Virus record (IMG/VR): IMGVR_UViG_3300042291_000273
Coordinates: 1 to 58,195 of that record
Direction: 5' to 3' (one strand)
Length of the DNA: 58,195 nt
From: a virus
Of this stretch, positions 1-58,195 are shown piece after piece (position 1 is the stretch's first letter; every line of letters starts with the position of its first letter). The notes under the pieces were generated by a model, which was given only the letters and a program-made list of their open reading frames with translations, did no database searches and had not been told where the DNA came from. A program made the position numbers and the translations under genes.

Positions 1-983
1 ATTTCATTTTTAATTCTTTCTACAAAAGCCATAGCCAAATGACTTGGCATATTACCAACGTCAATTTTGAACATTCTACGTTCAGGAGCGCGTTGAACAC
101 GATAGATAAGAACCGCATCTTCAAGCAATTCTTTTTGCTTGTAGACTTTAAAAATGTTTTCTAAAATTGATTGACCAAAAGGCCAAAATCTGTCTAATCC
201 CTCAGTTAAGCTAAGATGTACAATATGTTTAGCATCAATAGCACTTTCACTTTGTCCTAAAGTAAATCTTGAACCAGTAGTATTGTAAGGCATTGCAGGA
301 ACCGTATATCCTCCTCCAGCACCACCGCCACCTGTTCCTCCCGATCCAGTAGCAGGATTAGCAGCAAAGTCTGTATTAGTCTTTTGGGCTACGGTTAAGT
401 TTTGTAAATTGATATTAATATCTTTGATTACATATTGTTCTGGTTGTTTACCTTCACTTTCGTTTACAATAACTTTGACTACTTTAGTCATGTCTATCCA
501 ATAAAGCTTAAAGTTTTCTGGATCTCTTACAAATACTTGATCACCGTATTTTAGCGTGTTTCTAAAAATCTTAAATATTCTAGTATCAAATTGATTAAGT
601 TTACACCATTGTTGTAACTGAGTTTTAATCATTTCTATTTCGTGCGGTGTGGGTTCTTCAGTAAATTCTACATCAAAAGGAGTTTTATTGTGTTCATTAC
701 GTTGAGTAGAAAACTCTGAAATGATATCTAAACATGCGTTAACTTCAGCATCAACATCCATCATTTCATATTGATTGTAACGTTCTATTCTATTTGGATG
801 TCCAGTATATACTTCAGGTAATCTTGACATGTAGTTTTTATAGCCCATGTCATGATTATTCCACCCGCCGGTAGATGATCCGTTTTGTCCAGGTGAACCA
901 TTCCAGGCGCCTAGATTGCTATTCACACCAGAAATCGGACTAGATATACCGCTTTTGTTTAAAAATTTCTTTTTATATGACAT
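1..983 (-). CDS. gp20: Portal vertex protein, T4 gp20-like (C-terminal part beyond window)
   Basis: The dodecameric portal sits at the unique capsid vertex, starts head assembly, and is the channel for DNA packaging and ejection. The frame opens with ATG at 981-983 (MSYKKKFLNK) and runs off the left edge without a stop, giving about 327 residues. Recognition rests on the gp20 signature near the left edge, VLIYRVQRAPERRMFKIDVG followed by NMPSHLAMAF, and on the upstream EGLDRFWPFGQSILENIF segment. Around residues 205-230 there is a glycine-rich insertion (GSGGTGGGGAGGG) that looks like a disordered loop. The gene lies 35 bases downstream of the tape-measure-like gene on the same strand, with a late-promoter-like box between them. 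No strong Shine-Dalgarno sequence is visible. The family call is confident. The missing end presumably lies with the head genes outside this window. Confidence 0.93.
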   Translation of the reverse strand, partial: MSYKKKFLNKSGISSPISGVNSNLGAWNGSPGQNGSSTGGWNNHDMGYKNYMSRLPEVYTGHPNRIERYNQYEMMDVDAEVNACLDIISEFSTQRNEHNKTPFDVEFTEEPTPHEIEMIKTQLQQWCKLNQFDTRIFKIFRNTLKYGDQVFVRDPENFKLYWIDMTKVVKVIVNESEGKQPEQYVIKDININLQNLTVAQKTNTDFAANPATGSGGTGGGGAGGGYTVPAMPYNTTGSRFTLGQSESAIDAKHIVHLSLTEGLDRFWPFGQSILENIFKVYKQKELLEDAVLIYRVQRAPERRMFKIDVGNMPSHLAMAFVERIKNE

Positions 984-1002
984 AATTAATCTACTTAGTT
1001 AA

Positions 1003-1015
1003 TAGTGTATTTAGT
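1003..1015 (-). promoter_or_regulatory. Late-promoter-like box before the portal gene
   Basis: On the minus strand the sequence reads ACTAAATACACTA, with the core CTAAATA at 1014-1008. It resembles the T4 late consensus TATAAATACTATT with a changed second position. Predicted initiation, 6 bases after the core, is about 1002, leaving a leader of roughly 18 bases before the ATG at 983. AT-rich DNA produces such boxes by chance, so this is a candidate only. Confidence 0.4.
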
Positions 1016-1018
1016 TTA

Positions 1019-4000
1019 TTATACAGTATTACTTAATATTCTTTCTTGAATATAATTACTTTCACCCAATTTAGAAATCATGTTGTCTAATTTAGAATTT
1101 AATGTTTCTACTAATAACATGTTTGATCTGTACAAGTCGGCTAATCTTGATTGTGAGTCATTGTTAATTTCAGTTGGTTGATTGTCCGGAGTAGTAGCTA
1201 ATCTAGAAAGTATTGAGTCCGAATTAATAGGTTGTATTAACTCAGTTCCATGTAACTTTCCTAAGTATCCGGTTTCAGGGCCTGATGCTATACCGCCGGT
1301 AGCTGCTGATATCGTTGCTGAGTCTAACATGTTTGTAACTCTTGGCCCTCTTCCGCCTACCTGATCATACCATCTACTATTTCGTAAATTATCAGCAGCA
1401 GAACCTATATCTCCTTCATTAAGTTGGTTAGATAAGTTAGGCCACCCACTTAGCCAATTTGGACCCATATTAAATGTTAAGTCTGTTAATGCTGTTTGCC
1501 CTAATCCATCTAACTGATTAAATCTAGGTATGCTCTGTGCCGCCGTTTTATGATGCATGTAATCTTGATCAAACATATCCATTACTTCATCATGACTAAA
1601 TCTTCTGTTCATTTCAGGCGGCAAATTACTACCGATTAAATGCCCCACTCCAACAGTCCAATTACCTAAAGTATCTTGATATGGTTCATATCTTATACCT
1701 TCATTGTTTATTATAAAATCTTTTGCTTGTTGGTCAGATACATTAGTTCCTGTATTTCTTGCTATACTAACCTGAGGAGCAGATGTAGAAGAAGTTATTC
1801 CTGTATCTGTTGTTGTACTAACTTGCGGAGCAGGTGTAGTAGAAGTTATTCCTGTATCTGTTGCTGTACTAACTTGCGGAGCAGGTGTAGTTTGAGAATT
1901 TGTATTTTCAGAGTCAGGTGATCTAACTGCTATACTTAATGATCCAAATGCTTCTATTAGTAAATCAGTAGTAGATACTAAATCATCAAACGAGTTTGTT
2001 AGTGTAGGTATTTTACCTACAGTTGTATCATCACCGGTTAATTGAGATAATGATTGAGCTAAATCCTGTGTCGCGGTACCAAAAGCAGAAGATATGTTTC
2101 CGGTAACTGCTTCTTCTTCTTGAGTTTCAGTATCACTACTTCCGCTAAATTCTTTCCAAATTTGGTATACAGCCCAGGCTGTAGATGCATTAAGACCTAA
2201 GTTAATTAACGCCATAATCCAACCAGGGCCCGGCACAACTAGTAAACCTGCTGACAAAGCCAATTTTCCAGCTACTCTAGGTCCTAATTTAGTGCTTACC
2301 TTTTGAAGGAATTGACTGAATCTTGAGGATCCTGCCTGTGTCGGACTTGGTGTTGATGGCGGAGTATAATTTGAATTAGACACAGTTTGCCATGTAGGTC
2401 TTATTTGTCCCGATCTCATTACTTGTTGACGAATTGTAGAACTGGTTGAAGTACCGGCAGCAGCAGCAGTACCGGCAGCAGCAGCAGTACCGGCGGCAGC
2501 AGTACCGGCGGGTGTTCCCCCTAACACTCGTCTCGCAAGACTAGTTACTATTTTTGGTGCTAAGATTACACCTAAGGCTCCAATTACTGCTGCTCCTAAT
2601 CCAGAAATACCCGCACCTGATACTTCATTATTGCGTTCTTCTTTAGATACACCTGTTATTATCTCATAAAGAGCATTACCTGTTTCAAGTGTTTTTGATG
2701 CAAAGTTAGTCAGACTTGGAAGTACATTTGCACTAATAGTAGATACTACTTCTCTAAAGTTTCTACCCAATTCTTCCAATTCTGATTGCAAATTCATTAC
2801 TGGATCTGTTGTGCCATCTGCTGATTCTGTTATCTTTGCGAATGCTGCCGTAATCAAAGCTAATCTTTCTTCTTCAGTTTGTCTTCTAGTTACAGCAGAT
2901 GCTCCCAATCTTTCAACTGAACTTCCATATACTTCTAAATATTCTGGTCCTAAAAGTGCTGCAAGACCGTTACTATTGTCTACTATTGCATCGGATGAAA
3001 CTTGTAAATCTTTTGTGAAATTTGCAACAAGTACCGCAGCTTCTTCTAACGATCCCTCAAAGTTAAATAACTCACGAACATTTCCCACAAATGACAATCC
3101 AGCTTGATTAAAACCCATTTCTATAGAAGCTATACCTTCAGTAAAAGCCATGCCTTGTGTTGCTAAGGATGTCATCGCATCAGCAGCTTGTTTGACACCC
3201 ATTTTTTCAGGACTAATACTAGTTGCTGTTATCATTAATACTTGATTCACAAGTTTCATACGATTGATGTCAGCTTCTCTTGTTGCTATTTCTTCCTGAC
3301 TTAATGTAGATTTTTTTGCTGATAACTCCTCCTCCATTCTTATTAGTTCTATATCTCTATCTGTCATTAACGCTTGAAAGTTAGCATGTTGTTGTTGAAA
3401 TTCCATAGCTTTTTGTTGCTGCTCTAACGTATCTCCTGATAAAGTACTTAAAGCATACAAAACATCTCTATATTGAAGTGAGGCTTCTTGTAATTTTTTT
3501 TGTCCGCTCTCACTTCTATCCAAAGATATACCACTTCGTAACAAACTACTAGCATAATGACCTTGATATTCAGCTAGTTGTGTTTGAGATATACCCAACA
3601 TTCTATACTTTTTAAGTTGATCTTCTCCTACATGAACAAAACTAGCAAAAGCTTCTACACCTCCCGCAACTCCTCCACCAAGTGCTACTAAGGTGCTACC
3701 TTGCTTTTTTACTATATCACCAAAAACTTGTAAATCATCACCTGAAAATCTTGATTCTCTTCCTAAACGCTCTAGCTCAGTGGCTGTTAATCCTGCTGCT
3801 CCCCCTATAGTAGCAACAGAATCAAATGTTTTTATGATAGTTCCAGTGTACTTTACTAAGCTATCTGCAAATATTTCTGCTGCTTTGGTAGCAAATTCAA
3901 TGGACTTAACAAATATAGGCGACGCATTTGACGCACTGGCTAAACCTGACGCTAATGTGCCGGCGCCACTTACTACACCCTTAACTACAGGAGAAAATTT

Positions 4001-4261
4001 AGTTATATCGTTTGACACGTTTAATAACGTGGATCCAAGACTCATGAAGCTAGTAGTAAGAGTTTTTGTTAGCTCATCCAGCTTTTTTTGAGTATCAGTA
4101 AGATTTTTTAATTTAACAGTTAAATCTTTAATTTGGTCATCAAGCTGGGTGGATACTTGGCCAGTTGTACGGATCTCTTGAACTCTTTTTATATTAGCAT
4201 CGGCTAATTGTTGAGTAAATTCATTAATTTGATCTTGTAATTCATCTAAATTTAAAGCCAT
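1019..4261 (-). CDS. Tape-measure-like tail protein with embedded T4-type lysozyme (GH24)
   Basis: This probable tail tape measure sets tail length and is ejected ahead of the DNA. Seen: an N-terminal coiled-coil-like part (residues 1-70), a long helical, Ala/Gly/Ser-rich body, and two hydrophobic segments near 548-572 and 665-702, the second containing VVPGPGWIMALINLGL. A low-complexity Ala-Gly-Thr linker and 17-residue Thr/Pro repeats precede a full lysozyme domain at about 843-985. That domain has NNEGIRYEPYQDTLGNWTVG, with E854, D863 and T869 at exactly the E11-D20-T26 spacing of T4 lysozyme. After it comes GGIASGPETGYLGKLHGTEL from residue 989, which resembles the GG-x-GP...G-x-E-x-I-x-P motif common near the end of tape-measure proteins. 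The 1080 residues compare with 590 in T4 gp29. The gene diverges from the gp26-like and gp51-like chaperones. The lysozyme call is very firm; the tape-measure role is inferred from architecture and context. Confidence 0.75.
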   Translation of the reverse strand: MALNLDELQDQINEFTQQLADANIKRVQEIRTTGQVSTQLDDQIKDLTVKLKNLTDTQKKLDELTKTLTTSFMSLGSTLLNVSNDITKFSPVVKGVVSGAGTLASGLASASNASPIFVKSIEFATKAAEIFADSLVKYTGTIIKTFDSVATIGGAAGLTATELERLGRESRFSGDDLQVFGDIVKKQGSTLVALGGGVAGGVEAFASFVHVGEDQLKKYRMLGISQTQLAEYQGHYASSLLRSGISLDRSESGQKKLQEASLQYRDVLYALSTLSGDTLEQQQKAMEFQQQHANFQALMTDRDIELIRMEEELSAKKSTLSQEEIATREADINRMKLVNQVLMITATSISPEKMGVKQAADAMTSLATQGMAFTEGIASIEMGFNQAGLSFVGNVRELFNFEGSLEEAAVLVANFTKDLQVSSDAIVDNSNGLAALLGPEYLEVYGSSVERLGASAVTRRQTEEERLALITAAFAKITESADGTTDPVMNLQSELEELGRNFREVVSTISANVLPSLTNFASKTLETGNALYEIITGVSKEERNNEVSGAGISGLGAAVIGALGVILAPKIVTSLARRVLGGTPAGTAAAGTAAAAGTAAAAGTSTSSTIRQQVMRSGQIRPTWQTVSNSNYTPPSTPSPTQAGSSRFSQFLQKVSTKLGPRVAGKLALSAGLLVVPGPGWIMALINLGLNASTAWAVYQIWKEFSGSSDTETQEEEAVTGNISSAFGTATQDLAQSLSQLTGDDTTVGKIPTLTNSFDDLVSTTDLLIEAFGSLSIAVRSPDSENTNSQTTPAPQVSTATDTGITSTTPAPQVSTTTDTGITSSTSAPQVSIARNTGTNVSDQQAKDFIINNEGIRYEPYQDTLGNWTVGVGHLIGSNLPPEMNRRFSHDEVMDMFDQDYMHHKTAAQSIPRFNQLDGLGQTALTDLTFNMGPNWLSGWPNLSNQLNEGDIGSAADNLRNSRWYDQVGGRGPRVTNMLDSATISAATGGIASGPETGYLGKLHGTELIQPINSDSILSRLATTPDNQPTEINNDSQSRLADLYRSNMLLVETLNSKLDNMISKLGESNYIQERILSNTV
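1764..1891 (-). repeat. 51-bp tandem repeats inside the tape-measure-like gene
   Basis: About two and a half copies of a 51-base unit encode TTPAPQVSTATDTGITS-type 17-residue repeats; GTACTAAC-phase matches recur at 1764, 1815 and 1866. The two right-hand copies are nearly identical and the left-hand one has drifted. They form the Thr/Pro/Ser linker just before the lysozyme domain, so copy number would set linker length. Confidence 0.85.
2451..2510 (-). repeat. 18-bp tandem repeats encoding an Ala/Gly/Thr linker
   Basis: Units of GTACCGGCAGCAGCAGCA (plus strand) repeat in tandem, followed by shortened copies. They encode the AGTAAA-type low-complexity stretch after the first hydrophobic segment of the tape-measure-like protein. 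The unusually GC-rich triplets suggest slippage-prone DNA. Confidence 0.8.
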
Positions 4262-4287
4262 TTTTTTTATTCCGGTTATTTTTGGTA

Positions 4288-4295
4288 CATAAATA
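4288..4295 (+). promoter_or_regulatory. Late promoter (CATAAATA) for the gp26-gp51 pair
   Basis: CATAAATA fits the NATAAATA late consensus of marine T4-like phages. Predicted initiation is near 4301, 46 bases before the gp26-like ATG at 4347. The message would begin essentially at the small hairpin at 4299-4316. Confidence 0.55.
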
Positions 4296-4298
4296 TAC

Positions 4299-4316
4299 TA
4301 ACACTATTTAGTGTTA
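4299..4316. promoter_or_regulatory. 7-bp hairpin overlapping a minus-strand late box between divergent genes
   Basis: TAACACT-ATTT-AGTGTTA is a perfect 7-bp inverted repeat with a four-base loop. Read on the minus strand, 4312-4305 is ACTAAATA, a late-promoter-like box that would start RNA near 4299 for the tape-measure-like gene (ATG at 4261). Read on the plus strand, the same bases form a hairpin at the very 5' end of the predicted gp26 message. One element may therefore serve both divergent transcripts. Confidence 0.4.
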
Positions 4317-4346
4317 ATGAATAACTCCAAAATATGAGGATATCAA

Positions 4347-5180
4347 ATGAGTACATCTAATAACCCACTAAAGCAATACTTTAGAAGACCAGCTATCTAT
4401 ATCAAGCTACCATCCAAGGGTAAATATTATACTCCTGATGTTTTAAATTATCCAGAAACAGAAGAAATACCTGTTTATCCTATGACAGCGATTGATGAAA
4501 TTACTACAAAAACACCCGATGCATTGTTTAACGGTAATGTAATAGTTGATCTTATAAAAAGTTGTATACCTGATATCAAAGATCCATGGAAAATAAACAA
4601 TATTGATTTAGACACTATATTGATTGGAATCAAAGTAGCTTCTACTGGAAATAGTTTAGAACTAGATTCACAGTGCCCTGCTTGCCAGAATAAAGCAACT
4701 TATGCAATTGATCTAAATTTTGTACTAAGTGGGCTAACGTCACCTGACTATGAAGAAAAATTAGAAGTTCTTGAACTAAAGTTAAAGTTTAATCCTTTGG
4801 ATTATAATGACATCAATCAAGCTAATTTAGCACAATTTGATTTACAAAGGTTGCTATTGTCCGTTGAACAAGAAAAAGATGCTTCAATAAAAGAACAAAA
4901 ATCTCAAGAAGGGTTAAAAACTATTACAGAGTTATCAATTAAACTTATAGCTAAAACTATAGAATATGTTGAAACTCCTGATGGGCATAGAGTAGATAAT
5001 AAAGAGTTTATTGAAGACTTTTTAAGAAACTGTTCTAGAGATACTTTTAATGCAATCAAAGAGCATAACGCTAACTTAAAAGAAAAAACTAACTTAAAAC
5101 CTTTGGCATTACAATGCGGTGAATGTAATCACCAATATCAACAACCATTTACGTTGAATGTATCCGATTTTTTCGGATGA
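4347..5180 (+). CDS. gp26: Baseplate hub assembly protein, T4 gp26-like
   Basis: This is an assembly factor for the central baseplate hub and tape measure in T4-like phages; it acts in the host cytoplasm during tail assembly. The N-terminal segment has RRPAIYIKLPSKGKYY and IPVYPMTAIDEITTKTPDAL, typical of the gp26-like family. Two CxxC pairs, C110/C113 (CPAC) and C257/C260 (CGEC), could form one four-cysteine zinc site joining the middle and the C-terminus. At 277 residues it is longer than T4 gp26 (208). AGGA lies a few bases before the ATG at 4347. Its stop overlaps the next start as ATGA, so translation is probably coupled. The tape-measure-like gene diverges immediately upstream, which fits a chaperone/tape-measure functional unit. 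Family assignment is good; the zinc site is inference. Confidence 0.8.
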   Translation: MSTSNNPLKQYFRRPAIYIKLPSKGKYYTPDVLNYPETEEIPVYPMTAIDEITTKTPDALFNGNVIVDLIKSCIPDIKDPWKINNIDLDTILIGIKVASTGNSLELDSQCPACQNKATYAIDLNFVLSGLTSPDYEEKLEVLELKLKFNPLDYNDINQANLAQFDLQRLLLSVEQEKDASIKEQKSQEGLKTITELSIKLIAKTIEYVETPDGHRVDNKEFIEDFLRNCSRDTFNAIKEHNANLKEKTNLKPLALQCGECNHQYQQPFTLNVSDFFG

Positions 5181-5404
5181 GGCTCCTTAGTTTAGCCCCT
5201 GAGGATATAAAGAGCCTGATTGACCAGCTAGAAAAAGAATGTATTGAGATAAAAAGACAAGCACTTTCTTTTTCATGGTATTCTAGGGGCGGACTGTCAT
5301 ATACAGACGCCCTTAATTTATCTGCACCGGAAAGAAAATTAGTAAGTGAACTAATTGAATCCAACTTAGAAACAACAAAGAAATCTAAACTTCCATTCTT
5401 TTAA
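5177..5404 (+). CDS. gp51: Small baseplate hub assembly protein, T4 gp51-like
   Basis: This 75-residue protein starts inside the stop of the gp26-like gene (ATGA, 5177-5180). It contains IKSLIDQLEKECIEIKRQAL, then WYSRGGLSYTDALNLSAPER, the short helical pattern with an RGG/S-Y-x-D/E-A-L-x-L-S-P-x-E-R core found in gp51-like proteins of T4-like phages. T4 gp51 is needed in catalytic amounts for hub assembly and is absent from the virion. The gp26/gp51 pair next to a tape-measure-like gene resembles the two-part tail assembly chaperones of other tailed phages. Here the two parts are joined by start-stop overlap; no frameshift site is evident. The sequence is short, so the family call is moderate. 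Confidence 0.62.
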   Translation: MRLLSLAPEDIKSLIDQLEKECIEIKRQALSFSWYSRGGLSYTDALNLSAPERKLVSELIESNLETTKKSKLPFF

Positions 5405-5409
5405 TCTAT

Positions 5410-5435
5410 ATTAAAAGTTGTCCTTACGGACAACT
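5410..5435 (-). terminator. Terminator-like hairpin ending the structured RNA
   Basis: On the minus strand AGTTGTCC-GTAA-GGACAACT forms an 8-bp stem with a GNRA-type loop, followed by TTTTAAT. It would end the minus transcript only a few bases from the convergent stop of the gp51-like gene (5404). The U-tract is short, so efficiency is uncertain. Confidence 0.5.
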
Positions 5436-5890
5436 GATACACTCATTCGTATTCGCTTTGCTCATACTCATTTCGGTATCATATTGATTAAATTATATCT
5501 GGGGTTTAAATCATTGCAGTCTTGAAGCCATGGTAGTGCTAAACAGCACTACCACTGGTTAAGATTCCTTGCGGCCTCTCGCCTTTGCCATCTGTTCCCC
5601 GTTAGAGTTAGCCGTTTAGCTACCTAACGCCACCGGTTGCTCTGTAAGGTTTGCTGGGACTGTAGTTGAAGACTAATAGTGAACAAATCACTATCGCTTC
5701 AGCAACGCATGTTCTATATCCGCAAGATAGAATAAAATATAGACTCATTCAGGGTTCGCACACATAACGAGAGCCCTGTCGGTGTTCCGTACAATCAATT
5801 ACTACTAGATTGTACGCTTACTCCAGAATCCAACGGCAATAGCACTATGCTAGCAGTCTCAAGGAGAGTCGGGCTATCCCGACTAAACGA
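5410..5890 (-). ncRNA. Candidate large structured RNA (about 480 nt), class not recognised
   Basis: This stretch holds no credible protein frame, is richer in G+C than its AT-rich surroundings, and is packed with near-perfect hairpins. Arms (plus coordinates) include AGTTGTCC/GGACAACT at 5416-5435, GGTAGTGCT/AGCACTACC at 5532-5553, nested GTTAG..TAGC/GCTA..CTAAC at 5601-5628, TAGTGA/TCACTA at 5677-5693, AGGGTTC/GAGCCCT at 5751-5777, CGTACAATC/GATTGTACG at 5788-5816, TAGCA/TGCTA at 5840-5852 and AGTCGGG/CCCGACT at 5867-5884. The minus strand is preferred because the last hairpin then has a GUAA loop of GNRA type closed by C-G and is followed by UUUUAAU, like a terminator, and because the upstream minus gene ends at 5902. 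It is not a tRNA, tmRNA or RNase P RNA that I can recognise, and no group I intron core was found. Confidence 0.6.
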
Positions 5891-5901
5891 ATTGTTAATA
5901 A

Positions 5902-6435
5902 TTATGACTTGGTGTCGGGTTGAGAATTAGAGTTTGAATATACTTTAAGAAGGTCTTTATTATGATTAAAAAAATGATCAAAGTCAACGAGAATCCAATC
6001 ACCCTGATTTTTAGATGTATAGTACATAAACTGGTCAGTAACCCATGTGTACTTAGTTTGAACAGCGATAAACTTACCTTTGCGATTGATCTTAACAAAC
6101 AAAATGTTTAGATCGTCTTTATCTGCTACTGCCATTAACTGTTCTAACCATCCATCAAGTTGTTTACAGCTACCTGCTAGAACTTGATGAAACGGGAAGT
6201 CTCCATAAGATTTACATTCACAATTGAAGTTAACCCATGAATCTGGAGCAGCTATATCACCTTTAAAAGACTTTACTTGGTTCGTGTCAAGAGATTCTTT
6301 TCTTACAGAATTCTTTCCACCAACATAAGCTCCTGAATTAGGGATTCTATGAAAGCTGGATTGATATAAGTCGCTAAGATATATAGCGACTGTTCTTTCC
6401 CAAGAATTACCTTTTGCTTTTTGTGGTGATGTCAT
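5902..6435 (-). CDS. PD-(D/E)XK family endonuclease (resolvase-like)
   Basis: This 177-residue protein shows a Holliday-junction-resolvase/restriction-nuclease layout. An N-terminal helix carries KGNSWERTVAIYL (E13), then comes IPNSGAYVGGKNS, then the active-site pair GDIAAP (D60) and NCECKSYG (E73-C-K75), and a beta-rich remainder. E13, D60, E73 and K75 give the standard metal-binding set of the PD-(D/E)XK fold. A role in branched-DNA processing or recombination would fit its place directly behind the Mre11/Rad50-like gp47-gp46 genes on the same strand, 38 bases downstream. The substrate (junction, nick or foreign DNA) cannot be read from sequence. Start is the ATG at 6435-6433. The candidate structured RNA follows its stop. 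Confidence 0.68.
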   Translation of the reverse strand: MTSPQKAKGNSWERTVAIYLSDLYQSSFHRIPNSGAYVGGKNSVRKESLDTNQVKSFKGDIAAPDSWVNFNCECKSYGDFPFHQVLAGSCKQLDGWLEQLMAVADKDDLNILFVKINRKGKFIAVQTKYTWVTDQFMYYTSKNQGDWILVDFDHFFNHNKDLLKVYSNSNSQPDTKS

Positions 6436-6473
6436 ATCATTAATTATCGTGTTTCAAACTGTCCAATTTATTT

Positions 6474-8549
6474 TCATACATCTTCACTGCTAGTAGCAAA
6501 GGTTGTAAATCCGTTTTCTTTAACTACTCGCAGTACGCTAGTTACACGATTGACTAGATCATCTTTATGACTAATCAACCAAATAGATTTATTTCTAGTT
6601 CTGTTCATATCTTTTAATACTGACAATGAGTTTTCAACACCAACACTATCAGTACCGTTGTCTAACAATTCGTCAATAAACAATACATTGATTGGAGAGT
6701 ACAAGTTTTCCCATACATCGCGGAACGCCCAAGACAATGCTAATATCAGTCTGTTCATTTCTCCGCGGCTAAGATTATGAAAATCTAACTCTCTACCAAG
6801 TTCAGTAATCTCTACACTCAAGTCATTTTTGAACACAACTTGATGAGGCAATCCAATCTTGTCAAGATAATGTGTCAATCTGCTGTTAAGATACGACAAG
6901 TTCTGATCAATAATCTTTTTACGAACAAATGAGTCTTTACTGGTTAACAATTCAACCAAGAACTTCAAATGATCAGCTTTTTTACTAAGTTCATTGATCG
7001 TATCAAATTTGATTTCTTGTAGTGCATCTTTTTTCATGTCTGCAATTTGATCAATATAAGGGTCAATTTCGTTAGCTTTCTTTTCTAATTGTTCTAGCAA
7101 ATTGCTAACTTTACTTTTATGCTCAATAGCTTCTTGTTCAGTATCGTAATGAGTTTTGGGCATAGTACCTAAAGTTTCAACAACATGTTCACTAACTTGT
7201 TCTTGATATGGATCAGTTTCATTTTGCTTAGCTTGAATCATGTTTAAGATACTTTCTAGTTCAGAGTTATGCTTAAACGCTTCTGCTTCAGTATCGTAAT
7301 AAGTGTTAGGTTCCAAACCCAATTCAAAAATAGAATTTTTATTTTTTTCTAATTCATTTTGGGTTTGGGCAACATCTCCTTGTGCTGATGCTAACAAAGC
7401 TTCTTTCTGACCTAAAACTTCATCATGCTTTGTATCATGTAAATCTTGTCCACAAGCATAGCATTTATGATCTTTAAGAGTTTCAACTTCTTTTAATAGT
7501 TTGTCTACTAGCTTTTCTTCTTTGGCTAGTGTAGTTTGTAATGAAACAATTGTTTTGTTTAAAAGAGCTAGTTCTGCTTTTTTCTTTTGATGGCTAGTTA
7601 AATCTTTGTGTGCTTGTAGTTCAGCACTAATATCAATATGACTTAGTTGGTCGTAGGATTTTAAAAGAACAGCAATTTCACTTTCGTTCTTTTCTTTCCA
7701 AGCAGTTTGTCTAGCAAGTAATGCTTCATAAGCATCTTGTTTTTTCTTACGCTCAAAATACAAAGCCAATTCTTTATGGGTTAGTAATTCTTGCTCAATA
7801 TTGATTTTACTAAGATCATCATATGTAACAGCCAAATTAGTTACATCTTCATCATGCTTAGCTGTCCAAAGTTTTTGTCTGCGTATCAAACTGTCTATTT
7901 GTTCTTGTACACGCTTATTGGCTTCTTCAATAGCTTTTACTTTAAATTCTTCTAACTGTACTTGATCTTTTGTTTCTTTAGCCAAGATTTTTAGCTTTTC
8001 AGCTTTTTCGGATAGCAGTGTGATACCCATTAACTGTTCAATAATGTCACGCTGATCTGCTGCTTTCATAGACAAAAACGGTTCAGTATAAGTATTCAAA
8101 GCAATAATATGTTTAAACATATCATTGCTCATACCTATAATTTTTTCTATTTGTACCTGAGTTTCTTTATTTTCACCCTGTGCAGAGTCTTCACTGTCTT
8201 TTACTGCTTCTCCGCCTATGTAAAATTTCAAAAGATTGGGCTTTCTACCGCGCTCTATTTTATACTCAGTACCATTAACATTAAAGTCAAGAGTAACTAA
8301 CATACCCTTTCCATTTGTACGGTTAATTAAATTATCTTTTCTGATGTTATTAATTGGAGAACCAAACATTGCGTAAGATACTGCTTGAATCATTGTTGTT
8401 TTACCAACACCATTTCTGGCACCATCGCCCCCTAAGTCTAAGTTTTCGCCCAGAATAAGTGTTAAGTCTTTGTTATCAAAGTTTACTGCTTGGGTAACAT
8501 TTCCAACAGAAAGAAAATTTCTAATTGTTAAATTCTTTAGTACGATCAT
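6474..8549 (-). CDS. gp46: Recombination endonuclease subunit gp46 (Rad50/SbcC-like ATPase)
   Basis: gp46 is the ATPase half of the gp46-gp47 complex that resects DNA ends for recombination-dependent replication and host DNA breakdown. Residues 1-60 hold the N-terminal ATPase lobe with Walker A GARNGVGKTT (43-52). Long heptad-rich coiled coils (about 170-560) flank a zinc hook CYAC (C363, C366). The C-terminal lobe has the ABC signature LSRGEMNRLILALSW and Walker B NVLFIDELLDNG near residue 625. Within the coiled coil a stretch around H-x-x-T-x-YDTE-x-EA recurs, a probable internal duplication. At 691 residues it is longer than T4 gp46 (560), mostly in the coiled coil. Its start overlaps the gp47 stop by 4 bases (8546-8549), giving translational coupling. 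Confidence 0.95.
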   Translation of the reverse strand: MIVLKNLTIRNFLSVGNVTQAVNFDNKDLTLILGENLDLGGDGARNGVGKTTMIQAVSYAMFGSPINNIRKDNLINRTNGKGMLVTLDFNVNGTEYKIERGRKPNLLKFYIGGEAVKDSEDSAQGENKETQVQIEKIIGMSNDMFKHIIALNTYTEPFLSMKAADQRDIIEQLMGITLLSEKAEKLKILAKETKDQVQLEEFKVKAIEEANKRVQEQIDSLIRRQKLWTAKHDEDVTNLAVTYDDLSKINIEQELLTHKELALYFERKKKQDAYEALLARQTAWKEKNESEIAVLLKSYDQLSHIDISAELQAHKDLTSHQKKKAELALLNKTIVSLQTTLAKEEKLVDKLLKEVETLKDHKCYACGQDLHDTKHDEVLGQKEALLASAQGDVAQTQNELEKNKNSIFELGLEPNTYYDTEAEAFKHNSELESILNMIQAKQNETDPYQEQVSEHVVETLGTMPKTHYDTEQEAIEHKSKVSNLLEQLEKKANEIDPYIDQIADMKKDALQEIKFDTINELSKKADHLKFLVELLTSKDSFVRKKIIDQNLSYLNSRLTHYLDKIGLPHQVVFKNDLSVEITELGRELDFHNLSRGEMNRLILALSWAFRDVWENLYSPINVLFIDELLDNGTDSVGVENSLSVLKDMNRTRNKSIWLISHKDDLVNRVTSVLRVVKENGFTTFATSSEDV

Positions 8550-9565
8550 AGATTTTTGTATAACTCTAATAGGGTCTTTGTATCATAAAAATCACTTTCA
8601 ATGTTAGTGATTTCTTGTAAAATAATTTGATCCACTGACTCAAATTTTAGTTCAGTTTGCGCATTGTCTTGTGAAACACTGTCACCCTTCATTGGGATCA
8701 AAGTCATTTCTCTTAAATTATATTGAGGAATCAATGTTTCTCTGATAAAGTTAGCTTCTTCATATGAAATATCAATATCAAGATGTACTCTAACATGTGA
8801 GCGAGATAATAGCAAACCATCAGGGTTATCTAAGATTTCACTTAGCTTATACACTCTAAATGTAGGTTGTTTAGGCCAAGCATGAAACTCAGGTTCTTGA
8901 TCCCATTCTAGAATCATCATTCCCCTAGCATCATCACCAGCATCTGCATAGTTGTGAGGGAATGCATTTCCAATATACCAAATGTTTTTTCTAGCTTGTC
9001 GCTTGTGAAAATGCCCTGAGAATACTTTTTCAAACCCACTTACATGAGTATCACTAACTTCTCCGTGATCTGGCATCAGCACGGCCGCATTCATAAAAAA
9101 GTTGGGTAGTTCAAAATGTCCAAACAAATACTTGCCCTTCATTTTAGAAAGCTTTTTAAAGTCATCTCCGATCAACCAAGGAGCAATAACAACATCTTCA
9201 TGCTTGAACCAATCGTTAACAATTATAATATTGGGTAGATGTTTAGCCCATTCTACTGAGCTAATATCTCTACGATCTCTGTAGTATAAATCGTGGTTGC
9301 CTGGAATAAAGTAGACTTTTTCAAACGCATCGTTCATTTTCTCTAATGCTTTTAAGCCAAACTGTAGCGTTTGAATGTTGATACTTGCTCTATGATGATT
9401 CCAATCACCCAAGAAAAAACAAGTTTCACAACCCTCTTGCTTAGCTTTTTGAATGAACCATTCAACAAAGTCTAAACAATCTTGATTGTGAATTGTGCTG
9501 TTGCTCTTATTTCCAAAGTGAATATCGGTAAAAACTGCTGCTTTTTTAAATAAATTATTAGTCAT
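8546..9565 (-). CDS. gp47: Recombination endonuclease subunit gp47 (Mre11/SbcD-like nuclease)
   Basis: gp47 is the calcineurin-type phosphoesterase nuclease that partners gp46. All metal-binding motifs are visible in order: D14-x-H16 in FTDIHFGN, G53-D54 in LGDWNHH, G89-N-H-D92 in PGNHDLYY, GHFE at 149-152 and G184-H-F-H187 in SGHFHKRQ. The length of 339 residues equals T4 gp47. The C-terminal third is the capping and gp46-binding region. The gene lies between gp55 (51 bases upstream) and gp46 (4-base overlap), the usual recombination cassette. A sigma70-like -35/-10 pair lies immediately upstream and would give an almost leaderless message. Confidence 0.95.
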   Translation of the reverse strand: MTNNLFKKAAVFTDIHFGNKSNSTIHNQDCLDFVEWFIQKAKQEGCETCFFLGDWNHHRASINIQTLQFGLKALEKMNDAFEKVYFIPGNHDLYYRDRRDISSVEWAKHLPNIIIVNDWFKHEDVVIAPWLIGDDFKKLSKMKGKYLFGHFELPNFFMNAAVLMPDHGEVSDTHVSGFEKVFSGHFHKRQARKNIWYIGNAFPHNYADAGDDARGMMILEWDQEPEFHAWPKQPTFRVYKLSEILDNPDGLLLSRSHVRVHLDIDISYEEANFIRETLIPQYNLREMTLIPMKGDSVSQDNAQTELKFESVDQIILQEITNIESDFYDTKTLLELYKNL

Positions 9566-9572
9566 AAACCGT

Positions 9573-9601
9573 AGTATAGTATGTTAATAGAAAGAGATCA
9601 A
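9573..9601 (-). promoter_or_regulatory. Possible sigma70-type promoter directly before gp47
   Basis: On the minus strand TTGATC (9601-9596), a 17-base spacer and TATACT (9578-9573) match host-type -35 and -10 boxes. Initiation would fall near 9566, one base from the gp47 ATG, so the message would be leaderless or nearly so. That makes this a weak candidate despite the good spacing. Confidence 0.3.
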
Positions 9602-9615
9602 CTAGAAAGGTAATA

Positions 9616-10521
9616 TTACCCTTGATAATCTTTATCAGAGTTTTCACCCTGTCTAGTCCAACTTGGGGCTAACCCATTAGCTTCTAATATATCATCTCTA
9701 ATGTGTTGTACTCGTTTTTCGGTATTTAAAACTCTACAAAAAGAATTGGTAATAGCAGCAGTGTAATAAGCAAATGGATTAGCTGATTTCGCTTCATTGA
9801 ATCTTAAGCCAACATAAGTTAGTTGTAAAATGGCTGCACCACGCATTTCATCATTATAAGTATATCCGCGCCAGTTAAACTTCATAGCATACTTTTCGCA
9901 AAGCATAATATACATTCTAGCTAACTTGTCAGTAATCTTTCCGTGCTCTTTGGAAAACTCTCCGGTTTGTAAGTCACCTTTCCAATGCGACTTGCCCACG
10001 CATATAAAGCTGTTGTTTTCATCTAATTTAAAATGCTGAAATGGGGGAAAGTTTACCTTTACATGTACCATATCGTCTACTTCAACTTTTGTTACCGGAT
10101 CTTCTAAGTCAGCAAAAGCGTCTAAACCTTCATGATCGTCAAACAAAATTAAGTCTTTGGCTGATTTTTTTACTACTGTTTTTCTAGGTTGTTTAACTGC
10201 AACAGGAATATGATCCCAAGTCATAACTCTAAATACGAGATCAGTTTGTTGTATACTTTCAGGAAGAATCTTTTCACCTAGCTCATGTGATAGTCTTGCT
10301 GCTCTAACTTCTTTTGCTTGTTGAATTTGTTCAGGTAAATAAGCATGATCTAAACTTTGTTCTATGCTTTCTGTGGGTTTGTCAATAATCAAATCATATC
10401 TATGATAGTCTTTGTTTGTAAATGCGCAATATGATGTTTTGCTTTCGTGTATTTGTTTTAAAATATCTTTGTTATTTAAATAATTAACTTTCTTTGGTGT
10501 AGCTGTTATAGTTGTAATCAT
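9616..10521 (-). CDS. gp55: Late-transcription sigma factor, T4 gp55-like, N-terminally extended
   Basis: gp55 is the phage sigma factor that redirects host RNA polymerase to late promoters. The C-terminal part (about residues 195-290) matches the gp55 core: DKLARMYIMLCEKYAMKFNW, YTYNDEMRGAAILQLTYVGL, NPFAYYTAAITNSFCRVLN, then EKRVQHIRDD. This corresponds to sigma region 2, which reads the -10 box. T4 gp55 has 185 residues and this protein 301, so about 110 residues of N-terminal extension (DKPTESIEQSLDHAYLPEQI and following) have no T4 counterpart I recognise. The late boxes in this window (NATAAATA, CTAAATA) would be its targets. AGAGG lies 7 bases before the ATG. A sigma70-type promoter and a minus-strand late box both lie upstream, so expression may be early and then self-reinforcing. 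Confidence 0.8.
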   Translation of the reverse strand: MITTITATPKKVNYLNNKDILKQIHESKTSYCAFTNKDYHRYDLIIDKPTESIEQSLDHAYLPEQIQQAKEVRAARLSHELGEKILPESIQQTDLVFRVMTWDHIPVAVKQPRKTVVKKSAKDLILFDDHEGLDAFADLEDPVTKVEVDDMVHVKVNFPPFQHFKLDENNSFICVGKSHWKGDLQTGEFSKEHGKITDKLARMYIMLCEKYAMKFNWRGYTYNDEMRGAAILQLTYVGLRFNEAKSANPFAYYTAAITNSFCRVLNTEKRVQHIRDDILEANGLAPSWTRQGENSDKDYQG

Positions 10522-10549
10522 AATACCTCTTAGTAATTGTAGAAGTTAA

Positions 10550-10578
10550 ACTATATACAAATCATGCACTTATATCAA
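10550..10578 (-). promoter_or_regulatory. Sigma70-type promoter for gp55-gp47-gp46 operon
   Basis: Minus strand: TTGATA (10578-10573), exactly 17 bases, then TATAGT (10555-10550). Initiation is expected near 10543, giving a 22-base leader that contains AGAGG before the gp55 ATG at 10521. This is a good host-type promoter for early or middle expression of the recombination and sigma genes and, by read-through, the nuclease and structured RNA. Confidence 0.6.
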
Positions 10579-10608
10579 GTACAAAGGGAAAATTTGGCGA
10601 TTTTTTGA

Positions 10609-10639
10609 ATGATAAATACAATGAGATACTATTTATCAT
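10609..10639. promoter_or_regulatory. Back-to-back late promoters forming a 10-bp perfect dyad
   Basis: ATGATAAATA (10609-10618) and TATTTATCAT (10630-10639) are exact inverted copies separated by 11 bases. Each arm contains GATAAATA, the late -10 box, one facing right to the gp48-like gene (initiation near 10624, ATG at 10652, AGGA at 10640) and one facing left to gp55 (initiation near 10624, leader about 100 bases). The two boxes would compete for one polymerase footprint. Confidence 0.6.
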
Positions 10640-10651
10640 AGGAATTAATCA

Positions 10652-11545
10652 ATGGCAATAAGTCCGTTTACACAAAGTCTAATAAGAAAAGGTCTTGGCA
10701 AGCTTGCCGGCTTGCCTGGGGATATAACTCGCACACAAGAATCTGCAACTAACAATCAATTTGAACAGGCGCAGAATGACTGGAGAGTGCGACTAAGCCT
10801 AGCGCCGGATGCAACATATTTATATAAAGCATCAAAGCCAGGTATACTTAAACCCCTTAACGGCACTAAAGGTGTGATATTCCCTTACACACCACAAATT
10901 CAGGTAAGTTATGCTGCAAACTATGAACCTACAGAACCTGTTCATTCTAATTATAAAATTTATCAGTACAGAAACAGTAGTGTAGATCAAATTTCAATAA
11001 CTGCTACCTTTACAGCGCAAGATACTGAAGAAGCCAACTATATGTTAGCAGTTATACACTTTTTTAAATCAGTTACTAAAATGTTTTATGGTCGAGATCA
11101 AATGCCAGTGAACGGTACTCCTCCCCCGTTGTGTTTTCTATCAGGGTTAGGCACTTATCAGTTCAATAATCATCCTATAGTAATTACTAGTTTTAACTAT
11201 AGTCTACCTGATAAAGTAGATTATATAAGGGCGCAACTTGAGTCTCCGTCCCCGGTTCCAAATAACGAGCCACCAACCGGTGCTCAAGAAGGAACACAAG
11301 CAAAAGAGCCCACAATAATACAGCGAATAGCCAGACTAGGGTTAACTTTATTGCCCGGCGGAGAAGCACCACCTACAGTATTCTCTCCGCCGAGACCGGG
11401 TAAATTTACTGACGCAACATATGTTCCTACACAGATACAAATACAGTTAACAGCATATCCAGTTGTTTCTAGAAATGACATCAGAGACAAATTTAGTTTA
11501 GAACAATATGCTAACGGTAGTTTAACTACAAAAGGTATATGGTAA
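10652..11545 (+). CDS. Baseplate tail-tube junction protein, gp48-like
   Basis: This 297-residue structural protein opens the plus-strand baseplate cluster. Recognisable parts are FPYTPQIQVSYAANYEPTEP, then KIYQYRNSSVDQISITATFT and a TEEANYMLAVIHFFKSVTKM segment. That pattern occurs in baseplate tube-cap/tube-junction proteins (gp48 or gp54 type), which connect the hub to the first tail-tube ring. A proline-rich, probably flexible region (residues 190-250) separates this from a final beta segment. It sits directly before gp53-like, gp27-like and gp5-like genes, which supports a central-baseplate role. Start is the ATG at 10652 behind AGGA and a late promoter. I cannot distinguish gp48 from gp54 with certainty. 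Confidence 0.6.
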   Translation: MAISPFTQSLIRKGLGKLAGLPGDITRTQESATNNQFEQAQNDWRVRLSLAPDATYLYKASKPGILKPLNGTKGVIFPYTPQIQVSYAANYEPTEPVHSNYKIYQYRNSSVDQISITATFTAQDTEEANYMLAVIHFFKSVTKMFYGRDQMPVNGTPPPLCFLSGLGTYQFNNHPIVITSFNYSLPDKVDYIRAQLESPSPVPNNEPPTGAQEGTQAKEPTIIQRIARLGLTLLPGGEAPPTVFSPPRPGKFTDATYVPTQIQIQLTAYPVVSRNDIRDKFSLEQYANGSLTTKGIW

Positions 11546-11856
11546 TGTCAAATAGTATATATCCTGCAACAAGTCCTTATTATCTGACAGATATTAATGA
11601 TGATAAGTATCTAGATACATTGAGGTACAGACCTATACCTAAGTTAGCTTCTGATGTATTATATATTATACCTCAAGTTTATGAATTTAGGCCTGATATG
11701 CTAGCCTATGACTTATATAGTGATTCTAGATTATGGTGGGTATTTGCTGAACGCAATCCCAACAAACTAGGTTACGATCCATATTTTGACTTTGTTGCAG
11801 GTATATCAATTTATATACCTAAAATGAGCACATTAAAACAGGTGTTAGGCATTTAA
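11545..11856 (+). CDS. gp53: Baseplate wedge protein, gp53-like
   Basis: This small wedge protein of about 103 residues has the gp53/LysM-like core RPDMLAYDLYSDSRLWWVFA followed by ERNPNKLGYDPYFDF and a short C-terminal strand GISIYIPK. The segment L-x-Y-x-x-Y-x-x-x-x-LWW-x-x-x-x-N is the recognisable part of gp53-like proteins. T4 gp53 has 196 residues, so this is a compact version. In T4, gp53 helps join neighbouring wedges around the hub. The start chosen is the ATG at 11545, overlapping the previous stop as TAATG with AAAGG upstream. An in-frame ATG six bases earlier (11539) is the alternative. The next gene begins 2 bases after the stop. Confidence 0.68.
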   Translation: MSNSIYPATSPYYLTDINDDKYLDTLRYRPIPKLASDVLYIIPQVYEFRPDMLAYDLYSDSRLWWVFAERNPNKLGYDPYFDFVAGISIYIPKMSTLKQVLGI

Positions 11857-11857
11857 G

Positions 11858-13978
11858 ATGACAAATACAGTAAATGATGATTCATCTGATGAATTTAGAT
11901 TTTATAATGTTACACCTCCTAATATTGAAAATAAACCAGGTAGAAGAACTAAAAATCCTTTAGGTTATTATTCTAGTTATAATTATCAAATTGGCTTATA
12001 CTTAGTAACACCAACCGGAATGGATTTGTTTAGGTCAACTAATGCAAAAGACGGTACTATTTTGAATGACACTAATACCGCTTACTTAGTAGCACAAAAC
12101 GGCGGCATAAACAATACTACTTCTAATACAGCACCGGGATTTGAACTAGATTATTATATAGATGACTTAGTAATAAAAAATAAAACCGGTGCAACAAATC
12201 ATACATTTACTAATGTAACTAATATTTCATTTAAGATTATAGAACCATATGGATTTTCTTTTATAAGCAATTTAAAAAAAGCTAGAGATAGTTTTGCTGT
12301 TGCTACTTCATTTCCTAATAATCCCACACGAATGCCTTTTGTGTTAAGTGTTGGGTTTTTAGGGTATGATAAGAATGGAAACTTAATGTCGGGTAATCAA
12401 CAATATGATGATGTATCGCTAGATTTTAATAATGATAGTAACAGACTTTTTAATAGGTATTACTTTTTAACTATTACAAACATAAAATTTAAAATTGACG
12501 GAAAAGCAACTGTTTATGATATTATAGCAAGCCCTATAGATCAAAACACCGGATTCGGCACAAAAAAAGGATTTATAAATAATGCTGTTTCTATTTCTGC
12601 AAGTACAGTAGGGGAATCGTTACAACAACTAATAGACGGTCTTAATAATGAGCAACTTAGATTAGAATATAATAATGACATAAAGCCAACTCTTTATAGG
12701 CTAGAATACCATGGATTTCCGGATTCACCAAATTCAACAGATAATCCTATAGCAAAAGCATCTATAGTTAATGATAGTGATATAGAGAAACTTAGAACAT
12801 CAGGTAGTGGTGCTCTGACTGTCAATCAGGTAAATGAACGCCAGGGAGCAGCATATGATCCTACTAAAAAAGAGTTTACTTTTGAAAAAATTTCTATAAT
12901 GCAAGGAATAAGTCAAATAATAAAACAAAGCAGTTATCTGACAGATGCGTTAAGACAAATACAAACTACCGATCTTGAACCTGATCCAACTAAACGCGAC
13001 AGAAGGATTATATCAAATTCTAGTAAAAGCTTTTCTTGGTATACATTAAGCGCCCGTGTTTCTGGTGGTATATGGGATCCTAAAATAAAAGACTATGCTT
13101 ATATCATAACATACGTACTACAAAAGTATGATACCCCTGTTATTATTAATCCGTTAGCTAATCCTGGCATAGGATATTATGGACCTAGTAAACGATACGA
13201 ATACTGGTATACTGGTCAAAATTCTGAAGTGCTTGAATACGAACAGCGATTGGATAACAATTATTTTATGATAATATTTAATCCAAATAATCTTCCGGAT
13301 ATAAATGAAAATTCAGGTCCAGGTATAGCACCAGAAACTCCTCGTATTCTTGGTACTCAATCGGTTAATGGAGATAACACCGGGGCCCCTACAGATACGA
13401 ACCTTGCTGCTGAAAACAGTGTATTAACTGATTTATCTGATCCTAAAAGTTTTGCTGAGGCAAAGATAACAATATTAGGCGACCCGGACTTTTTAATGGA
13501 AGACACAATAGATAGCCCTAATCAAGTTTACAATCAATTTTATGGAGCAAACAACTTTACTATTAGTGCTAACGGCGGACAAGTTTTTATAGAATTAGAT
13601 TTTAGAGAAGCAAAAGATTATAATTACAATACAGGCACTCTTTCTATTAATGATCAAATTAGATTTTGGAACTATCCGGAAACAGCTAATATTAAAGGAA
13701 TAAGTTATCAAGTAGTAAACGTAGACAGTACTTTTTCAGGAGGAGTATTCAAACAAGTGTTAACATGTAAAATGACTTACCAGTTTACTGACTCTACTAT
13801 AGGTCCTAAAACTACCGGAACAGGTCCCACTACAACAAACAGTAATGTAACTACGTCCAATACTGGATTTATTAAGAACTTAGTAACTAATATAGTACCA
13901 CAAATTAATCCAGTTCCTGCTGAATCTACTATACAAATACCGTTTAGACTCGGTACAACATCAACAACAGATGATTAA
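11858..13978 (+). CDS. Baseplate central hub protein, gp27-like (inferred)
   Basis: This 706-residue protein lies immediately before the gp5-like gene, where T4-like genomes place the hub. Features: a polar N-terminus (FRFYNVTPPNIENKPGRRTK), a beta-rich first domain with GFELDYYIDDLVIKNK and FKIIEPYGFSFISNL, and a C-terminal domain with QVFIELDFREAKDYNYNTGT, ending in YQVVNVDSTFSGGVFKQVLT. The pattern V-x-S-T-F-S-x-G-x-F-x-Q-x-L is typical of hub proteins of contractile tails and of the related gpD/VgrG N-terminal domains. T4 gp27 has 391 residues; the extra length here lies between the two hub-like parts. The C-terminus is Thr/Asn-rich. The call relies on position plus this motif. Confidence 0.55.
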   Translation: MTNTVNDDSSDEFRFYNVTPPNIENKPGRRTKNPLGYYSSYNYQIGLYLVTPTGMDLFRSTNAKDGTILNDTNTAYLVAQNGGINNTTSNTAPGFELDYYIDDLVIKNKTGATNHTFTNVTNISFKIIEPYGFSFISNLKKARDSFAVATSFPNNPTRMPFVLSVGFLGYDKNGNLMSGNQQYDDVSLDFNNDSNRLFNRYYFLTITNIKFKIDGKATVYDIIASPIDQNTGFGTKKGFINNAVSISASTVGESLQQLIDGLNNEQLRLEYNNDIKPTLYRLEYHGFPDSPNSTDNPIAKASIVNDSDIEKLRTSGSGALTVNQVNERQGAAYDPTKKEFTFEKISIMQGISQIIKQSSYLTDALRQIQTTDLEPDPTKRDRRIISNSSKSFSWYTLSARVSGGIWDPKIKDYAYIITYVLQKYDTPVIINPLANPGIGYYGPSKRYEYWYTGQNSEVLEYEQRLDNNYFMIIFNPNNLPDINENSGPGIAPETPRILGTQSVNGDNTGAPTDTNLAAENSVLTDLSDPKSFAEAKITILGDPDFLMEDTIDSPNQVYNQFYGANNFTISANGGQVFIELDFREAKDYNYNTGTLSINDQIRFWNYPETANIKGISYQVVNVDSTFSGGVFKQVLTCKMTYQFTDSTIGPKTTGTGPTTTNSNVTTSNTGFIKNLVTNIVPQINPVPAESTIQIPFRLGTTSTTDD

Positions 13979-13989
13979 AGGTTAAAAAA

Positions 13990-16900
13990 ATGGCTGAAAA
14001 CGTATTCAAACCTAGAGGAACATTGAACGCATATAAACCTGACTCAGGTGGAGCATTTATCAGGTCTTCTCCTGTGTTTGGTATAGTAAAAGATAATATT
14101 GACCCTGTCAGGGCAGGTAGGCTTAAAGTTTACATATCCGGTTTAAACAGTTTAGATCCAGAGAATTCTTCTGGTTGGGTAACTGTGAGATATATGACTA
14201 ACTTTTTTGGAAGTGTTAGACCAACTTCAAGTAGTGAGGGTTCTGGAGATTTTAAACACAATCCATCGTCATATGGTGAGTGGCACGCCCCTCCCGATAT
14301 AGGAACTACTGTAATTTGTGTTTTTGTTAACGGGGATGTAAACTATGGTTTTTACATAGGGTGCGTACCGGACCCAGAAACTTTACATATGGTTCCTGCT
14401 ATTGGTGCAACTTTTACCGATCAACAAGAAAATGTATCATTCAATAATGATAGCGAGGGTTCTACTTACGGAGGGGCGCCCAGACTACCTACTACAAATA
14501 TGAATACAAATAACCAAGCTGAATCTAACAAGCCGGGTTTTATAACTGCAACCAAACCAGTACATAGTTATACAGCGGCTATCATGGAACAGCAAGGTAT
14601 AATAAGAGATCCAGTGAGAGGTCCGATATCATCAAGCGCACAACGAGAAACTTCTAGTAGAGTGGGATGGGGAGTAAGCACACCCGGTAGACCTATATAT
14701 GAAGGAGGTTTTGATGATGAAACAATTGCTGAAAATATAAAAAATAACCCAACAAACATTGATCAAAAATTACGAGTGATATCTAGACGCGGCGGACATT
14801 CTATTGTAATGGATGACGGTGATGTTATAGGTAGAGATCAGTTAGTCCGAATAAGAACAGCAAAAGGTCATCAAATACTTATGAGTGATGACGGACAAAC
14901 ATTAATGGTTCTACACTCCAACGGACAATCGTATATAGAATTAGGTAAAGAAGGTACAGTAGACATTTACTCTACAAATTCCATTAACTTAAGAACTCAC
15001 GGTGATCTAAATTTACACGCTGACAATGACTTGAATATACACGCGGCTAAAAATTTAAATATTCATGCAGAAAACATGAATATAGCCACTGATAAATCAT
15101 TAACACAATCTATAGGTATGAACTTAATAACTTCTGCTTTAGGAATGGTTACAACTAAAGTTTTAGGAGCAATGAGTCTTCAAGCTACCGGTATAGCTTC
15201 ATTCTCAAGTACTGCATTAACTTTTATAAACGGAGGACTAATAAATTTAAACACAGGTAAATCTCCTATTATTCCTTTAGATGCAGCACCTACTCCTTTA
15301 ATAGCGCACACTGATACTCTTTTTGATAATCAAAAGGGATTTACCGCAGCGCCTGGTAAGTTGATGAGTGTAACATCTAGGGCACCTGCTCACGCGCCAT
15401 GGGCTCATGCAGGTCAAGGAGTAGACATAAAGGTTGATCTAAGTTCTTCTTCACAACTACCTCAGGGTCCTAGTTCAGCTTTATCTAATGTAGTACAAGC
15501 AGGACTTAGAACAGGTGCTGTGCCGGCAAGACTAGCAACTGCATTGTCCTCGCCTACTGCCGGAGCCATTAGCAAATCTTTAAACAGTTCAGCTACTACT
15601 GCACTAATAGGTGCTACTGCTCAGCAAGCAGCTTCAGGACCTCTATCTTCGGCTATACAACGAGGAGCATCCGTAGTAAATGTGGGTTCGTCAAGAATCG
15701 CTGCGATAGGAGCATTTGCACAAAGCCCGGCGCAACTAGCAAGTGCTGGTGTCTTGAAACCGGGATCAGATAGGCTAATTAATTCATTAGTAAGTTCAGG
15801 GGCTAATATTACGCAGGCTATGCCAAGTACATTGTTTACTGGTAACTCTGGTGCAGAGAATTTAAGTACCTATACTAGACAAATACAATCTCAAACTAAC
15901 ACGGTTGTTACAACACTGCGACAATCACAAACAGCGTTAACTAATACGGGTGTAATTACAGGAAGAGAAACATCAGGTCAAATAGCAGGAGTGGTTTTTT
16001 CAGGTGTTAACTCTGGTTTAAGTAACACAGTAACTACAGTAAGAACTGTAGTTAATAAAAATACTACTGATTCTTCTGTACTAAGAGACATAGGTTTAGC
16101 TACCGCATCTGTGACAGAAGCAACAAACACAATAGAAGGCTTCGGCGGAATTTCACAAGCAGTAAATGCGATGTCTATATCACCAAGTATTAGTGGCCCG
16201 ATAGCAAGTAATACCGGTATTGTGGGCTCTACATTTTCTGCAATAAACTTGTCATTCCCTTCTTTCAGAGCTGGAGTAGCTACTAATTTAGGTACTTCGG
16301 TTAGTAGTCAGCAAATAGTTTCTGATTCACTTTCTAATGTAGTAGGGCAAGCTAGCGCAGATGTTATTAGTAAATTAAATCCCGTTAGTTCGTTAGGTGC
16401 TCAAGCATTACAGGGATTCACTGGCACTTCACTCTTGGAATCTACTAATATAGCTAGCGGGATAATCAATATGCCCGGTGGATTGAAATCAATTGCATCT
16501 TTTACTGATAAAGCATTACCAAATTTAACTAGCATTCCCGGATCTGGTCAAATATCGTCATTAGTCACTGGATCTTTTAGCTCTGCAATGAATAATTTAC
16601 CTCTTCCAAAATTACCAGGTGACTTGAGCAGTTTAACTAGCGGATTATCAGGTGGACTAGGCGGTATAACCGGTAGCTTAACAGGCGGATTAGGAGGTAT
16701 AACTAGTAGCTTAACAGGTGGACTAGGAGGTATAACTAGTAGCTTAACAGGTGGACTAGGAGGTATAACTAGTGGATTATCAGGTGGACTAGCAAAATCT
16801 CTTTCAGGATTGCCGATAGGATCTATTGCTGGTGCAATGTCTGCTATTTCTGCTGTAAAATCATTGTTTGGCGGCAAAGGAAAATCTAGAACATTATCAG

Positions 16901-17268
16901 TTGCAGTAAACACTACTAACAGAGAATCTATCAATCAGAAAACAGTTTCATTGTTAGGAGATCCAGGAATACCTAATCCAACTTTTACTGGAGAAGTTTC
17001 TAGACAGGCTGTACAAAGCTTAACTGATATAAGACGAGTGGACAGAGAAATAATTGATCTTAGAGAAAAGATACAGGGTGTAAATATACAAATATTAAGG
17101 GTAAAACAAACAGAGGGTATAGCTGTATTAACAGAAGAGCAAAATTCTCCAGCCGGCGATCCCGAAGTTAAACGTAAAAAAGATGAAGTACAAGCAAAAC
17201 TTGATGCACTATTTGCTAAGAAAAGAGACTATCAAGCAAGAATAGACGCAATAAGTAACCAACAATAA
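13990..17268 (+). CDS. gp5: Baseplate hub/spike protein, gp5-like, without lysozyme domain
   Basis: This is the central tail-spike component. Residues 20-130 form the OB-fold domain of gp5/VgrG type: FGIVKDNIDPVRAGRLKVYI, then WHAPPDIGTTVICVFVNGDV. Residues about 260-370 hold KGHQILMSDDGQTLMVLHSN and a ladder of short strands (INLRTHGDLNLHADNDLNIH), the beta-helix-like needle base. No segment resembles the T4 gp5 lysozyme domain. A very long Ser/Ala/Gly-rich region follows (about 480-960) with 11-residue repeats GGLGGITSSLT, and a C-terminal charged coiled coil (about 1010-1090) with DIRRVDREIIDLREKIQGVN. At 1092 residues it is nearly twice T4 gp5 (575). It lies 11 bases after the hub gene. 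OB and needle assignments are confident; the role of the long C-terminal half is unknown. Confidence 0.8.
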   Translation: MAENVFKPRGTLNAYKPDSGGAFIRSSPVFGIVKDNIDPVRAGRLKVYISGLNSLDPENSSGWVTVRYMTNFFGSVRPTSSSEGSGDFKHNPSSYGEWHAPPDIGTTVICVFVNGDVNYGFYIGCVPDPETLHMVPAIGATFTDQQENVSFNNDSEGSTYGGAPRLPTTNMNTNNQAESNKPGFITATKPVHSYTAAIMEQQGIIRDPVRGPISSSAQRETSSRVGWGVSTPGRPIYEGGFDDETIAENIKNNPTNIDQKLRVISRRGGHSIVMDDGDVIGRDQLVRIRTAKGHQILMSDDGQTLMVLHSNGQSYIELGKEGTVDIYSTNSINLRTHGDLNLHADNDLNIHAAKNLNIHAENMNIATDKSLTQSIGMNLITSALGMVTTKVLGAMSLQATGIASFSSTALTFINGGLINLNTGKSPIIPLDAAPTPLIAHTDTLFDNQKGFTAAPGKLMSVTSRAPAHAPWAHAGQGVDIKVDLSSSSQLPQGPSSALSNVVQAGLRTGAVPARLATALSSPTAGAISKSLNSSATTALIGATAQQAASGPLSSAIQRGASVVNVGSSRIAAIGAFAQSPAQLASAGVLKPGSDRLINSLVSSGANITQAMPSTLFTGNSGAENLSTYTRQIQSQTNTVVTTLRQSQTALTNTGVITGRETSGQIAGVVFSGVNSGLSNTVTTVRTVVNKNTTDSSVLRDIGLATASVTEATNTIEGFGGISQAVNAMSISPSISGPIASNTGIVGSTFSAINLSFPSFRAGVATNLGTSVSSQQIVSDSLSNVVGQASADVISKLNPVSSLGAQALQGFTGTSLLESTNIASGIINMPGGLKSIASFTDKALPNLTSIPGSGQISSLVTGSFSSAMNNLPLPKLPGDLSSLTSGLSGGLGGITGSLTGGLGGITSSLTGGLGGITSSLTGGLGGITSGLSGGLAKSLSGLPIGSIAGAMSAISAVKSLFGGKGKSRTLSVAVNTTNRESINQKTVSLLGDPGIPNPTFTGEVSRQAVQSLTDIRRVDREIIDLREKIQGVNIQILRVKQTEGIAVLTEEQNSPAGDPEVKRKKDEVQAKLDALFAKKRDYQARIDAISNQQ
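16651..16782 (+). repeat. Four 33-bp tandem repeats in the gp5-like gene
   Basis: Units starting at 16651, 16684, 16717 and 16750 encode GGLGGIT-x-(S/G)-L-(T/S), 11 residues each; a half unit precedes and follows. The middle copies are almost identical at DNA level, indicating recent duplication. The product is a glycine-rich, possibly fibrous segment. Confidence 0.9.
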
Positions 17269-17283
17269 AAGAATAAATACATC

Positions 17284-17733
17284 ATGCCAACATACATCGG
17301 ATTCAGTACAATAAATGCAGACAAACCAAAAACTACTAACGCTAGGCCCGGTAGTGATGCCGGCACCGGCGGTATAACTGATCCTATCGTATTTGGTAAA
17401 AAGTTTAGAATGGTGGATAGTCAACTAGTTATTCAAGACTTTATAAATGCACTTAATATACCCTTAGGACAAAAAGTAGGACAACCAGGATATGGAACTA
17501 CTCTTTGGAGTTTTGTATTTGAGCCTAATAATTTTGATACGCAGCAGCAGTTAGAAACTGAAGTCAGAAGAGTTGCTAGTTTAGATCCAAGACTTCAACT
17601 TAACTATGTAAATATTTATCCTCGTGACAACGGTATACTAATAGAAGTAGAAATGGCAGTAACTCCATTCAATCAAGCATTAGTTTTAAATGTATTTTTT
17701 AATCAAGATACTAGTGTAGCCTCTAGAATTTAA
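17284..17733 (+). CDS. gp25: Baseplate wedge protein, gp25-like (GPW/gp25 family)
   Basis: This 149-residue sheath-initiator protein of the wedge belongs to a family conserved from T4 to P2 and type VI secretion (TssE). Diagnostic segments are DFINALNIPLGQKVGQPGYG and TTLWSFVFEPNNFDTQQQLE. The G-x-(K/R)-x-x-x-P-x-Y-G-(T/S) and F-E-P motifs lead into a helix and a final beta hairpin, RDNGILIEVEMAV. The N-terminal 40 residues are Thr/Gly-rich. T4 gp25 has 132 residues, so size is normal. It starts 15 bases after the gp5-like stop and precedes gp6, the expected order for wedge genes. Confidence 0.9.
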   Translation: MPTYIGFSTINADKPKTTNARPGSDAGTGGITDPIVFGKKFRMVDSQLVIQDFINALNIPLGQKVGQPGYGTTLWSFVFEPNNFDTQQQLETEVRRVASLDPRLQLNYVNIYPRDNGILIEVEMAVTPFNQALVLNVFFNQDTSVASRI

Positions 17734-17746
17734 TAAATCATAAAAC

Positions 17747-17790
17747 TCTCGGTTTTTCAAAATGATAAATATAGTATATATTAACCGAGA
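17747..17790 (+). promoter_or_regulatory. Late promoter inside an 8-bp inverted repeat before gp6
   Basis: GATAAATA (17764-17771) is a late box with initiation expected near 17777. It is enclosed by TCTCGGTT (17747-17754) and AACCGAGA (17783-17790), exact inverted copies. The right arm contains the GAG that is the only Shine-Dalgarno-like sequence before the gp6 ATG at 17797. Read-through RNA from gp25 could pair the arms and hide it; RNA started at the late box lacks the left arm. Confidence 0.5.
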
Positions 17791-17796
17791 CTTATT

Positions 17797-20700
17797 ATGG
17801 CAACATCATCTAGACAAAGCGGACTTTTTGGAGTCAATGACTGGAAGCAGATTTACCAGACATTCAGAGAAGCGGATTTTAGAAGCTATGACTATGAAAC
17901 TCTTAGAAAGAGTTTTATAGACTATTTGCAATTATATTATCCTGAAACTTTTAACGACTATATTGAAAGTTCAGAGTTTATTGCTCTGCTTGACGTTATG
18001 GCTTATATGGGTCAGGGTCTTGCTTTTAGAAACGACTTAAACTCTCGTGAAAACTTTATTGACACTGCTGAACGCAGAGACTCAGTAATCAAGTTAGCAA
18101 ACTTAGTAAGCTATACTCCTAAAAGAAACTTAGCCGCTCAAGGTTATTTGAAAGTTACTAGTATCCAAACTACACAAAATCTTTTAGACATCAATGGTGT
18201 TAATTTAAATAATATACCTATACTTTGGAATGACCCAGCAAATCCAAATTGGTTAGAACAATTCAACACTATTATCAATGCTACTCTAGTTGATACTCAA
18301 CGCATAGGTAGACCGGGTAATTCTACTGACATAGTGAATGTAACAACAAACGAATATTCAATAAAAATTCCTGATAATAGTTTGCCCATTGCTCCGTTTA
18401 CTTCTTCAGTAGATGGACAGAACATGAGTTTTGAGTTAGTATCTGTAACTAGTTTAGGTGAAGATTATATATACGAAATTCCACCTGACCCTAGTAGTAG
18501 ATTTAACATTTTATATCGTAATGACAAGTTGGGATACGGTAGTCCTGAAACTGGATTCTTTTTCTACTTCAAACAAGGGACACTACAAAACTTTGATTTT
18601 AATTTAGAACAACAAATATCAAATCAAACAGTAGATATAGGTAGTATTCAAGGTGTTAATAATACAGACACGTGGTTATATCAGTTAAACAATAACAATG
18701 GTGATAGAACACTTTGGAGAAAAGTTGACAACGTTTATGCAGACGCATACCTACAAACAGAGTTTTCTGACAAAAAAATATTTTCAGTAAATTCTAGATT
18801 TAACGATCAAGTTACTTATATTTTCGGTGATGGCGTATTTTCTGAAGTACCGGTAGGATTATTTAGAGCATATGTACGTTCTAGTAACGCTCAAACATAT
18901 GTAATTGACCCGTCAGAAATGCAAGGCATTACGGTAGCGTTTACTTATGTGAATCGTCAAGGAAGAAATGAAACACTAACATTGGGATTAGAGTTACCAC
19001 TTGCTGTATCTAACGCGCAAGTTAGAGAGCCTTTATCAGAAATTAAACAACGAGCACCTACTCGTTATTACACGCAAAACAGAATGGTAAACGGTGAAGA
19101 CTACAACAACTTCCCTTATACTCTTTATAGTTCTATTATAAAAAGTAAAGCAATTAATCGTAGTTCAGTGGGTATTTCTAAAAACTTTGACTTATTAGAC
19201 CCAACAGGAAAATATTCAAGTACTAATTCGTTTGGTTCAGATGGTGCTCTTTATCAAAACGATACTGACGGATTTTTAGAACTTACTATAGATAACATAA
19301 GTGATATTATTGCATTCTTTAATAATACACTTGCGTCTGTTCTTGCAGAAAATAAAGCTAATCAGTATTACATTCAGAATTATCCTAGATATACTATTAC
19401 AAATACACAAGTAGCTCCTAACAACACTTGGGTATATTGGCAAACTAGTTCAGTAGATGCTTCTAGTGAATCAGGATATTTTTATAACATATCTGGTAGT
19501 AATAATACTCCCGCTTCGTTGGGAACCTTTACTACTACTAATGCAAAGTATGTTACTACTGGATCAATTTTAAGATTTCGTGCACCGTCAGGATTTTACT
19601 ATGATGCCAACAATAGATTGGTAGCAGGGATCCCCGCAAATTCTGAACAATATTTTATTTGGACTACTGTATTAAACGTTATAGGAGACGGTAGTAATAA
19701 CGGCGAAGGTGGTTTCGCTAATGGAACAGGACCCGTAACACTAAACGGATATGTTCCTTCAGGATCAATATTAGTTAGCGTTATACCTGTTTTTGACAAC
19801 TCATTATCTGCTACTTTAATTAATGAGTGTGTAGTTCGTATGGAACTTGAACAGAATTTTACATTAGTATTCAATAACGCCCTTACTATAAATCAAGAAA
19901 GATGGACTATTAGACCTATAACCGACGAGAATTATTTTGTTAAATTTCAAAGTATGGGATCAGGTAGATATACTGTTACACTTAAGTCATTAACTTATTA
20001 CTTTGGTAGTGTTGCGGATACTAGATTTACGTTTGCACGAGATGAGTTAGTATACGATCCGTTTACTGGAAAAATTATTCAAGACTTTATTAATGTTTTA
20101 CAAGTAAATTCTCAGCCTAATTCTTCACAAAGTTTAGGTAAAGATGTAAAAGTTAATATTTTAGGACAAACTGTTCAATCCGACGGTTATGTAGATGATT
20201 TCCAAGTTGAAATTGCGGCTACTGATGTTAATAACAGTCAGTTAATCTTAAATCCAGATTTCTTTCAGCAAATTACTGGTTACGATAATACGGGTTCAAA
20301 TATAGGAATATATGTTTTCTTTAGATTAATTCAAGATGCTATTAATTTATCAAGAGAAGTTATTGTTCCTTCTACTGACGTTGTGTATCAATTTGCTACT
20401 AAAACTCAAGTAGAAGTTGTAAAATATGATTATCCTCTAGGACAATTATTTTATGCATATACAGAGAATAAGTTTTACAAATCAGTACAAGATCAAACGG
20501 TAACTATACCTTCATATGTATTAGTAGAACAACTTGAATACTCAGTAAAACCGGGTAGACAAGGATTGTCTTTTCAATACAGACATAATTCTAATAATAC
20601 TACTAGAATAGATCCAGCTACTACTAATATTATTGATCTTTATGTAGTTACGCAATCTTATTATACTGCGTATCAAAATTGGATTCAAGATTCAACTAAC

Positions 20701-21183
20701 ACAATACCTATGCCAGATATGCCAACGATCAATCAACTAAATCAAGAGTACTCACAAGTTCAGAATTTCAAAATGTTGTCGGATTCTGTGGTGTTAAATA
20801 GTGTTGTATTCAAACCGTTATTTGGTCCTAAAGCAGAACCTGCGCTAAGAGCCACAATAAAGGTAATTAAACAAAGTAAAACTAATGCTAGTGATAGTGA
20901 AATCAGAAGTGCAGTATTAACAGCAATGAATGAGTATTTTAATATTAACAATTGGAATTTTGGAGATACGTTCTTTTTCTCAGAACTAAGTGCATATCTA
21001 CATGCTGAATGCGGAGAATTAATAAGTTCTGCTGTATTAGTACCAAATGATCCTAGCAAGCGTTTTGGTGATTTATACGAAATAAAGTGCATGCCTTATG
21101 AGATTTTTGCAAATGGGGCAGTAGCAAATGATGTATTGGTAGTAGCGGCATTAACTCCCGCTGAGTTACAAATTGGTAGGTAA
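17797..21183 (+). CDS. gp6: Baseplate wedge protein, gp6-like
   Basis: gp6 forms the inner ring of the T4 baseplate that undergoes the large change on contraction. The N-terminal region is highly typical: FREADFRSYDYETLRKSFID, YYPETFNDYIESSEFIALLD, GLAFRNDLNSRENFIDTAER and KLANLVSYTPKRNLAAQGYL. The C-terminal part has PALRATIKVIKQSKTNASDS followed by a phage J-like tail, NWNFGDTFFFSELSAYLHAE. Length is 1128 residues against 660 in T4; the extra sequence is beta-rich and lies in the middle. It is followed after 9 bases by the giant gene. Assignment is firm. Confidence 0.92.
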   Translation: MATSSRQSGLFGVNDWKQIYQTFREADFRSYDYETLRKSFIDYLQLYYPETFNDYIESSEFIALLDVMAYMGQGLAFRNDLNSRENFIDTAERRDSVIKLANLVSYTPKRNLAAQGYLKVTSIQTTQNLLDINGVNLNNIPILWNDPANPNWLEQFNTIINATLVDTQRIGRPGNSTDIVNVTTNEYSIKIPDNSLPIAPFTSSVDGQNMSFELVSVTSLGEDYIYEIPPDPSSRFNILYRNDKLGYGSPETGFFFYFKQGTLQNFDFNLEQQISNQTVDIGSIQGVNNTDTWLYQLNNNNGDRTLWRKVDNVYADAYLQTEFSDKKIFSVNSRFNDQVTYIFGDGVFSEVPVGLFRAYVRSSNAQTYVIDPSEMQGITVAFTYVNRQGRNETLTLGLELPLAVSNAQVREPLSEIKQRAPTRYYTQNRMVNGEDYNNFPYTLYSSIIKSKAINRSSVGISKNFDLLDPTGKYSSTNSFGSDGALYQNDTDGFLELTIDNISDIIAFFNNTLASVLAENKANQYYIQNYPRYTITNTQVAPNNTWVYWQTSSVDASSESGYFYNISGSNNTPASLGTFTTTNAKYVTTGSILRFRAPSGFYYDANNRLVAGIPANSEQYFIWTTVLNVIGDGSNNGEGGFANGTGPVTLNGYVPSGSILVSVIPVFDNSLSATLINECVVRMELEQNFTLVFNNALTINQERWTIRPITDENYFVKFQSMGSGRYTVTLKSLTYYFGSVADTRFTFARDELVYDPFTGKIIQDFINVLQVNSQPNSSQSLGKDVKVNILGQTVQSDGYVDDFQVEIAATDVNNSQLILNPDFFQQITGYDNTGSNIGIYVFFRLIQDAINLSREVIVPSTDVVYQFATKTQVEVVKYDYPLGQLFYAYTENKFYKSVQDQTVTIPSYVLVEQLEYSVKPGRQGLSFQYRHNSNNTTRIDPATTNIIDLYVVTQSYYTAYQNWIQDSTNTIPMPDMPTINQLNQEYSQVQNFKMLSDSVVLNSVVFKPLFGPKAEPALRATIKVIKQSKTNASDSEIRSAVLTAMNEYFNINNWNFGDTFFFSELSAYLHAECGELISSAVLVPNDPSKRFGDLYEIKCMPYEIFANGAVANDVLVVAALTPAELQIGR

Positions 21184-21192
21184 TCATTAAAA

Positions 21193-24100
21193 ATGACAAG
21201 AATAAGAACTCTTAATTTTCTTCCCGAAATTTTTCAAACAAAAACCAACACTGAGTTTTTGTCAGCAACACTAGACCAGCTAGTAAATCCTCCTATCACA
21301 AAAAAGATACAAGGATATATTGGTAGTAAAGTAGGTTATGGTGTTAATGCTAATGATTATTATGTAACAGAACCAAATAAAACAAGAACAGACTATCAAC
21401 TAGATCCCGGTGTTGTATTTACAAAAACTAATCAGTCAACTGCTCAAGATTTTATTAGCTATCCCGGTATTTTAGATGCACTAGAATTGCAGGGAGGAAT
21501 TACTAATAATAATTCAAGACTGTTTGAAAGTCAGATTTATTCATGGGATTCATTTACTGATTTTGACAAAATAGTAAATTACAATCAATATTACTGGATA
21601 CCTACTGGTCCTCCCGCAGTAACTGTGTCTTCTGCACTAGTCTATTCAACCAATGATTATATAGTTACTGATTTAGCTAATGGTTATAATATAAGAGAAC
21701 TGGGAGCTTCTGCTGGCAGTACCAATCCTACTATCACTTTATTAAGAGGTGGTTCGTATAGATTTACAGTAAATCAGCCATCACAGTTTTGGATACAAGG
21801 AGAACCCGGTGTATCAGGATTCAGTCCTACTCAACCTAATTTGCCGGTACGAGATGTATATGGTGTTAGTAATAACGGAGCTACTCAGGGTGTAGTTACT
21901 TTTACAGTACCTAGTAAAGATGCACAAGATGAGTTTATATTCCCCGGTAACAACTTAGTTGATGTGATAAGCACACTACCATTTGAAGATGTCAACGGTG
22001 CTCCGTTGTCAGCATTAGGGTCAATTGATAGTATTACTTCATTGAACAACTTACGTGTTATGTTTTATGACACAGGTGTAGTTAATGAGATTGGTTATAT
22101 TTCTGCATACTACGATGAAACTTCATTTGATACGAATGATAATGCATTAGTAGCTCCTTTAGTAGTTACAATAGGAAGTTCTAATTCATCAACTGATAGA
22201 TTTACTTTATCAACTGGAAATACTAGTCAGCTAGTAGTTAACAATACTATTACATTTAACAATCCAGTATTTGGTGGAGTAACAGCAGGTACAATTTATT
22301 ATATTAAAAGTGTAGACAGTTCTACGGAATTTACTATTTCTGATACATTAGGTGGAGCAACTTTTCCGCTTACTACTGATAGCGGAACAATGACCGCTAA
22401 CGCAAATCAAGGATTGTATGAAGAAGGGTTCTATACAACAGTTAGTGAAAACTTTTACAGAATTACTTATGTAGTAGATCCCTCAGATCCTACAAATCCA
22501 ATTATAAGATTAATACCAGACGGTTTAATACCAACTGAACAAAAAATAACAGCTACGTACGGCTCAACTTGGATTGACAGACAATTTTATAGAAATACGC
22601 TAGGTGTTGTTTCTTTAGTACCTTATATTACTGCACCGCTTGATCAGCTTTACTATCAAGATGGTACTTCTGCAAACAAAGTAGGTATTATTAGAATAAT
22701 TGAAAATAATACCACGAATACTATAAATGTAGAAACTGATATTTTAGGTAAAAAGAATTACACTTCAACAAATGGTGTTGTGTTTACTAATGGACTAAAA
22801 GTAGAATTTGACGGTGACGTTATCCCGTCAAGATACTTATCCGGACAATATTACGTAGAAGGTGTAGGTTCGGCAATAGAACTAATTTCAGTTGAAACAT
22901 TAGTATCACCTGAAGATTTTACTACAAGTACCTTTGTCCCGTTTGATACTACTCCGTTTGATTTATCAAACTTTGATAGTGATTTGTTTATACCAACAGA
23001 TTTAGATTATATTACTATTGCTAGAAACGCAATAAACAAAAATGCTTGGTCTAGAAGCAACAGATGGTTTCATTCGCAAGTAATTAATCAAACTGCGATT
23101 TATAATAATAATCCATCAATAGTTACTGAATTCGCTAAAGCAGAAAATAAAGCAAGAAGACCTATTATTGAATTTTATCCTAATTTAGGATTATTCAACT
23201 CAGGTACTCGTGGCAAAGATGCAGTAGATTTCATTGATCAAAGAACAACTGATGCACTATCGCAAATTGCAGGATTAAACAATTATTTTCCTGATGTAGA
23301 AGTATATACAGAAAATACAGTATCTATAGCATCTGTTGTAGGAACATCAACTACTATTACTATTCCTACTGCTGATATTGTAGGAACGTTCCAAGTTGGG
23401 CAGTATATTAGTGATTACTTAGATATTTTACCTAACAACACACAAATTACAAATATAACCATAGCAGGTAATAACACTGTATTAACAGTGTCTTGGGCCG
23501 TATCACAATCTGTTGGCTCAGCTACTAGTGTAGCCGTTATTGCAACAGACACTACAGTTAATAATTACTCTATATTCTCTGGAGCAAGAATTATATTTGC
23601 AGCAGACACGGATGTGAATGTACGCAATAAAATATATGTTGTTGCACTTTCTCAATTATCCCCATCATCAGTACCGGTTATTACATTAACTGAAGCTCAG
23701 GATGGTTTGTGTGAAGAAAATGATCAAGCAGTTATTACTAGAGGATATAATAATCAAGGTAATACTTATTATTTTAGTAACGATAATTGGATCACAGCAC
23801 AAGAAAAAGTTACTGTAAATCAAGCACCGTTATTTGATGTATTTGATGAAAACGGTATAAGTTTTAGCGATCCAACAATTTATCAAGGTACTTCTTTTGC
23901 CGGCTGTACATTATTTTCTTATGGCATAGGCTCTGGAACCGATGATCCTATTTTAGGATTTCCTATAAGATACAGTGCTATTGATAATGTAGGTGATATT
24001 AGTTTTGATGTTTCGTTAAACACTGATACATTTGATTATGTTACTGGAACTACTCCTATAACTCAAAAAGTTAACACAGGTTATGTGTTTAATTATGATG

Positions 24101-27100
24101 ACAGAACTGAATATACTAGAGAATTAGGTTGGCAAACCGCGGTAGCACCTAGTGCGCAGTATCAAGTATTTCAATTTACATATCTAAAGGATAATCCTAG
24201 TACAACATTTGTATGCGACATTGCTGCTATATCTGAAGTAGAAGGTCAAGATTCTTGGACTAGTGTACAGGTGTACATAAACAATGCTTGCCAGTGCGTA
24301 AGTGAATATTCATACACTATTACTGCAAATTCTACGATCATTGAATTATTAGACGTTTCTGAATTGGATAGTGATACACCAATTGAAGTTTTAATATTAA
24401 GTAACCAAGTTAGTAATCAAGCATATTATACAATACCTGTTAACTTAAGTAACAATCCATTTAACCAAGACTTAGAAACAGTTAACGTTGGTGATATTAG
24501 ATTACAATACAGAGACATTTATGTAAATGCTCCCGGTATGTTAGGTCAAGTATTTGGATCAAACAATTATAGAGACTTAGGTAACTTAGTTCCATATGGA
24601 ACTAACATAATTCAAAATAGTGCTTCTTTAGTATTACCCGGCACATTCTTGCGTAAAACAAATCACAACTTGTTTGATGCGTTACAATTTAATAGCAACG
24701 AATACACTAAGTTTAAAAATCTATTAGTAGATACTATTAATAATGCAGAATATGTACAACGATACACGCCTTCAGAAATACTAGATCAAGCTATTGATAT
24801 TATTACTGCGGCTAAAAGTGAGTCACAAGCGTTCTTTTGGAGCGACATGTTACCTGCTAAGTCACCATTAAGAAGCAACACTTATACTTTTGCAAACAAT
24901 TTAGATACAAGCATTTATCCCTTAACTACAACATATAACTTTGCTACTGCTAACTATAATGGTGTTATTGTTTATTTGTCAAGAATAATAAGCGGTGTAA
25001 CTATACAGAAACAATTGATTATTAATCAAGACTATGTTATAAGTCAAGATGCCCCGTCACTAACTGTTACGTTAGACTTGATTGCGGGTGACAAGATTAC
25101 TATTAAAGAATATAATCAAACTTATGGTAGTTATGTTCCTAACACACCAACAAAATTAGGTTTATATCCTGCTTATACTCCTCAAGTAGTGTTAGACACT
25201 GCTTATACTCAACCAACATATTTTATTAAAGGACACGATGGTTCTTATAATAAGTTATACGGATCTTATAACACTAATTTGGGTGTTCTAGAAGACTTTA
25301 GAGATCAGGGCTTATTAGAATTTGAAACAAGAATTTATAACAACTTAAAATTAAGCAGCACTGTACCTATTCAAACATATGAAGTGCTACCGGGATTCTT
25401 TAGAGATACCGACTATACATATAGCGAATTCTTGCAAATGTATAGTGAAAGTTTCTTAAACTGGGTAGGGCAAAACAGATTAAATTACAAAACTCAGGTT
25501 TTTTCTAAAGTAAATGAATTTACTTACAATTACACCAATGCAGCTAACAAATTAACTAATACACCGATTGAGCAAGGTTATTGGAGAGGTGTGTATCAAT
25601 ACTTTTATGATACTACAACCCCTAATGCTACGCCATGGGAAATGTTAGGTTTTACTGATCAACCAACTTGGTGGACAGAAAGATATGGTCCTGCGCCTTA
25701 TACTAGTGATAACTTAATTCTTTGGAATGATTTAGAACAGGGTGTAATTTGGAATGACGGAGTACCTATTACAGTTGAAACAGTTGCTCGTCCTGGCTTA
25801 ACTAATATCATTCCAGTAGACAGTGCAGGTAATTTAGTTTCTCCGTTTGTTGCAATAGTAGGAAACTACAACCCTAATACATTCCAAAGAGATTGGAAAG
25901 TGGGTGATGATGCCCCGGTTGAATTAAGCTATCGTAGAAGCTCAGCATATCCTTTTGATCTGATGAGAATATTTGCATTAATGAAACCTGCTAACTTCTT
26001 TAACTTGGGAGTAGATGTAGACAACTACAAATATAACTTAGAGTTTAATCAATACTTGGTAAACAACAGAAGTCATTTAGTAATAAGTGATGTTGAAATC
26101 TATGGTTCAGGTACTGCAAAAACAAGTTATATTAACTGGATAGTTGATTACGAAAAGCAAATAGGAATAAATGCTACTGAAAATATTACTAACTTACTTG
26201 ATAACCTTGATGTAAGATTAATTTATCGTTTGGCTGGGTATAGCGATAAAAACTTGCTAAAGTTCTATGTAGAAAAAGGAACTCCAAACAGTAGAAACGC
26301 ATCATTGTTAATTCCAGACGAAAGTTATTCATTGCTTCTTTATGATAATCAACCGTTTGATAGAATTGTATACTCAGGAGTTGTAATACAAATAACACAG
26401 GATGGTTATACTGTATTTGGTAATTCACAAACTAATGCATACTTTAAAGTATTGAAGCCAGTAAACAATGGTAAATACAATAACATTCAAGTTGAAGATG
26501 CTCAGGTAAAAGTTGCAGTTGATTATACTGCTAACGAATTATTAATTCCTTATGGTGCTAAGTTTTATAGCGAACAAGAAGTAGCACAGTTCTTGTCTAG
26601 TTACGGTGCATATCTAACTTCACAAGGTATGATATTCAACGATGTCTTAGGTGGAATAGAAGTTAACTGGGATCAAATGATCAGTGAATTCTTATACTGG
26701 TCACAAACTGGCTGGGAAGTAGGAAGTATTCTTTTATTAAATCCATCTGCTCAAACATTGAAAATTGACAAAGAAAGTTCAATTGTTCAACCGCTTACTG
26801 TACAAAATACTAATTTTGTATTGAATCAAAACTTGTATCCAATACAAGCAAAAGACTTAAGCGTGTTTAGAAACGGTACTGAGTTTAGTGTTACCGCACT
26901 TAATCAAGGTGACACTGTTTCTTATGGACAGTTTAATTTAAGTAACTTTGAACATGCTGTGGTATTTGATAATACTACATTGTTTAATGATACTATATAC
27001 AATTTAATTACTGGGTTAAGACAAAACAGAATATATGTAAGAGGAACTAAAACCGCTGAATGGAACGGAACTATTACCGCTTCAGGATTTATATTAAATC

Positions 27101-30100
27101 AAGACAACATAAAAGAATGGTCAAGAGCAGTCAAGTACACTAAAGGATCAATTGTACTTTATAAAAACAAATACTGGACTGCATTAAAAGTAATTGAGCC
27201 TAGCAATATTTTCAATGAAAGAGATTGGAAAGAAACCGATTACGATCAAATTCAAAAAGGATTATTACCTAACTCTTCAACTAGATCATATGAAAGTGCG
27301 TTATATTATGACACTAACAAAGCTAACTTAGAAAACGATGCAGACCTATTAGGATTCTCACTGATAGGTTACAGACCTCGTGACTACATGGCATTAGTAG
27401 ACTTAACTGATATTACTCAGATTAACGTTTATCAAAACTTGATTAAAAACAAAGGTACTCGTAATGCGATAGAAGCATTTAGAGGAGCTACCTTACCGCA
27501 AGGTGGTATTGAATATGAAGTCTATGAAAACTGGGCTATTAAAAGCGGTGAGTTTGGTGGACTATTAAACAAAAACTTTGTAGATTTTAAAATCAACGAA
27601 CAATATCTAACAGGTAATCCATCAATTGTTAGCTTGACTAACGGTGTTTATACTCCGGGTTCTCAACAAGAAGTGCCTATATATAGTTTGTTCAATTATG
27701 CTAGACCTATTGACTCTCCTAATATTTTAAGTACTATTGATCCTTCTACTCCAACACAAGTATATCCTGATGCTGGATATGTAAACTTTGATGATGTTAA
27801 AATGTCTTCTTATTTCTATTCAGGGTTACCAGTAGCAAGAGATAAAAATAATGAGCCTGTACTTATTAATGATTTTTATGTAAGAGACTACGCTTGGTTA
27901 GCTAACTATCTAGGAAACTGGGATGTATTAGCTTGGACATCTGTTGGTAGAGTAATAGCAGTAAGAAGTAATCTAAACAATACTGCTACAATAACATTTG
28001 CTCAACCTCACGGTTTAGTAAGACTGCAACCTCTGTCTATTATAAACTATGCAACAAACGTAGACGGATATTACATAGTAGCTAACATAGTTAACTTGAA
28101 TGAAGTGATTATTAACTTACCGGTAGCTACTGAAATTGCAAGCACTGGTCAAGGTATTGGTTTAACATTCCAATCACAAAGAGTAAGCAATCCTGCTAGT
28201 ATTAATAACCTACCGCTACTGGATACAGAGTTTGTAAAAAATACTGTATGGGTAGACGAAAGCACTGACGGTAGTTGGGCTGTATATAGAAAGAGTTTGA
28301 ACTATCAGTATAATAATGAAGTAACAAAAACTAACAGCACTACATTTGGTAGCGCAGTTGCGTACACTGATCAAGCAGGGTATTTAATAAGCGATGCTAG
28401 TGCAGGCGAAGTTTATCGTTACGCTCAAGATTCTGCTAACAATTACTTTATCGTAGAAACACTAACCGGCGGAACATCATTTGGTTCTAAGATCGTTTAT
28501 GCAGGAAACACTTATGTAATTTCTGAACCTACTACTGCTTCAGAAGTTCATGTATATGTAATTAATGATAGTCAGTTGTCAGACGATTTTGTTCTTTATC
28601 AAACAATCGCTGCACCCGGCGGAGTAACAGATTGGGGTAGCGAACTAGCTATTTCCGGAGACCAAAATTGGTTATATATTTCTGATATTGCAAACGATAA
28701 GGTACATGTTTATCAGAAACAAAACATATTGCTTAATGCAGGATATTTTGTTTCCGGACAAACTTATGTTATCACTGACTTAGGTACTACTGACTTTACA
28801 TTAATTGGTGCGATTGAAAGCAAAGTAGGTATCACGTTTGTTGCAACAGGAGTAGGTACCGGCACCGGTGCAGCAACTCAGATCACTTACAAAGCGTCAA
28901 CAATAATCAACGGAGTAGCTTTAAGCTTAGTATCATCAACTGATAAGTTTAGCAAGTCTATTACTACAAACTACTATGGTGATGTGATGGTAGTGGGCGC
29001 TCCTGATAAAGACTATGATGGCAACATTGCTAACTGGGGAAGTGCTTTTGCATTTTCTAGAGCAGTTCAAAATATTGAAGTTCAGTTTAATACAATAGGA
29101 CAAACTTTCCAATTAGCATGGACACCTATAACAGTATCACGAACAGTAAGTGCTACTAATGCCACAGGAAACTTGATCACATTAAACAGTGTATCTGGAA
29201 TAGCAGTTAATGATCCTATTATCTTTAGCGGTACTGGTTTACTTGGTACCGGTATTCAAGGAAATAGTGTTTACTACATAAGAAGTATTGCAGGATCTGA
29301 TATAACAATAAAAACTTCAAGATCATCTATTACTCCTGAGGCAATATCTACCGTAGGATCTGTTTCTAACGTAACTGCTACCGTGCAAACCTCACCATTA
29401 TACGTATCTAGAAACGGCGTAATAGTTCAAGATAACAACTATGGTGTGATAGGTAGTACGTTCGTTTACTCAGGTACATTGACAGCAGGTGATATTATCA
29501 CAGTAAGCGATAGTAAGTTTACTTACGCGCAGACCTTTACATCAAATTATAATAATAGAGTAGGCACTCAGTTTGGTTATTCACTTGATACTATTCAATC
29601 AGGTTCTGAAATATTAATAGGATCTCCTTTTGAAATTAGTGACGAAAACCAAGAAGGTGCTGTTTATAGATTTACAAATGCTGGAGCAAAATTTGGTTTA
29701 GTAACTGGAGTAAACGAATGTAATGTTACTGCTGTTCGTCCTTTACTAATTAACGGATACTTTGTTAACGTGCCAATAGGAAACGCAACAGTTGTAGCTA
29801 ATGCTATTAATTCTGCTAATATTACTAACATTCAAGCAGCGGCTACTGTAGATAATAAACTAATGATTCAAGTTATTAATACTGATCTAACTCAGGTTAA
29901 TCAGAAACTAATAATAACAGCGGTTGATACCACTACATTAACTGAACTAGGTATTGAAATATATACTAACACACAAGTTATTAACTGCCCGCATGAATTT
30001 GGACCTACTCAGTTTGGATCAGTAGTTCAATTCAACGAATATGATTCTGTAGTGATTAGCGCACCAGTAGCTACTCGTTATGAAGGTACTACGTTTGATT

Positions 30101-33100
30101 TTATTGATGACGAAGATTTTACAAACGATACTATTTTTGACAACAACGCTACACAGTTTATAGATACTGCACCAAATGCCGGCGCAGTTTATATGTTTGA
30201 TTACATTTCAAACTATAACGAGAACTTAACTAATATCGGTGAGTTTGTTTATGCACAGTCTGTAAACAGCAAAGACATAGTATACGGTTTCAATCCACTT
30301 TATGGCACTGCTTTAGATTTCAACAGCAATGTAGTAATGATAGGCACACCTAACTTCTTACCAGACTCAGTAGACGGTCAAGTAACTATTTACGAAAATG
30401 AATCAGGTATTAAAGACTGGTCAATATACAGAAATTCTGCGCCTATAGTAAACATTGATAGCATCCAGAATGCACAACTCTTTAGTGCTGAAACAAATAA
30501 CACATTGATAAATCTTGATTACATTGATCCATTACAGGGTAAACTATTAGGATCTGTAAGACAAAACATAAACTATGTTACTTCAATTGACCCTGCTAAT
30601 TATAACAGTGATGAGATTTTTGATCCTCAGTCAGGGTTAATTTGGGGCCCTGAAAAAGTTGGTAAAGTATGGTTTGATACTACTAATGTTCGTTTTGTAA
30701 ATTACCATCAAAATGACTTAGTATACAACAGCAAATATTGGGGAACAGTATTTCCTGGTAGTGATGTTGCTGTTTATACTTGGGTAGTAAGTAATGTTTC
30801 TCCTAGAGATTATCAAGGCCCCGGCACACCAAAAGATAGCACTAGATATACTGTTTCTAGTATAATAGATTCTTCTAATATAGTTACTCCTGTTTATTAT
30901 TTCTGGGTAAGAAATTCAAATATAATCTTTAGAGAAGAAGGAAAAACATTATCTGATACAATACTTGAATCTTACATCAGCAATCCTAAGAATTCTGGTA
31001 TCGCATTTTTTGCTCCGCTAAGAGATAATTCATTTGCTCTTTATAACTGTGCTGAATATATTAATGCAAATGATAGCGTATTCCATATAGGGTATGCTAA
31101 TGGTACAAATGATGATGAAGCACACTCAGAATATACATTAATTAAAGAAGATTTTGCTGATGACTTTTTACCTGGACTACCTAAATTAGGAAGCAACGCA
31201 GAACCTATAGGTCTTTATGATAGACTGTTAGACAGTTTGGCTGGAGTAGATGAAGAAGGAAGCGTAGTACCTAACCCGTACTTACCAAAAGCAGTTCAGT
31301 CTGGTGTATTAGCTAGACCAAGACAAAGTTTCTTTTACAATCGTTACCTAGCATTAAAGAATTACTTAACATATGCTAATGAAGTATTAGCTCAGTATCC
31401 GATCAGTGAAATTAGACCTGACATATCTTTATTGTTTGCTCAAGGAGAATTTTACAATACACCAGACTACTGGCAGTATATTAACTGGTGGACAACTGGA
31501 TACGACAACAACACTAAGTCAGCTATACAAGTTCCATTGTACGCCGATCTGTCTACCTTATCTGTAGCAACAGACACTATTGTTACTGTAGAAAACAATG
31601 GTAGCGGTAAGTTTGAAGTTTACAGATATGATGGAAACAGCATTTGGACTCGTATCGGTTTAGAAAATGGAACTATTGAATTTAACTTGACTCTTTGGGA
31701 TTATGCTGAAGCAAGACTTGGATTTGGTGATAACTTCTTTGATACTAGTTCATATGATGAATATCCAAGTGAAGAAACTAGATATATCATTCGCGCATTG
31801 AACGAACAAATTTATATTGATGAATTATTGTTGTTTAGAAACAAAGGATTGATATTATTATTTGACTACATTCAAAGTGAAAGTACTGAATCTCAAAACT
31901 ATTTACCTTGGTTAAACAAAACTTCATTAGTAGATGTGGCTCATACTATAAGAGAATTGAAACCAATAGAAGTGTTTCAAACTGATAATCAAGACTTTTT
32001 AGCAGGATACATTAACGAAGTTAAACCTTATCATGTGGTTGTAAAAGAGTTTGTATTTAAGTATACAGGAATAGACACATTTGATGGTAATATTACAGAC
32101 TTTGATTTGCCTGCTCAGTATGATAAATCAGTAAATCAGTTTATTACTCCTTCATTAGTATATTCTAATCCTAATCAAGATAATGAATACGTAGATACTG
32201 ACGATATTTGGCAAACTGCTCCATACACACAATGGTTTCAAAATAAGGGAGTAAGCTTAACCGGTGAAAGTAATTATGAGATCACTACATTAGTTTCTTA
32301 CATGACTTTGGGTTCATCGTTTATGTTTGTAGACAATGCTCAAGGATTCCCAATCAATGGTACAATTAGAATAGGTAACGAAGAAATAGCTTACTCTTCA
32401 GTTGACAGAGCACTTAACTTAGTTTCAGGACTACAAAGAGGACTAAACGGAACAGCTATTTCTCAACATTTCCCTAATGAAAAAATCTTTATTGATTTAC
32501 CTGAAGTAATTGTTCTAAATGGAGGAAAAGGTTATGTTGATCCTCCTAGAGTAACTGCATACGTTGATCTTGATTTGTATCCTGCTCCTACTACAGAAGC
32601 AGTATTTGAAGCAGTAATGAGTTTAGATTCAGTTTTAAGTATTAACGTAATAGATCCTGGTCAGGGATATATGGTTCTTCCTGAAATTAGAATAGATCCT
32701 TCAGTAGTAATATCATTTACTAATGCTGATATTAACTCAACATTACACACAATAAGAGTTTATGGTCCTAACTTAGCTACCGGAGACTTAGTACTGTTTA
32801 AACAAAGTGATGCTGGGGTCGGTCGTTTAGCTAATAATCAATGGTACTATATCAATGTATTAGAAACAACACCAACTGCTATAGTTGCGTTTTACTCTAA
32901 CTACAGTGACGCTATAAATGATACAAACAGAATACAAATATCTGATATCGGAACAGATGATCAGTTAACTATTAGTTTAGGAGCAAAAGCCTCTGCGATC
33001 ACTTCTGCGTCTCCTATTAGAGAAAATAATATCACACTAAGATTTGATAGAACAACTTATACTTCACAAGTACAAGATTGGAGAGCAGGCACATATTACG

Positions 33101-36100
33101 GATCATTCTTTGCTGGTAGTTATTTTAATAGCGAAAGTGTTTCTAGCTCGTCAATGCAATTAGAAAGTGTATTACCTCCTATCTCATCAGTATTAGCAAG
33201 TGCTCAAGGTGTTGCGTTTGAAATCACAGATGTTGACAATGATAGACAGCTAACTTGGTCTTCATTAGAACGTAACGTAGGCAACACGATATTAGCTACT
33301 AATGCAATTAGATTGATACCTCTAGATGATGGTTCTGCTAATCCAAATGCTTCAGGATCAACAATAGGTTTCTATGAAGGCATGCCTGTTAAGTTTGTTG
33401 GTGCGGTTGCTGGTGGATTACAAGAAAATATTACTTATTATGTTAAAACAATTATTAATGATACAGACTTTACTGTATCATTAACCGAAGGTGGCGGCAC
33501 AGTAACTTTAACTAACGCAACTATTCCTGCAGCTGGATTAAAATGTTTAGCAGGCGAAGTAGTAGATACTGCTGTATTAACTGTTAACTATCCCGGCATA
33601 CTTGAAGTAACAGCTACCCAAGCAGGTACTAATGCGTTAACTGTTCCTATGAGTTTAATAGGTACAGGAGGAACTGAAGGATTTTATACTAACTTGCCTG
33701 TATTCTTTACTAAGTATAGTGTAACTGAGCCTGTGTTTGGTGGGGTAATTGAAAATGACGTATATTACATAACAACTGTTATTAATAGTCAAACGTTTAC
33801 TATTTCAGAAACACAAGATCCATTATCAACTACTGCAACTGCAACCACTGCATCTAATAATAGAGTAACTGTTTCTTCAACTGATGATTTTAGTGTTAAC
33901 GATCCTATTATATTTACTGGAACTACATTTGGTAACATTATTGCCGGCACAACATATTATGTAAGTGAAATAGTTAACACAACACAAATGACTATTTCTA
34001 CTTTGATTAACGGTGGTGTGTTTGTATTATCTAACGGTGCAGGTAGTATGCTGTTAACCAGTCAAGCTAACACATTAACATTGTCTACTGCAACCGGTTC
34101 TATGACAATGAATGTATCTTTACCAGTAAGCCCTGGACAAGTAAATGGTCAGCTGTTTACTTTGTATAGTACGTCTGAACAATATCCAAACGTTTCTGGA
34201 ACAAACAGTTCGTTAATTGAAAGAACAATGACGGCTACAATAGCTACTTTAGATAGAATTACTATTGACTCATCTACTGGAAACACCGACGATTTTTATG
34301 TTAATATGCCAGTACAATTTGATACTACTATAGGCGGACTAACAGCAGCAACTACATATTACATAACTGATTACGGTATAGTAGAAATAGATGCTATTAG
34401 TACATCATCAAGTAATTTAATAACCTGTGATACTACTGAGTCATTATATGTAGGCATGCCTATCATATTCTCAGGTCAAGGACTAGGTGGTATTACAATA
34501 GGAGTAGAATATTTTGTAGAAAGTATCAATATTGATGGAATTAGATTCACTATATCTGATACTGACGGAGGAAGTGTAAAAATACTTACAAATGATTCAG
34601 GATCAATGTTAGGAACTGGAGAAGAGTATATAACAGTATCCGCTAGTAGCGGTGGATCCGATGTAACTTTATCTAACACAGTAAGTGATTTTGATATGAC
34701 TCAAGAAATCATAATTGATGCAATATTTGATGTAAGCTATATATTAGGCGGATATAGAGCATTAGTAAGTACAGCAGGAGAAGGTTACGCGGTTAATAAC
34801 ACTATCGTTATACCGGGTGCTGATATCGGCGGAGCAACACCTGCTAATAATTTAACTTTAACGGTAAACACTATAGATGAGACTGACGGAGGAATCATTG
34901 ATGTAATTTGTTCAGGTATAGTAGCAGGAACATCTGATCAATATTACTTAAAAGTAATATCTCCAAATCAGTTTGAAGTTTACTCTAATCCTTTAATGAC
35001 TGTACCGGTAACCGGAATTGGATTTGATTTTGTAGGATTCACTACTACAACTGCAACAAACATTACAGCATCAAATGATAGAGTAACGGTTACAAGTTCA
35101 GCTAACTTTAGCGTAAATGATCCTGTTGTATTTACGGGCACTATTTTCTCATCACAAATTACATTAGGACAAACATATTACATCGTTGATAAGCCAACAG
35201 CAACTACTGTAAGACTGACTACTGAACCCGGCGGATCAGTTATTAACTTTACTACTGATACTACCGGCTCAATGTCAATGACTAAAGCAGGCAGTTTTGC
35301 ATTATTGCCGGAACCATTCTACTTTAATCAGTCTATTGTTAAATTTAACAACAGAGTATATGTGTGTGTTGTAAGTAATAATGATGACGACTTTATATTT
35401 GGTAAGTGGGAATTACTAGATTCAGGTGACCGCAGACTTAACGCTATGGACCGAGTAGTAGGATATTATCAGCCTACTGTGAATATGCCGGGTGTTGACT
35501 TAACTCAGTTGTTTGAGGGAGTTACTTATCCTAATAGTACATATTTAGGCAATCCTTTTGCTCCTGCCCAGCAGTACGAACTAGATACTATTTTACAGAC
35601 ACAAGCGTTTTATCCAACTGATATTGATGTTGCGTCTGTAGTTTGGAACGGTACTAATTATTTGGCTGCTGCTAGTGCACCAAACTATTCTGCGGTGTTA
35701 GGCAGCGAAACCGGCGAATCTTGGGCAGTTGCTAAACTTACTAATGCGGGTATAGGATTAACTGATATCATACAAGCTAATAACATATATGTTATGTCTT
35801 CCACTAACTCGGCTACTCCTATACTTAGAAGTAACGACGGGATAGTGTGGACTACAACAGGCACTGTTACAAGTGAAATAGGCCCTCAACCAATAAGCAT
35901 TGCTGCGCTATCATTACAGTCAGTAGCTTACAGAAACAATCTTTTCGTTGCAGTAGGAGAAGGTATTGTTTCAAGTAGCGACACTTACGATTGGACTCAA
36001 CGATTAGCGTTTACTGAGTATGATAATACACTATACGGAGTTAGTGCAGTAAACGTTGCTGCATTTACTGGATTTGTTGCAGTAGGTAAAGGTGAAGTAC

Positions 36101-39100
36101 CTGAATATTCTACTGGGTTAACTCAAATAGTAGATACTAATTTAATATACTACAGCGCAAACGGAATAAATTGGACCGGTGTAAACTTTATCCCATCAGC
36201 TGGTGTAAACACAAGCACACCTAATGGATTTAATGGCGTTGCCGCTAACGGAAACAATATCGTAGCAGTTGGTGAAAATGGTGTTATATATTACAGCGAA
36301 AACGGTGCAAGTTGGTTGGGCGTAAATGAAGTAACAGTACTAAGTGTAAACTCTGCTACTGAACAATTAATTTTAACTAACACTGCTGGATTTGCTGTAA
36401 ACGATGTGATTAGATTCACTGATAGTTTTAGTTCTATTACTGCTGGAATTAGTTATTATATAAAAACTATCGTATCTTCAACTCAAGTTGAAATATCTAC
36501 AAGCTTAGGCGGCACAGTTCTAAATCTTACTGATGGAAGCATTCCGTTTAGAACTAGAATGTATTCATATCCTACTACTGCAACACTGAATGATGTAGTA
36601 TACGGTGATGGAGTGTTTATTGCGGTAGGTGACACAGGAACAATTAGAACATCTACTAATGCAATTACTTGGACTACGGTTGCCTCAGGTACTACAGAAA
36701 AATTAAAAGGAATTTCTCATAAAGAAACCGGTTCGTTTATTGCAGTAGGAGAAAATGACACTGTATTGTTAACTGATGATTATGGTGTTACTTGGACAGT
36801 ATCAACACTGTTTGTGGTAGCTCCTCCAATCTATGATATTCAAGGTGATGCATTTACAGCAGGTTACGCTCCTGAAGAATTGGTTGCAGGTATGGTAACT
36901 GACAATCTTGCAATGACAGTAAACACACGTCCTGGAACAAACTGGCCTGCTACTGAATATGCTCACACTGGTTATAATATAGTATCTTTAGAACTAAATC
37001 CAGTATCGTCAACTCAAACAGTGTATAGCTTTGATGGTGCTGCTCAGTACCCAACTGAAATATTTGTAGCTGTGATCAATGGTACTACTGGATTGTCTAC
37101 TACGATTTATGAAGGTACTGATTATGCAATTGACTGGATAAACAATATAATTACATTAACTACATCTATCGCATTTACCCCTGTTAGTGATACTCTACGA
37201 ATTGATGTATACGAAACAGGTAACGGTGATCAACTAGTTAAATCTAATTCTAAGACTGATCCTATCAGACTTAATACTGATACTGGCTTTAATGAAATTT
37301 ATCTAAACTGCAATTATTCAGGTGTTATATATTCTGGCAGTGGTGTAATACGCCCTGAAACATATTCAGTAGAAGTATTTGCTACTGCTACTGAATCCGT
37401 GACTAACAGAATATTGTGTGACAGTGTTCAACAGTTTGTTATAAATGAACCTATTAGATTCCAAGGAGTAGTATTTGGCAATATTGTAGAAGATCAGCAG
37501 TATTATGTAAAATCTATTAGTCCCGCAACTAATACTATTACTATTTCTGATAGCATTAACGGAATAACCGGAGTTGCAGGTTCTATATATGTGTTAACTG
37601 ATGCTACTGGATTAATGTTAGTAAACATTGAAATAGGTAGTGGTTTGGTTTGGACAGATCCTATTGTCACTTATAATGGAACTAAATTAGTAATAGGTAA
37701 TACTAATACTGCTGTTAAAACTAAGTCAAGCAACAACGCAGTGGTAACTGTATCTACAAATGGATTAATAGCTAACTCTCCCGTAACGTTTGGTGAGGGT
37801 ATATTTACAGGAAGCAATATTGATCCTCTTACTACATACTATATAAAAACTATCATAGATAGCAACGAGTTTACTATTTCTGAAACACCAAGCGGTTCTG
37901 TAAAAGTATTGGGTAATGCAAGTGGTAGATCAATGTACATAACAAACGACTATGCTATAGGATTAGCAAGCAATGGAATTTCAGCTAAATTAGTATTTGC
38001 TGCTCCGTACGACAACTCTACTGATTATCTGTCATATACAATATTTGGAGAAACATTCCCGGCACAATATGGATACACGCTACCAGAAACACAAATACTT
38101 TCTGGAGATGGTATAGAAGATACATTTGCGCTAAACAACTTTGTAGGCGGTGATAATCCTGGTAATGCTATTGTAGAAGTTGACGGTATTAGATTGTCAC
38201 CATTAGGTGATTATACTATAGATCCTGCTTTAGATGAAATTATATTTAACTCAGCACCTACTAATGGTAGTACTATAGCAGTTACTACGTTTAATGATAC
38301 TCAACAGCAGTATTTGAATACTCAGGTTATAGGTGACGGAATCTCAACTGCACCGGTAGTAAACGCTATTCAAAGTATATCTAATGAAATAACATTACCA
38401 CTAGCTGTTACTCGTGCTACTGCTACTACTGCGGGCGTACCTAATGAAATAACAGTAGACAGCACTTCAGGATTTGTACTCAACGCTACTGTAGAATTTA
38501 AAGGTATTTCGTTTGGCGGGATAGCAACTGACGGAACTGTGTACTTTGTTGATAGTATTGTAAGTAGCACTGTGTTTACTATCAAAAACGAAAACGGAAC
38601 TCAAATAGTAACCACACTAGGTACAGGTACTATACAAGTTACAGTAGGCGGAAAACCTGCTGTTAGAGTAACAACTGCTGCGGCTAACGGACTAAGTGAA
38701 AATGACTTAGTAAGAATAGATGGTACGTTAGGATCAATCCAACTTAATAACAATACTTACTATGCTAAGATAATTGATTCAACAACATTTGATTTATACG
38801 AATCAGGGATTCCAGGATATGCAGGTTATAATCCTGCATTCGGTGCTGTAAACTACCCGATTACTACTATTTCTTCTTATACAGGTGAAGGATATGTTTG
38901 GTTAGTAGATTCTTATTACTTAGTAACTCAAATTGCTACCGCTACAACTACATCAACTAACTTGATTACAGTAACTTCTACTAGTCAGTTAGTAGTAAAT
39001 ACGCCGGTAATATTTACCGGTTCTGTACTAGGTGGTTTAGTAGCGGGAACAACATACTATATACGTGCGATAGTTAGTGCAACACAGTTTACTGTTTCTG

Positions 39101-39990
39101 CTACACGAGGTGGAAGTTCAGTAGCTCTTAGTAATGATTCAGGGTCAATGAATGTAACTCAGTGGGAACACGTAAATACTGATCGTTTATGGGTAACAGT
39201 AAATGGTGAACGTGTACCTTCTACTAGCCTGAGATTAAATGCTGATAATAATTTAAGTATATTAACTTCTATAGATTCAAGTGACGTAGTAATCATAACA
39301 AGTATGATGCCATATGCTACTCCTGATGAAGAAATATATTTGAACTTTGTTGATACTATTAATGAAGCAAGTGTGTACAGAGCAAATACCGGTACTAGAA
39401 CTTGGTTAACACAACCTATCTATGACTTGAGTACTGTAATTTATGTAGATGACGTTACTCGCTTAACCAATACTATTGTTCAGTCAGTGACCACTCCTGC
39501 AGCAGTTTCTGGTAATTACAACTTTGGGTTAACAGCAGATAAGAGATTAATTACTAACGTTACAGTATACAACAATAGCACAAACGAGTTTATTTCTAGC
39601 GATAATTACCGAGTTGTGATAGAAGAGTTATCACCGATATTAAAAATAACAGCAGGTAGTTACATTAATGTAGGAAATCAATTAACAATTACTACTTTAG
39701 AAGGTAATTTGATTTATGTAAACGGTGAGCAAATCAGATTTGGATCAGTAGATTTAACTAACAACACATTAAGTAACTTAGAACGAGGAGTTAATGGAAC
39801 AGGAAAGCAATCACTGATACTAACTTATACTGAAGTTTTTGGGTTATTATCAAAGAATAGACTGTCAGATGTTTATTATAACCAAACTTGGAACCCAATA
39901 GATGACGCAATATTTAATACAGTCGACGGTGATCCATTACAGATAAGTGAAACTGTGTCTGCTGAATTCTTAAATACGGATATTTTATAA
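21193..39990 (+). CDS. Giant 6265-residue baseplate/tail structural protein in the gp7 position
   Basis: One frame of 18.8 kb runs without interruption. The first third looks like the large marine T4-like wedge protein in the gp7 position: MTRIRTLNFLPEIFQTKTNT, WDSFTDFDKIVNYNQYYWIP, SYRRSSAYPFDLMRIFALMK, and near residue 3602 LAGYINEVKPYHVVVKEFVF. Residues about 2380-3075 carry FG-GAP-like propeller repeats (WGSELAISGDQNWLYISD, DVMVVGAPDKDYDGN, SEILIGSPFE, DSVVISAPVA). Residues about 4815-5210 carry sialidase-type Asp-boxes (SNDGIVW, SANGINW, SENGASW, TDDYGVTW), recalling the propeller in T4 gp7. From residue 324, and mainly 4000-6000, a module of about 80 residues recurs roughly a dozen times: ...VN-x-P-x-x-F-x-G...G-TTYY-(V/I)...TIS...GG...GSM. 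Expected role: wedge plus fibre or adhesin. Domain calls are by eye. Confidence 0.7.
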   Translation: MTRIRTLNFLPEIFQTKTNTEFLSATLDQLVNPPITKKIQGYIGSKVGYGVNANDYYVTEPNKTRTDYQLDPGVVFTKTNQSTAQDFISYPGILDALELQGGITNNNSRLFESQIYSWDSFTDFDKIVNYNQYYWIPTGPPAVTVSSALVYSTNDYIVTDLANGYNIRELGASAGSTNPTITLLRGGSYRFTVNQPSQFWIQGEPGVSGFSPTQPNLPVRDVYGVSNNGATQGVVTFTVPSKDAQDEFIFPGNNLVDVISTLPFEDVNGAPLSALGSIDSITSLNNLRVMFYDTGVVNEIGYISAYYDETSFDTNDNALVAPLVVTIGSSNSSTDRFTLSTGNTSQLVVNNTITFNNPVFGGVTAGTIYYIKSVDSSTEFTISDTLGGATFPLTTDSGTMTANANQGLYEEGFYTTVSENFYRITYVVDPSDPTNPIIRLIPDGLIPTEQKITATYGSTWIDRQFYRNTLGVVSLVPYITAPLDQLYYQDGTSANKVGIIRIIENNTTNTINVETDILGKKNYTSTNGVVFTNGLKVEFDGDVIPSRYLSGQYYVEGVGSAIELISVETLVSPEDFTTSTFVPFDTTPFDLSNFDSDLFIPTDLDYITIARNAINKNAWSRSNRWFHSQVINQTAIYNNNPSIVTEFAKAENKARRPIIEFYPNLGLFNSGTRGKDAVDFIDQRTTDALSQIAGLNNYFPDVEVYTENTVSIASVVGTSTTITIPTADIVGTFQVGQYISDYLDILPNNTQITNITIAGNNTVLTVSWAVSQSVGSATSVAVIATDTTVNNYSIFSGARIIFAADTDVNVRNKIYVVALSQLSPSSVPVITLTEAQDGLCEENDQAVITRGYNNQGNTYYFSNDNWITAQEKVTVNQAPLFDVFDENGISFSDPTIYQGTSFAGCTLFSYGIGSGTDDPILGFPIRYSAIDNVGDISFDVSLNTDTFDYVTGTTPITQKVNTGYVFNYDDRTEYTRELGWQTAVAPSAQYQVFQFTYLKDNPSTTFVCDIAAISEVEGQDSWTSVQVYINNACQCVSEYSYTITANSTIIELLDVSELDSDTPIEVLILSNQVSNQAYYTIPVNLSNNPFNQDLETVNVGDIRLQYRDIYVNAPGMLGQVFGSNNYRDLGNLVPYGTNIIQNSASLVLPGTFLRKTNHNLFDALQFNSNEYTKFKNLLVDTINNAEYVQRYTPSEILDQAIDIITAAKSESQAFFWSDMLPAKSPLRSNTYTFANNLDTSIYPLTTTYNFATANYNGVIVYLSRIISGVTIQKQLIINQDYVISQDAPSLTVTLDLIAGDKITIKEYNQTYGSYVPNTPTKLGLYPAYTPQVVLDTAYTQPTYFIKGHDGSYNKLYGSYNTNLGVLEDFRDQGLLEFETRIYNNLKLSSTVPIQTYEVLPGFFRDTDYTYSEFLQMYSESFLNWVGQNRLNYKTQVFSKVNEFTYNYTNAANKLTNTPIEQGYWRGVYQYFYDTTTPNATPWEMLGFTDQPTWWTERYGPAPYTSDNLILWNDLEQGVIWNDGVPITVETVARPGLTNIIPVDSAGNLVSPFVAIVGNYNPNTFQRDWKVGDDAPVELSYRRSSAYPFDLMRIFALMKPANFFNLGVDVDNYKYNLEFNQYLVNNRSHLVISDVEIYGSGTAKTSYINWIVDYEKQIGINATENITNLLDNLDVRLIYRLAGYSDKNLLKFYVEKGTPNSRNASLLIPDESYSLLLYDNQPFDRIVYSGVVIQITQDGYTVFGNSQTNAYFKVLKPVNNGKYNNIQVEDAQVKVAVDYTANELLIPYGAKFYSEQEVAQFLSSYGAYLTSQGMIFNDVLGGIEVNWDQMISEFLYWSQTGWEVGSILLLNPSAQTLKIDKESSIVQPLTVQNTNFVLNQNLYPIQAKDLSVFRNGTEFSVTALNQGDTVSYGQFNLSNFEHAVVFDNTTLFNDTIYNLITGLRQNRIYVRGTKTAEWNGTITASGFILNQDNIKEWSRAVKYTKGSIVLYKNKYWTALKVIEPSNIFNERDWKETDYDQIQKGLLPNSSTRSYESALYYDTNKANLENDADLLGFSLIGYRPRDYMALVDLTDITQINVYQNLIKNKGTRNAIEAFRGATLPQGGIEYEVYENWAIKSGEFGGLLNKNFVDFKINEQYLTGNPSIVSLTNGVYTPGSQQEVPIYSLFNYARPIDSPNILSTIDPSTPTQVYPDAGYVNFDDVKMSSYFYSGLPVARDKNNEPVLINDFYVRDYAWLANYLGNWDVLAWTSVGRVIAVRSNLNNTATITFAQPHGLVRLQPLSIINYATNVDGYYIVANIVNLNEVIINLPVATEIASTGQGIGLTFQSQRVSNPASINNLPLLDTEFVKNTVWVDESTDGSWAVYRKSLNYQYNNEVTKTNSTTFGSAVAYTDQAGYLISDASAGEVYRYAQDSANNYFIVETLTGGTSFGSKIVYAGNTYVISEPTTASEVHVYVINDSQLSDDFVLYQTIAAPGGVTDWGSELAISGDQNWLYISDIANDKVHVYQKQNILLNAGYFVSGQTYVITDLGTTDFTLIGAIESKVGITFVATGVGTGTGAATQITYKASTIINGVALSLVSSTDKFSKSITTNYYGDVMVVGAPDKDYDGNIANWGSAFAFSRAVQNIEVQFNTIGQTFQLAWTPITVSRTVSATNATGNLITLNSVSGIAVNDPIIFSGTGLLGTGIQGNSVYYIRSIAGSDITIKTSRSSITPEAISTVGSVSNVTATVQTSPLYVSRNGVIVQDNNYGVIGSTFVYSGTLTAGDIITVSDSKFTYAQTFTSNYNNRVGTQFGYSLDTIQSGSEILIGSPFEISDENQEGAVYRFTNAGAKFGLVTGVNECNVTAVRPLLINGYFVNVPIGNATVVANAINSANITNIQAAATVDNKLMIQVINTDLTQVNQKLIITAVDTTTLTELGIEIYTNTQVINCPHEFGPTQFGSVVQFNEYDSVVISAPVATRYEGTTFDFIDDEDFTNDTIFDNNATQFIDTAPNAGAVYMFDYISNYNENLTNIGEFVYAQSVNSKDIVYGFNPLYGTALDFNSNVVMIGTPNFLPDSVDGQVTIYENESGIKDWSIYRNSAPIVNIDSIQNAQLFSAETNNTLINLDYIDPLQGKLLGSVRQNINYVTSIDPANYNSDEIFDPQSGLIWGPEKVGKVWFDTTNVRFVNYHQNDLVYNSKYWGTVFPGSDVAVYTWVVSNVSPRDYQGPGTPKDSTRYTVSSIIDSSNIVTPVYYFWVRNSNIIFREEGKTLSDTILESYISNPKNSGIAFFAPLRDNSFALYNCAEYINANDSVFHIGYANGTNDDEAHSEYTLIKEDFADDFLPGLPKLGSNAEPIGLYDRLLDSLAGVDEEGSVVPNPYLPKAVQSGVLARPRQSFFYNRYLALKNYLTYANEVLAQYPISEIRPDISLLFAQGEFYNTPDYWQYINWWTTGYDNNTKSAIQVPLYADLSTLSVATDTIVTVENNGSGKFEVYRYDGNSIWTRIGLENGTIEFNLTLWDYAEARLGFGDNFFDTSSYDEYPSEETRYIIRALNEQIYIDELLLFRNKGLILLFDYIQSESTESQNYLPWLNKTSLVDVAHTIRELKPIEVFQTDNQDFLAGYINEVKPYHVVVKEFVFKYTGIDTFDGNITDFDLPAQYDKSVNQFITPSLVYSNPNQDNEYVDTDDIWQTAPYTQWFQNKGVSLTGESNYEITTLVSYMTLGSSFMFVDNAQGFPINGTIRIGNEEIAYSSVDRALNLVSGLQRGLNGTAISQHFPNEKIFIDLPEVIVLNGGKGYVDPPRVTAYVDLDLYPAPTTEAVFEAVMSLDSVLSINVIDPGQGYMVLPEIRIDPSVVISFTNADINSTLHTIRVYGPNLATGDLVLFKQSDAGVGRLANNQWYYINVLETTPTAIVAFYSNYSDAINDTNRIQISDIGTDDQLTISLGAKASAITSASPIRENNITLRFDRTTYTSQVQDWRAGTYYGSFFAGSYFNSESVSSSSMQLESVLPPISSVLASAQGVAFEITDVDNDRQLTWSSLERNVGNTILATNAIRLIPLDDGSANPNASGSTIGFYEGMPVKFVGAVAGGLQENITYYVKTIINDTDFTVSLTEGGGTVTLTNATIPAAGLKCLAGEVVDTAVLTVNYPGILEVTATQAGTNALTVPMSLIGTGGTEGFYTNLPVFFTKYSVTEPVFGGVIENDVYYITTVINSQTFTISETQDPLSTTATATTASNNRVTVSSTDDFSVNDPIIFTGTTFGNIIAGTTYYVSEIVNTTQMTISTLINGGVFVLSNGAGSMLLTSQANTLTLSTATGSMTMNVSLPVSPGQVNGQLFTLYSTSEQYPNVSGTNSSLIERTMTATIATLDRITIDSSTGNTDDFYVNMPVQFDTTIGGLTAATTYYITDYGIVEIDAISTSSSNLITCDTTESLYVGMPIIFSGQGLGGITIGVEYFVESINIDGIRFTISDTDGGSVKILTNDSGSMLGTGEEYITVSASSGGSDVTLSNTVSDFDMTQEIIIDAIFDVSYILGGYRALVSTAGEGYAVNNTIVIPGADIGGATPANNLTLTVNTIDETDGGIIDVICSGIVAGTSDQYYLKVISPNQFEVYSNPLMTVPVTGIGFDFVGFTTTTATNITASNDRVTVTSSANFSVNDPVVFTGTIFSSQITLGQTYYIVDKPTATTVRLTTEPGGSVINFTTDTTGSMSMTKAGSFALLPEPFYFNQSIVKFNNRVYVCVVSNNDDDFIFGKWELLDSGDRRLNAMDRVVGYYQPTVNMPGVDLTQLFEGVTYPNSTYLGNPFAPAQQYELDTILQTQAFYPTDIDVASVVWNGTNYLAAASAPNYSAVLGSETGESWAVAKLTNAGIGLTDIIQANNIYVMSSTNSATPILRSNDGIVWTTTGTVTSEIGPQPISIAALSLQSVAYRNNLFVAVGEGIVSSSDTYDWTQRLAFTEYDNTLYGVSAVNVAAFTGFVAVGKGEVPEYSTGLTQIVDTNLIYYSANGINWTGVNFIPSAGVNTSTPNGFNGVAANGNNIVAVGENGVIYYSENGASWLGVNEVTVLSVNSATEQLILTNTAGFAVNDVIRFTDSFSSITAGISYYIKTIVSSTQVEISTSLGGTVLNLTDGSIPFRTRMYSYPTTATLNDVVYGDGVFIAVGDTGTIRTSTNAITWTTVASGTTEKLKGISHKETGSFIAVGENDTVLLTDDYGVTWTVSTLFVVAPPIYDIQGDAFTAGYAPEELVAGMVTDNLAMTVNTRPGTNWPATEYAHTGYNIVSLELNPVSSTQTVYSFDGAAQYPTEIFVAVINGTTGLSTTIYEGTDYAIDWINNIITLTTSIAFTPVSDTLRIDVYETGNGDQLVKSNSKTDPIRLNTDTGFNEIYLNCNYSGVIYSGSGVIRPETYSVEVFATATESVTNRILCDSVQQFVINEPIRFQGVVFGNIVEDQQYYVKSISPATNTITISDSINGITGVAGSIYVLTDATGLMLVNIEIGSGLVWTDPIVTYNGTKLVIGNTNTAVKTKSSNNAVVTVSTNGLIANSPVTFGEGIFTGSNIDPLTTYYIKTIIDSNEFTISETPSGSVKVLGNASGRSMYITNDYAIGLASNGISAKLVFAAPYDNSTDYLSYTIFGETFPAQYGYTLPETQILSGDGIEDTFALNNFVGGDNPGNAIVEVDGIRLSPLGDYTIDPALDEIIFNSAPTNGSTIAVTTFNDTQQQYLNTQVIGDGISTAPVVNAIQSISNEITLPLAVTRATATTAGVPNEITVDSTSGFVLNATVEFKGISFGGIATDGTVYFVDSIVSSTVFTIKNENGTQIVTTLGTGTIQVTVGGKPAVRVTTAAANGLSENDLVRIDGTLGSIQLNNNTYYAKIIDSTTFDLYESGIPGYAGYNPAFGAVNYPITTISSYTGEGYVWLVDSYYLVTQIATATTTSTNLITVTSTSQLVVNTPVIFTGSVLGGLVAGTTYYIRAIVSATQFTVSATRGGSSVALSNDSGSMNVTQWEHVNTDRLWVTVNGERVPSTSLRLNADNNLSILTSIDSSDVVIITSMMPYATPDEEIYLNFVDTINEASVYRANTGTRTWLTQPIYDLSTVIYVDDVTRLTNTIVQSVTTPAAVSGNYNFGLTADKRLITNVTVYNNSTNEFISSDNYRVVIEELSPILKITAGSYINVGNQLTITTLEGNLIYVNGEQIRFGSVDLTNNTLSNLERGVNGTGKQSLILTYTEVFGLLSKNRLSDVYYNQTWNPIDDAIFNTVDGDPLQISETVSAEFLNTDIL

Positions 39991-40160
39991 TGATAAATAA
40001 AGACATGAATGAACTTAATGAACTTGAACAATCAAATAAAAAAGAAACTGAATCTTCTAAAAAACCAAATGAAGTGGGCGGATTCTATTTTTCATCAAGT
40101 ATAAAAATTTTTGATCCAAATACTAAAGAAGTTATGGTTCAGCAAAGAGGAGATAATTGA
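39990..40160 (+). CDS. Small 56-residue protein resembling the start of the next gene product
   Basis: ATG at 39990 overlaps the giant gene's stop (TAATG) and the frame ends at TGA 40158-40160, overlapping the next ATG by one base. The product begins MINKDMNELNELEQSNKKET, a charged stretch, and ends GGFYFSSSIKIFDPNTKEVM. The tail IKIFDPNTKEVMVQQRGDN lines up with LKVYDPNNGEVFVDKHNA at the start of the next protein, so the two appear related. A second in-frame ATG at 40005 is possible. A GATAAATA box (39992-39999) overlaps the first codons; RNA started there would begin near 40005. Function unknown; a minor structural or assembly protein is plausible from context. Confidence 0.6.
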   Translation: MINKDMNELNELEQSNKKETESSKKPNEVGGFYFSSSIKIFDPNTKEVMVQQRGDN

Positions 40161-40780
40161 TGTCTATCATTACTTTATCGTATAAAGTAGAAGGCTTTTT
40201 AAAGGTTTACGACCCCAATAACGGGGAAGTATTTGTTGACAAACATAACGCTATTAACTACGAAACCATGTCTGAAGCTATTGCCGATACACTTAGCAGC
40301 AGAGGCTATGGAGAAATTTATCAAATGGCATTTGGTAATGGAGGGGCATCAGTAGACTCTACTGGAGTAATTACTTATTTACCTCCTAATGTTACTGGAC
40401 AAAATGCAGCACTTTATAATCAAACTTATGCAAAAATAGTAGATGATACTAGTGTGTTTAACTTAGACCCAACTAGAAATAAGATGACGGTTTTTCATAC
40501 TACGGGAAAAGTTTATACAGACATTTTAGTTCAATGCTTGTTAGATTATGGTGAACCAGCCGGTCAAGCAGCGTTTGATAATAGTACACAAACTGATTCT
40601 AGTTATGTTTTTGATGAGTTGGGTTTGCTGGCTAATTACGGTACGGATAGTAATGGAGATGTTATAACTAGATTATTAACACACGTTATTTTTCACCCAG
40701 TACAAAAATCACTAAACAGACAGATTCAGATAGATTATACGGTTCGTATACAGTCTTTGACTAATATGGTTACTATCTAA
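40160..40780 (+). CDS. Tail/baseplate structural protein, function unassigned
   Basis: This 206-residue protein lies between the giant baseplate gene and the fibre genes. Start is the ATG at 40160 in TGATG overlap with the small gene. The N-terminus is beta-rich (YKVEGFLKVYDPNNGEVFVD), followed by EAIADTLSSRGYGEIYQMAF and GNGGASVDSTGVITYLPPN. The C-terminus has RLLTHVIFHPVQKSLNRQIQ, then IDYTVRIQSLTNMV. The layout (a value/unit-like N-terminal strand, a GNGG-x-x-x-D-x-x-G loop, and an H-x-x-x-P-x-x-K-S-x-N-R core) is one I associate with conserved structural proteins of marine T4-like phages, possibly in the gp8 role. I cannot support a specific T4 equivalent. Virion location is inferred from neighbours and late-type context. 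Confidence 0.5.
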   Translation: MSIITLSYKVEGFLKVYDPNNGEVFVDKHNAINYETMSEAIADTLSSRGYGEIYQMAFGNGGASVDSTGVITYLPPNVTGQNAALYNQTYAKIVDDTSVFNLDPTRNKMTVFHTTGKVYTDILVQCLLDYGEPAGQAAFDNSTQTDSSYVFDELGLLANYGTDSNGDVITRLLTHVIFHPVQKSLNRQIQIDYTVRIQSLTNMVTI

Positions 40781-40788
40781 GATAAATA
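40781..40788 (+). promoter_or_regulatory. Late promoter (GATAAATA) before the tail fibre gene
   Basis: GATAAATA directly follows the previous stop. Initiation is expected near 40794. GGAG at 40799-40802 precedes the ATG at 40815 by 12 bases, a long spacing. Good match to the other late boxes in this window. Confidence 0.55.
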
Positions 40789-40814
40789 AAGAATAAGCGG
40801 AGTTATATAAGATT

Positions 40815-42029
40815 ATGGCATATACAATTGTAAAATCAGATGGTACTGTATTAACAACCATTGCTGATGGAACTATCAACACTACGAGTACTTCACTAGC
40901 ACTGCCTGGTAGAAACTATGCAGGATATGGACAATCTCAAGATACAAATTTTGTTCATGTTACTGAAAATTTTGCAGATACTACTCCTCCTCCAAACCCT
41001 CTAAGAGGGCAACTTTGGTATAGCACTAATAACAGTACTCTTTATGTATGTCCTACAGACGGTGAAGCAAATGCTCTTGCTTGGTTAGCATTGACTGCTA
41101 CTGCAAGCGGTGGTAATACAACTTTCGGTGCAGTTACAGTTACCGGTAACGTAACAGCAAATAATATTACAGCAGTTAATACAATTTCTGCTAATGCTTT
41201 TTCTGCTGGATATTTAACTATTTCAGCAAACGCAAATATAGCAGATGCAAATATAACTACTGCTAATATTGGCACACTTCAAACTACTGTAATAACAACA
41301 GGAGCAACCTCTACTCCGGGTACACTAACCGGTACTTGGACAGTTAATGGTTCAGCCAGCGGTAATGCTCTTGTATTAAACGGAAACTTGTTTATAAGCA
41401 ACTCGTCAGGTTCTAATATCTTTGGCATAAAAACCGACAAGTATATGTATGCTAACGGTGACATTATTTCGTTTGCAGGTTCTTACGCTAACGCTAACGT
41501 AGCAGCTTATTTACCTACATATGGCGGAAATATATTAACTGTACAAACTACTGCAACTGTTCTAACAACAGGAGCAAATACAACTCCCGGAACAGTAACA
41601 GGTAACTGGACTTTATCTGCTGGTTCTAGACTAAATGCTACATATGCTGACTTAGCAGAACGTTTTTCTGCGGATGATATTTATGATGCAGGTACAGTAG
41701 TAGAAATCGGCGGAACACAAGAAATTACTGCGGTTAAATATGAACTTTCTGAAGATGTATTTGGAGTAGTATCTAATACTGCGGCTTATCTTATGAATGC
41801 AGGTGCAGGAAATGATAACTCTCATCCTCCTATCGCAGTGTCTGGTAGAGTAGACGTTAAAGTTACAGGGATAATCAAGAAAGGACAGCGTTTAGTAAGT
41901 GCCGGCAATGGTATTGCTAGGGCTGCATTACCTGGTGAAGCTACTGCGTTTAATACGATAGGTAGAGCATTAGCAGATAAGAATACGGATGATTTAGGTA
42001 CGGTAGAAGCTATCGTAATGATACGATAA
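40815..42029 (+). CDS. Tail fibre protein with autoproteolytic-chaperone-like C-terminus
   Basis: This 404-residue fibre protein begins with a domain typical of T4-like marine fibres: LALPGRNYAGYGQSQDTNFV, then FADTTPPPNPLRGQLWYSTN. The middle is a Thr/Asn/Ala-rich repetitive shaft (VTGNVTANNITAVNTISANA) with two copies of a TTG-A-x-TTPGT-(L/V)-TG-x-W segment. The C-terminal 110 residues start ATYADLAERFSADDIYDAGT, then VFGVVSNTAAYLMN and PIAVSGRVDVKVTGIIKKGQ. This YADLAE...G-V-V-S...AYLMN pattern resembles peptidase_G2-type intramolecular chaperone/autoprotease domains at the ends of phage fibres. Cleavage and host specificity are not provable here. It precedes a second fibre-like gene by 13 bases. 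Confidence 0.7.
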   Translation: MAYTIVKSDGTVLTTIADGTINTTSTSLALPGRNYAGYGQSQDTNFVHVTENFADTTPPPNPLRGQLWYSTNNSTLYVCPTDGEANALAWLALTATASGGNTTFGAVTVTGNVTANNITAVNTISANAFSAGYLTISANANIADANITTANIGTLQTTVITTGATSTPGTLTGTWTVNGSASGNALVLNGNLFISNSSGSNIFGIKTDKYMYANGDIISFAGSYANANVAAYLPTYGGNILTVQTTATVLTTGANTTPGTVTGNWTLSAGSRLNATYADLAERFSADDIYDAGTVVEIGGTQEITAVKYELSEDVFGVVSNTAAYLMNAGAGNDNSHPPIAVSGRVDVKVTGIIKKGQRLVSAGNGIARAALPGEATAFNTIGRALADKNTDDLGTVEAIVMIR

Positions 42030-42042
42030 TAGGGAATAACAA

Positions 42043-42996
42043 ATGAGTTACGCACAATTTGGATTAATAGAAGCAACAGACTTTAACGCATTAGTAGGTG
42101 GTAATCCAACTGCAACTGCTAATACGCTAAATGCAACTTGGGCTACTGGTAGCGGAACTGCAGGTTATGGACAAACTGCTGTAGCTAACGTTACTGCTGG
42201 TAATACTGTAGCCGCAAGTAGTTGGAATTCACTTGTAACAAACACTGCTAACGTAGCAACACACCAGGGGTCTTCTATAACCAGTGTTACTGCTCCTACA
42301 GCCGGAGCAACTGTAACTTTCTTATCTGCTGTTCCTACTAACTTACAAACAATCTATACAAACAGATTAAACGCTGCTACTCAGTCAGGTACTACTTCAA
42401 ATGCTGTGACAAGAGGTACTACTTGGTCTACTGCATTAACATTTACTCACACTGCTACGTTTGCAAATGGGGACGCTGCTAGATTCTTTTTTAACTCGGG
42501 TGGTCAGTTAAAAATGACTGTATCACATGCTGATAACACAGCAGGTATTAACTTATTGTTCAATAACTTGGCTTCTAACGTAGGTACTGTAGTGTTAAGT
42601 GCTCCTAGTTCGGGTACTGCAAACATTGCAGGAACAAATTTTAATGGCATCCAAAAAGTCGGCGGAGGTGGAAGCTCACCTACTATTTCACCGAATAACG
42701 GGTACTATGCGTTAACTACTTCAAACGCTAACGTCTTTACTCAAACCGCATCTACCGGTCCTTCAGGTTATTTAAGTTCTTTTATTCGCTTTATCGTACA
42801 ATCAAACGGAACACAGGGATCAAACGGTGATGCCGGCTCTGTCATTACAATTAGCACTGTTTGGGACGAAGTTCCTGATGGTTTAGTAGTAGGTACAGGT
42901 TCTACTACTACACTAACTGTTACCCCACCTGAAGTAACTAATATCGCTAATACTTGGGGAACCATTACGTTAGCAGGATCAGTAACAGGATCATAA
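42043..42996 (+). CDS. Tail fibre/adhesin-like structural protein
   Basis: This 317-residue protein is very rich in Thr, Asn, Ala, Ser and Gly. The N-terminus has YAQFGLIEATDFNALVGGNP, then WATGSGTAGYGQTAVANVTA and AASSWNSLVTNTANVATHQG. The middle has GDAARFFFNSGGQLKMTVSH, followed by a beta-sandwich-like region ending TVWDEVPDGLVVGTGSTTTL. The FFNSGG-x-(L/I) segment is familiar from fibre-associated proteins of marine T4-like phages, where it is a conserved virion component. Start ATG 42043 lies 9 bases behind AGGGA. A receptor-binding role is inferred from position after the main fibre gene. No signal peptide or enzyme motif is seen. Confidence 0.6.
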   Translation: MSYAQFGLIEATDFNALVGGNPTATANTLNATWATGSGTAGYGQTAVANVTAGNTVAASSWNSLVTNTANVATHQGSSITSVTAPTAGATVTFLSAVPTNLQTIYTNRLNAATQSGTTSNAVTRGTTWSTALTFTHTATFANGDAARFFFNSGGQLKMTVSHADNTAGINLLFNNLASNVGTVVLSAPSSGTANIAGTNFNGIQKVGGGGSSPTISPNNGYYALTTSNANVFTQTASTGPSGYLSSFIRFIVQSNGTQGSNGDAGSVITISTVWDEVPDGLVVGTGSTTTLTVTPPEVTNIANTWGTITLAGSVTGS

Positions 42997-43010
42997 TAAT
43001 TTAACACACG

Positions 43011-43059
43011 ATCAGTATTCATCTAAATACTCGTAGGAGAACACAAGATGAATACTGAT
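43011..43059 (+). promoter_or_regulatory. 14-bp inverted repeat with late box: candidate translation switch
   Basis: ATCAGTATTCATCT (43011-43024) and AGATGAATACTGAT (43046-43059) are exact inverted copies around a 21-base loop. The loop holds the Shine-Dalgarno AGGAG (43035-43039) and the right arm contains the start codon ATG 43048. TCTAAATACTCGT (43022-43034) resembles the late consensus TATAAATACTATT. Initiation there, near 43035, would remove the left arm. Read-through RNA can fold and block the start; late RNA cannot. Confidence 0.65.
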
Positions 43060-43356
43060 ACGTTAATTTCAGATGTAAAAGCACGTTTCGCACACAACTC
43101 AGCCAAAGCATACCTTAAAGAAAAATACGAAGCTAAACTTATTGTAGCAGATCAAGGTGGACTTTGGAAAGCAGATCAACAAACGATTTCTACACTAAAT
43201 TCTTTTTCCGGTTTAAAAAATCTAATTTTAATAGACACTTTTGGAAATCCGTTACGGGTAGAAAGAGAAGAACTATTGAAAAAATTAAAAGAAGTTTATT
43301 TAACAGTAACATTTGAATGGTATCAAGAATGGCAGGAGTTAGAATCTAAGCGATGA
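43048..43356 (+). CDS. Conserved phage protein of unknown function, hairpin-controlled start
   Basis: This 102-residue soluble protein is helical at both ends: MNTDTLISDVKARFAHNSAK, a central LIVADQGGLWKADQQTISTL, LILIDTFGNPLRVEREELLK, and an aromatic C-terminus FEWYQEWQELESK. I do not recognise a domain of known function; small proteins of this look often follow fibre genes in marine T4-like phages and could be assembly factors. The start codon sits in the right arm of a 14-bp inverted repeat, with AGGAG in its loop, suggesting tight control. Its stop overlaps the next start (ATGA), so this gene may gate translation into the whole downstream glycan series. Confidence 0.6.
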   Translation: MNTDTLISDVKARFAHNSAKAYLKEKYEAKLIVADQGGLWKADQQTISTLNSFSGLKNLILIDTFGNPLRVEREELLKKLKEVYLTVTFEWYQEWQELESKR

Positions 43357-44153
43357 CTCGTGGTGCTATTCTTTTCGCGTTCAACTCTGACAAGTATGAT
43401 TATTACAAAATGGCAGTTGCTACTGCTAAACGTATCAATCATTTTTTAAACTTACCTGTTACAGTAGTTACTGATAAAGATTCCGTTCGTGAATCTGATT
43501 ATCAATTTGATAAAACTATTATTACTGTGCCCGATAAAAATAATAAACGAGATTGGGGTCAGTGGATTAACAAGGGTAGATATAAAGCATATGAGTTTAG
43601 TCCCTATGATGAAACACTTTTGCTAGACACGGATTATATGGTTAACTCTGATAAGCTATTAAAGACTTTTGATTTTTCTAAAGACTTTTGTTGTCATGAT
43701 CATACAGAGTTTTTTATGCAACCAAACTTACCTCAAGAAATGCTAAGTCCTTTTAGTTTTGAAACTCTTTGGGCTACTGCTGTTATGTTTAAAAAGACAA
43801 CAAAGTCGGAACAAATATTTGAATCGTTAAAAATGGTTCAACATAACTTTGAACATTATGCTAACATACACGGTTTCATTTCAACTACATTCAGAAATGA
43901 TTATGCTCTTACATTAGCATTGCGTTTAGTAAATGGACATATCTTACAGCAAGATAATATTATTCCATGGAGCTTGATGCATGTAGGAAAGAATACTCCT
44001 ATATCTAAAAATTCTAATGAGTTTTTAGATACTGAGTTTACTATAATGTATGATAACTGGCAACGCGGTAAAATAAGAAAAGAATATATTACAATCAAAG
44101 ATATGGACTTTCATGTAATGGTAAAAGAAGACTTTATGGAGTTAATAAAGTGA
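43353..44153 (+). CDS. Glycosyltransferase-like protein (GT-A fold, DTD motif)
   Basis: This 266-residue protein starts with a nucleotide-binding-like strand (RGAILFAFNSDKYDYYKMAV), then FLNLPVTVVTDKDS, and has a metal-binding DxD in ETLLLDTDYMVNS (D92-T-D94), the hallmark of GT-A glycosyltransferases of GT8-like layout. Middle segments (SFETLWATAVMFKKT) resemble the acceptor half. It would transfer a sugar from a nucleotide donor to an unknown acceptor. It overlaps its neighbours by 4 bases on each side. A similar but diverged protein is encoded at 44797. Substrate cannot be inferred. Confidence 0.65.
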   Translation: MTRGAILFAFNSDKYDYYKMAVATAKRINHFLNLPVTVVTDKDSVRESDYQFDKTIITVPDKNNKRDWGQWINKGRYKAYEFSPYDETLLLDTDYMVNSDKLLKTFDFSKDFCCHDHTEFFMQPNLPQEMLSPFSFETLWATAVMFKKTTKSEQIFESLKMVQHNFEHYANIHGFISTTFRNDYALTLALRLVNGHILQQDNIIPWSLMHVGKNTPISKNSNEFLDTEFTIMYDNWQRGKIRKEYITIKDMDFHVMVKEDFMELIK

Positions 44154-44800
44154 ATATATTTGAGTTATTAGATGCTAATTCTTTTATAGGTAATAGTATA
44201 TTTCCGTTTTATTTCATAAAAGATAACATTGTAATTACTAACGGTAAATGTGGTTCAAAAACGTTACACACTGTCAGTGACCGCACCTGGCGTACTACTA
44301 GTATCACTAGTACAGAATTTTTATCTAAAGTTGATCAGGGATACAAAGTACATTTTGTTGTACGAGACCCTCTGGCACGCTTTAGATCGGGAATACTAGA
44401 AGACTGGCGTGTTAACACACATTATTTAAATCATTTTTATGATGCAGATCGTATTGACGTAAACTCTTTTGTCTTGTATCGTCTTTCTGTAATAAATTCT
44501 GCACTAGACTATAGTCAGGAGTATCACATAAGTAATTGGCTAACAAGAATCACAGATGTTATTCAGCACATCCCAAAGAATAAAACTTATCAAATCTGGA
44601 AGCTAGAAGAACTACAATATATGTTATCATCTTTAGATATCTCTTATACACATATAACCGATAAAAAAGATAAGTCGTGTATTAAATTTCTTGAAAAATA
44701 TGATAACTTACCTAAAATAACAGTAGACATGATACAAGAATATTTGAAAAGTGAAATACAGATATATAATAAATTAATTGAGTTACGAGAACGAATATGA
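44150..44800 (+). CDS. Sulfotransferase-like protein
   Basis: This 216-residue protein carries both PAPS-binding signatures: a 5'-phosphosulfate loop NGKCGSKTL (K33-C-G-S-K-T38) and a 3'-phosphate motif VVRDPLARFRSGI (R72-D-P...S80). The remainder, ISNWLTRITDVIQHIPKNKT, is helical as expected for carbohydrate sulfotransferases. It would move a sulfate from PAPS to a sugar hydroxyl or amine. At 216 residues it is short for the family, with a compact N-terminus. Start is GTG at 44150, overlapping the upstream stop (GTGA). It lies between two glycosyltransferase-like genes, implying a sulfated glycan. Confidence 0.7.
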   Translation: MNIFELLDANSFIGNSIFPFYFIKDNIVITNGKCGSKTLHTVSDRTWRTTSITSTEFLSKVDQGYKVHFVVRDPLARFRSGILEDWRVNTHYLNHFYDADRIDVNSFVLYRLSVINSALDYSQEYHISNWLTRITDVIQHIPKNKTYQIWKLEELQYMLSSLDISYTHITDKKDKSCIKFLEKYDNLPKITVDMIQEYLKSEIQIYNKLIELRERI

Positions 44801-45594
44801 ACCGAGGCTTTGTAATTTTAGCACAAAATACCGACAAAGTTGATTATGTTAAGTGTGCCGCTGCATTAGCAAAAAGTATTAAAAGAGTAATGCCCGACGA
44901 ATCTGTAACATTAGTAACAATGGATTTGGTTGTAAGTGATTACGCAAAATACTTCAATCACATAGTAGAGCTACCGTACGGTGAATTAGAACCAGATAGT
45001 GATTGGAAGTTATCAAATGATTGGCAAGTATACCTAGCCTCTCCGTACGAATATACAATCAAATTAGAAGCAGATATGTATATACCAAAAGATATTACAT
45101 ATTGGTGGGATATTTTAAAAGAACGTGACTTGGTTGTATCTACTACGATAAGAAACTACAAGCAAGAAATTTCAGATGTACGAGTATACAGACGATTTAT
45201 TGATGACAATTGTTTACCTGATTGTTATAACGCTATCACTTACTTCAAGAAGTCTGACTTAGCTAAGCGTTTTTTTGGTATAGTTCTTGATGTATTTGAT
45301 AATTGGGATCAGTATCGCGCTATTTTAAAATGTAAAACCAATGAACTAGTAACTACTGATTGGGCATATGCAATCGCAAGTCACGTATTGGGTGTTGAAA
45401 ATACAACGTTACCTACGTTTAAAGATATGAGTATGATACACATGAAACAGTTTATAAACGGTACGTATACAGAAGATTGGACAGATACTTTTGTTTATGA
45501 AGTATTACCTAATCAAATTAGAGTACAAACAGTGCCGCAAATGTATCCATTTCACTATCATAAAAAAGCATTTGCTGATAGGCTATTGAAATAA
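44797..45594 (+). CDS. Glycosyltransferase-like protein (GT-A fold, EAD motif)
   Basis: This 265-residue diverged relative of the protein at 43353 begins RGFVILAQNTDKVDYVKCAA, then SVTLVTMDLVVSDYAKYFNH. The equivalent of the metal motif is E91-A-D93 in YTIKLEADMYIPKDI, an acidic variant of DxD. The C-terminal half contains TTDWAYAIASHVLG and MSMIHMKQFINGTY, where the HMK histidine may be part of the active site. It probably transfers a sugar; donor and acceptor are unknown. ATG overlaps the sulfotransferase stop. Duplication followed by divergence from the 43353 gene is likely. Confidence 0.6.
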   Translation: MNRGFVILAQNTDKVDYVKCAAALAKSIKRVMPDESVTLVTMDLVVSDYAKYFNHIVELPYGELEPDSDWKLSNDWQVYLASPYEYTIKLEADMYIPKDITYWWDILKERDLVVSTTIRNYKQEISDVRVYRRFIDDNCLPDCYNAITYFKKSDLAKRFFGIVLDVFDNWDQYRAILKCKTNELVTTDWAYAIASHVLGVENTTLPTFKDMSMIHMKQFINGTYTEDWTDTFVYEVLPNQIRVQTVPQMYPFHYHKKAFADRLLK

Positions 45595-45596
45595 CT

Positions 45597-45944
45597 ATGC
45601 AAAAACAAAATGAAGAAGGATACATTGTTTTATTTGAAGCTCCTAAGATAAGTACTCCTGAGTTTAGATTATACTATGATGAAAAAGGTAAAGTTATTTG
45701 TTACACATGTGAAAAGCTGCCCGGCAACTTTATTATTGTAGATAATAGTACGTTCGCACAAGCAAGACCTGATGTTCGCGTAGTAGACGGAAGAATAACA
45801 ACTGTTGTTTCTAACGCAGTAGTTTCTAAATTAATGCCATGCGACACAGGAAAGCTGTGCGCTGCTGAAGATATTAGCATAGTAGTATCTAAGAACCACA
45901 AAATTGCAACGACAAATTGGAAAATGATAACATATGAACTCTAA
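45597..45944 (+). CDS. Conserved hypothetical protein in the glycan cluster
   Basis: This 115-residue protein is beta-rich: EGYIVLFEAPKISTPEFRLY, YDEKGKVICYTCEKLPGNFI, IVDNSTFAQARPDVRVVDGR and a C-terminal MPCDTGKLCAAEDISIVVSK. There is no catalytic motif, signal peptide or membrane segment. The YYDEKGKVI-x-Y and RVVDGRI-type strands suggest a small beta-sandwich. It starts 2 bases after the preceding stop and overlaps the next gene by 11 bases, so it is clearly part of the co-translated series. Function not recognised. Confidence 0.55.
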   Translation: MQKQNEEGYIVLFEAPKISTPEFRLYYDEKGKVICYTCEKLPGNFIIVDNSTFAQARPDVRVVDGRITTVVSNAVVSKLMPCDTGKLCAAEDISIVVSKNHKIATTNWKMITYEL

Positions 45945-46884
45945 CGATATAATTGATATAGCTGATCTTGATGTAATTTATTTAAGTTTTGACGAGCCGG
46001 CCAAAGAAGAATTTTGGCTAAAGATAAAGAACATGGTGCCCTGGGCCAAGCGAGTAGACGGCGTGAAGGGCAGTGATGCTGCACACAAAGCAGCAGGCGA
46101 AATGAGTGACACTGATAGATTTATTTTGATTGACGGTGACAACTTACCCGAAGAATCTTTCTTTAACTTACAACTTGACTTTACTGGCAAAGATGATAAA
46201 TTTAAGAATGCTCAGTTTAGATGGAAAGCTATAAACGCTATAAACGGATTAAGATACGGCAACGGTGGTATTAGTTCTTGGACAAAAGAATACGTTGCTA
46301 ATATGAAGACGCATGAAAATCAAACTGAAGGTGATGTATCACGCATAGTAGATTTTTGTATGGATGCTGACAGTTCATATTACGCTATGTGGGATTCTTA
46401 TTCTACTACATATCCAAACTACACACCTTTTCAAGCCTGGCGAGCTGGCTTTAGAGAAGGTGTCAAAATGTCACTAGACAGGGGTAGAAAGCCAACAGTT
46501 GATGAATTCAAAGAAACTGTTGCTATGAGAAACGTAGACAACTTGACTATATGGCATAACGTGGGCGCAGATGTTACCAACGGTATGTGGGCTATATATG
46601 GTGCTAGGTTAGGAACGTATATGACAATGCTTACAGATTGGGATCATACCACAGTACAATGGTTTGATAATATAGCCGCACTTTGGGAAGAACATAAAGA
46701 CAGTGATCCTGCTTTAAAAATAATAACACTAGGTTTTAGTTTACATGATAAACTAGGCTTACCAGTAGACACGTTAAATAAAGAACAAAGTAAGTTTTTC
46801 AAAAGACACTACAAGCGAGATTTCAGAAATCAAGGCACACTAGTCACTGAAATGGAAGTAATCAGACGAATTGAGGGTTGGTAA
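45934..46884 (+). CDS. Glycosyltransferase-like protein (DGD motif)
   Basis: This 316-residue protein has an N-terminal IADLDVIYLSFDEPAKEEFW, then VPWAKRVDGVKGSDAAHKAA and a metal-type motif DRFILIDGDNLPEES (D67-G-D69), consistent with a GT-A nucleotide-sugar transferase. GLRYGNGGISSWTKEYV could be the acceptor loop. The C-terminal half is helical and aromatic-rich and ends before the radical SAM gene. I associate this layout with glycosyltransferase-annotated proteins in marine T4-like phages. The first 10 codons overlap the upstream gene. Sugar specificity unknown. Confidence 0.58.
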   Translation: MNSNDIIDIADLDVIYLSFDEPAKEEFWLKIKNMVPWAKRVDGVKGSDAAHKAAGEMSDTDRFILIDGDNLPEESFFNLQLDFTGKDDKFKNAQFRWKAINAINGLRYGNGGISSWTKEYVANMKTHENQTEGDVSRIVDFCMDADSSYYAMWDSYSTTYPNYTPFQAWRAGFREGVKMSLDRGRKPTVDEFKETVAMRNVDNLTIWHNVGADVTNGMWAIYGARLGTYMTMLTDWDHTTVQWFDNIAALWEEHKDSDPALKIITLGFSLHDKLGLPVDTLNKEQSKFFKRHYKRDFRNQGTLVTEMEVIRRIEGW

Positions 46885-46886
46885 GT

Positions 46887-48458
46887 ATGACTTCATTTGA
46901 AGAAGTTCAGTGGAATTTGAACTCACAGGGTAACATAGATCGCAATAATAGAGATAACATACTTGAAGTACGAGATTTATTGAACGAAACTGGAAGTGGA
47001 TTTTGTTTGGCTAAATTTACTCAAGTCACTTTACATTTAGGTACTGGGTTAGTACATTCTTGTCATCATCCAAAAACTCATAAAATACCGCTAGAAGAGT
47101 TAGAAAATAATCCCAATGCATTATTTAATACTACGCATTTAAAAAAAGCAAGACATGAAATGATGTCCGATAAAAAACCCACAGAATGTGAATACTGCTG
47201 GCGAGTGGAAGACACTGGTGAGATTAGTGACCGATACTTGAAAAGTATGGAGCCATGGGCACTAGAAAACCACGATACTATAATTAGTACTGATCCCAGT
47301 GATGATTTTTTCCCTACGTACTTAGAAGTAGATTTCAGTAATGTGTGTAATTTTAAATGTATATATTGCGGCCCGGAGTACAGTTCTAAATGGGCAGATG
47401 AACTAAGGCGTTTAGGTCCTCTTAAAGTTTTGGAGAATACTAAACATGAACAATGGATACAAGGGTATCAAGAAGGTTTAGAGAACCTAACGTATAAAAA
47501 CAACGAATGTAATCCTTATATTGATGCTTTTTGGAATTGGTTCCCTCAAGCATATACTAAACTTAAAACATATCGTATTACCGGTGGGGAGCCATTACTA
47601 AGTAAAGAAACATACAGAAGCATCGACTGGTTAATAGAAAATCCGAATATAGAATTAGAATTTAATATAAACACTAATCTGTGTGCCCCTGAAGCACTTT
47701 GGGATAAATTTGTAAATAAGATAGAACAGTTAGTTAAAAACAAATCGGTAAAAAAGTTTACAGTATATACTAGCCTGGACGCATGGGGGAAGCAGGCAGA
47801 ATATTTGCGACCTGGATTAGATATAGAGTTATTTAAACAACGATATATACAACTTCTAGATATTGGTAATATAAGAGTAACTACTATGTGTACTTTTAAC
47901 CTACTAAGCTTAACGACATTTATAGATTTGCTGAAATGGCAATTAGAGTTAAAGAAAAGGTATAATCCTGATAGTGCAGGTACGGTATGGGAATTAGAAA
48001 CGGGGTTTGTTATACCAGACTCCGGAGATTCATTTGTCACTAGGAATGCAAAAAATCCAGACCATATGAACGTAGTCGGAATAGATACTCCATACTTACG
48101 ATATCCTGAAGTATTAGATGCGCAATATGCTACTCCGGATTTGATACAGAAGTATCTGATACCGGCTATGAATTTTATGTCAGGAAACATGGCCGGTACT
48201 ATATGGGGTTCCTTTCAAGGATTTGAACCATATGAGATTGAAAAATTTAAAAGAGTGTGTTTGCAAATAATGCATTTCCAAAAGACATTACAATCAGACC
48301 CTAACAAAACTGCTCTGATCTATGCTAAATTTCATGACTACATAAATGAAATAGATACCAGAAATGAATCAGATTTTTTAGAAGTGTTTCCTGAATATAG
48401 AGATTTTTATATAATGTGTAAAAATAAAAGAGAAAATTTGATTGTGAGATCATCATGA
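46887..48458 (+). CDS. Twitch-domain radical SAM enzyme
   Basis: This 523-residue protein is an AdoMet radical enzyme with the CxxxCxxC cluster motif CNFKCIYC (C154, C158, C161) and a GGEP-type SAM-binding motif in RITGGEPLLS, followed by NINTNL and TVYTSLDAWG strands of the TIM barrel. N-terminal cysteines C59 (SCHHPKTHK) and C101/C104 (CEYCW) resemble the N-terminal twitch layout that binds a second iron-sulfur cluster. Such enzymes modify peptides, sugars or other small substrates; the target is unknown here. The start chosen is ATG 46887, 9 bases behind GAGGG and 3 bases after the upstream stop; a longer TTG start (46878) is unlikely. It sits in the middle of glycosyltransferase genes and its last 4 bases overlap the next gene. 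Confidence 0.82.
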   Translation: MTSFEEVQWNLNSQGNIDRNNRDNILEVRDLLNETGSGFCLAKFTQVTLHLGTGLVHSCHHPKTHKIPLEELENNPNALFNTTHLKKARHEMMSDKKPTECEYCWRVEDTGEISDRYLKSMEPWALENHDTIISTDPSDDFFPTYLEVDFSNVCNFKCIYCGPEYSSKWADELRRLGPLKVLENTKHEQWIQGYQEGLENLTYKNNECNPYIDAFWNWFPQAYTKLKTYRITGGEPLLSKETYRSIDWLIENPNIELEFNINTNLCAPEALWDKFVNKIEQLVKNKSVKKFTVYTSLDAWGKQAEYLRPGLDIELFKQRYIQLLDIGNIRVTTMCTFNLLSLTTFIDLLKWQLELKKRYNPDSAGTVWELETGFVIPDSGDSFVTRNAKNPDHMNVVGIDTPYLRYPEVLDAQYATPDLIQKYLIPAMNFMSGNMAGTIWGSFQGFEPYEIEKFKRVCLQIMHFQKTLQSDPNKTALIYAKFHDYINEIDTRNESDFLEVFPEYRDFYIMCKNKRENLIVRSS

Positions 48459-48919
48459 TTAAAAATATAGCTCTATGTGTGTTCGGTAATACACCAATCA
48501 AGAATGATATAAGTCTCAGTGAAAAGGATTATCGTATAGAAACTTTTGCTGTATCTGATAAATGTCAATATACTAGTATGTGGCTTACCGCTAATCAAAA
48601 ACGACAGTATGAAATATATCATAAAAATAATTTTGATATTTGTATTGCGCTACAATGTGAAGACGTACATTTGTTAAACAATTTAAATTTTAAACATGAA
48701 ATAGATAATAAAATCTACTATTTAAATAACGTTTTTTATGATAACAGCTATAAAAAAGGGATATCTCCTAGTGGATTTTATGCAAATTCACTAGTTTTTG
48801 ATAGGTTATGTGAATTCATCTTTAATAAGATTGATTCTAGTTGGGACATGACCGATGCTACTAGATTCTTCTATCATATAAAAAGTATAAAAATACCAAT
48901 GGTGCATATAACCAGATGA
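48455..48919 (+). CDS. Short protein of unknown function, possibly reduced glycosyltransferase-like
   Basis: This 154-residue protein begins IKNIALCVFGNTPIKN, resembling the IAVCLSGQSR opening of the next gene, and ends SWDMTDATRFFYHIKSIKIP. In between, FDICIALQCEDVHLL occupies the place where relatives have YDCVVRARYDSIF, but without the acidic pair. It may be a shortened or degenerate copy of the following gene. Both ends overlap neighbours by ATGA. No other motif is recognised. Confidence 0.5.
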   Translation: MIKNIALCVFGNTPIKNDISLSEKDYRIETFAVSDKCQYTSMWLTANQKRQYEIYHKNNFDICIALQCEDVHLLNNLNFKHEIDNKIYYLNNVFYDNSYKKGISPSGFYANSLVFDRLCEFIFNKIDSSWDMTDATRFFYHIKSIKIPMVHITR

Positions 48920-49656
48920 AAATAGCTGTTTGTTTAAGCGGGCAATCTAGGACTGCGGAATTTACATTAAAGTCTATACAAAATTATTTCAGTGGAGATT
49001 ATGAAACTGATTATTTCTGTCATGCTTGGGATTATAACACATGGAAAATGAAGAAAGATTTTGTTTATTGGTCAGAAGACGAGCTAGTTAACAGAGATGA
49101 TCTACAAATAGTATTGAATAAATATGATCCTAAATTAACATTAATAGAAAGCAAGCAGGACTGCCCAACCGAGGGCCCATGGCATAGTTTATTTTATAGT
49201 ATGATGATGGCAAACAATTTGAAAAAACAATACGAAATAAGGAATAATTTTAGATATGATTGCGTAGTTAGAGCTAGATATGATTCAATATTTGACCCTG
49301 CATCTAATTTTATTTTTAAGCAACCAAACCATACACTAGATTTATATATAAATCATGCAGATAGAATGAAAACGGAGTTCAACCGAACAAACTTATCAGA
49401 TGTGTTTTTTTACGGATCATCATATTGCATAGATGTAGTTACTGACGTTTATCGTCATATTATTAGTACGACTGATGATTTATCATATTTAGGCCCCGGG
49501 GTAATACTGCACGACTATTGCAATAAATATAACATCGTGTATATGAAAAACAGCAATGCTGGTGAAGTTGTTTATAGAAAAGAATGTATACCGGCAGATT
49601 CTATAATCAAATACGGAGATATATGTATGAACCATATGAGGTATTATCAGGTATGA
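48916..49656 (+). CDS. Glycosyltransferase-like protein (LSGQSR family)
   Basis: This 246-residue protein starts MKIAVCLSGQSRTAEFTLKS, then YFCHAWDYNTWKMKK, and has RYDCVVRARYDSIFDP, the R-x-D-x-x-F/Y pattern found in a group of putative glycosyltransferases of phages and giant viruses that share the I-x-L-SG-x-x-R opening. The acidic pair in RYDSIFD may bind metal and nucleotide sugar. The N-terminal domain of the 50387 fusion has the same opening. Function as a glycosyl- or related transferase is inferred from these motifs and the neighbours; confidence is moderate. Confidence 0.5.
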   Translation: MKIAVCLSGQSRTAEFTLKSIQNYFSGDYETDYFCHAWDYNTWKMKKDFVYWSEDELVNRDDLQIVLNKYDPKLTLIESKQDCPTEGPWHSLFYSMMMANNLKKQYEIRNNFRYDCVVRARYDSIFDPASNFIFKQPNHTLDLYINHADRMKTEFNRTNLSDVFFYGSSYCIDVVTDVYRHIISTTDDLSYLGPGVILHDYCNKYNIVYMKNSNAGEVVYRKECIPADSIIKYGDICMNHMRYYQV

Positions 49657-50390
49657 TAGAATATTTTTACATATCCGGAGACTCATTTGCATTTGGGCAA
49701 GAATTAGGATATCCTAGATTACAAACTCGTGATGTATACGATTTCACGTTATACCATAGAAAGAAATGTTATTCGGGTATCATGGCTGATACTATCCCGG
49801 GATTAAAACAATATGTCAATAAAGCATTACCGGGAGGATCAAATGAAAGAGCCTATAGAAAAACAATAACAAATATAACACAGGCATTAGAAAAATACGC
49901 ACCTGAAAAAATATTTGTTAATATAAGTTTGACACATGCATATAGAAGAGAATTTTATATAGACACAAACTGGTTCCCGTTCATGTATACATTTCCTCCG
50001 GGCGATAAATCTTCTGATTTGTATAAATTGTGGGAGTTATTTATTAACATAGTAAAAGATAATAAAGGAATATACATGAGTGATATGTTACATGTTCTCG
50101 GTTTGCAACATTTCTTAATGAAAAATAAAATACCGTATTTATTAACATCATCTATGGGTAATAAATACGAGAAAATGATAACTACAGAAAGTGTGCCAGC
50201 CAGCGTAGTTAATCAAATATACAAACCTAGATATTATGATGACATATCGTTCGCCCAATTCACGCACATGCATGGATTTGAGATAGGGCCTAGATTACAT
50301 CCTCTAGAAAAAGCGCATAAGGCTTGGGCACATCATTTATTGGATCATATAAATAAAAATGAGCTTTTCTCTAACAAAGATTTACTGTGA
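49653..50390 (+). CDS. SGNH/GDSL-like hydrolase or acyltransferase
   Basis: This 245-residue protein has the SGNH blocks in order: nucleophile loop YFYISGDSFAFGQELG (G9-D10-S11), the Asn block ALPGGSNERAYRKT (S63-N64), and the C-terminal catalytic block HPLEKAHKAWAHHL (H216 and H222). In glycan clusters such enzymes add or remove acetyl groups on sugars. It has neither a signal peptide nor a membrane segment, so it would act in the cytoplasm. The chosen start is ATG 49653, overlapping the upstream stop as ATGA; longer in-frame starts would run into the preceding gene. Whether it deacetylates or transfers acyl groups cannot be told. Confidence 0.65.
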   Translation: MIEYFYISGDSFAFGQELGYPRLQTRDVYDFTLYHRKKCYSGIMADTIPGLKQYVNKALPGGSNERAYRKTITNITQALEKYAPEKIFVNISLTHAYRREFYIDTNWFPFMYTFPPGDKSSDLYKLWELFINIVKDNKGIYMSDMLHVLGLQHFLMKNKIPYLLTSSMGNKYEKMITTESVPASVVNQIYKPRYYDDISFAQFTHMHGFEIGPRLHPLEKAHKAWAHHLLDHINKNELFSNKDLL

Positions 50391-51862
50391 CAAAAATAGC
50401 TGTGTTAATCTCCGGTGCTTTTAGAGAGTTTGAGATTGCACACAAATCTTGGAAGTTTTTAGACAATCCTGACGTAGATGTTTATTTTTCAACTTGGGAA
50501 ACTACAAAACAACACAATGATAAATTGAACATTCATGTCGATGAAACCGTAACTGAATATAATATTAGACGACTTATACCTAATTGTAAAGGTGTTGATA
50601 TAGGAAGTGCTATAACATGTAATATAGCATGTAAAAATAATAATCATAGAATGATTAATAGATGGATGGCAGGAATAGCACTTGTTAAAGTATCAAACAT
50701 AAAATATGATGTATGTCTGATTATTAGACCGGATTTGTATTTTAAATATGATGTTAATGTTGCGCATTTTTTTGAATGGTTAAATGAAATAAATGAAATG
50801 AATGAAGATCGTATATACACATTCACTACCGAATCTGTAGTACATATGTGGATACAGGATCAGATGATAATAGGAAAGTATGAAAGTATTATTAAATTAA
50901 TAAATCTTCCTGTAAGCGAATTACATAATACGGTAGATATACATGTTTGGTTAGCAAAAAAAATATCTAAAATCTTTAAATATGCACCGAAAACAATAAA
51001 AGGGGTAGGAAAACAGATTTGTATTGTTAGGCCCAATTCTAGAAACAAACCGCATATTGATTTTGAAATAGCTAGCAAAGATTCTGACAAATGGTATAGA
51101 TCACTAAATTCTCAAGATACGATTATAAAAGAGTTTTCTGGACTTTCTGGAAGTAAAGTGCTAATGATTAAAAGTCTTAATGATTTTATTATACGAAAAA
51201 TAGATAATATAGAAAGAAATTATGAAAAATTAATATTATTGAATCAGAATAACTTTTTAGTTCCTAAAATTATAGATAAAGAAGAAAATGTTCTTGACAT
51301 GGAATATATATCTGGATACGACATGAAAACTTTTATAAAGTTAGATAATATTCATAAATTTGTAAATTTTGTTATTGATACCATGAACAGATTTAAAAAT
51401 ATAAATACTCAAGAAAAGAATTATACATTAATATATAAAAATCAGTTAGATTGTTTCAAGAACGATAATAAATTACCCTTTACTATCACCGAACTTTTAA
51501 ATAAATTGCCTAAAATTCTACCATCTGGTTTCTGCCACGGCGACTTTACATTAAACAACATTATATATAAGGAACCCAACTTTTACATGATAGACCCTGA
51601 TTCCAATGCATATAATTCCTGGATATTTGATATAGTTAAGTTGCGACATGATCTTGACGGTAAATGGTTTATTAGACACGAAAATAAAAATGAATTCAAT
51701 TTGAAATTATCTGCAATCAAACAAGAACTTGTTATTGCGTTTCCTGAAGCATTTAATGACTATCTTTATATTCTAATATTATTACGGGTATATAAATATT
51801 CACAGAAGGGAACAATTGAACAAAAAATGTTATTAGAGGAAATGAACAGAGTATGGAAATAA
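50387..51862 (+). CDS. Fusion: glycosyltransferase-like domain plus kinase-like (APH/choline kinase) domain
   Basis: This 491-residue protein has two parts. The N-terminal half (about 1-230) opens KIAVLISGAFREFEIAHKSW and contains YDVCLIIRPDLYFK, matching the LSGQSR-type protein at 48916. The C-terminal half (about 240-491) is an aminoglycoside-phosphotransferase/choline-kinase-like domain: FLVPKIIDKEENVLDMEYIS, catalytic loop GFCHGDFTLNNIIYKE (H384-G-D386...N391) and metal aspartate YMIDPDSNA near residue 402. It could phosphorylate a sugar or amino alcohol linked to the transferred group. Start is GTG 50387 in GTGA overlap. The stretch is unusually rich in Lys, Ile and Asn compared with the structural genes. 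Confidence 0.65.
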   Translation: MTKIAVLISGAFREFEIAHKSWKFLDNPDVDVYFSTWETTKQHNDKLNIHVDETVTEYNIRRLIPNCKGVDIGSAITCNIACKNNNHRMINRWMAGIALVKVSNIKYDVCLIIRPDLYFKYDVNVAHFFEWLNEINEMNEDRIYTFTTESVVHMWIQDQMIIGKYESIIKLINLPVSELHNTVDIHVWLAKKISKIFKYAPKTIKGVGKQICIVRPNSRNKPHIDFEIASKDSDKWYRSLNSQDTIIKEFSGLSGSKVLMIKSLNDFIIRKIDNIERNYEKLILLNQNNFLVPKIIDKEENVLDMEYISGYDMKTFIKLDNIHKFVNFVIDTMNRFKNINTQEKNYTLIYKNQLDCFKNDNKLPFTITELLNKLPKILPSGFCHGDFTLNNIIYKEPNFYMIDPDSNAYNSWIFDIVKLRHDLDGKWFIRHENKNEFNLKLSAIKQELVIAFPEAFNDYLYILILLRVYKYSQKGTIEQKMLLEEMNRVWK

Positions 51863-52905
51863 TAGTGCCGGCAGTGCCGGCAACTGAGTTAGTAACTCGG
51901 TTTCCCGAGGACAAACCTAAATTTATGTTATATGATTATGCAGGCAAAAGTATGCTCTTCAGAGCGGTTGAACCTTATTTGACCAAATATAAAATACATA
52001 TAGGTGTTCTTGCCGAACACGAACAGAAGTTTAATATAAAAGATTTTATACAACATGAATTCGGAAATTTAATAAATTTAGTAATAGTACCTGACCAAAC
52101 TTCGGGACCGGCCGACACCGTTGATGCAATAATAGAACTTGCACAAATTTCCATGGCTAGTCCTATACTAGTAAAAGATTGTGATAGTTTTTTCAAGCAT
52201 GAAATAGTTGAAGGACATTATTTATGTGTCTCTACCTTTAATAAAAAATTAACGGTAAATAGTCCTGTTAATAAAAGTTATGTATCATTCAATGATACTG
52301 GATTTGTGCAAAAAATATCAGAAAAACGGGTATTATCTGATACTTATTGTACAGGGGGTTATAAGTTCCAACAGGCACATTATTTCAGAACAGCGGTGCA
52401 GGATATAAAATATTCTAATTTACAAGAAAACAATGAAATATTTATTAGTGATGTTGTACGATATATGTTGTCAGCTAATCAACCTTTTTTTATAGTAGAT
52501 ACAACTGATTATATTGATATAAGTACGATGTATGATTGGTTAGAACATAATAATAAACCTGTTGTATTCTGTGATATTGACGGAACTATTATTAAACATC
52601 AACAACGTTACGGGGTTGATAATTACGACAGTGTGCCGGTACCTCTCAATAATAATGTCGGTACTGTTTTGAAAATGCAGGATCAGGGATCTCAGATAAT
52701 CTTTACAACCTCTAGACCTGAATCTGTTAGAGATATTACACATCAGATGTTAAAGTCTCTGGGTTTTAACGACTTTCAACTATTAATGAATTTAAATGAT
52801 TCTGCGCGAATATTGATCAACGATTATAATGAGTTAAACCCATATCCAGGAGCAACTGCTATTAACATACGAAGAAATTCAGATAATTTGGGTGATTTCT
52901 TCTGA
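51853..52905 (+). CDS. Fusion: diverged sugar nucleotidyltransferase plus HAD phosphatase
   Basis: This 350-residue protein starts MEIIVPAVPATELVTRFPED, then KPKFMLYDYAGKSMLFRAVE, a nucleotidyltransferase opening in which the usual G-x-G-x-R loop is replaced by PATELVTRF. Further typical parts are DQTSGPADTVDAIIELA and PILVKDCDSFF. The C-terminal 115 residues are a HAD hydrolase: VVFCDIDGTII (D241-x-D243), IIFTTSRPE and a final ILINDYNE aspartate. It would dephosphorylate and perhaps activate a sugar phosphate. Similar transferase-phosphatase pairs occur in heptose and capsule pathways. The altered P-loop raises doubt about transferase activity. The start lies inside the preceding gene. Confidence 0.68.
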   Translation: MEIIVPAVPATELVTRFPEDKPKFMLYDYAGKSMLFRAVEPYLTKYKIHIGVLAEHEQKFNIKDFIQHEFGNLINLVIVPDQTSGPADTVDAIIELAQISMASPILVKDCDSFFKHEIVEGHYLCVSTFNKKLTVNSPVNKSYVSFNDTGFVQKISEKRVLSDTYCTGGYKFQQAHYFRTAVQDIKYSNLQENNEIFISDVVRYMLSANQPFFIVDTTDYIDISTMYDWLEHNNKPVVFCDIDGTIIKHQQRYGVDNYDSVPVPLNNNVGTVLKMQDQGSQIIFTTSRPESVRDITHQMLKSLGFNDFQLLMNLNDSARILINDYNELNPYPGATAINIRRNSDNLGDFF

Positions 52906-52941
52906 AGGCTATAGCAAATTTTTTCTTCACGAGGAATTACA

Positions 52942-53379
52942 ATGTCTAAATTAGTTAAAAAACCATGGGGCCATGAATCATGGATAGAAGATGGTACCAG
53001 AACCCCCTATGCTGTAAAAAATATATTATTCTTAGCAGGAAACCGTACTAGCTTGCAAGTACATAAGTACAAATGTGAAACTAATTGTATTATCAAAGGT
53101 ACGGGTAAATTGTATCGCAGTAAAACTATATTTGATATAGATATGTTTTTAGAAAAAGGAATGACTATAGGCCAGGTAAATGAATACGAAGAAACGTTTG
53201 AAGTGATAGAACTCTCTCCGGGAGTAACATTTACTATAACACCGGGTATTGTCCATAGAGTTGTTGCTGTTACTGATTTAGAGTTTATAGAAACCAGTAC
53301 TACTGAGTTAGATGATGTTTATAGATTACAAGACGATGCAGGAAGAACACACGGTAGGATTATAAGTGAACATGAATAA
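52942..53379 (+). CDS. Cupin, mannose-6-phosphate isomerase type II-like
   Basis: This 145-residue single cupin begins KPWGHESWIEDGTRTPYAVK, then TSLQVHKYKCETNCIIKGTG, with metal ligands Q39, H41 and E46 in the first motif and H105 in ITPGIVHRVVAV in the second. The C-terminal ETSTTELDDVYRLQDDAGR is the usual end of the phosphomannose isomerase domain of ManC/AlgA-type proteins. Expected activity is isomerisation of a sugar phosphate; here it stands alone instead of fused to a guanylyltransferase, with separate nucleotidyltransferases either side. GAGGAA lies 5 bases before ATG 52942. This gene and the preceding gap of 36 bases break the otherwise continuous overlap chain. Confidence 0.8.
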   Translation: MSKLVKKPWGHESWIEDGTRTPYAVKNILFLAGNRTSLQVHKYKCETNCIIKGTGKLYRSKTIFDIDMFLEKGMTIGQVNEYEETFEVIELSPGVTFTITPGIVHRVVAVTDLEFIETSTTELDDVYRLQDDAGRTHGRIISEHE

Positions 53380-54913
53380 CATTACTGTTATTATCCCTAC
53401 TGCTGGATTGGGATCACGATTGGGAGTTATATCTCAATTTATAAACAAAAGTTTAGTATCATATAAACATAAACCAGTGTTATCACATATTATAGAACAG
53501 TTCCCCAAAGACACTAAGTTTATTATCCCTATTGGATACAACAAACAACAAGTAAAAGACTTTTGCGAATTAACGTACAGTGATAGAAATATTGAATTTG
53601 TTGATATAGAACATTATAAACAATCTTGGACAGGCCCGGGCTACACAATAACACAGTGTTTAGATAAAATTAATAGTTCGTTCTTTTATATTCCATGTGA
53701 CACCTATTTTAATGAAAATATATTGGGTGAGTATAATGAGGATACTTACTTTGTAAAACAAGTTGATCAAAAATTGCATCAAGAATATACTACTTTTAAT
53801 GTAAAAGATGATAGGATAAAAGAGTATAAATTTAAACAAAATACTGATAGTTCTTGGTCTTCATTTACTGGAGTAATGTTTATAAAAGATTTTGATTCTT
53901 TCAAGAAAAGATTGTTAACGCGAGACAGTCCTGAAATAATTTATACTATTTTATTAAATAGCAAAGTTAAAAACTTAGATTCTTGGTTAGATTTTGGCAA
54001 CTTAAATATTTACCAAAATGAAGTTAAAAAGACCGAACATTATGATTTTACTAAAACAGATGAAGTTACATACATTGTTAATAACAAAGTAGTAAAATGT
54101 TGGAAAGATCCTGAAGTATCTATTAAAAAATATAAAAAGTATTTAACTAACCCCAATGCTTACCCTCGTAATGTTAAGCAACAAGGGCAATTTTTAGTGT
54201 ATGATTATTGCCCGGGTTCTACTTTATATGTAAAAAATGATCCAAATGTTTTTTCTGATTTCCTTGAATGGTTAGACAAAAAAGTATGGATAAAAAAACA
54301 CGCTGATATTAATTCAGATGCGCTAAACTTCTATAAAGACAAAACATTAAAAAGAATAAAAATGTTTATAGAAAAAAACAAAAATTTACCAGAAGTGACT
54401 CATGTTAATGATGTTCCGGTAAAAGACTACACACATTATATACAAAATATAAATTTTGATATGCTATGCAACGATATTATACCTTCGTATACTCACGGCG
54501 ATTTACAATTTGATAATACTATTATTACTGATACCAATGAATTTATTGTTATAGACTGGAGACATGAATTCGGTACTTCTGTTGAAGTAGGAGATTTGTA
54601 CTATGATTTGGCAAAGTTATATGGTGGATTTGTAATAGATTATAGTAAGATTAAAAACAATACTTTTGAGATAACCAAAAAAGGTACTAAAGTTTATCTA
54701 GATGTACCTCACTGTGACGATTATGAATACTATATATCCAAACTACTAGAATATATAAGAGATAAAAACTATAATGAACATAAAGTAAAGTTACTTGTTC
54801 CTATTATATTTTGGAACATGTCGCCCTTACATACTAAACCCTTTGATGAGTTTTTATGGTATTTAGGTATTCTTATGTTTTCTAAATTAGAATTAAATGA
54901 AACGATTCATTAG
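53366..54913 (+). CDS. Fusion: sugar nucleotidyltransferase plus choline/aminoglycoside-kinase-like domain
   Basis: This 515-residue protein. The N-terminal domain (1-235) is a nucleotidyltransferase with VIIPTAGLGSRLG (GLGSR at 14-18), FINKSLVSYKHKPVLSHIIE, and FFYIPCDTYFNE as the metal aspartate region. The C-terminal domain (about 240-515) is kinase-like: catalytic loop SYTHGDLQFDNTIITD (H377-G-D379...N384), then FIVIDWRHEFG with D near 398. This couples phosphorylation and NTP activation of one substrate in one chain, comparable to LicC plus LicA (choline) or a sugar-1-kinase plus uridylyltransferase. The substrate is unknown. Start: GTG 53366 sits 6 bases after AGGA, while ATG 53372 is an alternative; both overlap the cupin stop. 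Confidence 0.78.
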   Translation: MNMNNITVIIPTAGLGSRLGVISQFINKSLVSYKHKPVLSHIIEQFPKDTKFIIPIGYNKQQVKDFCELTYSDRNIEFVDIEHYKQSWTGPGYTITQCLDKINSSFFYIPCDTYFNENILGEYNEDTYFVKQVDQKLHQEYTTFNVKDDRIKEYKFKQNTDSSWSSFTGVMFIKDFDSFKKRLLTRDSPEIIYTILLNSKVKNLDSWLDFGNLNIYQNEVKKTEHYDFTKTDEVTYIVNNKVVKCWKDPEVSIKKYKKYLTNPNAYPRNVKQQGQFLVYDYCPGSTLYVKNDPNVFSDFLEWLDKKVWIKKHADINSDALNFYKDKTLKRIKMFIEKNKNLPEVTHVNDVPVKDYTHYIQNINFDMLCNDIIPSYTHGDLQFDNTIITDTNEFIVIDWRHEFGTSVEVGDLYYDLAKLYGGFVIDYSKIKNNTFEITKKGTKVYLDVPHCDDYEYYISKLLEYIRDKNYNEHKVKLLVPIIFWNMSPLHTKPFDEFLWYLGILMFSKLELNETIH

Positions 54914-55628
54914 TCTTAGCAAATATCCAAGTTCTAACGGAAAATATTTTTACACTAATTTCTTTAAGCTTTACAACATAGAAGCTGAATATGTTCCCTT
55001 ACCGGCTACTGATGAAAATTTTGAAGATCAAATAAGAGCAGCAATAGATCAGGGCGTTAGTGGTATAAGTGTAAGTATGCCATTTAAGCAGCAAGCAAGT
55101 TTGATGCTTAATTATTGTGACTCTTCGGTCAGCAACTACAACTCATGTAATACAATTGTTATTAAAGACAAAAAGCTATACGGGTATAATACCGACATTG
55201 AAGGCGTTATCCAAACATCTACTAAAATACAATCAAAGTCAGTTGCTATACTAGGCGACGGATCAATGGCTAGCATGTATAGTAAATATTTATCCAACAG
55301 AGACATCACTATAAATATGTATAGTCGCAGATTGCAAAACTGGGACGATAGACATGATAACAATGCTGAAGTAGTTATAAACTGCACCGGTATAGGAACG
55401 GTTGATGATGAAAGTCCTTTGCTTAGTTTAAAAAACAAGAAACTAGTAATAGACTTAGCAATAAAAAAGAAAGAATTATACAAACAATGTCTAAACAACG
55501 ATGTAGAATACATAAGTGGGTCAGAGTTTTACAAACATCAATTTTTAAAACAATTTATGTTATATACCGGTGTACTAGTAAACGAACTAGAATTTGACAA
55601 AATAGAAGCTGAAAAAAATGATTACTAA
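54897..55628 (+). CDS. Shikimate-dehydrogenase-like (AroE family) oxidoreductase
   Basis: This 243-residue protein has the AroE layout: substrate domain with GVSGISVSMPFKQQ (catalytic-type K64), SCNTIVIKDKKLYGYNTDIEG (D100 in the N-T-D triad), then a Rossmann domain with SVAILGDGSMASMYSKYL (G-x-G-x-x-A). Catalytic Lys and Asp match E. coli K65/D102. The shikimate-binding S-x-S near the N-terminus is not evident: the equivalent loop reads YPSSNGKYFYTNFF. The true substrate may therefore be a different hydroxylated ring or sugar-like compound. It lies between a kinase-transferase fusion and a KdsC-like phosphatase, overlapping both, so a role in making an unusual sugar building block is more likely than aromatic amino acid synthesis. 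Confidence 0.75.
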   Translation: MKRFISLSKYPSSNGKYFYTNFFKLYNIEAEYVPLPATDENFEDQIRAAIDQGVSGISVSMPFKQQASLMLNYCDSSVSNYNSCNTIVIKDKKLYGYNTDIEGVIQTSTKIQSKSVAILGDGSMASMYSKYLSNRDITINMYSRRLQNWDDRHDNNAEVVINCTGIGTVDDESPLLSLKNKKLVIDLAIKKKELYKQCLNNDVEYISGSEFYKHQFLKQFMLYTGVLVNELEFDKIEAEKNDY

Positions 55629-56097
55629 GTTAGTTTTGGATATAGACGGGGTATTAACTACCGGTCACTTAATATATAGTAAAGAAGGAAAAATATATAA
55701 AGTATTTGGTCCACATGATAGTGATGGCTTAAAGATAATTAAAAATTATATAAAAGACATACAGTTTATAACGGCTGACAAGGTTGGCTGGGATATCACC
55801 TATGCTAGAATTGTAACTGATTGGAAGTTTAGCTCAGAACAGTTGCATCTTGTTCCTGAAGGACATCGTATGGAATGGTTCATAGATAATTGTAATCTAG
55901 ATGAGACTGCGTTTATAGGTGACGGTTATCACGATGCTCCTATTCTTGAAAAAGTTAAGATAGGTATAGCACCCTCAAGTGCTAGAAAAGAAGCAAAACA
56001 AGCGGCTAAATTTATCACTGAAAGCGCGGCTGGATCTGGTGCAGTTCTTGACGCTTGTTTGTATTTAAAGGATGTTATTATTAATGAACATAAGTAA
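55618..56097 (+). CDS. KdsC-like HAD phosphatase
   Basis: This 159-residue HAD phosphatase without a cap resembles KDO-8-phosphate phosphatase. Motifs: LVLDIDGVLTTGHLIYSKEG (D8-x-D10), VFGPHDSDGLKII, FITADK (T52), and FIGDGYHDAPILEKV (G101-D102...D106). The tail SAAGSGAVLDACLYL matches the GAVRE-like C-terminus of KdsC, which reaches into a neighbouring active site. The usual motif III lysine region (Q-G-x-x-x-K) reads EGHRMEW, so the basic residue may be R84 or be missing. It would release phosphate from a sugar-acid phosphate. It overlaps the AroE-like gene by 11 bases. Confidence 0.8.
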   Translation: MITKLVLDIDGVLTTGHLIYSKEGKIYKVFGPHDSDGLKIIKNYIKDIQFITADKVGWDITYARIVTDWKFSSEQLHLVPEGHRMEWFIDNCNLDETAFIGDGYHDAPILEKVKIGIAPSSARKEAKQAAKFITESAAGSGAVLDACLYLKDVIINEHK

Positions 56098-57181
56098 ATT
56101 TAAACTAGGTCTAGGACCTATGAGTAAAGATATAGTAAATCTTTGCTTAGAATATAGTAAGATTCACGATTATCCTATCATGTTAATAGCTAGTAGAAAT
56201 CAAGTAGATTTTGATTCTGGCTATGCGTTTACTACTGAATCTTTTGTTGAGTATGTTAAACAAAATAAAAATTATGATCCTAACCGAGTATTGATTTGTA
56301 GAGATCATTGCGGACCTTACTTTAGTGATGATGATAAACGCTTAACTTTAGATTATGCAGTAAATAGATGCTTAAAAACTATAGAAACTGATATAGAGTC
56401 AGGATTTGATTTAATTCATATAGACGTAAGTAGAGTAAGTCAAGATATGCAAGAATCAGTAGCAATCAAGCTATTTGATTATGCATTGTCACTTAATCCT
56501 GATATCATGTTTGAATTTGGTAGTGAAGATAATACTAATACTGGATTAGATGAAAGTATTGCTAACTTAGACAAGCAATTAGTGTTTGTTCAAAAATATA
56601 AAAATAATTTAAAATTCTTTGTTACGCAAACCGGAAGTTTAACTAAACACACTCAAGTTGGAACATTTGATCCAATTGTGAATAAAGTAACTTCAGAAAA
56701 GATACACTCATATGGATTGATGTTCAAAGAACATAACGCTGATTATTTGTTAGAAAGCGATTTATTGTATAGAACAAAAGCAAATGTAGATGCAGTTAAT
56801 ATAGCTCCTCAATTGGGATCTATACAATCCACTGTATTATACCAACTAAGAGATCATTGTTCGGCAGAATTTGCTGTCTTTTTTATTTCAGTAATTAATA
56901 GTGATTATTGGAAAAGGTGGGTGTTATCAGAATCAGATTCTGATAATTTTACTAAATTTAGAGTTGCTGCTCATTATTGCTATAATTATAGTGAGGGTAA
57001 AAAACTTATGGCTATATTAAACGAAACTGAAGAATTTAAAAATAATCTAAGAACTGAGATTTTTTCACTGTTGAGTATATACAAAAAGGGATTAGAATCG
57101 TCATATCAAGATGAAAGAGAACAACGATTAAAAGCGAGATTGGAAGAACTTAGAAAACGAGATCCATTTATTTACCAATGA
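56084..57181 (+). CDS. GatZ/KbaZ-like class II aldolase-related protein
   Basis: This 365-residue protein resembles the GatZ/KbaZ subunit of D-tagatose-1,6-bisphosphate aldolase: YPIMLIASRNQVDFDSGYAF, TTESFVEYVKQ, VLICRDHCGPYFSDDD, FDLIHIDVSRV and FFVTQTGSLTKHTQVGTFD. The R-D-H-x-G-P and H-x-D segments correspond to metal/substrate positions of class II aldolases. In bacteria GatZ assists GatY; no GatY-like gene is visible here, so this protein may act alone, perhaps as an epimerase or aldolase on another ketose. The chosen start is ATG 56084, 11 bases after AAAGGA; an earlier ATG (56072) overlaps the Shine-Dalgarno. A charged helix closes the protein (EREQRLKARLEELRKRDP). Confidence 0.75.
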   Translation: MNISKFKLGLGPMSKDIVNLCLEYSKIHDYPIMLIASRNQVDFDSGYAFTTESFVEYVKQNKNYDPNRVLICRDHCGPYFSDDDKRLTLDYAVNRCLKTIETDIESGFDLIHIDVSRVSQDMQESVAIKLFDYALSLNPDIMFEFGSEDNTNTGLDESIANLDKQLVFVQKYKNNLKFFVTQTGSLTKHTQVGTFDPIVNKVTSEKIHSYGLMFKEHNADYLLESDLLYRTKANVDAVNIAPQLGSIQSTVLYQLRDHCSAEFAVFFISVINSDYWKRWVLSESDSDNFTKFRVAAHYCYNYSEGKKLMAILNETEEFKNNLRTEIFSLLSIYKKGLESSYQDEREQRLKARLEELRKRDPFIYQ

Positions 57182-58195
57182 TTATTTTAGGAATTAGTGC
57201 AGGGTTTCATGATGCTGCGGTTACTGTGTTACAAGACGGTAACATCGTCTTTGCCGCACACAGCGAACGATACAGTAAAATAAAAAATGATTGTTTCTTG
57301 AATCAAGAAATCATTAATGCAGCACTTGCGTTCGGCAAGCCCGATCAAATTGTTTTACACGAAAAGAACTTTTTCAAAAAGCTAAGACATATAAGGGCAG
57401 GCTCGTGGCAAGCTCTAAAAGAACCTAGTACGAAAGAATGGATTGAACAATTTTATCCTCAATTAGCAGGAATACCTATAAAAGAATATTGGCATCATGA
57501 AACACATGCGGCAGCAGGCGTGTTAACTAGTGACTTTGATGAATGTGCCATTATGGTTATAGATGCCATAGGCGAATTTGATACTGCTACGATATGGCAT
57601 TGGAAAGATAATAAGCTTACTAAAAAGCATAGCGTAAAGTACCCTAGTAGTCTTGGCTTATTCTACAGTGCTATGACACACAGAGTTGGCTTAAAGCCAA
57701 TGGAAGATGAGTACATTCTTATGGGCATGGCTGCTTATGGCTCTAAGGATGCCGCTACTTTCCTCAGCTACAAAATGTCACATGATTTCTTTAGCTACCC
57801 TGAACCTTTTCATAATCCTAGAAAAGCATTAAAAATGAAAAAGAACTTACATAGAGGTATATCAAAAGACATGTACACTGAGTATACTGATTATGATATT
57901 GCTAGAGCAGCACAAATGGAAGTAGAAAAAAGAATTATGGCTTATGCACTGTATGCTAAAGAACTTACTAATTCAAATAATTTAGTTTTCATGGGAGGTG
58001 TAGCTCTTAACTGTGTAGCAAATAGTGAATTGTTCAGATGGTATGAAAACATTCATATCATGCCAAACCCAGGTGACGCAGGTAGTTCTCTTGGTGCAGC
58101 AGCACTAGAGCATTTTAACAGAACTGGTAATAAAGTTAATTGGCAAACTCCTTACTTAGGTTATGATATTAAGGGCGAGTATCCTATACAAAAAG
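57178..58195 (+). CDS. NodU/CmcH-type O-carbamoyltransferase (3' end beyond window)
   Basis: This frame starts with ATGA overlap at 57178 and runs off the right edge; 339 residues are visible. The N-terminal ASKHA-like fold shows ILGISAGFHDAAVTVLQDGN and IVFAAHSERYSKIKNDCFLN, then the metal-binding WHHETHAAAGVL (H106, H107, H110), MVIDAIGEFDTATIWHW, the family block EYILMGMAAYGSKDAA and FMGGVALNCVANSELF. The usual C-terminal YrdC-like carbamoyl-transfer module would lie outside the window or at its edge. These enzymes carbamoylate sugar hydroxyls using carbamoyl phosphate and ATP. It follows the aldolase-like gene and belongs to the same decoration pathway. Family call is firm; the sugar acceptor is unknown. 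Confidence 0.9.
   Translation, partial: MIILGISAGFHDAAVTVLQDGNIVFAAHSERYSKIKNDCFLNQEIINAALAFGKPDQIVLHEKNFFKKLRHIRAGSWQALKEPSTKEWIEQFYPQLAGIPIKEYWHHETHAAAGVLTSDFDECAIMVIDAIGEFDTATIWHWKDNKLTKKHSVKYPSSLGLFYSAMTHRVGLKPMEDEYILMGMAAYGSKDAATFLSYKMSHDFFSYPEPFHNPRKALKMKKNLHRGISKDMYTEYTDYDIARAAQMEVEKRIMAYALYAKELTNSNNLVFMGGVALNCVANSELFRWYENIHIMPNPGDAGSSLGAAALEHFNRTGNKVNWQTPYLGYDIKGEYPIQK

Follow-up and report, generated by a model that had tools for sequence, protein, structure and literature searches.

Translation of a 102-amino-acid (102-aa) gene in a 58-kb IMG/VR virus record (58,195 nucleotides, hereafter the window) is probably set by the origin of its RNA. A hairpin covers the start codon and overlaps a late promoter box, an arrangement that, judged from sequence, would form a T4-type translation switch insulating the gene from its neighbor's late transcript. 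RNA that reads through from upstream would carry both hairpin arms, fold, and hide the start region. RNA from the local late promoter would start at the Shine-Dalgarno sequence (43035), lack the left arm, and be translated. An ATGA overlap would then probably couple translation of the downstream glycosyltransferase-like gene. The main effect would probably be insulation from the neighbor's transcript, with consequences for dose and for any timing gap between the two late promoters.

A Late Promoter Box Overlaps a Hairpin That Covers the Start Codon

The first-pass annotation of this DNA had proposed a perfect 14-bp inverted repeat with an ATG in its right arm and a late-type box over its left arm. 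The repeat was recovered both from the window sequence and by a repeat search, and the ATG and the box are where they were said to be. The main features are as follows.

43011..43024, + strand: hairpin left arm, which precedes the predicted late start (sequence, repeat search, fold)
43022..43029, + strand: late-type promoter box TCTAAATA, taken as positions -13 to -6 (sequence; position rule from passages of PMC2988020)
43035, + strand: predicted late transcription start (+1), the first base of the Shine-Dalgarno (from the T4 rule)
43035..43039, + strand: Shine-Dalgarno AGGAG (sequence)
43046..43059, + strand: right arm of the hairpin, with the ATG at 43048-43050 (sequence, repeat search, fold)
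43048..43356, + strand: 102-aa gene guarded by the predicted switch; confident predicted fold, weakly DUF4376-domain-like

The arms, ATCAGTATTCATCT and AGATGAATACTGAT, are 100% complementary (14 of 14 pairs Watson-Crick) and enclose a loop of 21 nt; the box stretch TCTAAATACTCGT occupies 43022-43034 of the window. The 61 nt from 43005 to 43065 have a minimum free energy of -24.0 kcal/mol (z -7.4), and none of 200 shuffles was equally stable, while RNA that starts at 43035 does not exceed its own shuffles in structure (z +1.3). Of 200 dinucleotide shuffles of the full window, 2 contained a perfect repeat of at least 14 bp with a loop of 3-40 nt, counted whether or not it covered an ATG.

The Shine-Dalgarno, which had been placed in the loop, does lie there by position but is not simply free, as its GAG pairs with the CUC of the box in the predicted fold. 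Such pairing of box and Shine-Dalgarno, TACTC with GGAGT, is found in many relatives. The proposal that late RNA would lack the left arm agrees with the prediction, since a start at 43035 removes that arm and keeps the Shine-Dalgarno. As in a gp55-type promoter, the TATAAATA-like 8-bp box lies about one helical turn upstream of the predicted start, and a gp55-like sigma factor gave a weak match in all 10 large relatives searched (E 1e-6 to 4e-5).

The Layout Is Conserved in Related Leaders

We assembled leaders of relatives of the 102-aa gene. One alignment query drew on the best 80 of 213 IMG/VR stretches encoding relatives of the protein, and three further queries added others. The resulting 224 loci included the window and many repeats of one contig, and they yielded 120 distinct 150-nt leaders, the window's included; the set is a lower bound, as relatives exist beyond these 120. 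When kinship was judged by gene identity, 107 leaders remained at <90%, 83 at <80%, and 63 at <75%.

All 120 distinct leaders contain a NNTAAATA box, which has the form TCTAAATA in 101. In 115 leaders, the distance from the box start to the ATG is 23-44 nt, and a Shine-Dalgarno word lies downstream of the predicted start; the predicted +1 is upstream of or at the Shine-Dalgarno, and the word is kept to within 1 nt in 114 of the 115. The remaining five have no Shine-Dalgarno, and every one of them has its box closer to the ATG, starting 12 or 13 nt ahead of it. These two spacing classes are unmixed, in that none of the 120 leaders combines features of both.

The box is also distinctive in composition. 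Passages of PMC2988020 place the first two bases of the late box at -13/-12, and the base at -12 is C in 102 of the 120 leaders; at that position, A predominates in the other late boxes of these genomes. According to the same passages, the Aeh1 late consensus likewise has C at -12.

Predicted Opening Costs Resemble Those of T4 Genes e and 49

We compared the predicted cost of opening the start region on the two kinds of RNA. For the window, the cost was 15.7 kcal/mol on read-through RNA versus 1.3 kcal/mol on late-start RNA. Across the 120 leaders, the medians were 15.1 kcal/mol for read-through, 2.7 kcal/mol for the late start, and 8.8 kcal/mol when the part upstream of the box was shuffled, so that shuffling removes about two fifths of the median opening cost. 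We think that the shuffled cost stays high because the box itself, which the shuffle keeps, can pair with the Shine-Dalgarno (TACTC/GGAGT).

The first-pass annotation had advised comparing homologs for conserved pairing. Close relatives have not lost the pairing: the nearest are identical, and 112 of the 120 leaders keep a strong predicted switch, with a difference between read-through and late start of at least 5 kcal/mol. The difference is <5 kcal/mol in eight (L014, L100, L202, L057, L026, L060, L062, and L097), and L014 and L100 show none. At most 5 of 100 shuffles were as strong in 93 of the 120 leaders; 27 fail that mark.

Under the same computation, T4 gene e (nearer box) went from 15.7 to 1.4 kcal/mol, gene 49 from 16.0 to 3.6, segB from 16.1 to 5.0, and I-TevII from 15.4 to 8.1. 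The switch of T4 soc, a published case, was not recovered by this computation (7.2 to 6.6). Thus the analogy originally drawn to T4 e, soc, and 49 stands as a predicted mechanism for e and 49, with segB behaving alike, but not for soc. On the long RNA, the helix is predicted to sequester the Shine-Dalgarno and/or the AUG; the RNA from the late promoter, whose start we infer from the T4 rule, would lack the 5′ arm and retain the ribosome site.

RNA Entering the Hairpin Is Probably Late

Two genes on the same strand precede the hairpin.

40781..40788, + strand: late box GATAAATA of the 404-aa gene, 34 nt before its ATG (sequence)
40815..42029, + strand: 404-aa virion-type, fiber-like gene; Peptidase_G2-like match below the Pfam cut-off
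42043..42996, + strand: 317-aa gene directly upstream of the hairpin, with no family match

Synteny is strong: 118 of the 119 loci from relatives contain a relative of the 317-aa gene. A late box precedes the 404-aa gene, which lies two genes upstream of the 102-aa gene, in all 64 loci where its start was found, and in the window that box, GATAAATA, is the probable source of the read-through RNA. When five same-strand genes between 10.6 and 43 kb were searched against PHROGs, three were virion-type (10652, 17797, and 40815) and two had no match. Because the upstream genes are virion-type and the late box is present in 64 of 64 loci, RNA entering the hairpin is probably late.

These findings give no support to the earlier view that the read-through RNA is early, and they leave an early-to-late delay of the whole pathway unproven. 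The classical logic of T4 gene e, in which early or middle read-through RNA is silent, late RNA is translated, and the glycan series would be delayed, is described for T4 in passages of PMC3014915. The anatomy and energetics of the window match those of T4 e, and ten sigma70-like matches, all loose, lie between 10.6 and 43 kb on the + strand. However, all ten fall inside two long ORFs and none starts after 37,418, and the virion-type genes and invariant late box upstream also count against this logic, which we consider unlikely here. Insulation from the neighboring late transcript fits the sequence better than an early-to-late delay. We therefore keep the mechanism and doubt the early/late purpose, since the RNA reading in is most likely late RNA of the fiber operon; on that ground we infer that insulation, rather than a block on early RNA, would be the main effect.

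The same stretch of the window contains a single 6265-codon ORF (21193-39990) downstream of the baseplate wedge gene. The wedge protein matched 68 phage records, with 32-35% identity among the 15 matches listed, and the matches include jumbo phages that we take to be T4-related, our label for CBB, Phosso, Atu_ph07, and the like. CBB, Phosso, and Atu_ph07 likewise have large structural genes adjoining their wedge genes.

Compensatory Changes Preserve Pairing of the Arms

With the register set by the window, we counted 17 same-branch compensatory events on the gene tree, compared to 0-6 in 12 slid registers. Simulated nulls gave 4.0 +/- 2.0 and 3.7 +/- 2.0 events, and none of 400 simulations reached 17 in either. 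Among the 63 leaders whose genes are <75% identical, the helix run was 5.57 for a leader's own arms versus 4.44 for swapped arms (0 of 500). In 34 of the 120 leaders, 79.8% of cells were paired versus 23-36% in slid registers, with double changes in 8 of 13 pairs, a count that leans towards structure because these 34 were hand-picked for alignability. Examples of paired arms are listed below.

Window: TTCAT/ATGAA
L071: ATATCCAT/ATGGATAT
L132: TCTATATTC/GAATATAGA

Three further results count against this reading. In the 34-leader set, 65 of 500 shuffles had at least as many further pair types, which makes that count unremarkable; RNAalifold on these chosen leaders recovered only 6 pairs (-2.8 kcal/mol). 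An R-scape-like pairwise covariation test, whose null was tree-based, ranked a canonical pair first of 1260, but the pair was not significant (E 0.88). The power of the pairwise test is limited because the right arm is nearly fixed by coding. As pairwise covariation was not significant, we rely on the aggregate tests, in which pairing is kept by compensation under a criterion that is our own and unpublished.

The arms could instead be a protein-binding operator, in DNA or RNA, that serves autoregulation, with pairing a by-product of symmetry. The symmetric repeat overlaps both promoter and start codon, I-TevI is known to repress itself at its late promoter (passages of PMC2988022), and four of the five relatives that lack a Shine-Dalgarno retain the hairpin. 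We nevertheless find an operator very unlikely: the arm sequences change with compensation, and L022, L025, and L029 place other hairpins, in other registers, around the same box, which suits pairing over a single recognized sequence.

It is also quite improbable that the left arm is conserved as promoter or spacer alone and pairs incidentally. That the left arm partly overlaps the box, that the conserved start of the protein leaves the right arm little freedom to vary, and that strict pairwise covariation is not significant would all fit such a constraint. Against it are the aggregate compensatory changes and arm-swap tests, the loss of opening cost in upstream-shuffled leaders, and the rank of the 102-aa gene among late-box genes (see below). 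A transcription terminator or RNA processing site, suggested by a stable hairpin that starts in the 51-nt gap between two genes, is extremely unlikely: the hairpin extends into coding sequence, Rfam has no match in the window, and we rejected the terminator because no T-run follows the hairpin and the stems before a T-run that satisfy mild terminator criteria, in 18 of 120 leaders, lie further upstream of the box.

The 102-aa Gene Heads a Glycan-Like Series

The hairpin had been described as guarding the first gene of an overlapping glycan series, and the next gene bears this out.

43353..44153, + strand: 266-aa gene, with an ATGA overlap with the 102-aa gene; glycogenin-like predicted fold

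The 266-aa gene has a relative in all 119 relatives' loci. Of 21 loci examined, 19 have the start of this frame within the stop codon of the 102-aa gene, and its start was not found in the other two. The predicted fold is glycosyltransferase-like. Further downstream are weaker matches to sugar nucleotidyltransferases and to a mannose-6-phosphate isomerase domain. A twitch-domain radical SAM protein (NF033640, E 8e-87) is encoded at 46878-48458, within the series. The glycan series is thus supported by the glycogenin-like fold, the radical SAM protein, and the sugar-enzyme matches.

The 102-aa protein of the window had no Pfam or PHROG match at 0.01. Comparison of its fold to those in the PDB gave only weak matches (best E 0.26; prefoldin-like, 0.39). 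Against viral models, the matches were a single near relative with 34% identity and, from E 7e-3, DUF4376-domain proteins. A role in fiber assembly is only a guess. A tblastn search of 50,697 phage records with the protein found no relative, and thus no cultured one, and a DNA search with 42500-46000 gave no match. One relative, L090, was found among genome contigs; this contig is labeled as a Rhodobacteraceae MAG and may be a phage contig in a bin.

Some Leaders Predict Leaderless Starts

In four of the leaders without a Shine-Dalgarno (L034, L132, L139, and L217), the predicted +1 falls on the A of the ATG; in L100 it falls one base later. The leaders of this type, with a box 12 or 13 nt before the ATG, and an example from the window are as follows.

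L034 (2716): leaderless-type leader
L100 (2001): leaderless-type leader
L132 (2001): leaderless-type leader
L139 (2001): leaderless-type leader
L217 (2001): leaderless-type leader
17272..17279, + strand: box AATAAATA, 12 nt before the ATG of a 149-aa gene at 17284 (window)

By prediction, both start types occur in the 102-aa gene family, and four of the five leaderless-type leaders retain a hairpin stronger than nearly all shuffles (0, 0, 2, and 0 of 100 as strong), L100 being the exception.

Other genes show the same spacing. In five related genomes (L227-L313), with start codons assumed to be the first ATG, boxes are concentrated 12-13 nt ahead of the ATG; with its first base at -11, TAAATA was counted 63 times versus 7.7 expected from the positional mean. 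Leaderless-type box spacing is found in 102 of 1741 genes, and a Shine-Dalgarno word in 6 of these 102; for comparison, 133 of 217 genes whose box lies at 21-45 have such a word, as do 547 of the other 1422 genes. An accumulation at 12 nt before the ATG is also seen for sigma70-like -10 hexamers (26 genes; L227-L313). A Shine-Dalgarno is present in 0 of 35 genes with the -10 at 11-14 nt versus 56 of 87 with it at ≥17 nt, which suggests from sequence that early mRNAs may be leaderless too. In ten large relatives, the pattern ATAAATAN(4,5)ATG gave 232 matches versus 57 when read backwards and 54 at spacing 8-9. For T4, CBB, Phosso, Atu_ph07, and XbC2 together, the same three patterns gave 12, 16, and 19 (our sums), with no excess.

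Of the 153 ortholog groups found in four or more genomes, 25 include one or more leaderless-type members; three or more members are of this type in 7 groups, and all five in 3. As the layout is patchy across orthologs, it has either been gained and lost or start codons have been misassigned. We considered whether a hairpin is a general trait of the leaderless class and rejected this: the median opening cost of the 102 genes was 3.8, versus 3.5 shuffled, and 12 of 102 had at most 2 of 40 shuffles as strong, without enrichment of strong hairpins.

If real, the leaderless class would have a T4-type late promoter feeding 5′-AUG translation, and it predicts host ribosomes that accept leaderless mRNA. 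Phage transcripts are often leaderless according to passages of the AR9 paper (PMC5312081), and excerpts of PMC4117421 report 375 leaderless mRNAs in C. crescentus and describe them as frequent in Caulobacter. Within the mostly non-subscription literature that we searched, no paper combined TATAAATA and leaderless, which does not imply absence from print. We tentatively propose that this phage group may have two forms of dependence on the 5′ end, a hairpin on some Shine-Dalgarno genes and a leaderless start in a second class. Either would deafen a gene to its neighbors' transcripts and tie it to its own promoter; for leaderless-type genes, read-through copies would lack any ribosome site.

Strong Predicted Hairpins Occur at Other Late-Box Genes

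We applied the opening-cost computation to 115 late-box genes with a Shine-Dalgarno from five large relatives. The difference between read-through and late start was at least 8 in 18 of these, and in 28 at most 2 of 50 shuffles were as strong, against about 7 expected, by our estimate, if shuffles are exchangeable. In each of two genomes, the 102-aa gene comes out on top among the late-box genes (22 in one and 21 in the other), and it ranks 1st, 6th, and 22nd of 115 in the pooled five-genome list, from which the G006 copy (leaderless-type) and the G003 copy are absent. The G003 copy was missed because the first-ATG rule took an earlier ATG; its leader, L047, goes from 15.7 to 2.6. Three other genes lie under strong predicted late-box hairpins; two are homing-endonuclease-like and one is head-tail adaptor-like.

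L265:18238-18861, - strand: strong predicted late-box hairpin
L307:457-1029, + strand: strong predicted late-box hairpin
L248:12310-13107, + strand: strong predicted late-box hairpin

Comparison with Known Switches

In T4 genes e, 49, and soc, as passages of PMC3014915 describe, a hairpin hides the Shine-Dalgarno and/or AUG on long RNA, and a late promoter lies over the 5′ arm so that late RNA lacks that arm. The window has the same layout of hairpin and promoter, and its predicted energies are similar to those of e and 49. It differs from T4 e in that the upstream RNA is probably late, not early; the guarded gene is not a lysis gene and heads a glycosyltransferase-like series; the predicted +1 is the first Shine-Dalgarno base; and in five related leaders the Shine-Dalgarno is missing and the start is predicted to be leaderless.

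Promoter-plus-hairpin switches have also been reported for I-TevI, I-TevII, I-TevIII, segB, and Aeh1 mobE (excerpts of PMC2988022). The logic is the same, and the two homing-endonuclease-like genes of this group have a strong predicted switch of this kind. In contrast to those targets, the 102-aa gene has no sign of a mobile element, its neighbors being present in 118 and 119 of 119 loci. Leaderless mRNAs of Caulobacter and other alphaproteobacteria (passages of PMC4117421) likewise start on the AUG; unlike these, the starts predicted here follow a T4-type late box in a phage and, at this gene, occur in 5 of 120 leaders, four with a hairpin.

By prediction, then, the mechanism would be that of a T4-type promoter-plus-hairpin switch, placed in a new setting, a large uncultured T4 relative. 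The new elements are how deeply it is conserved, that it probably acts between one late transcript and another, and the predicted leaderless start as an alternative. A device known, in the portions of the literature consulted, from about ten T4-family genes is extended to a large uncultured group (120 leaders), with a different likely purpose, the separation of neighboring late transcripts.
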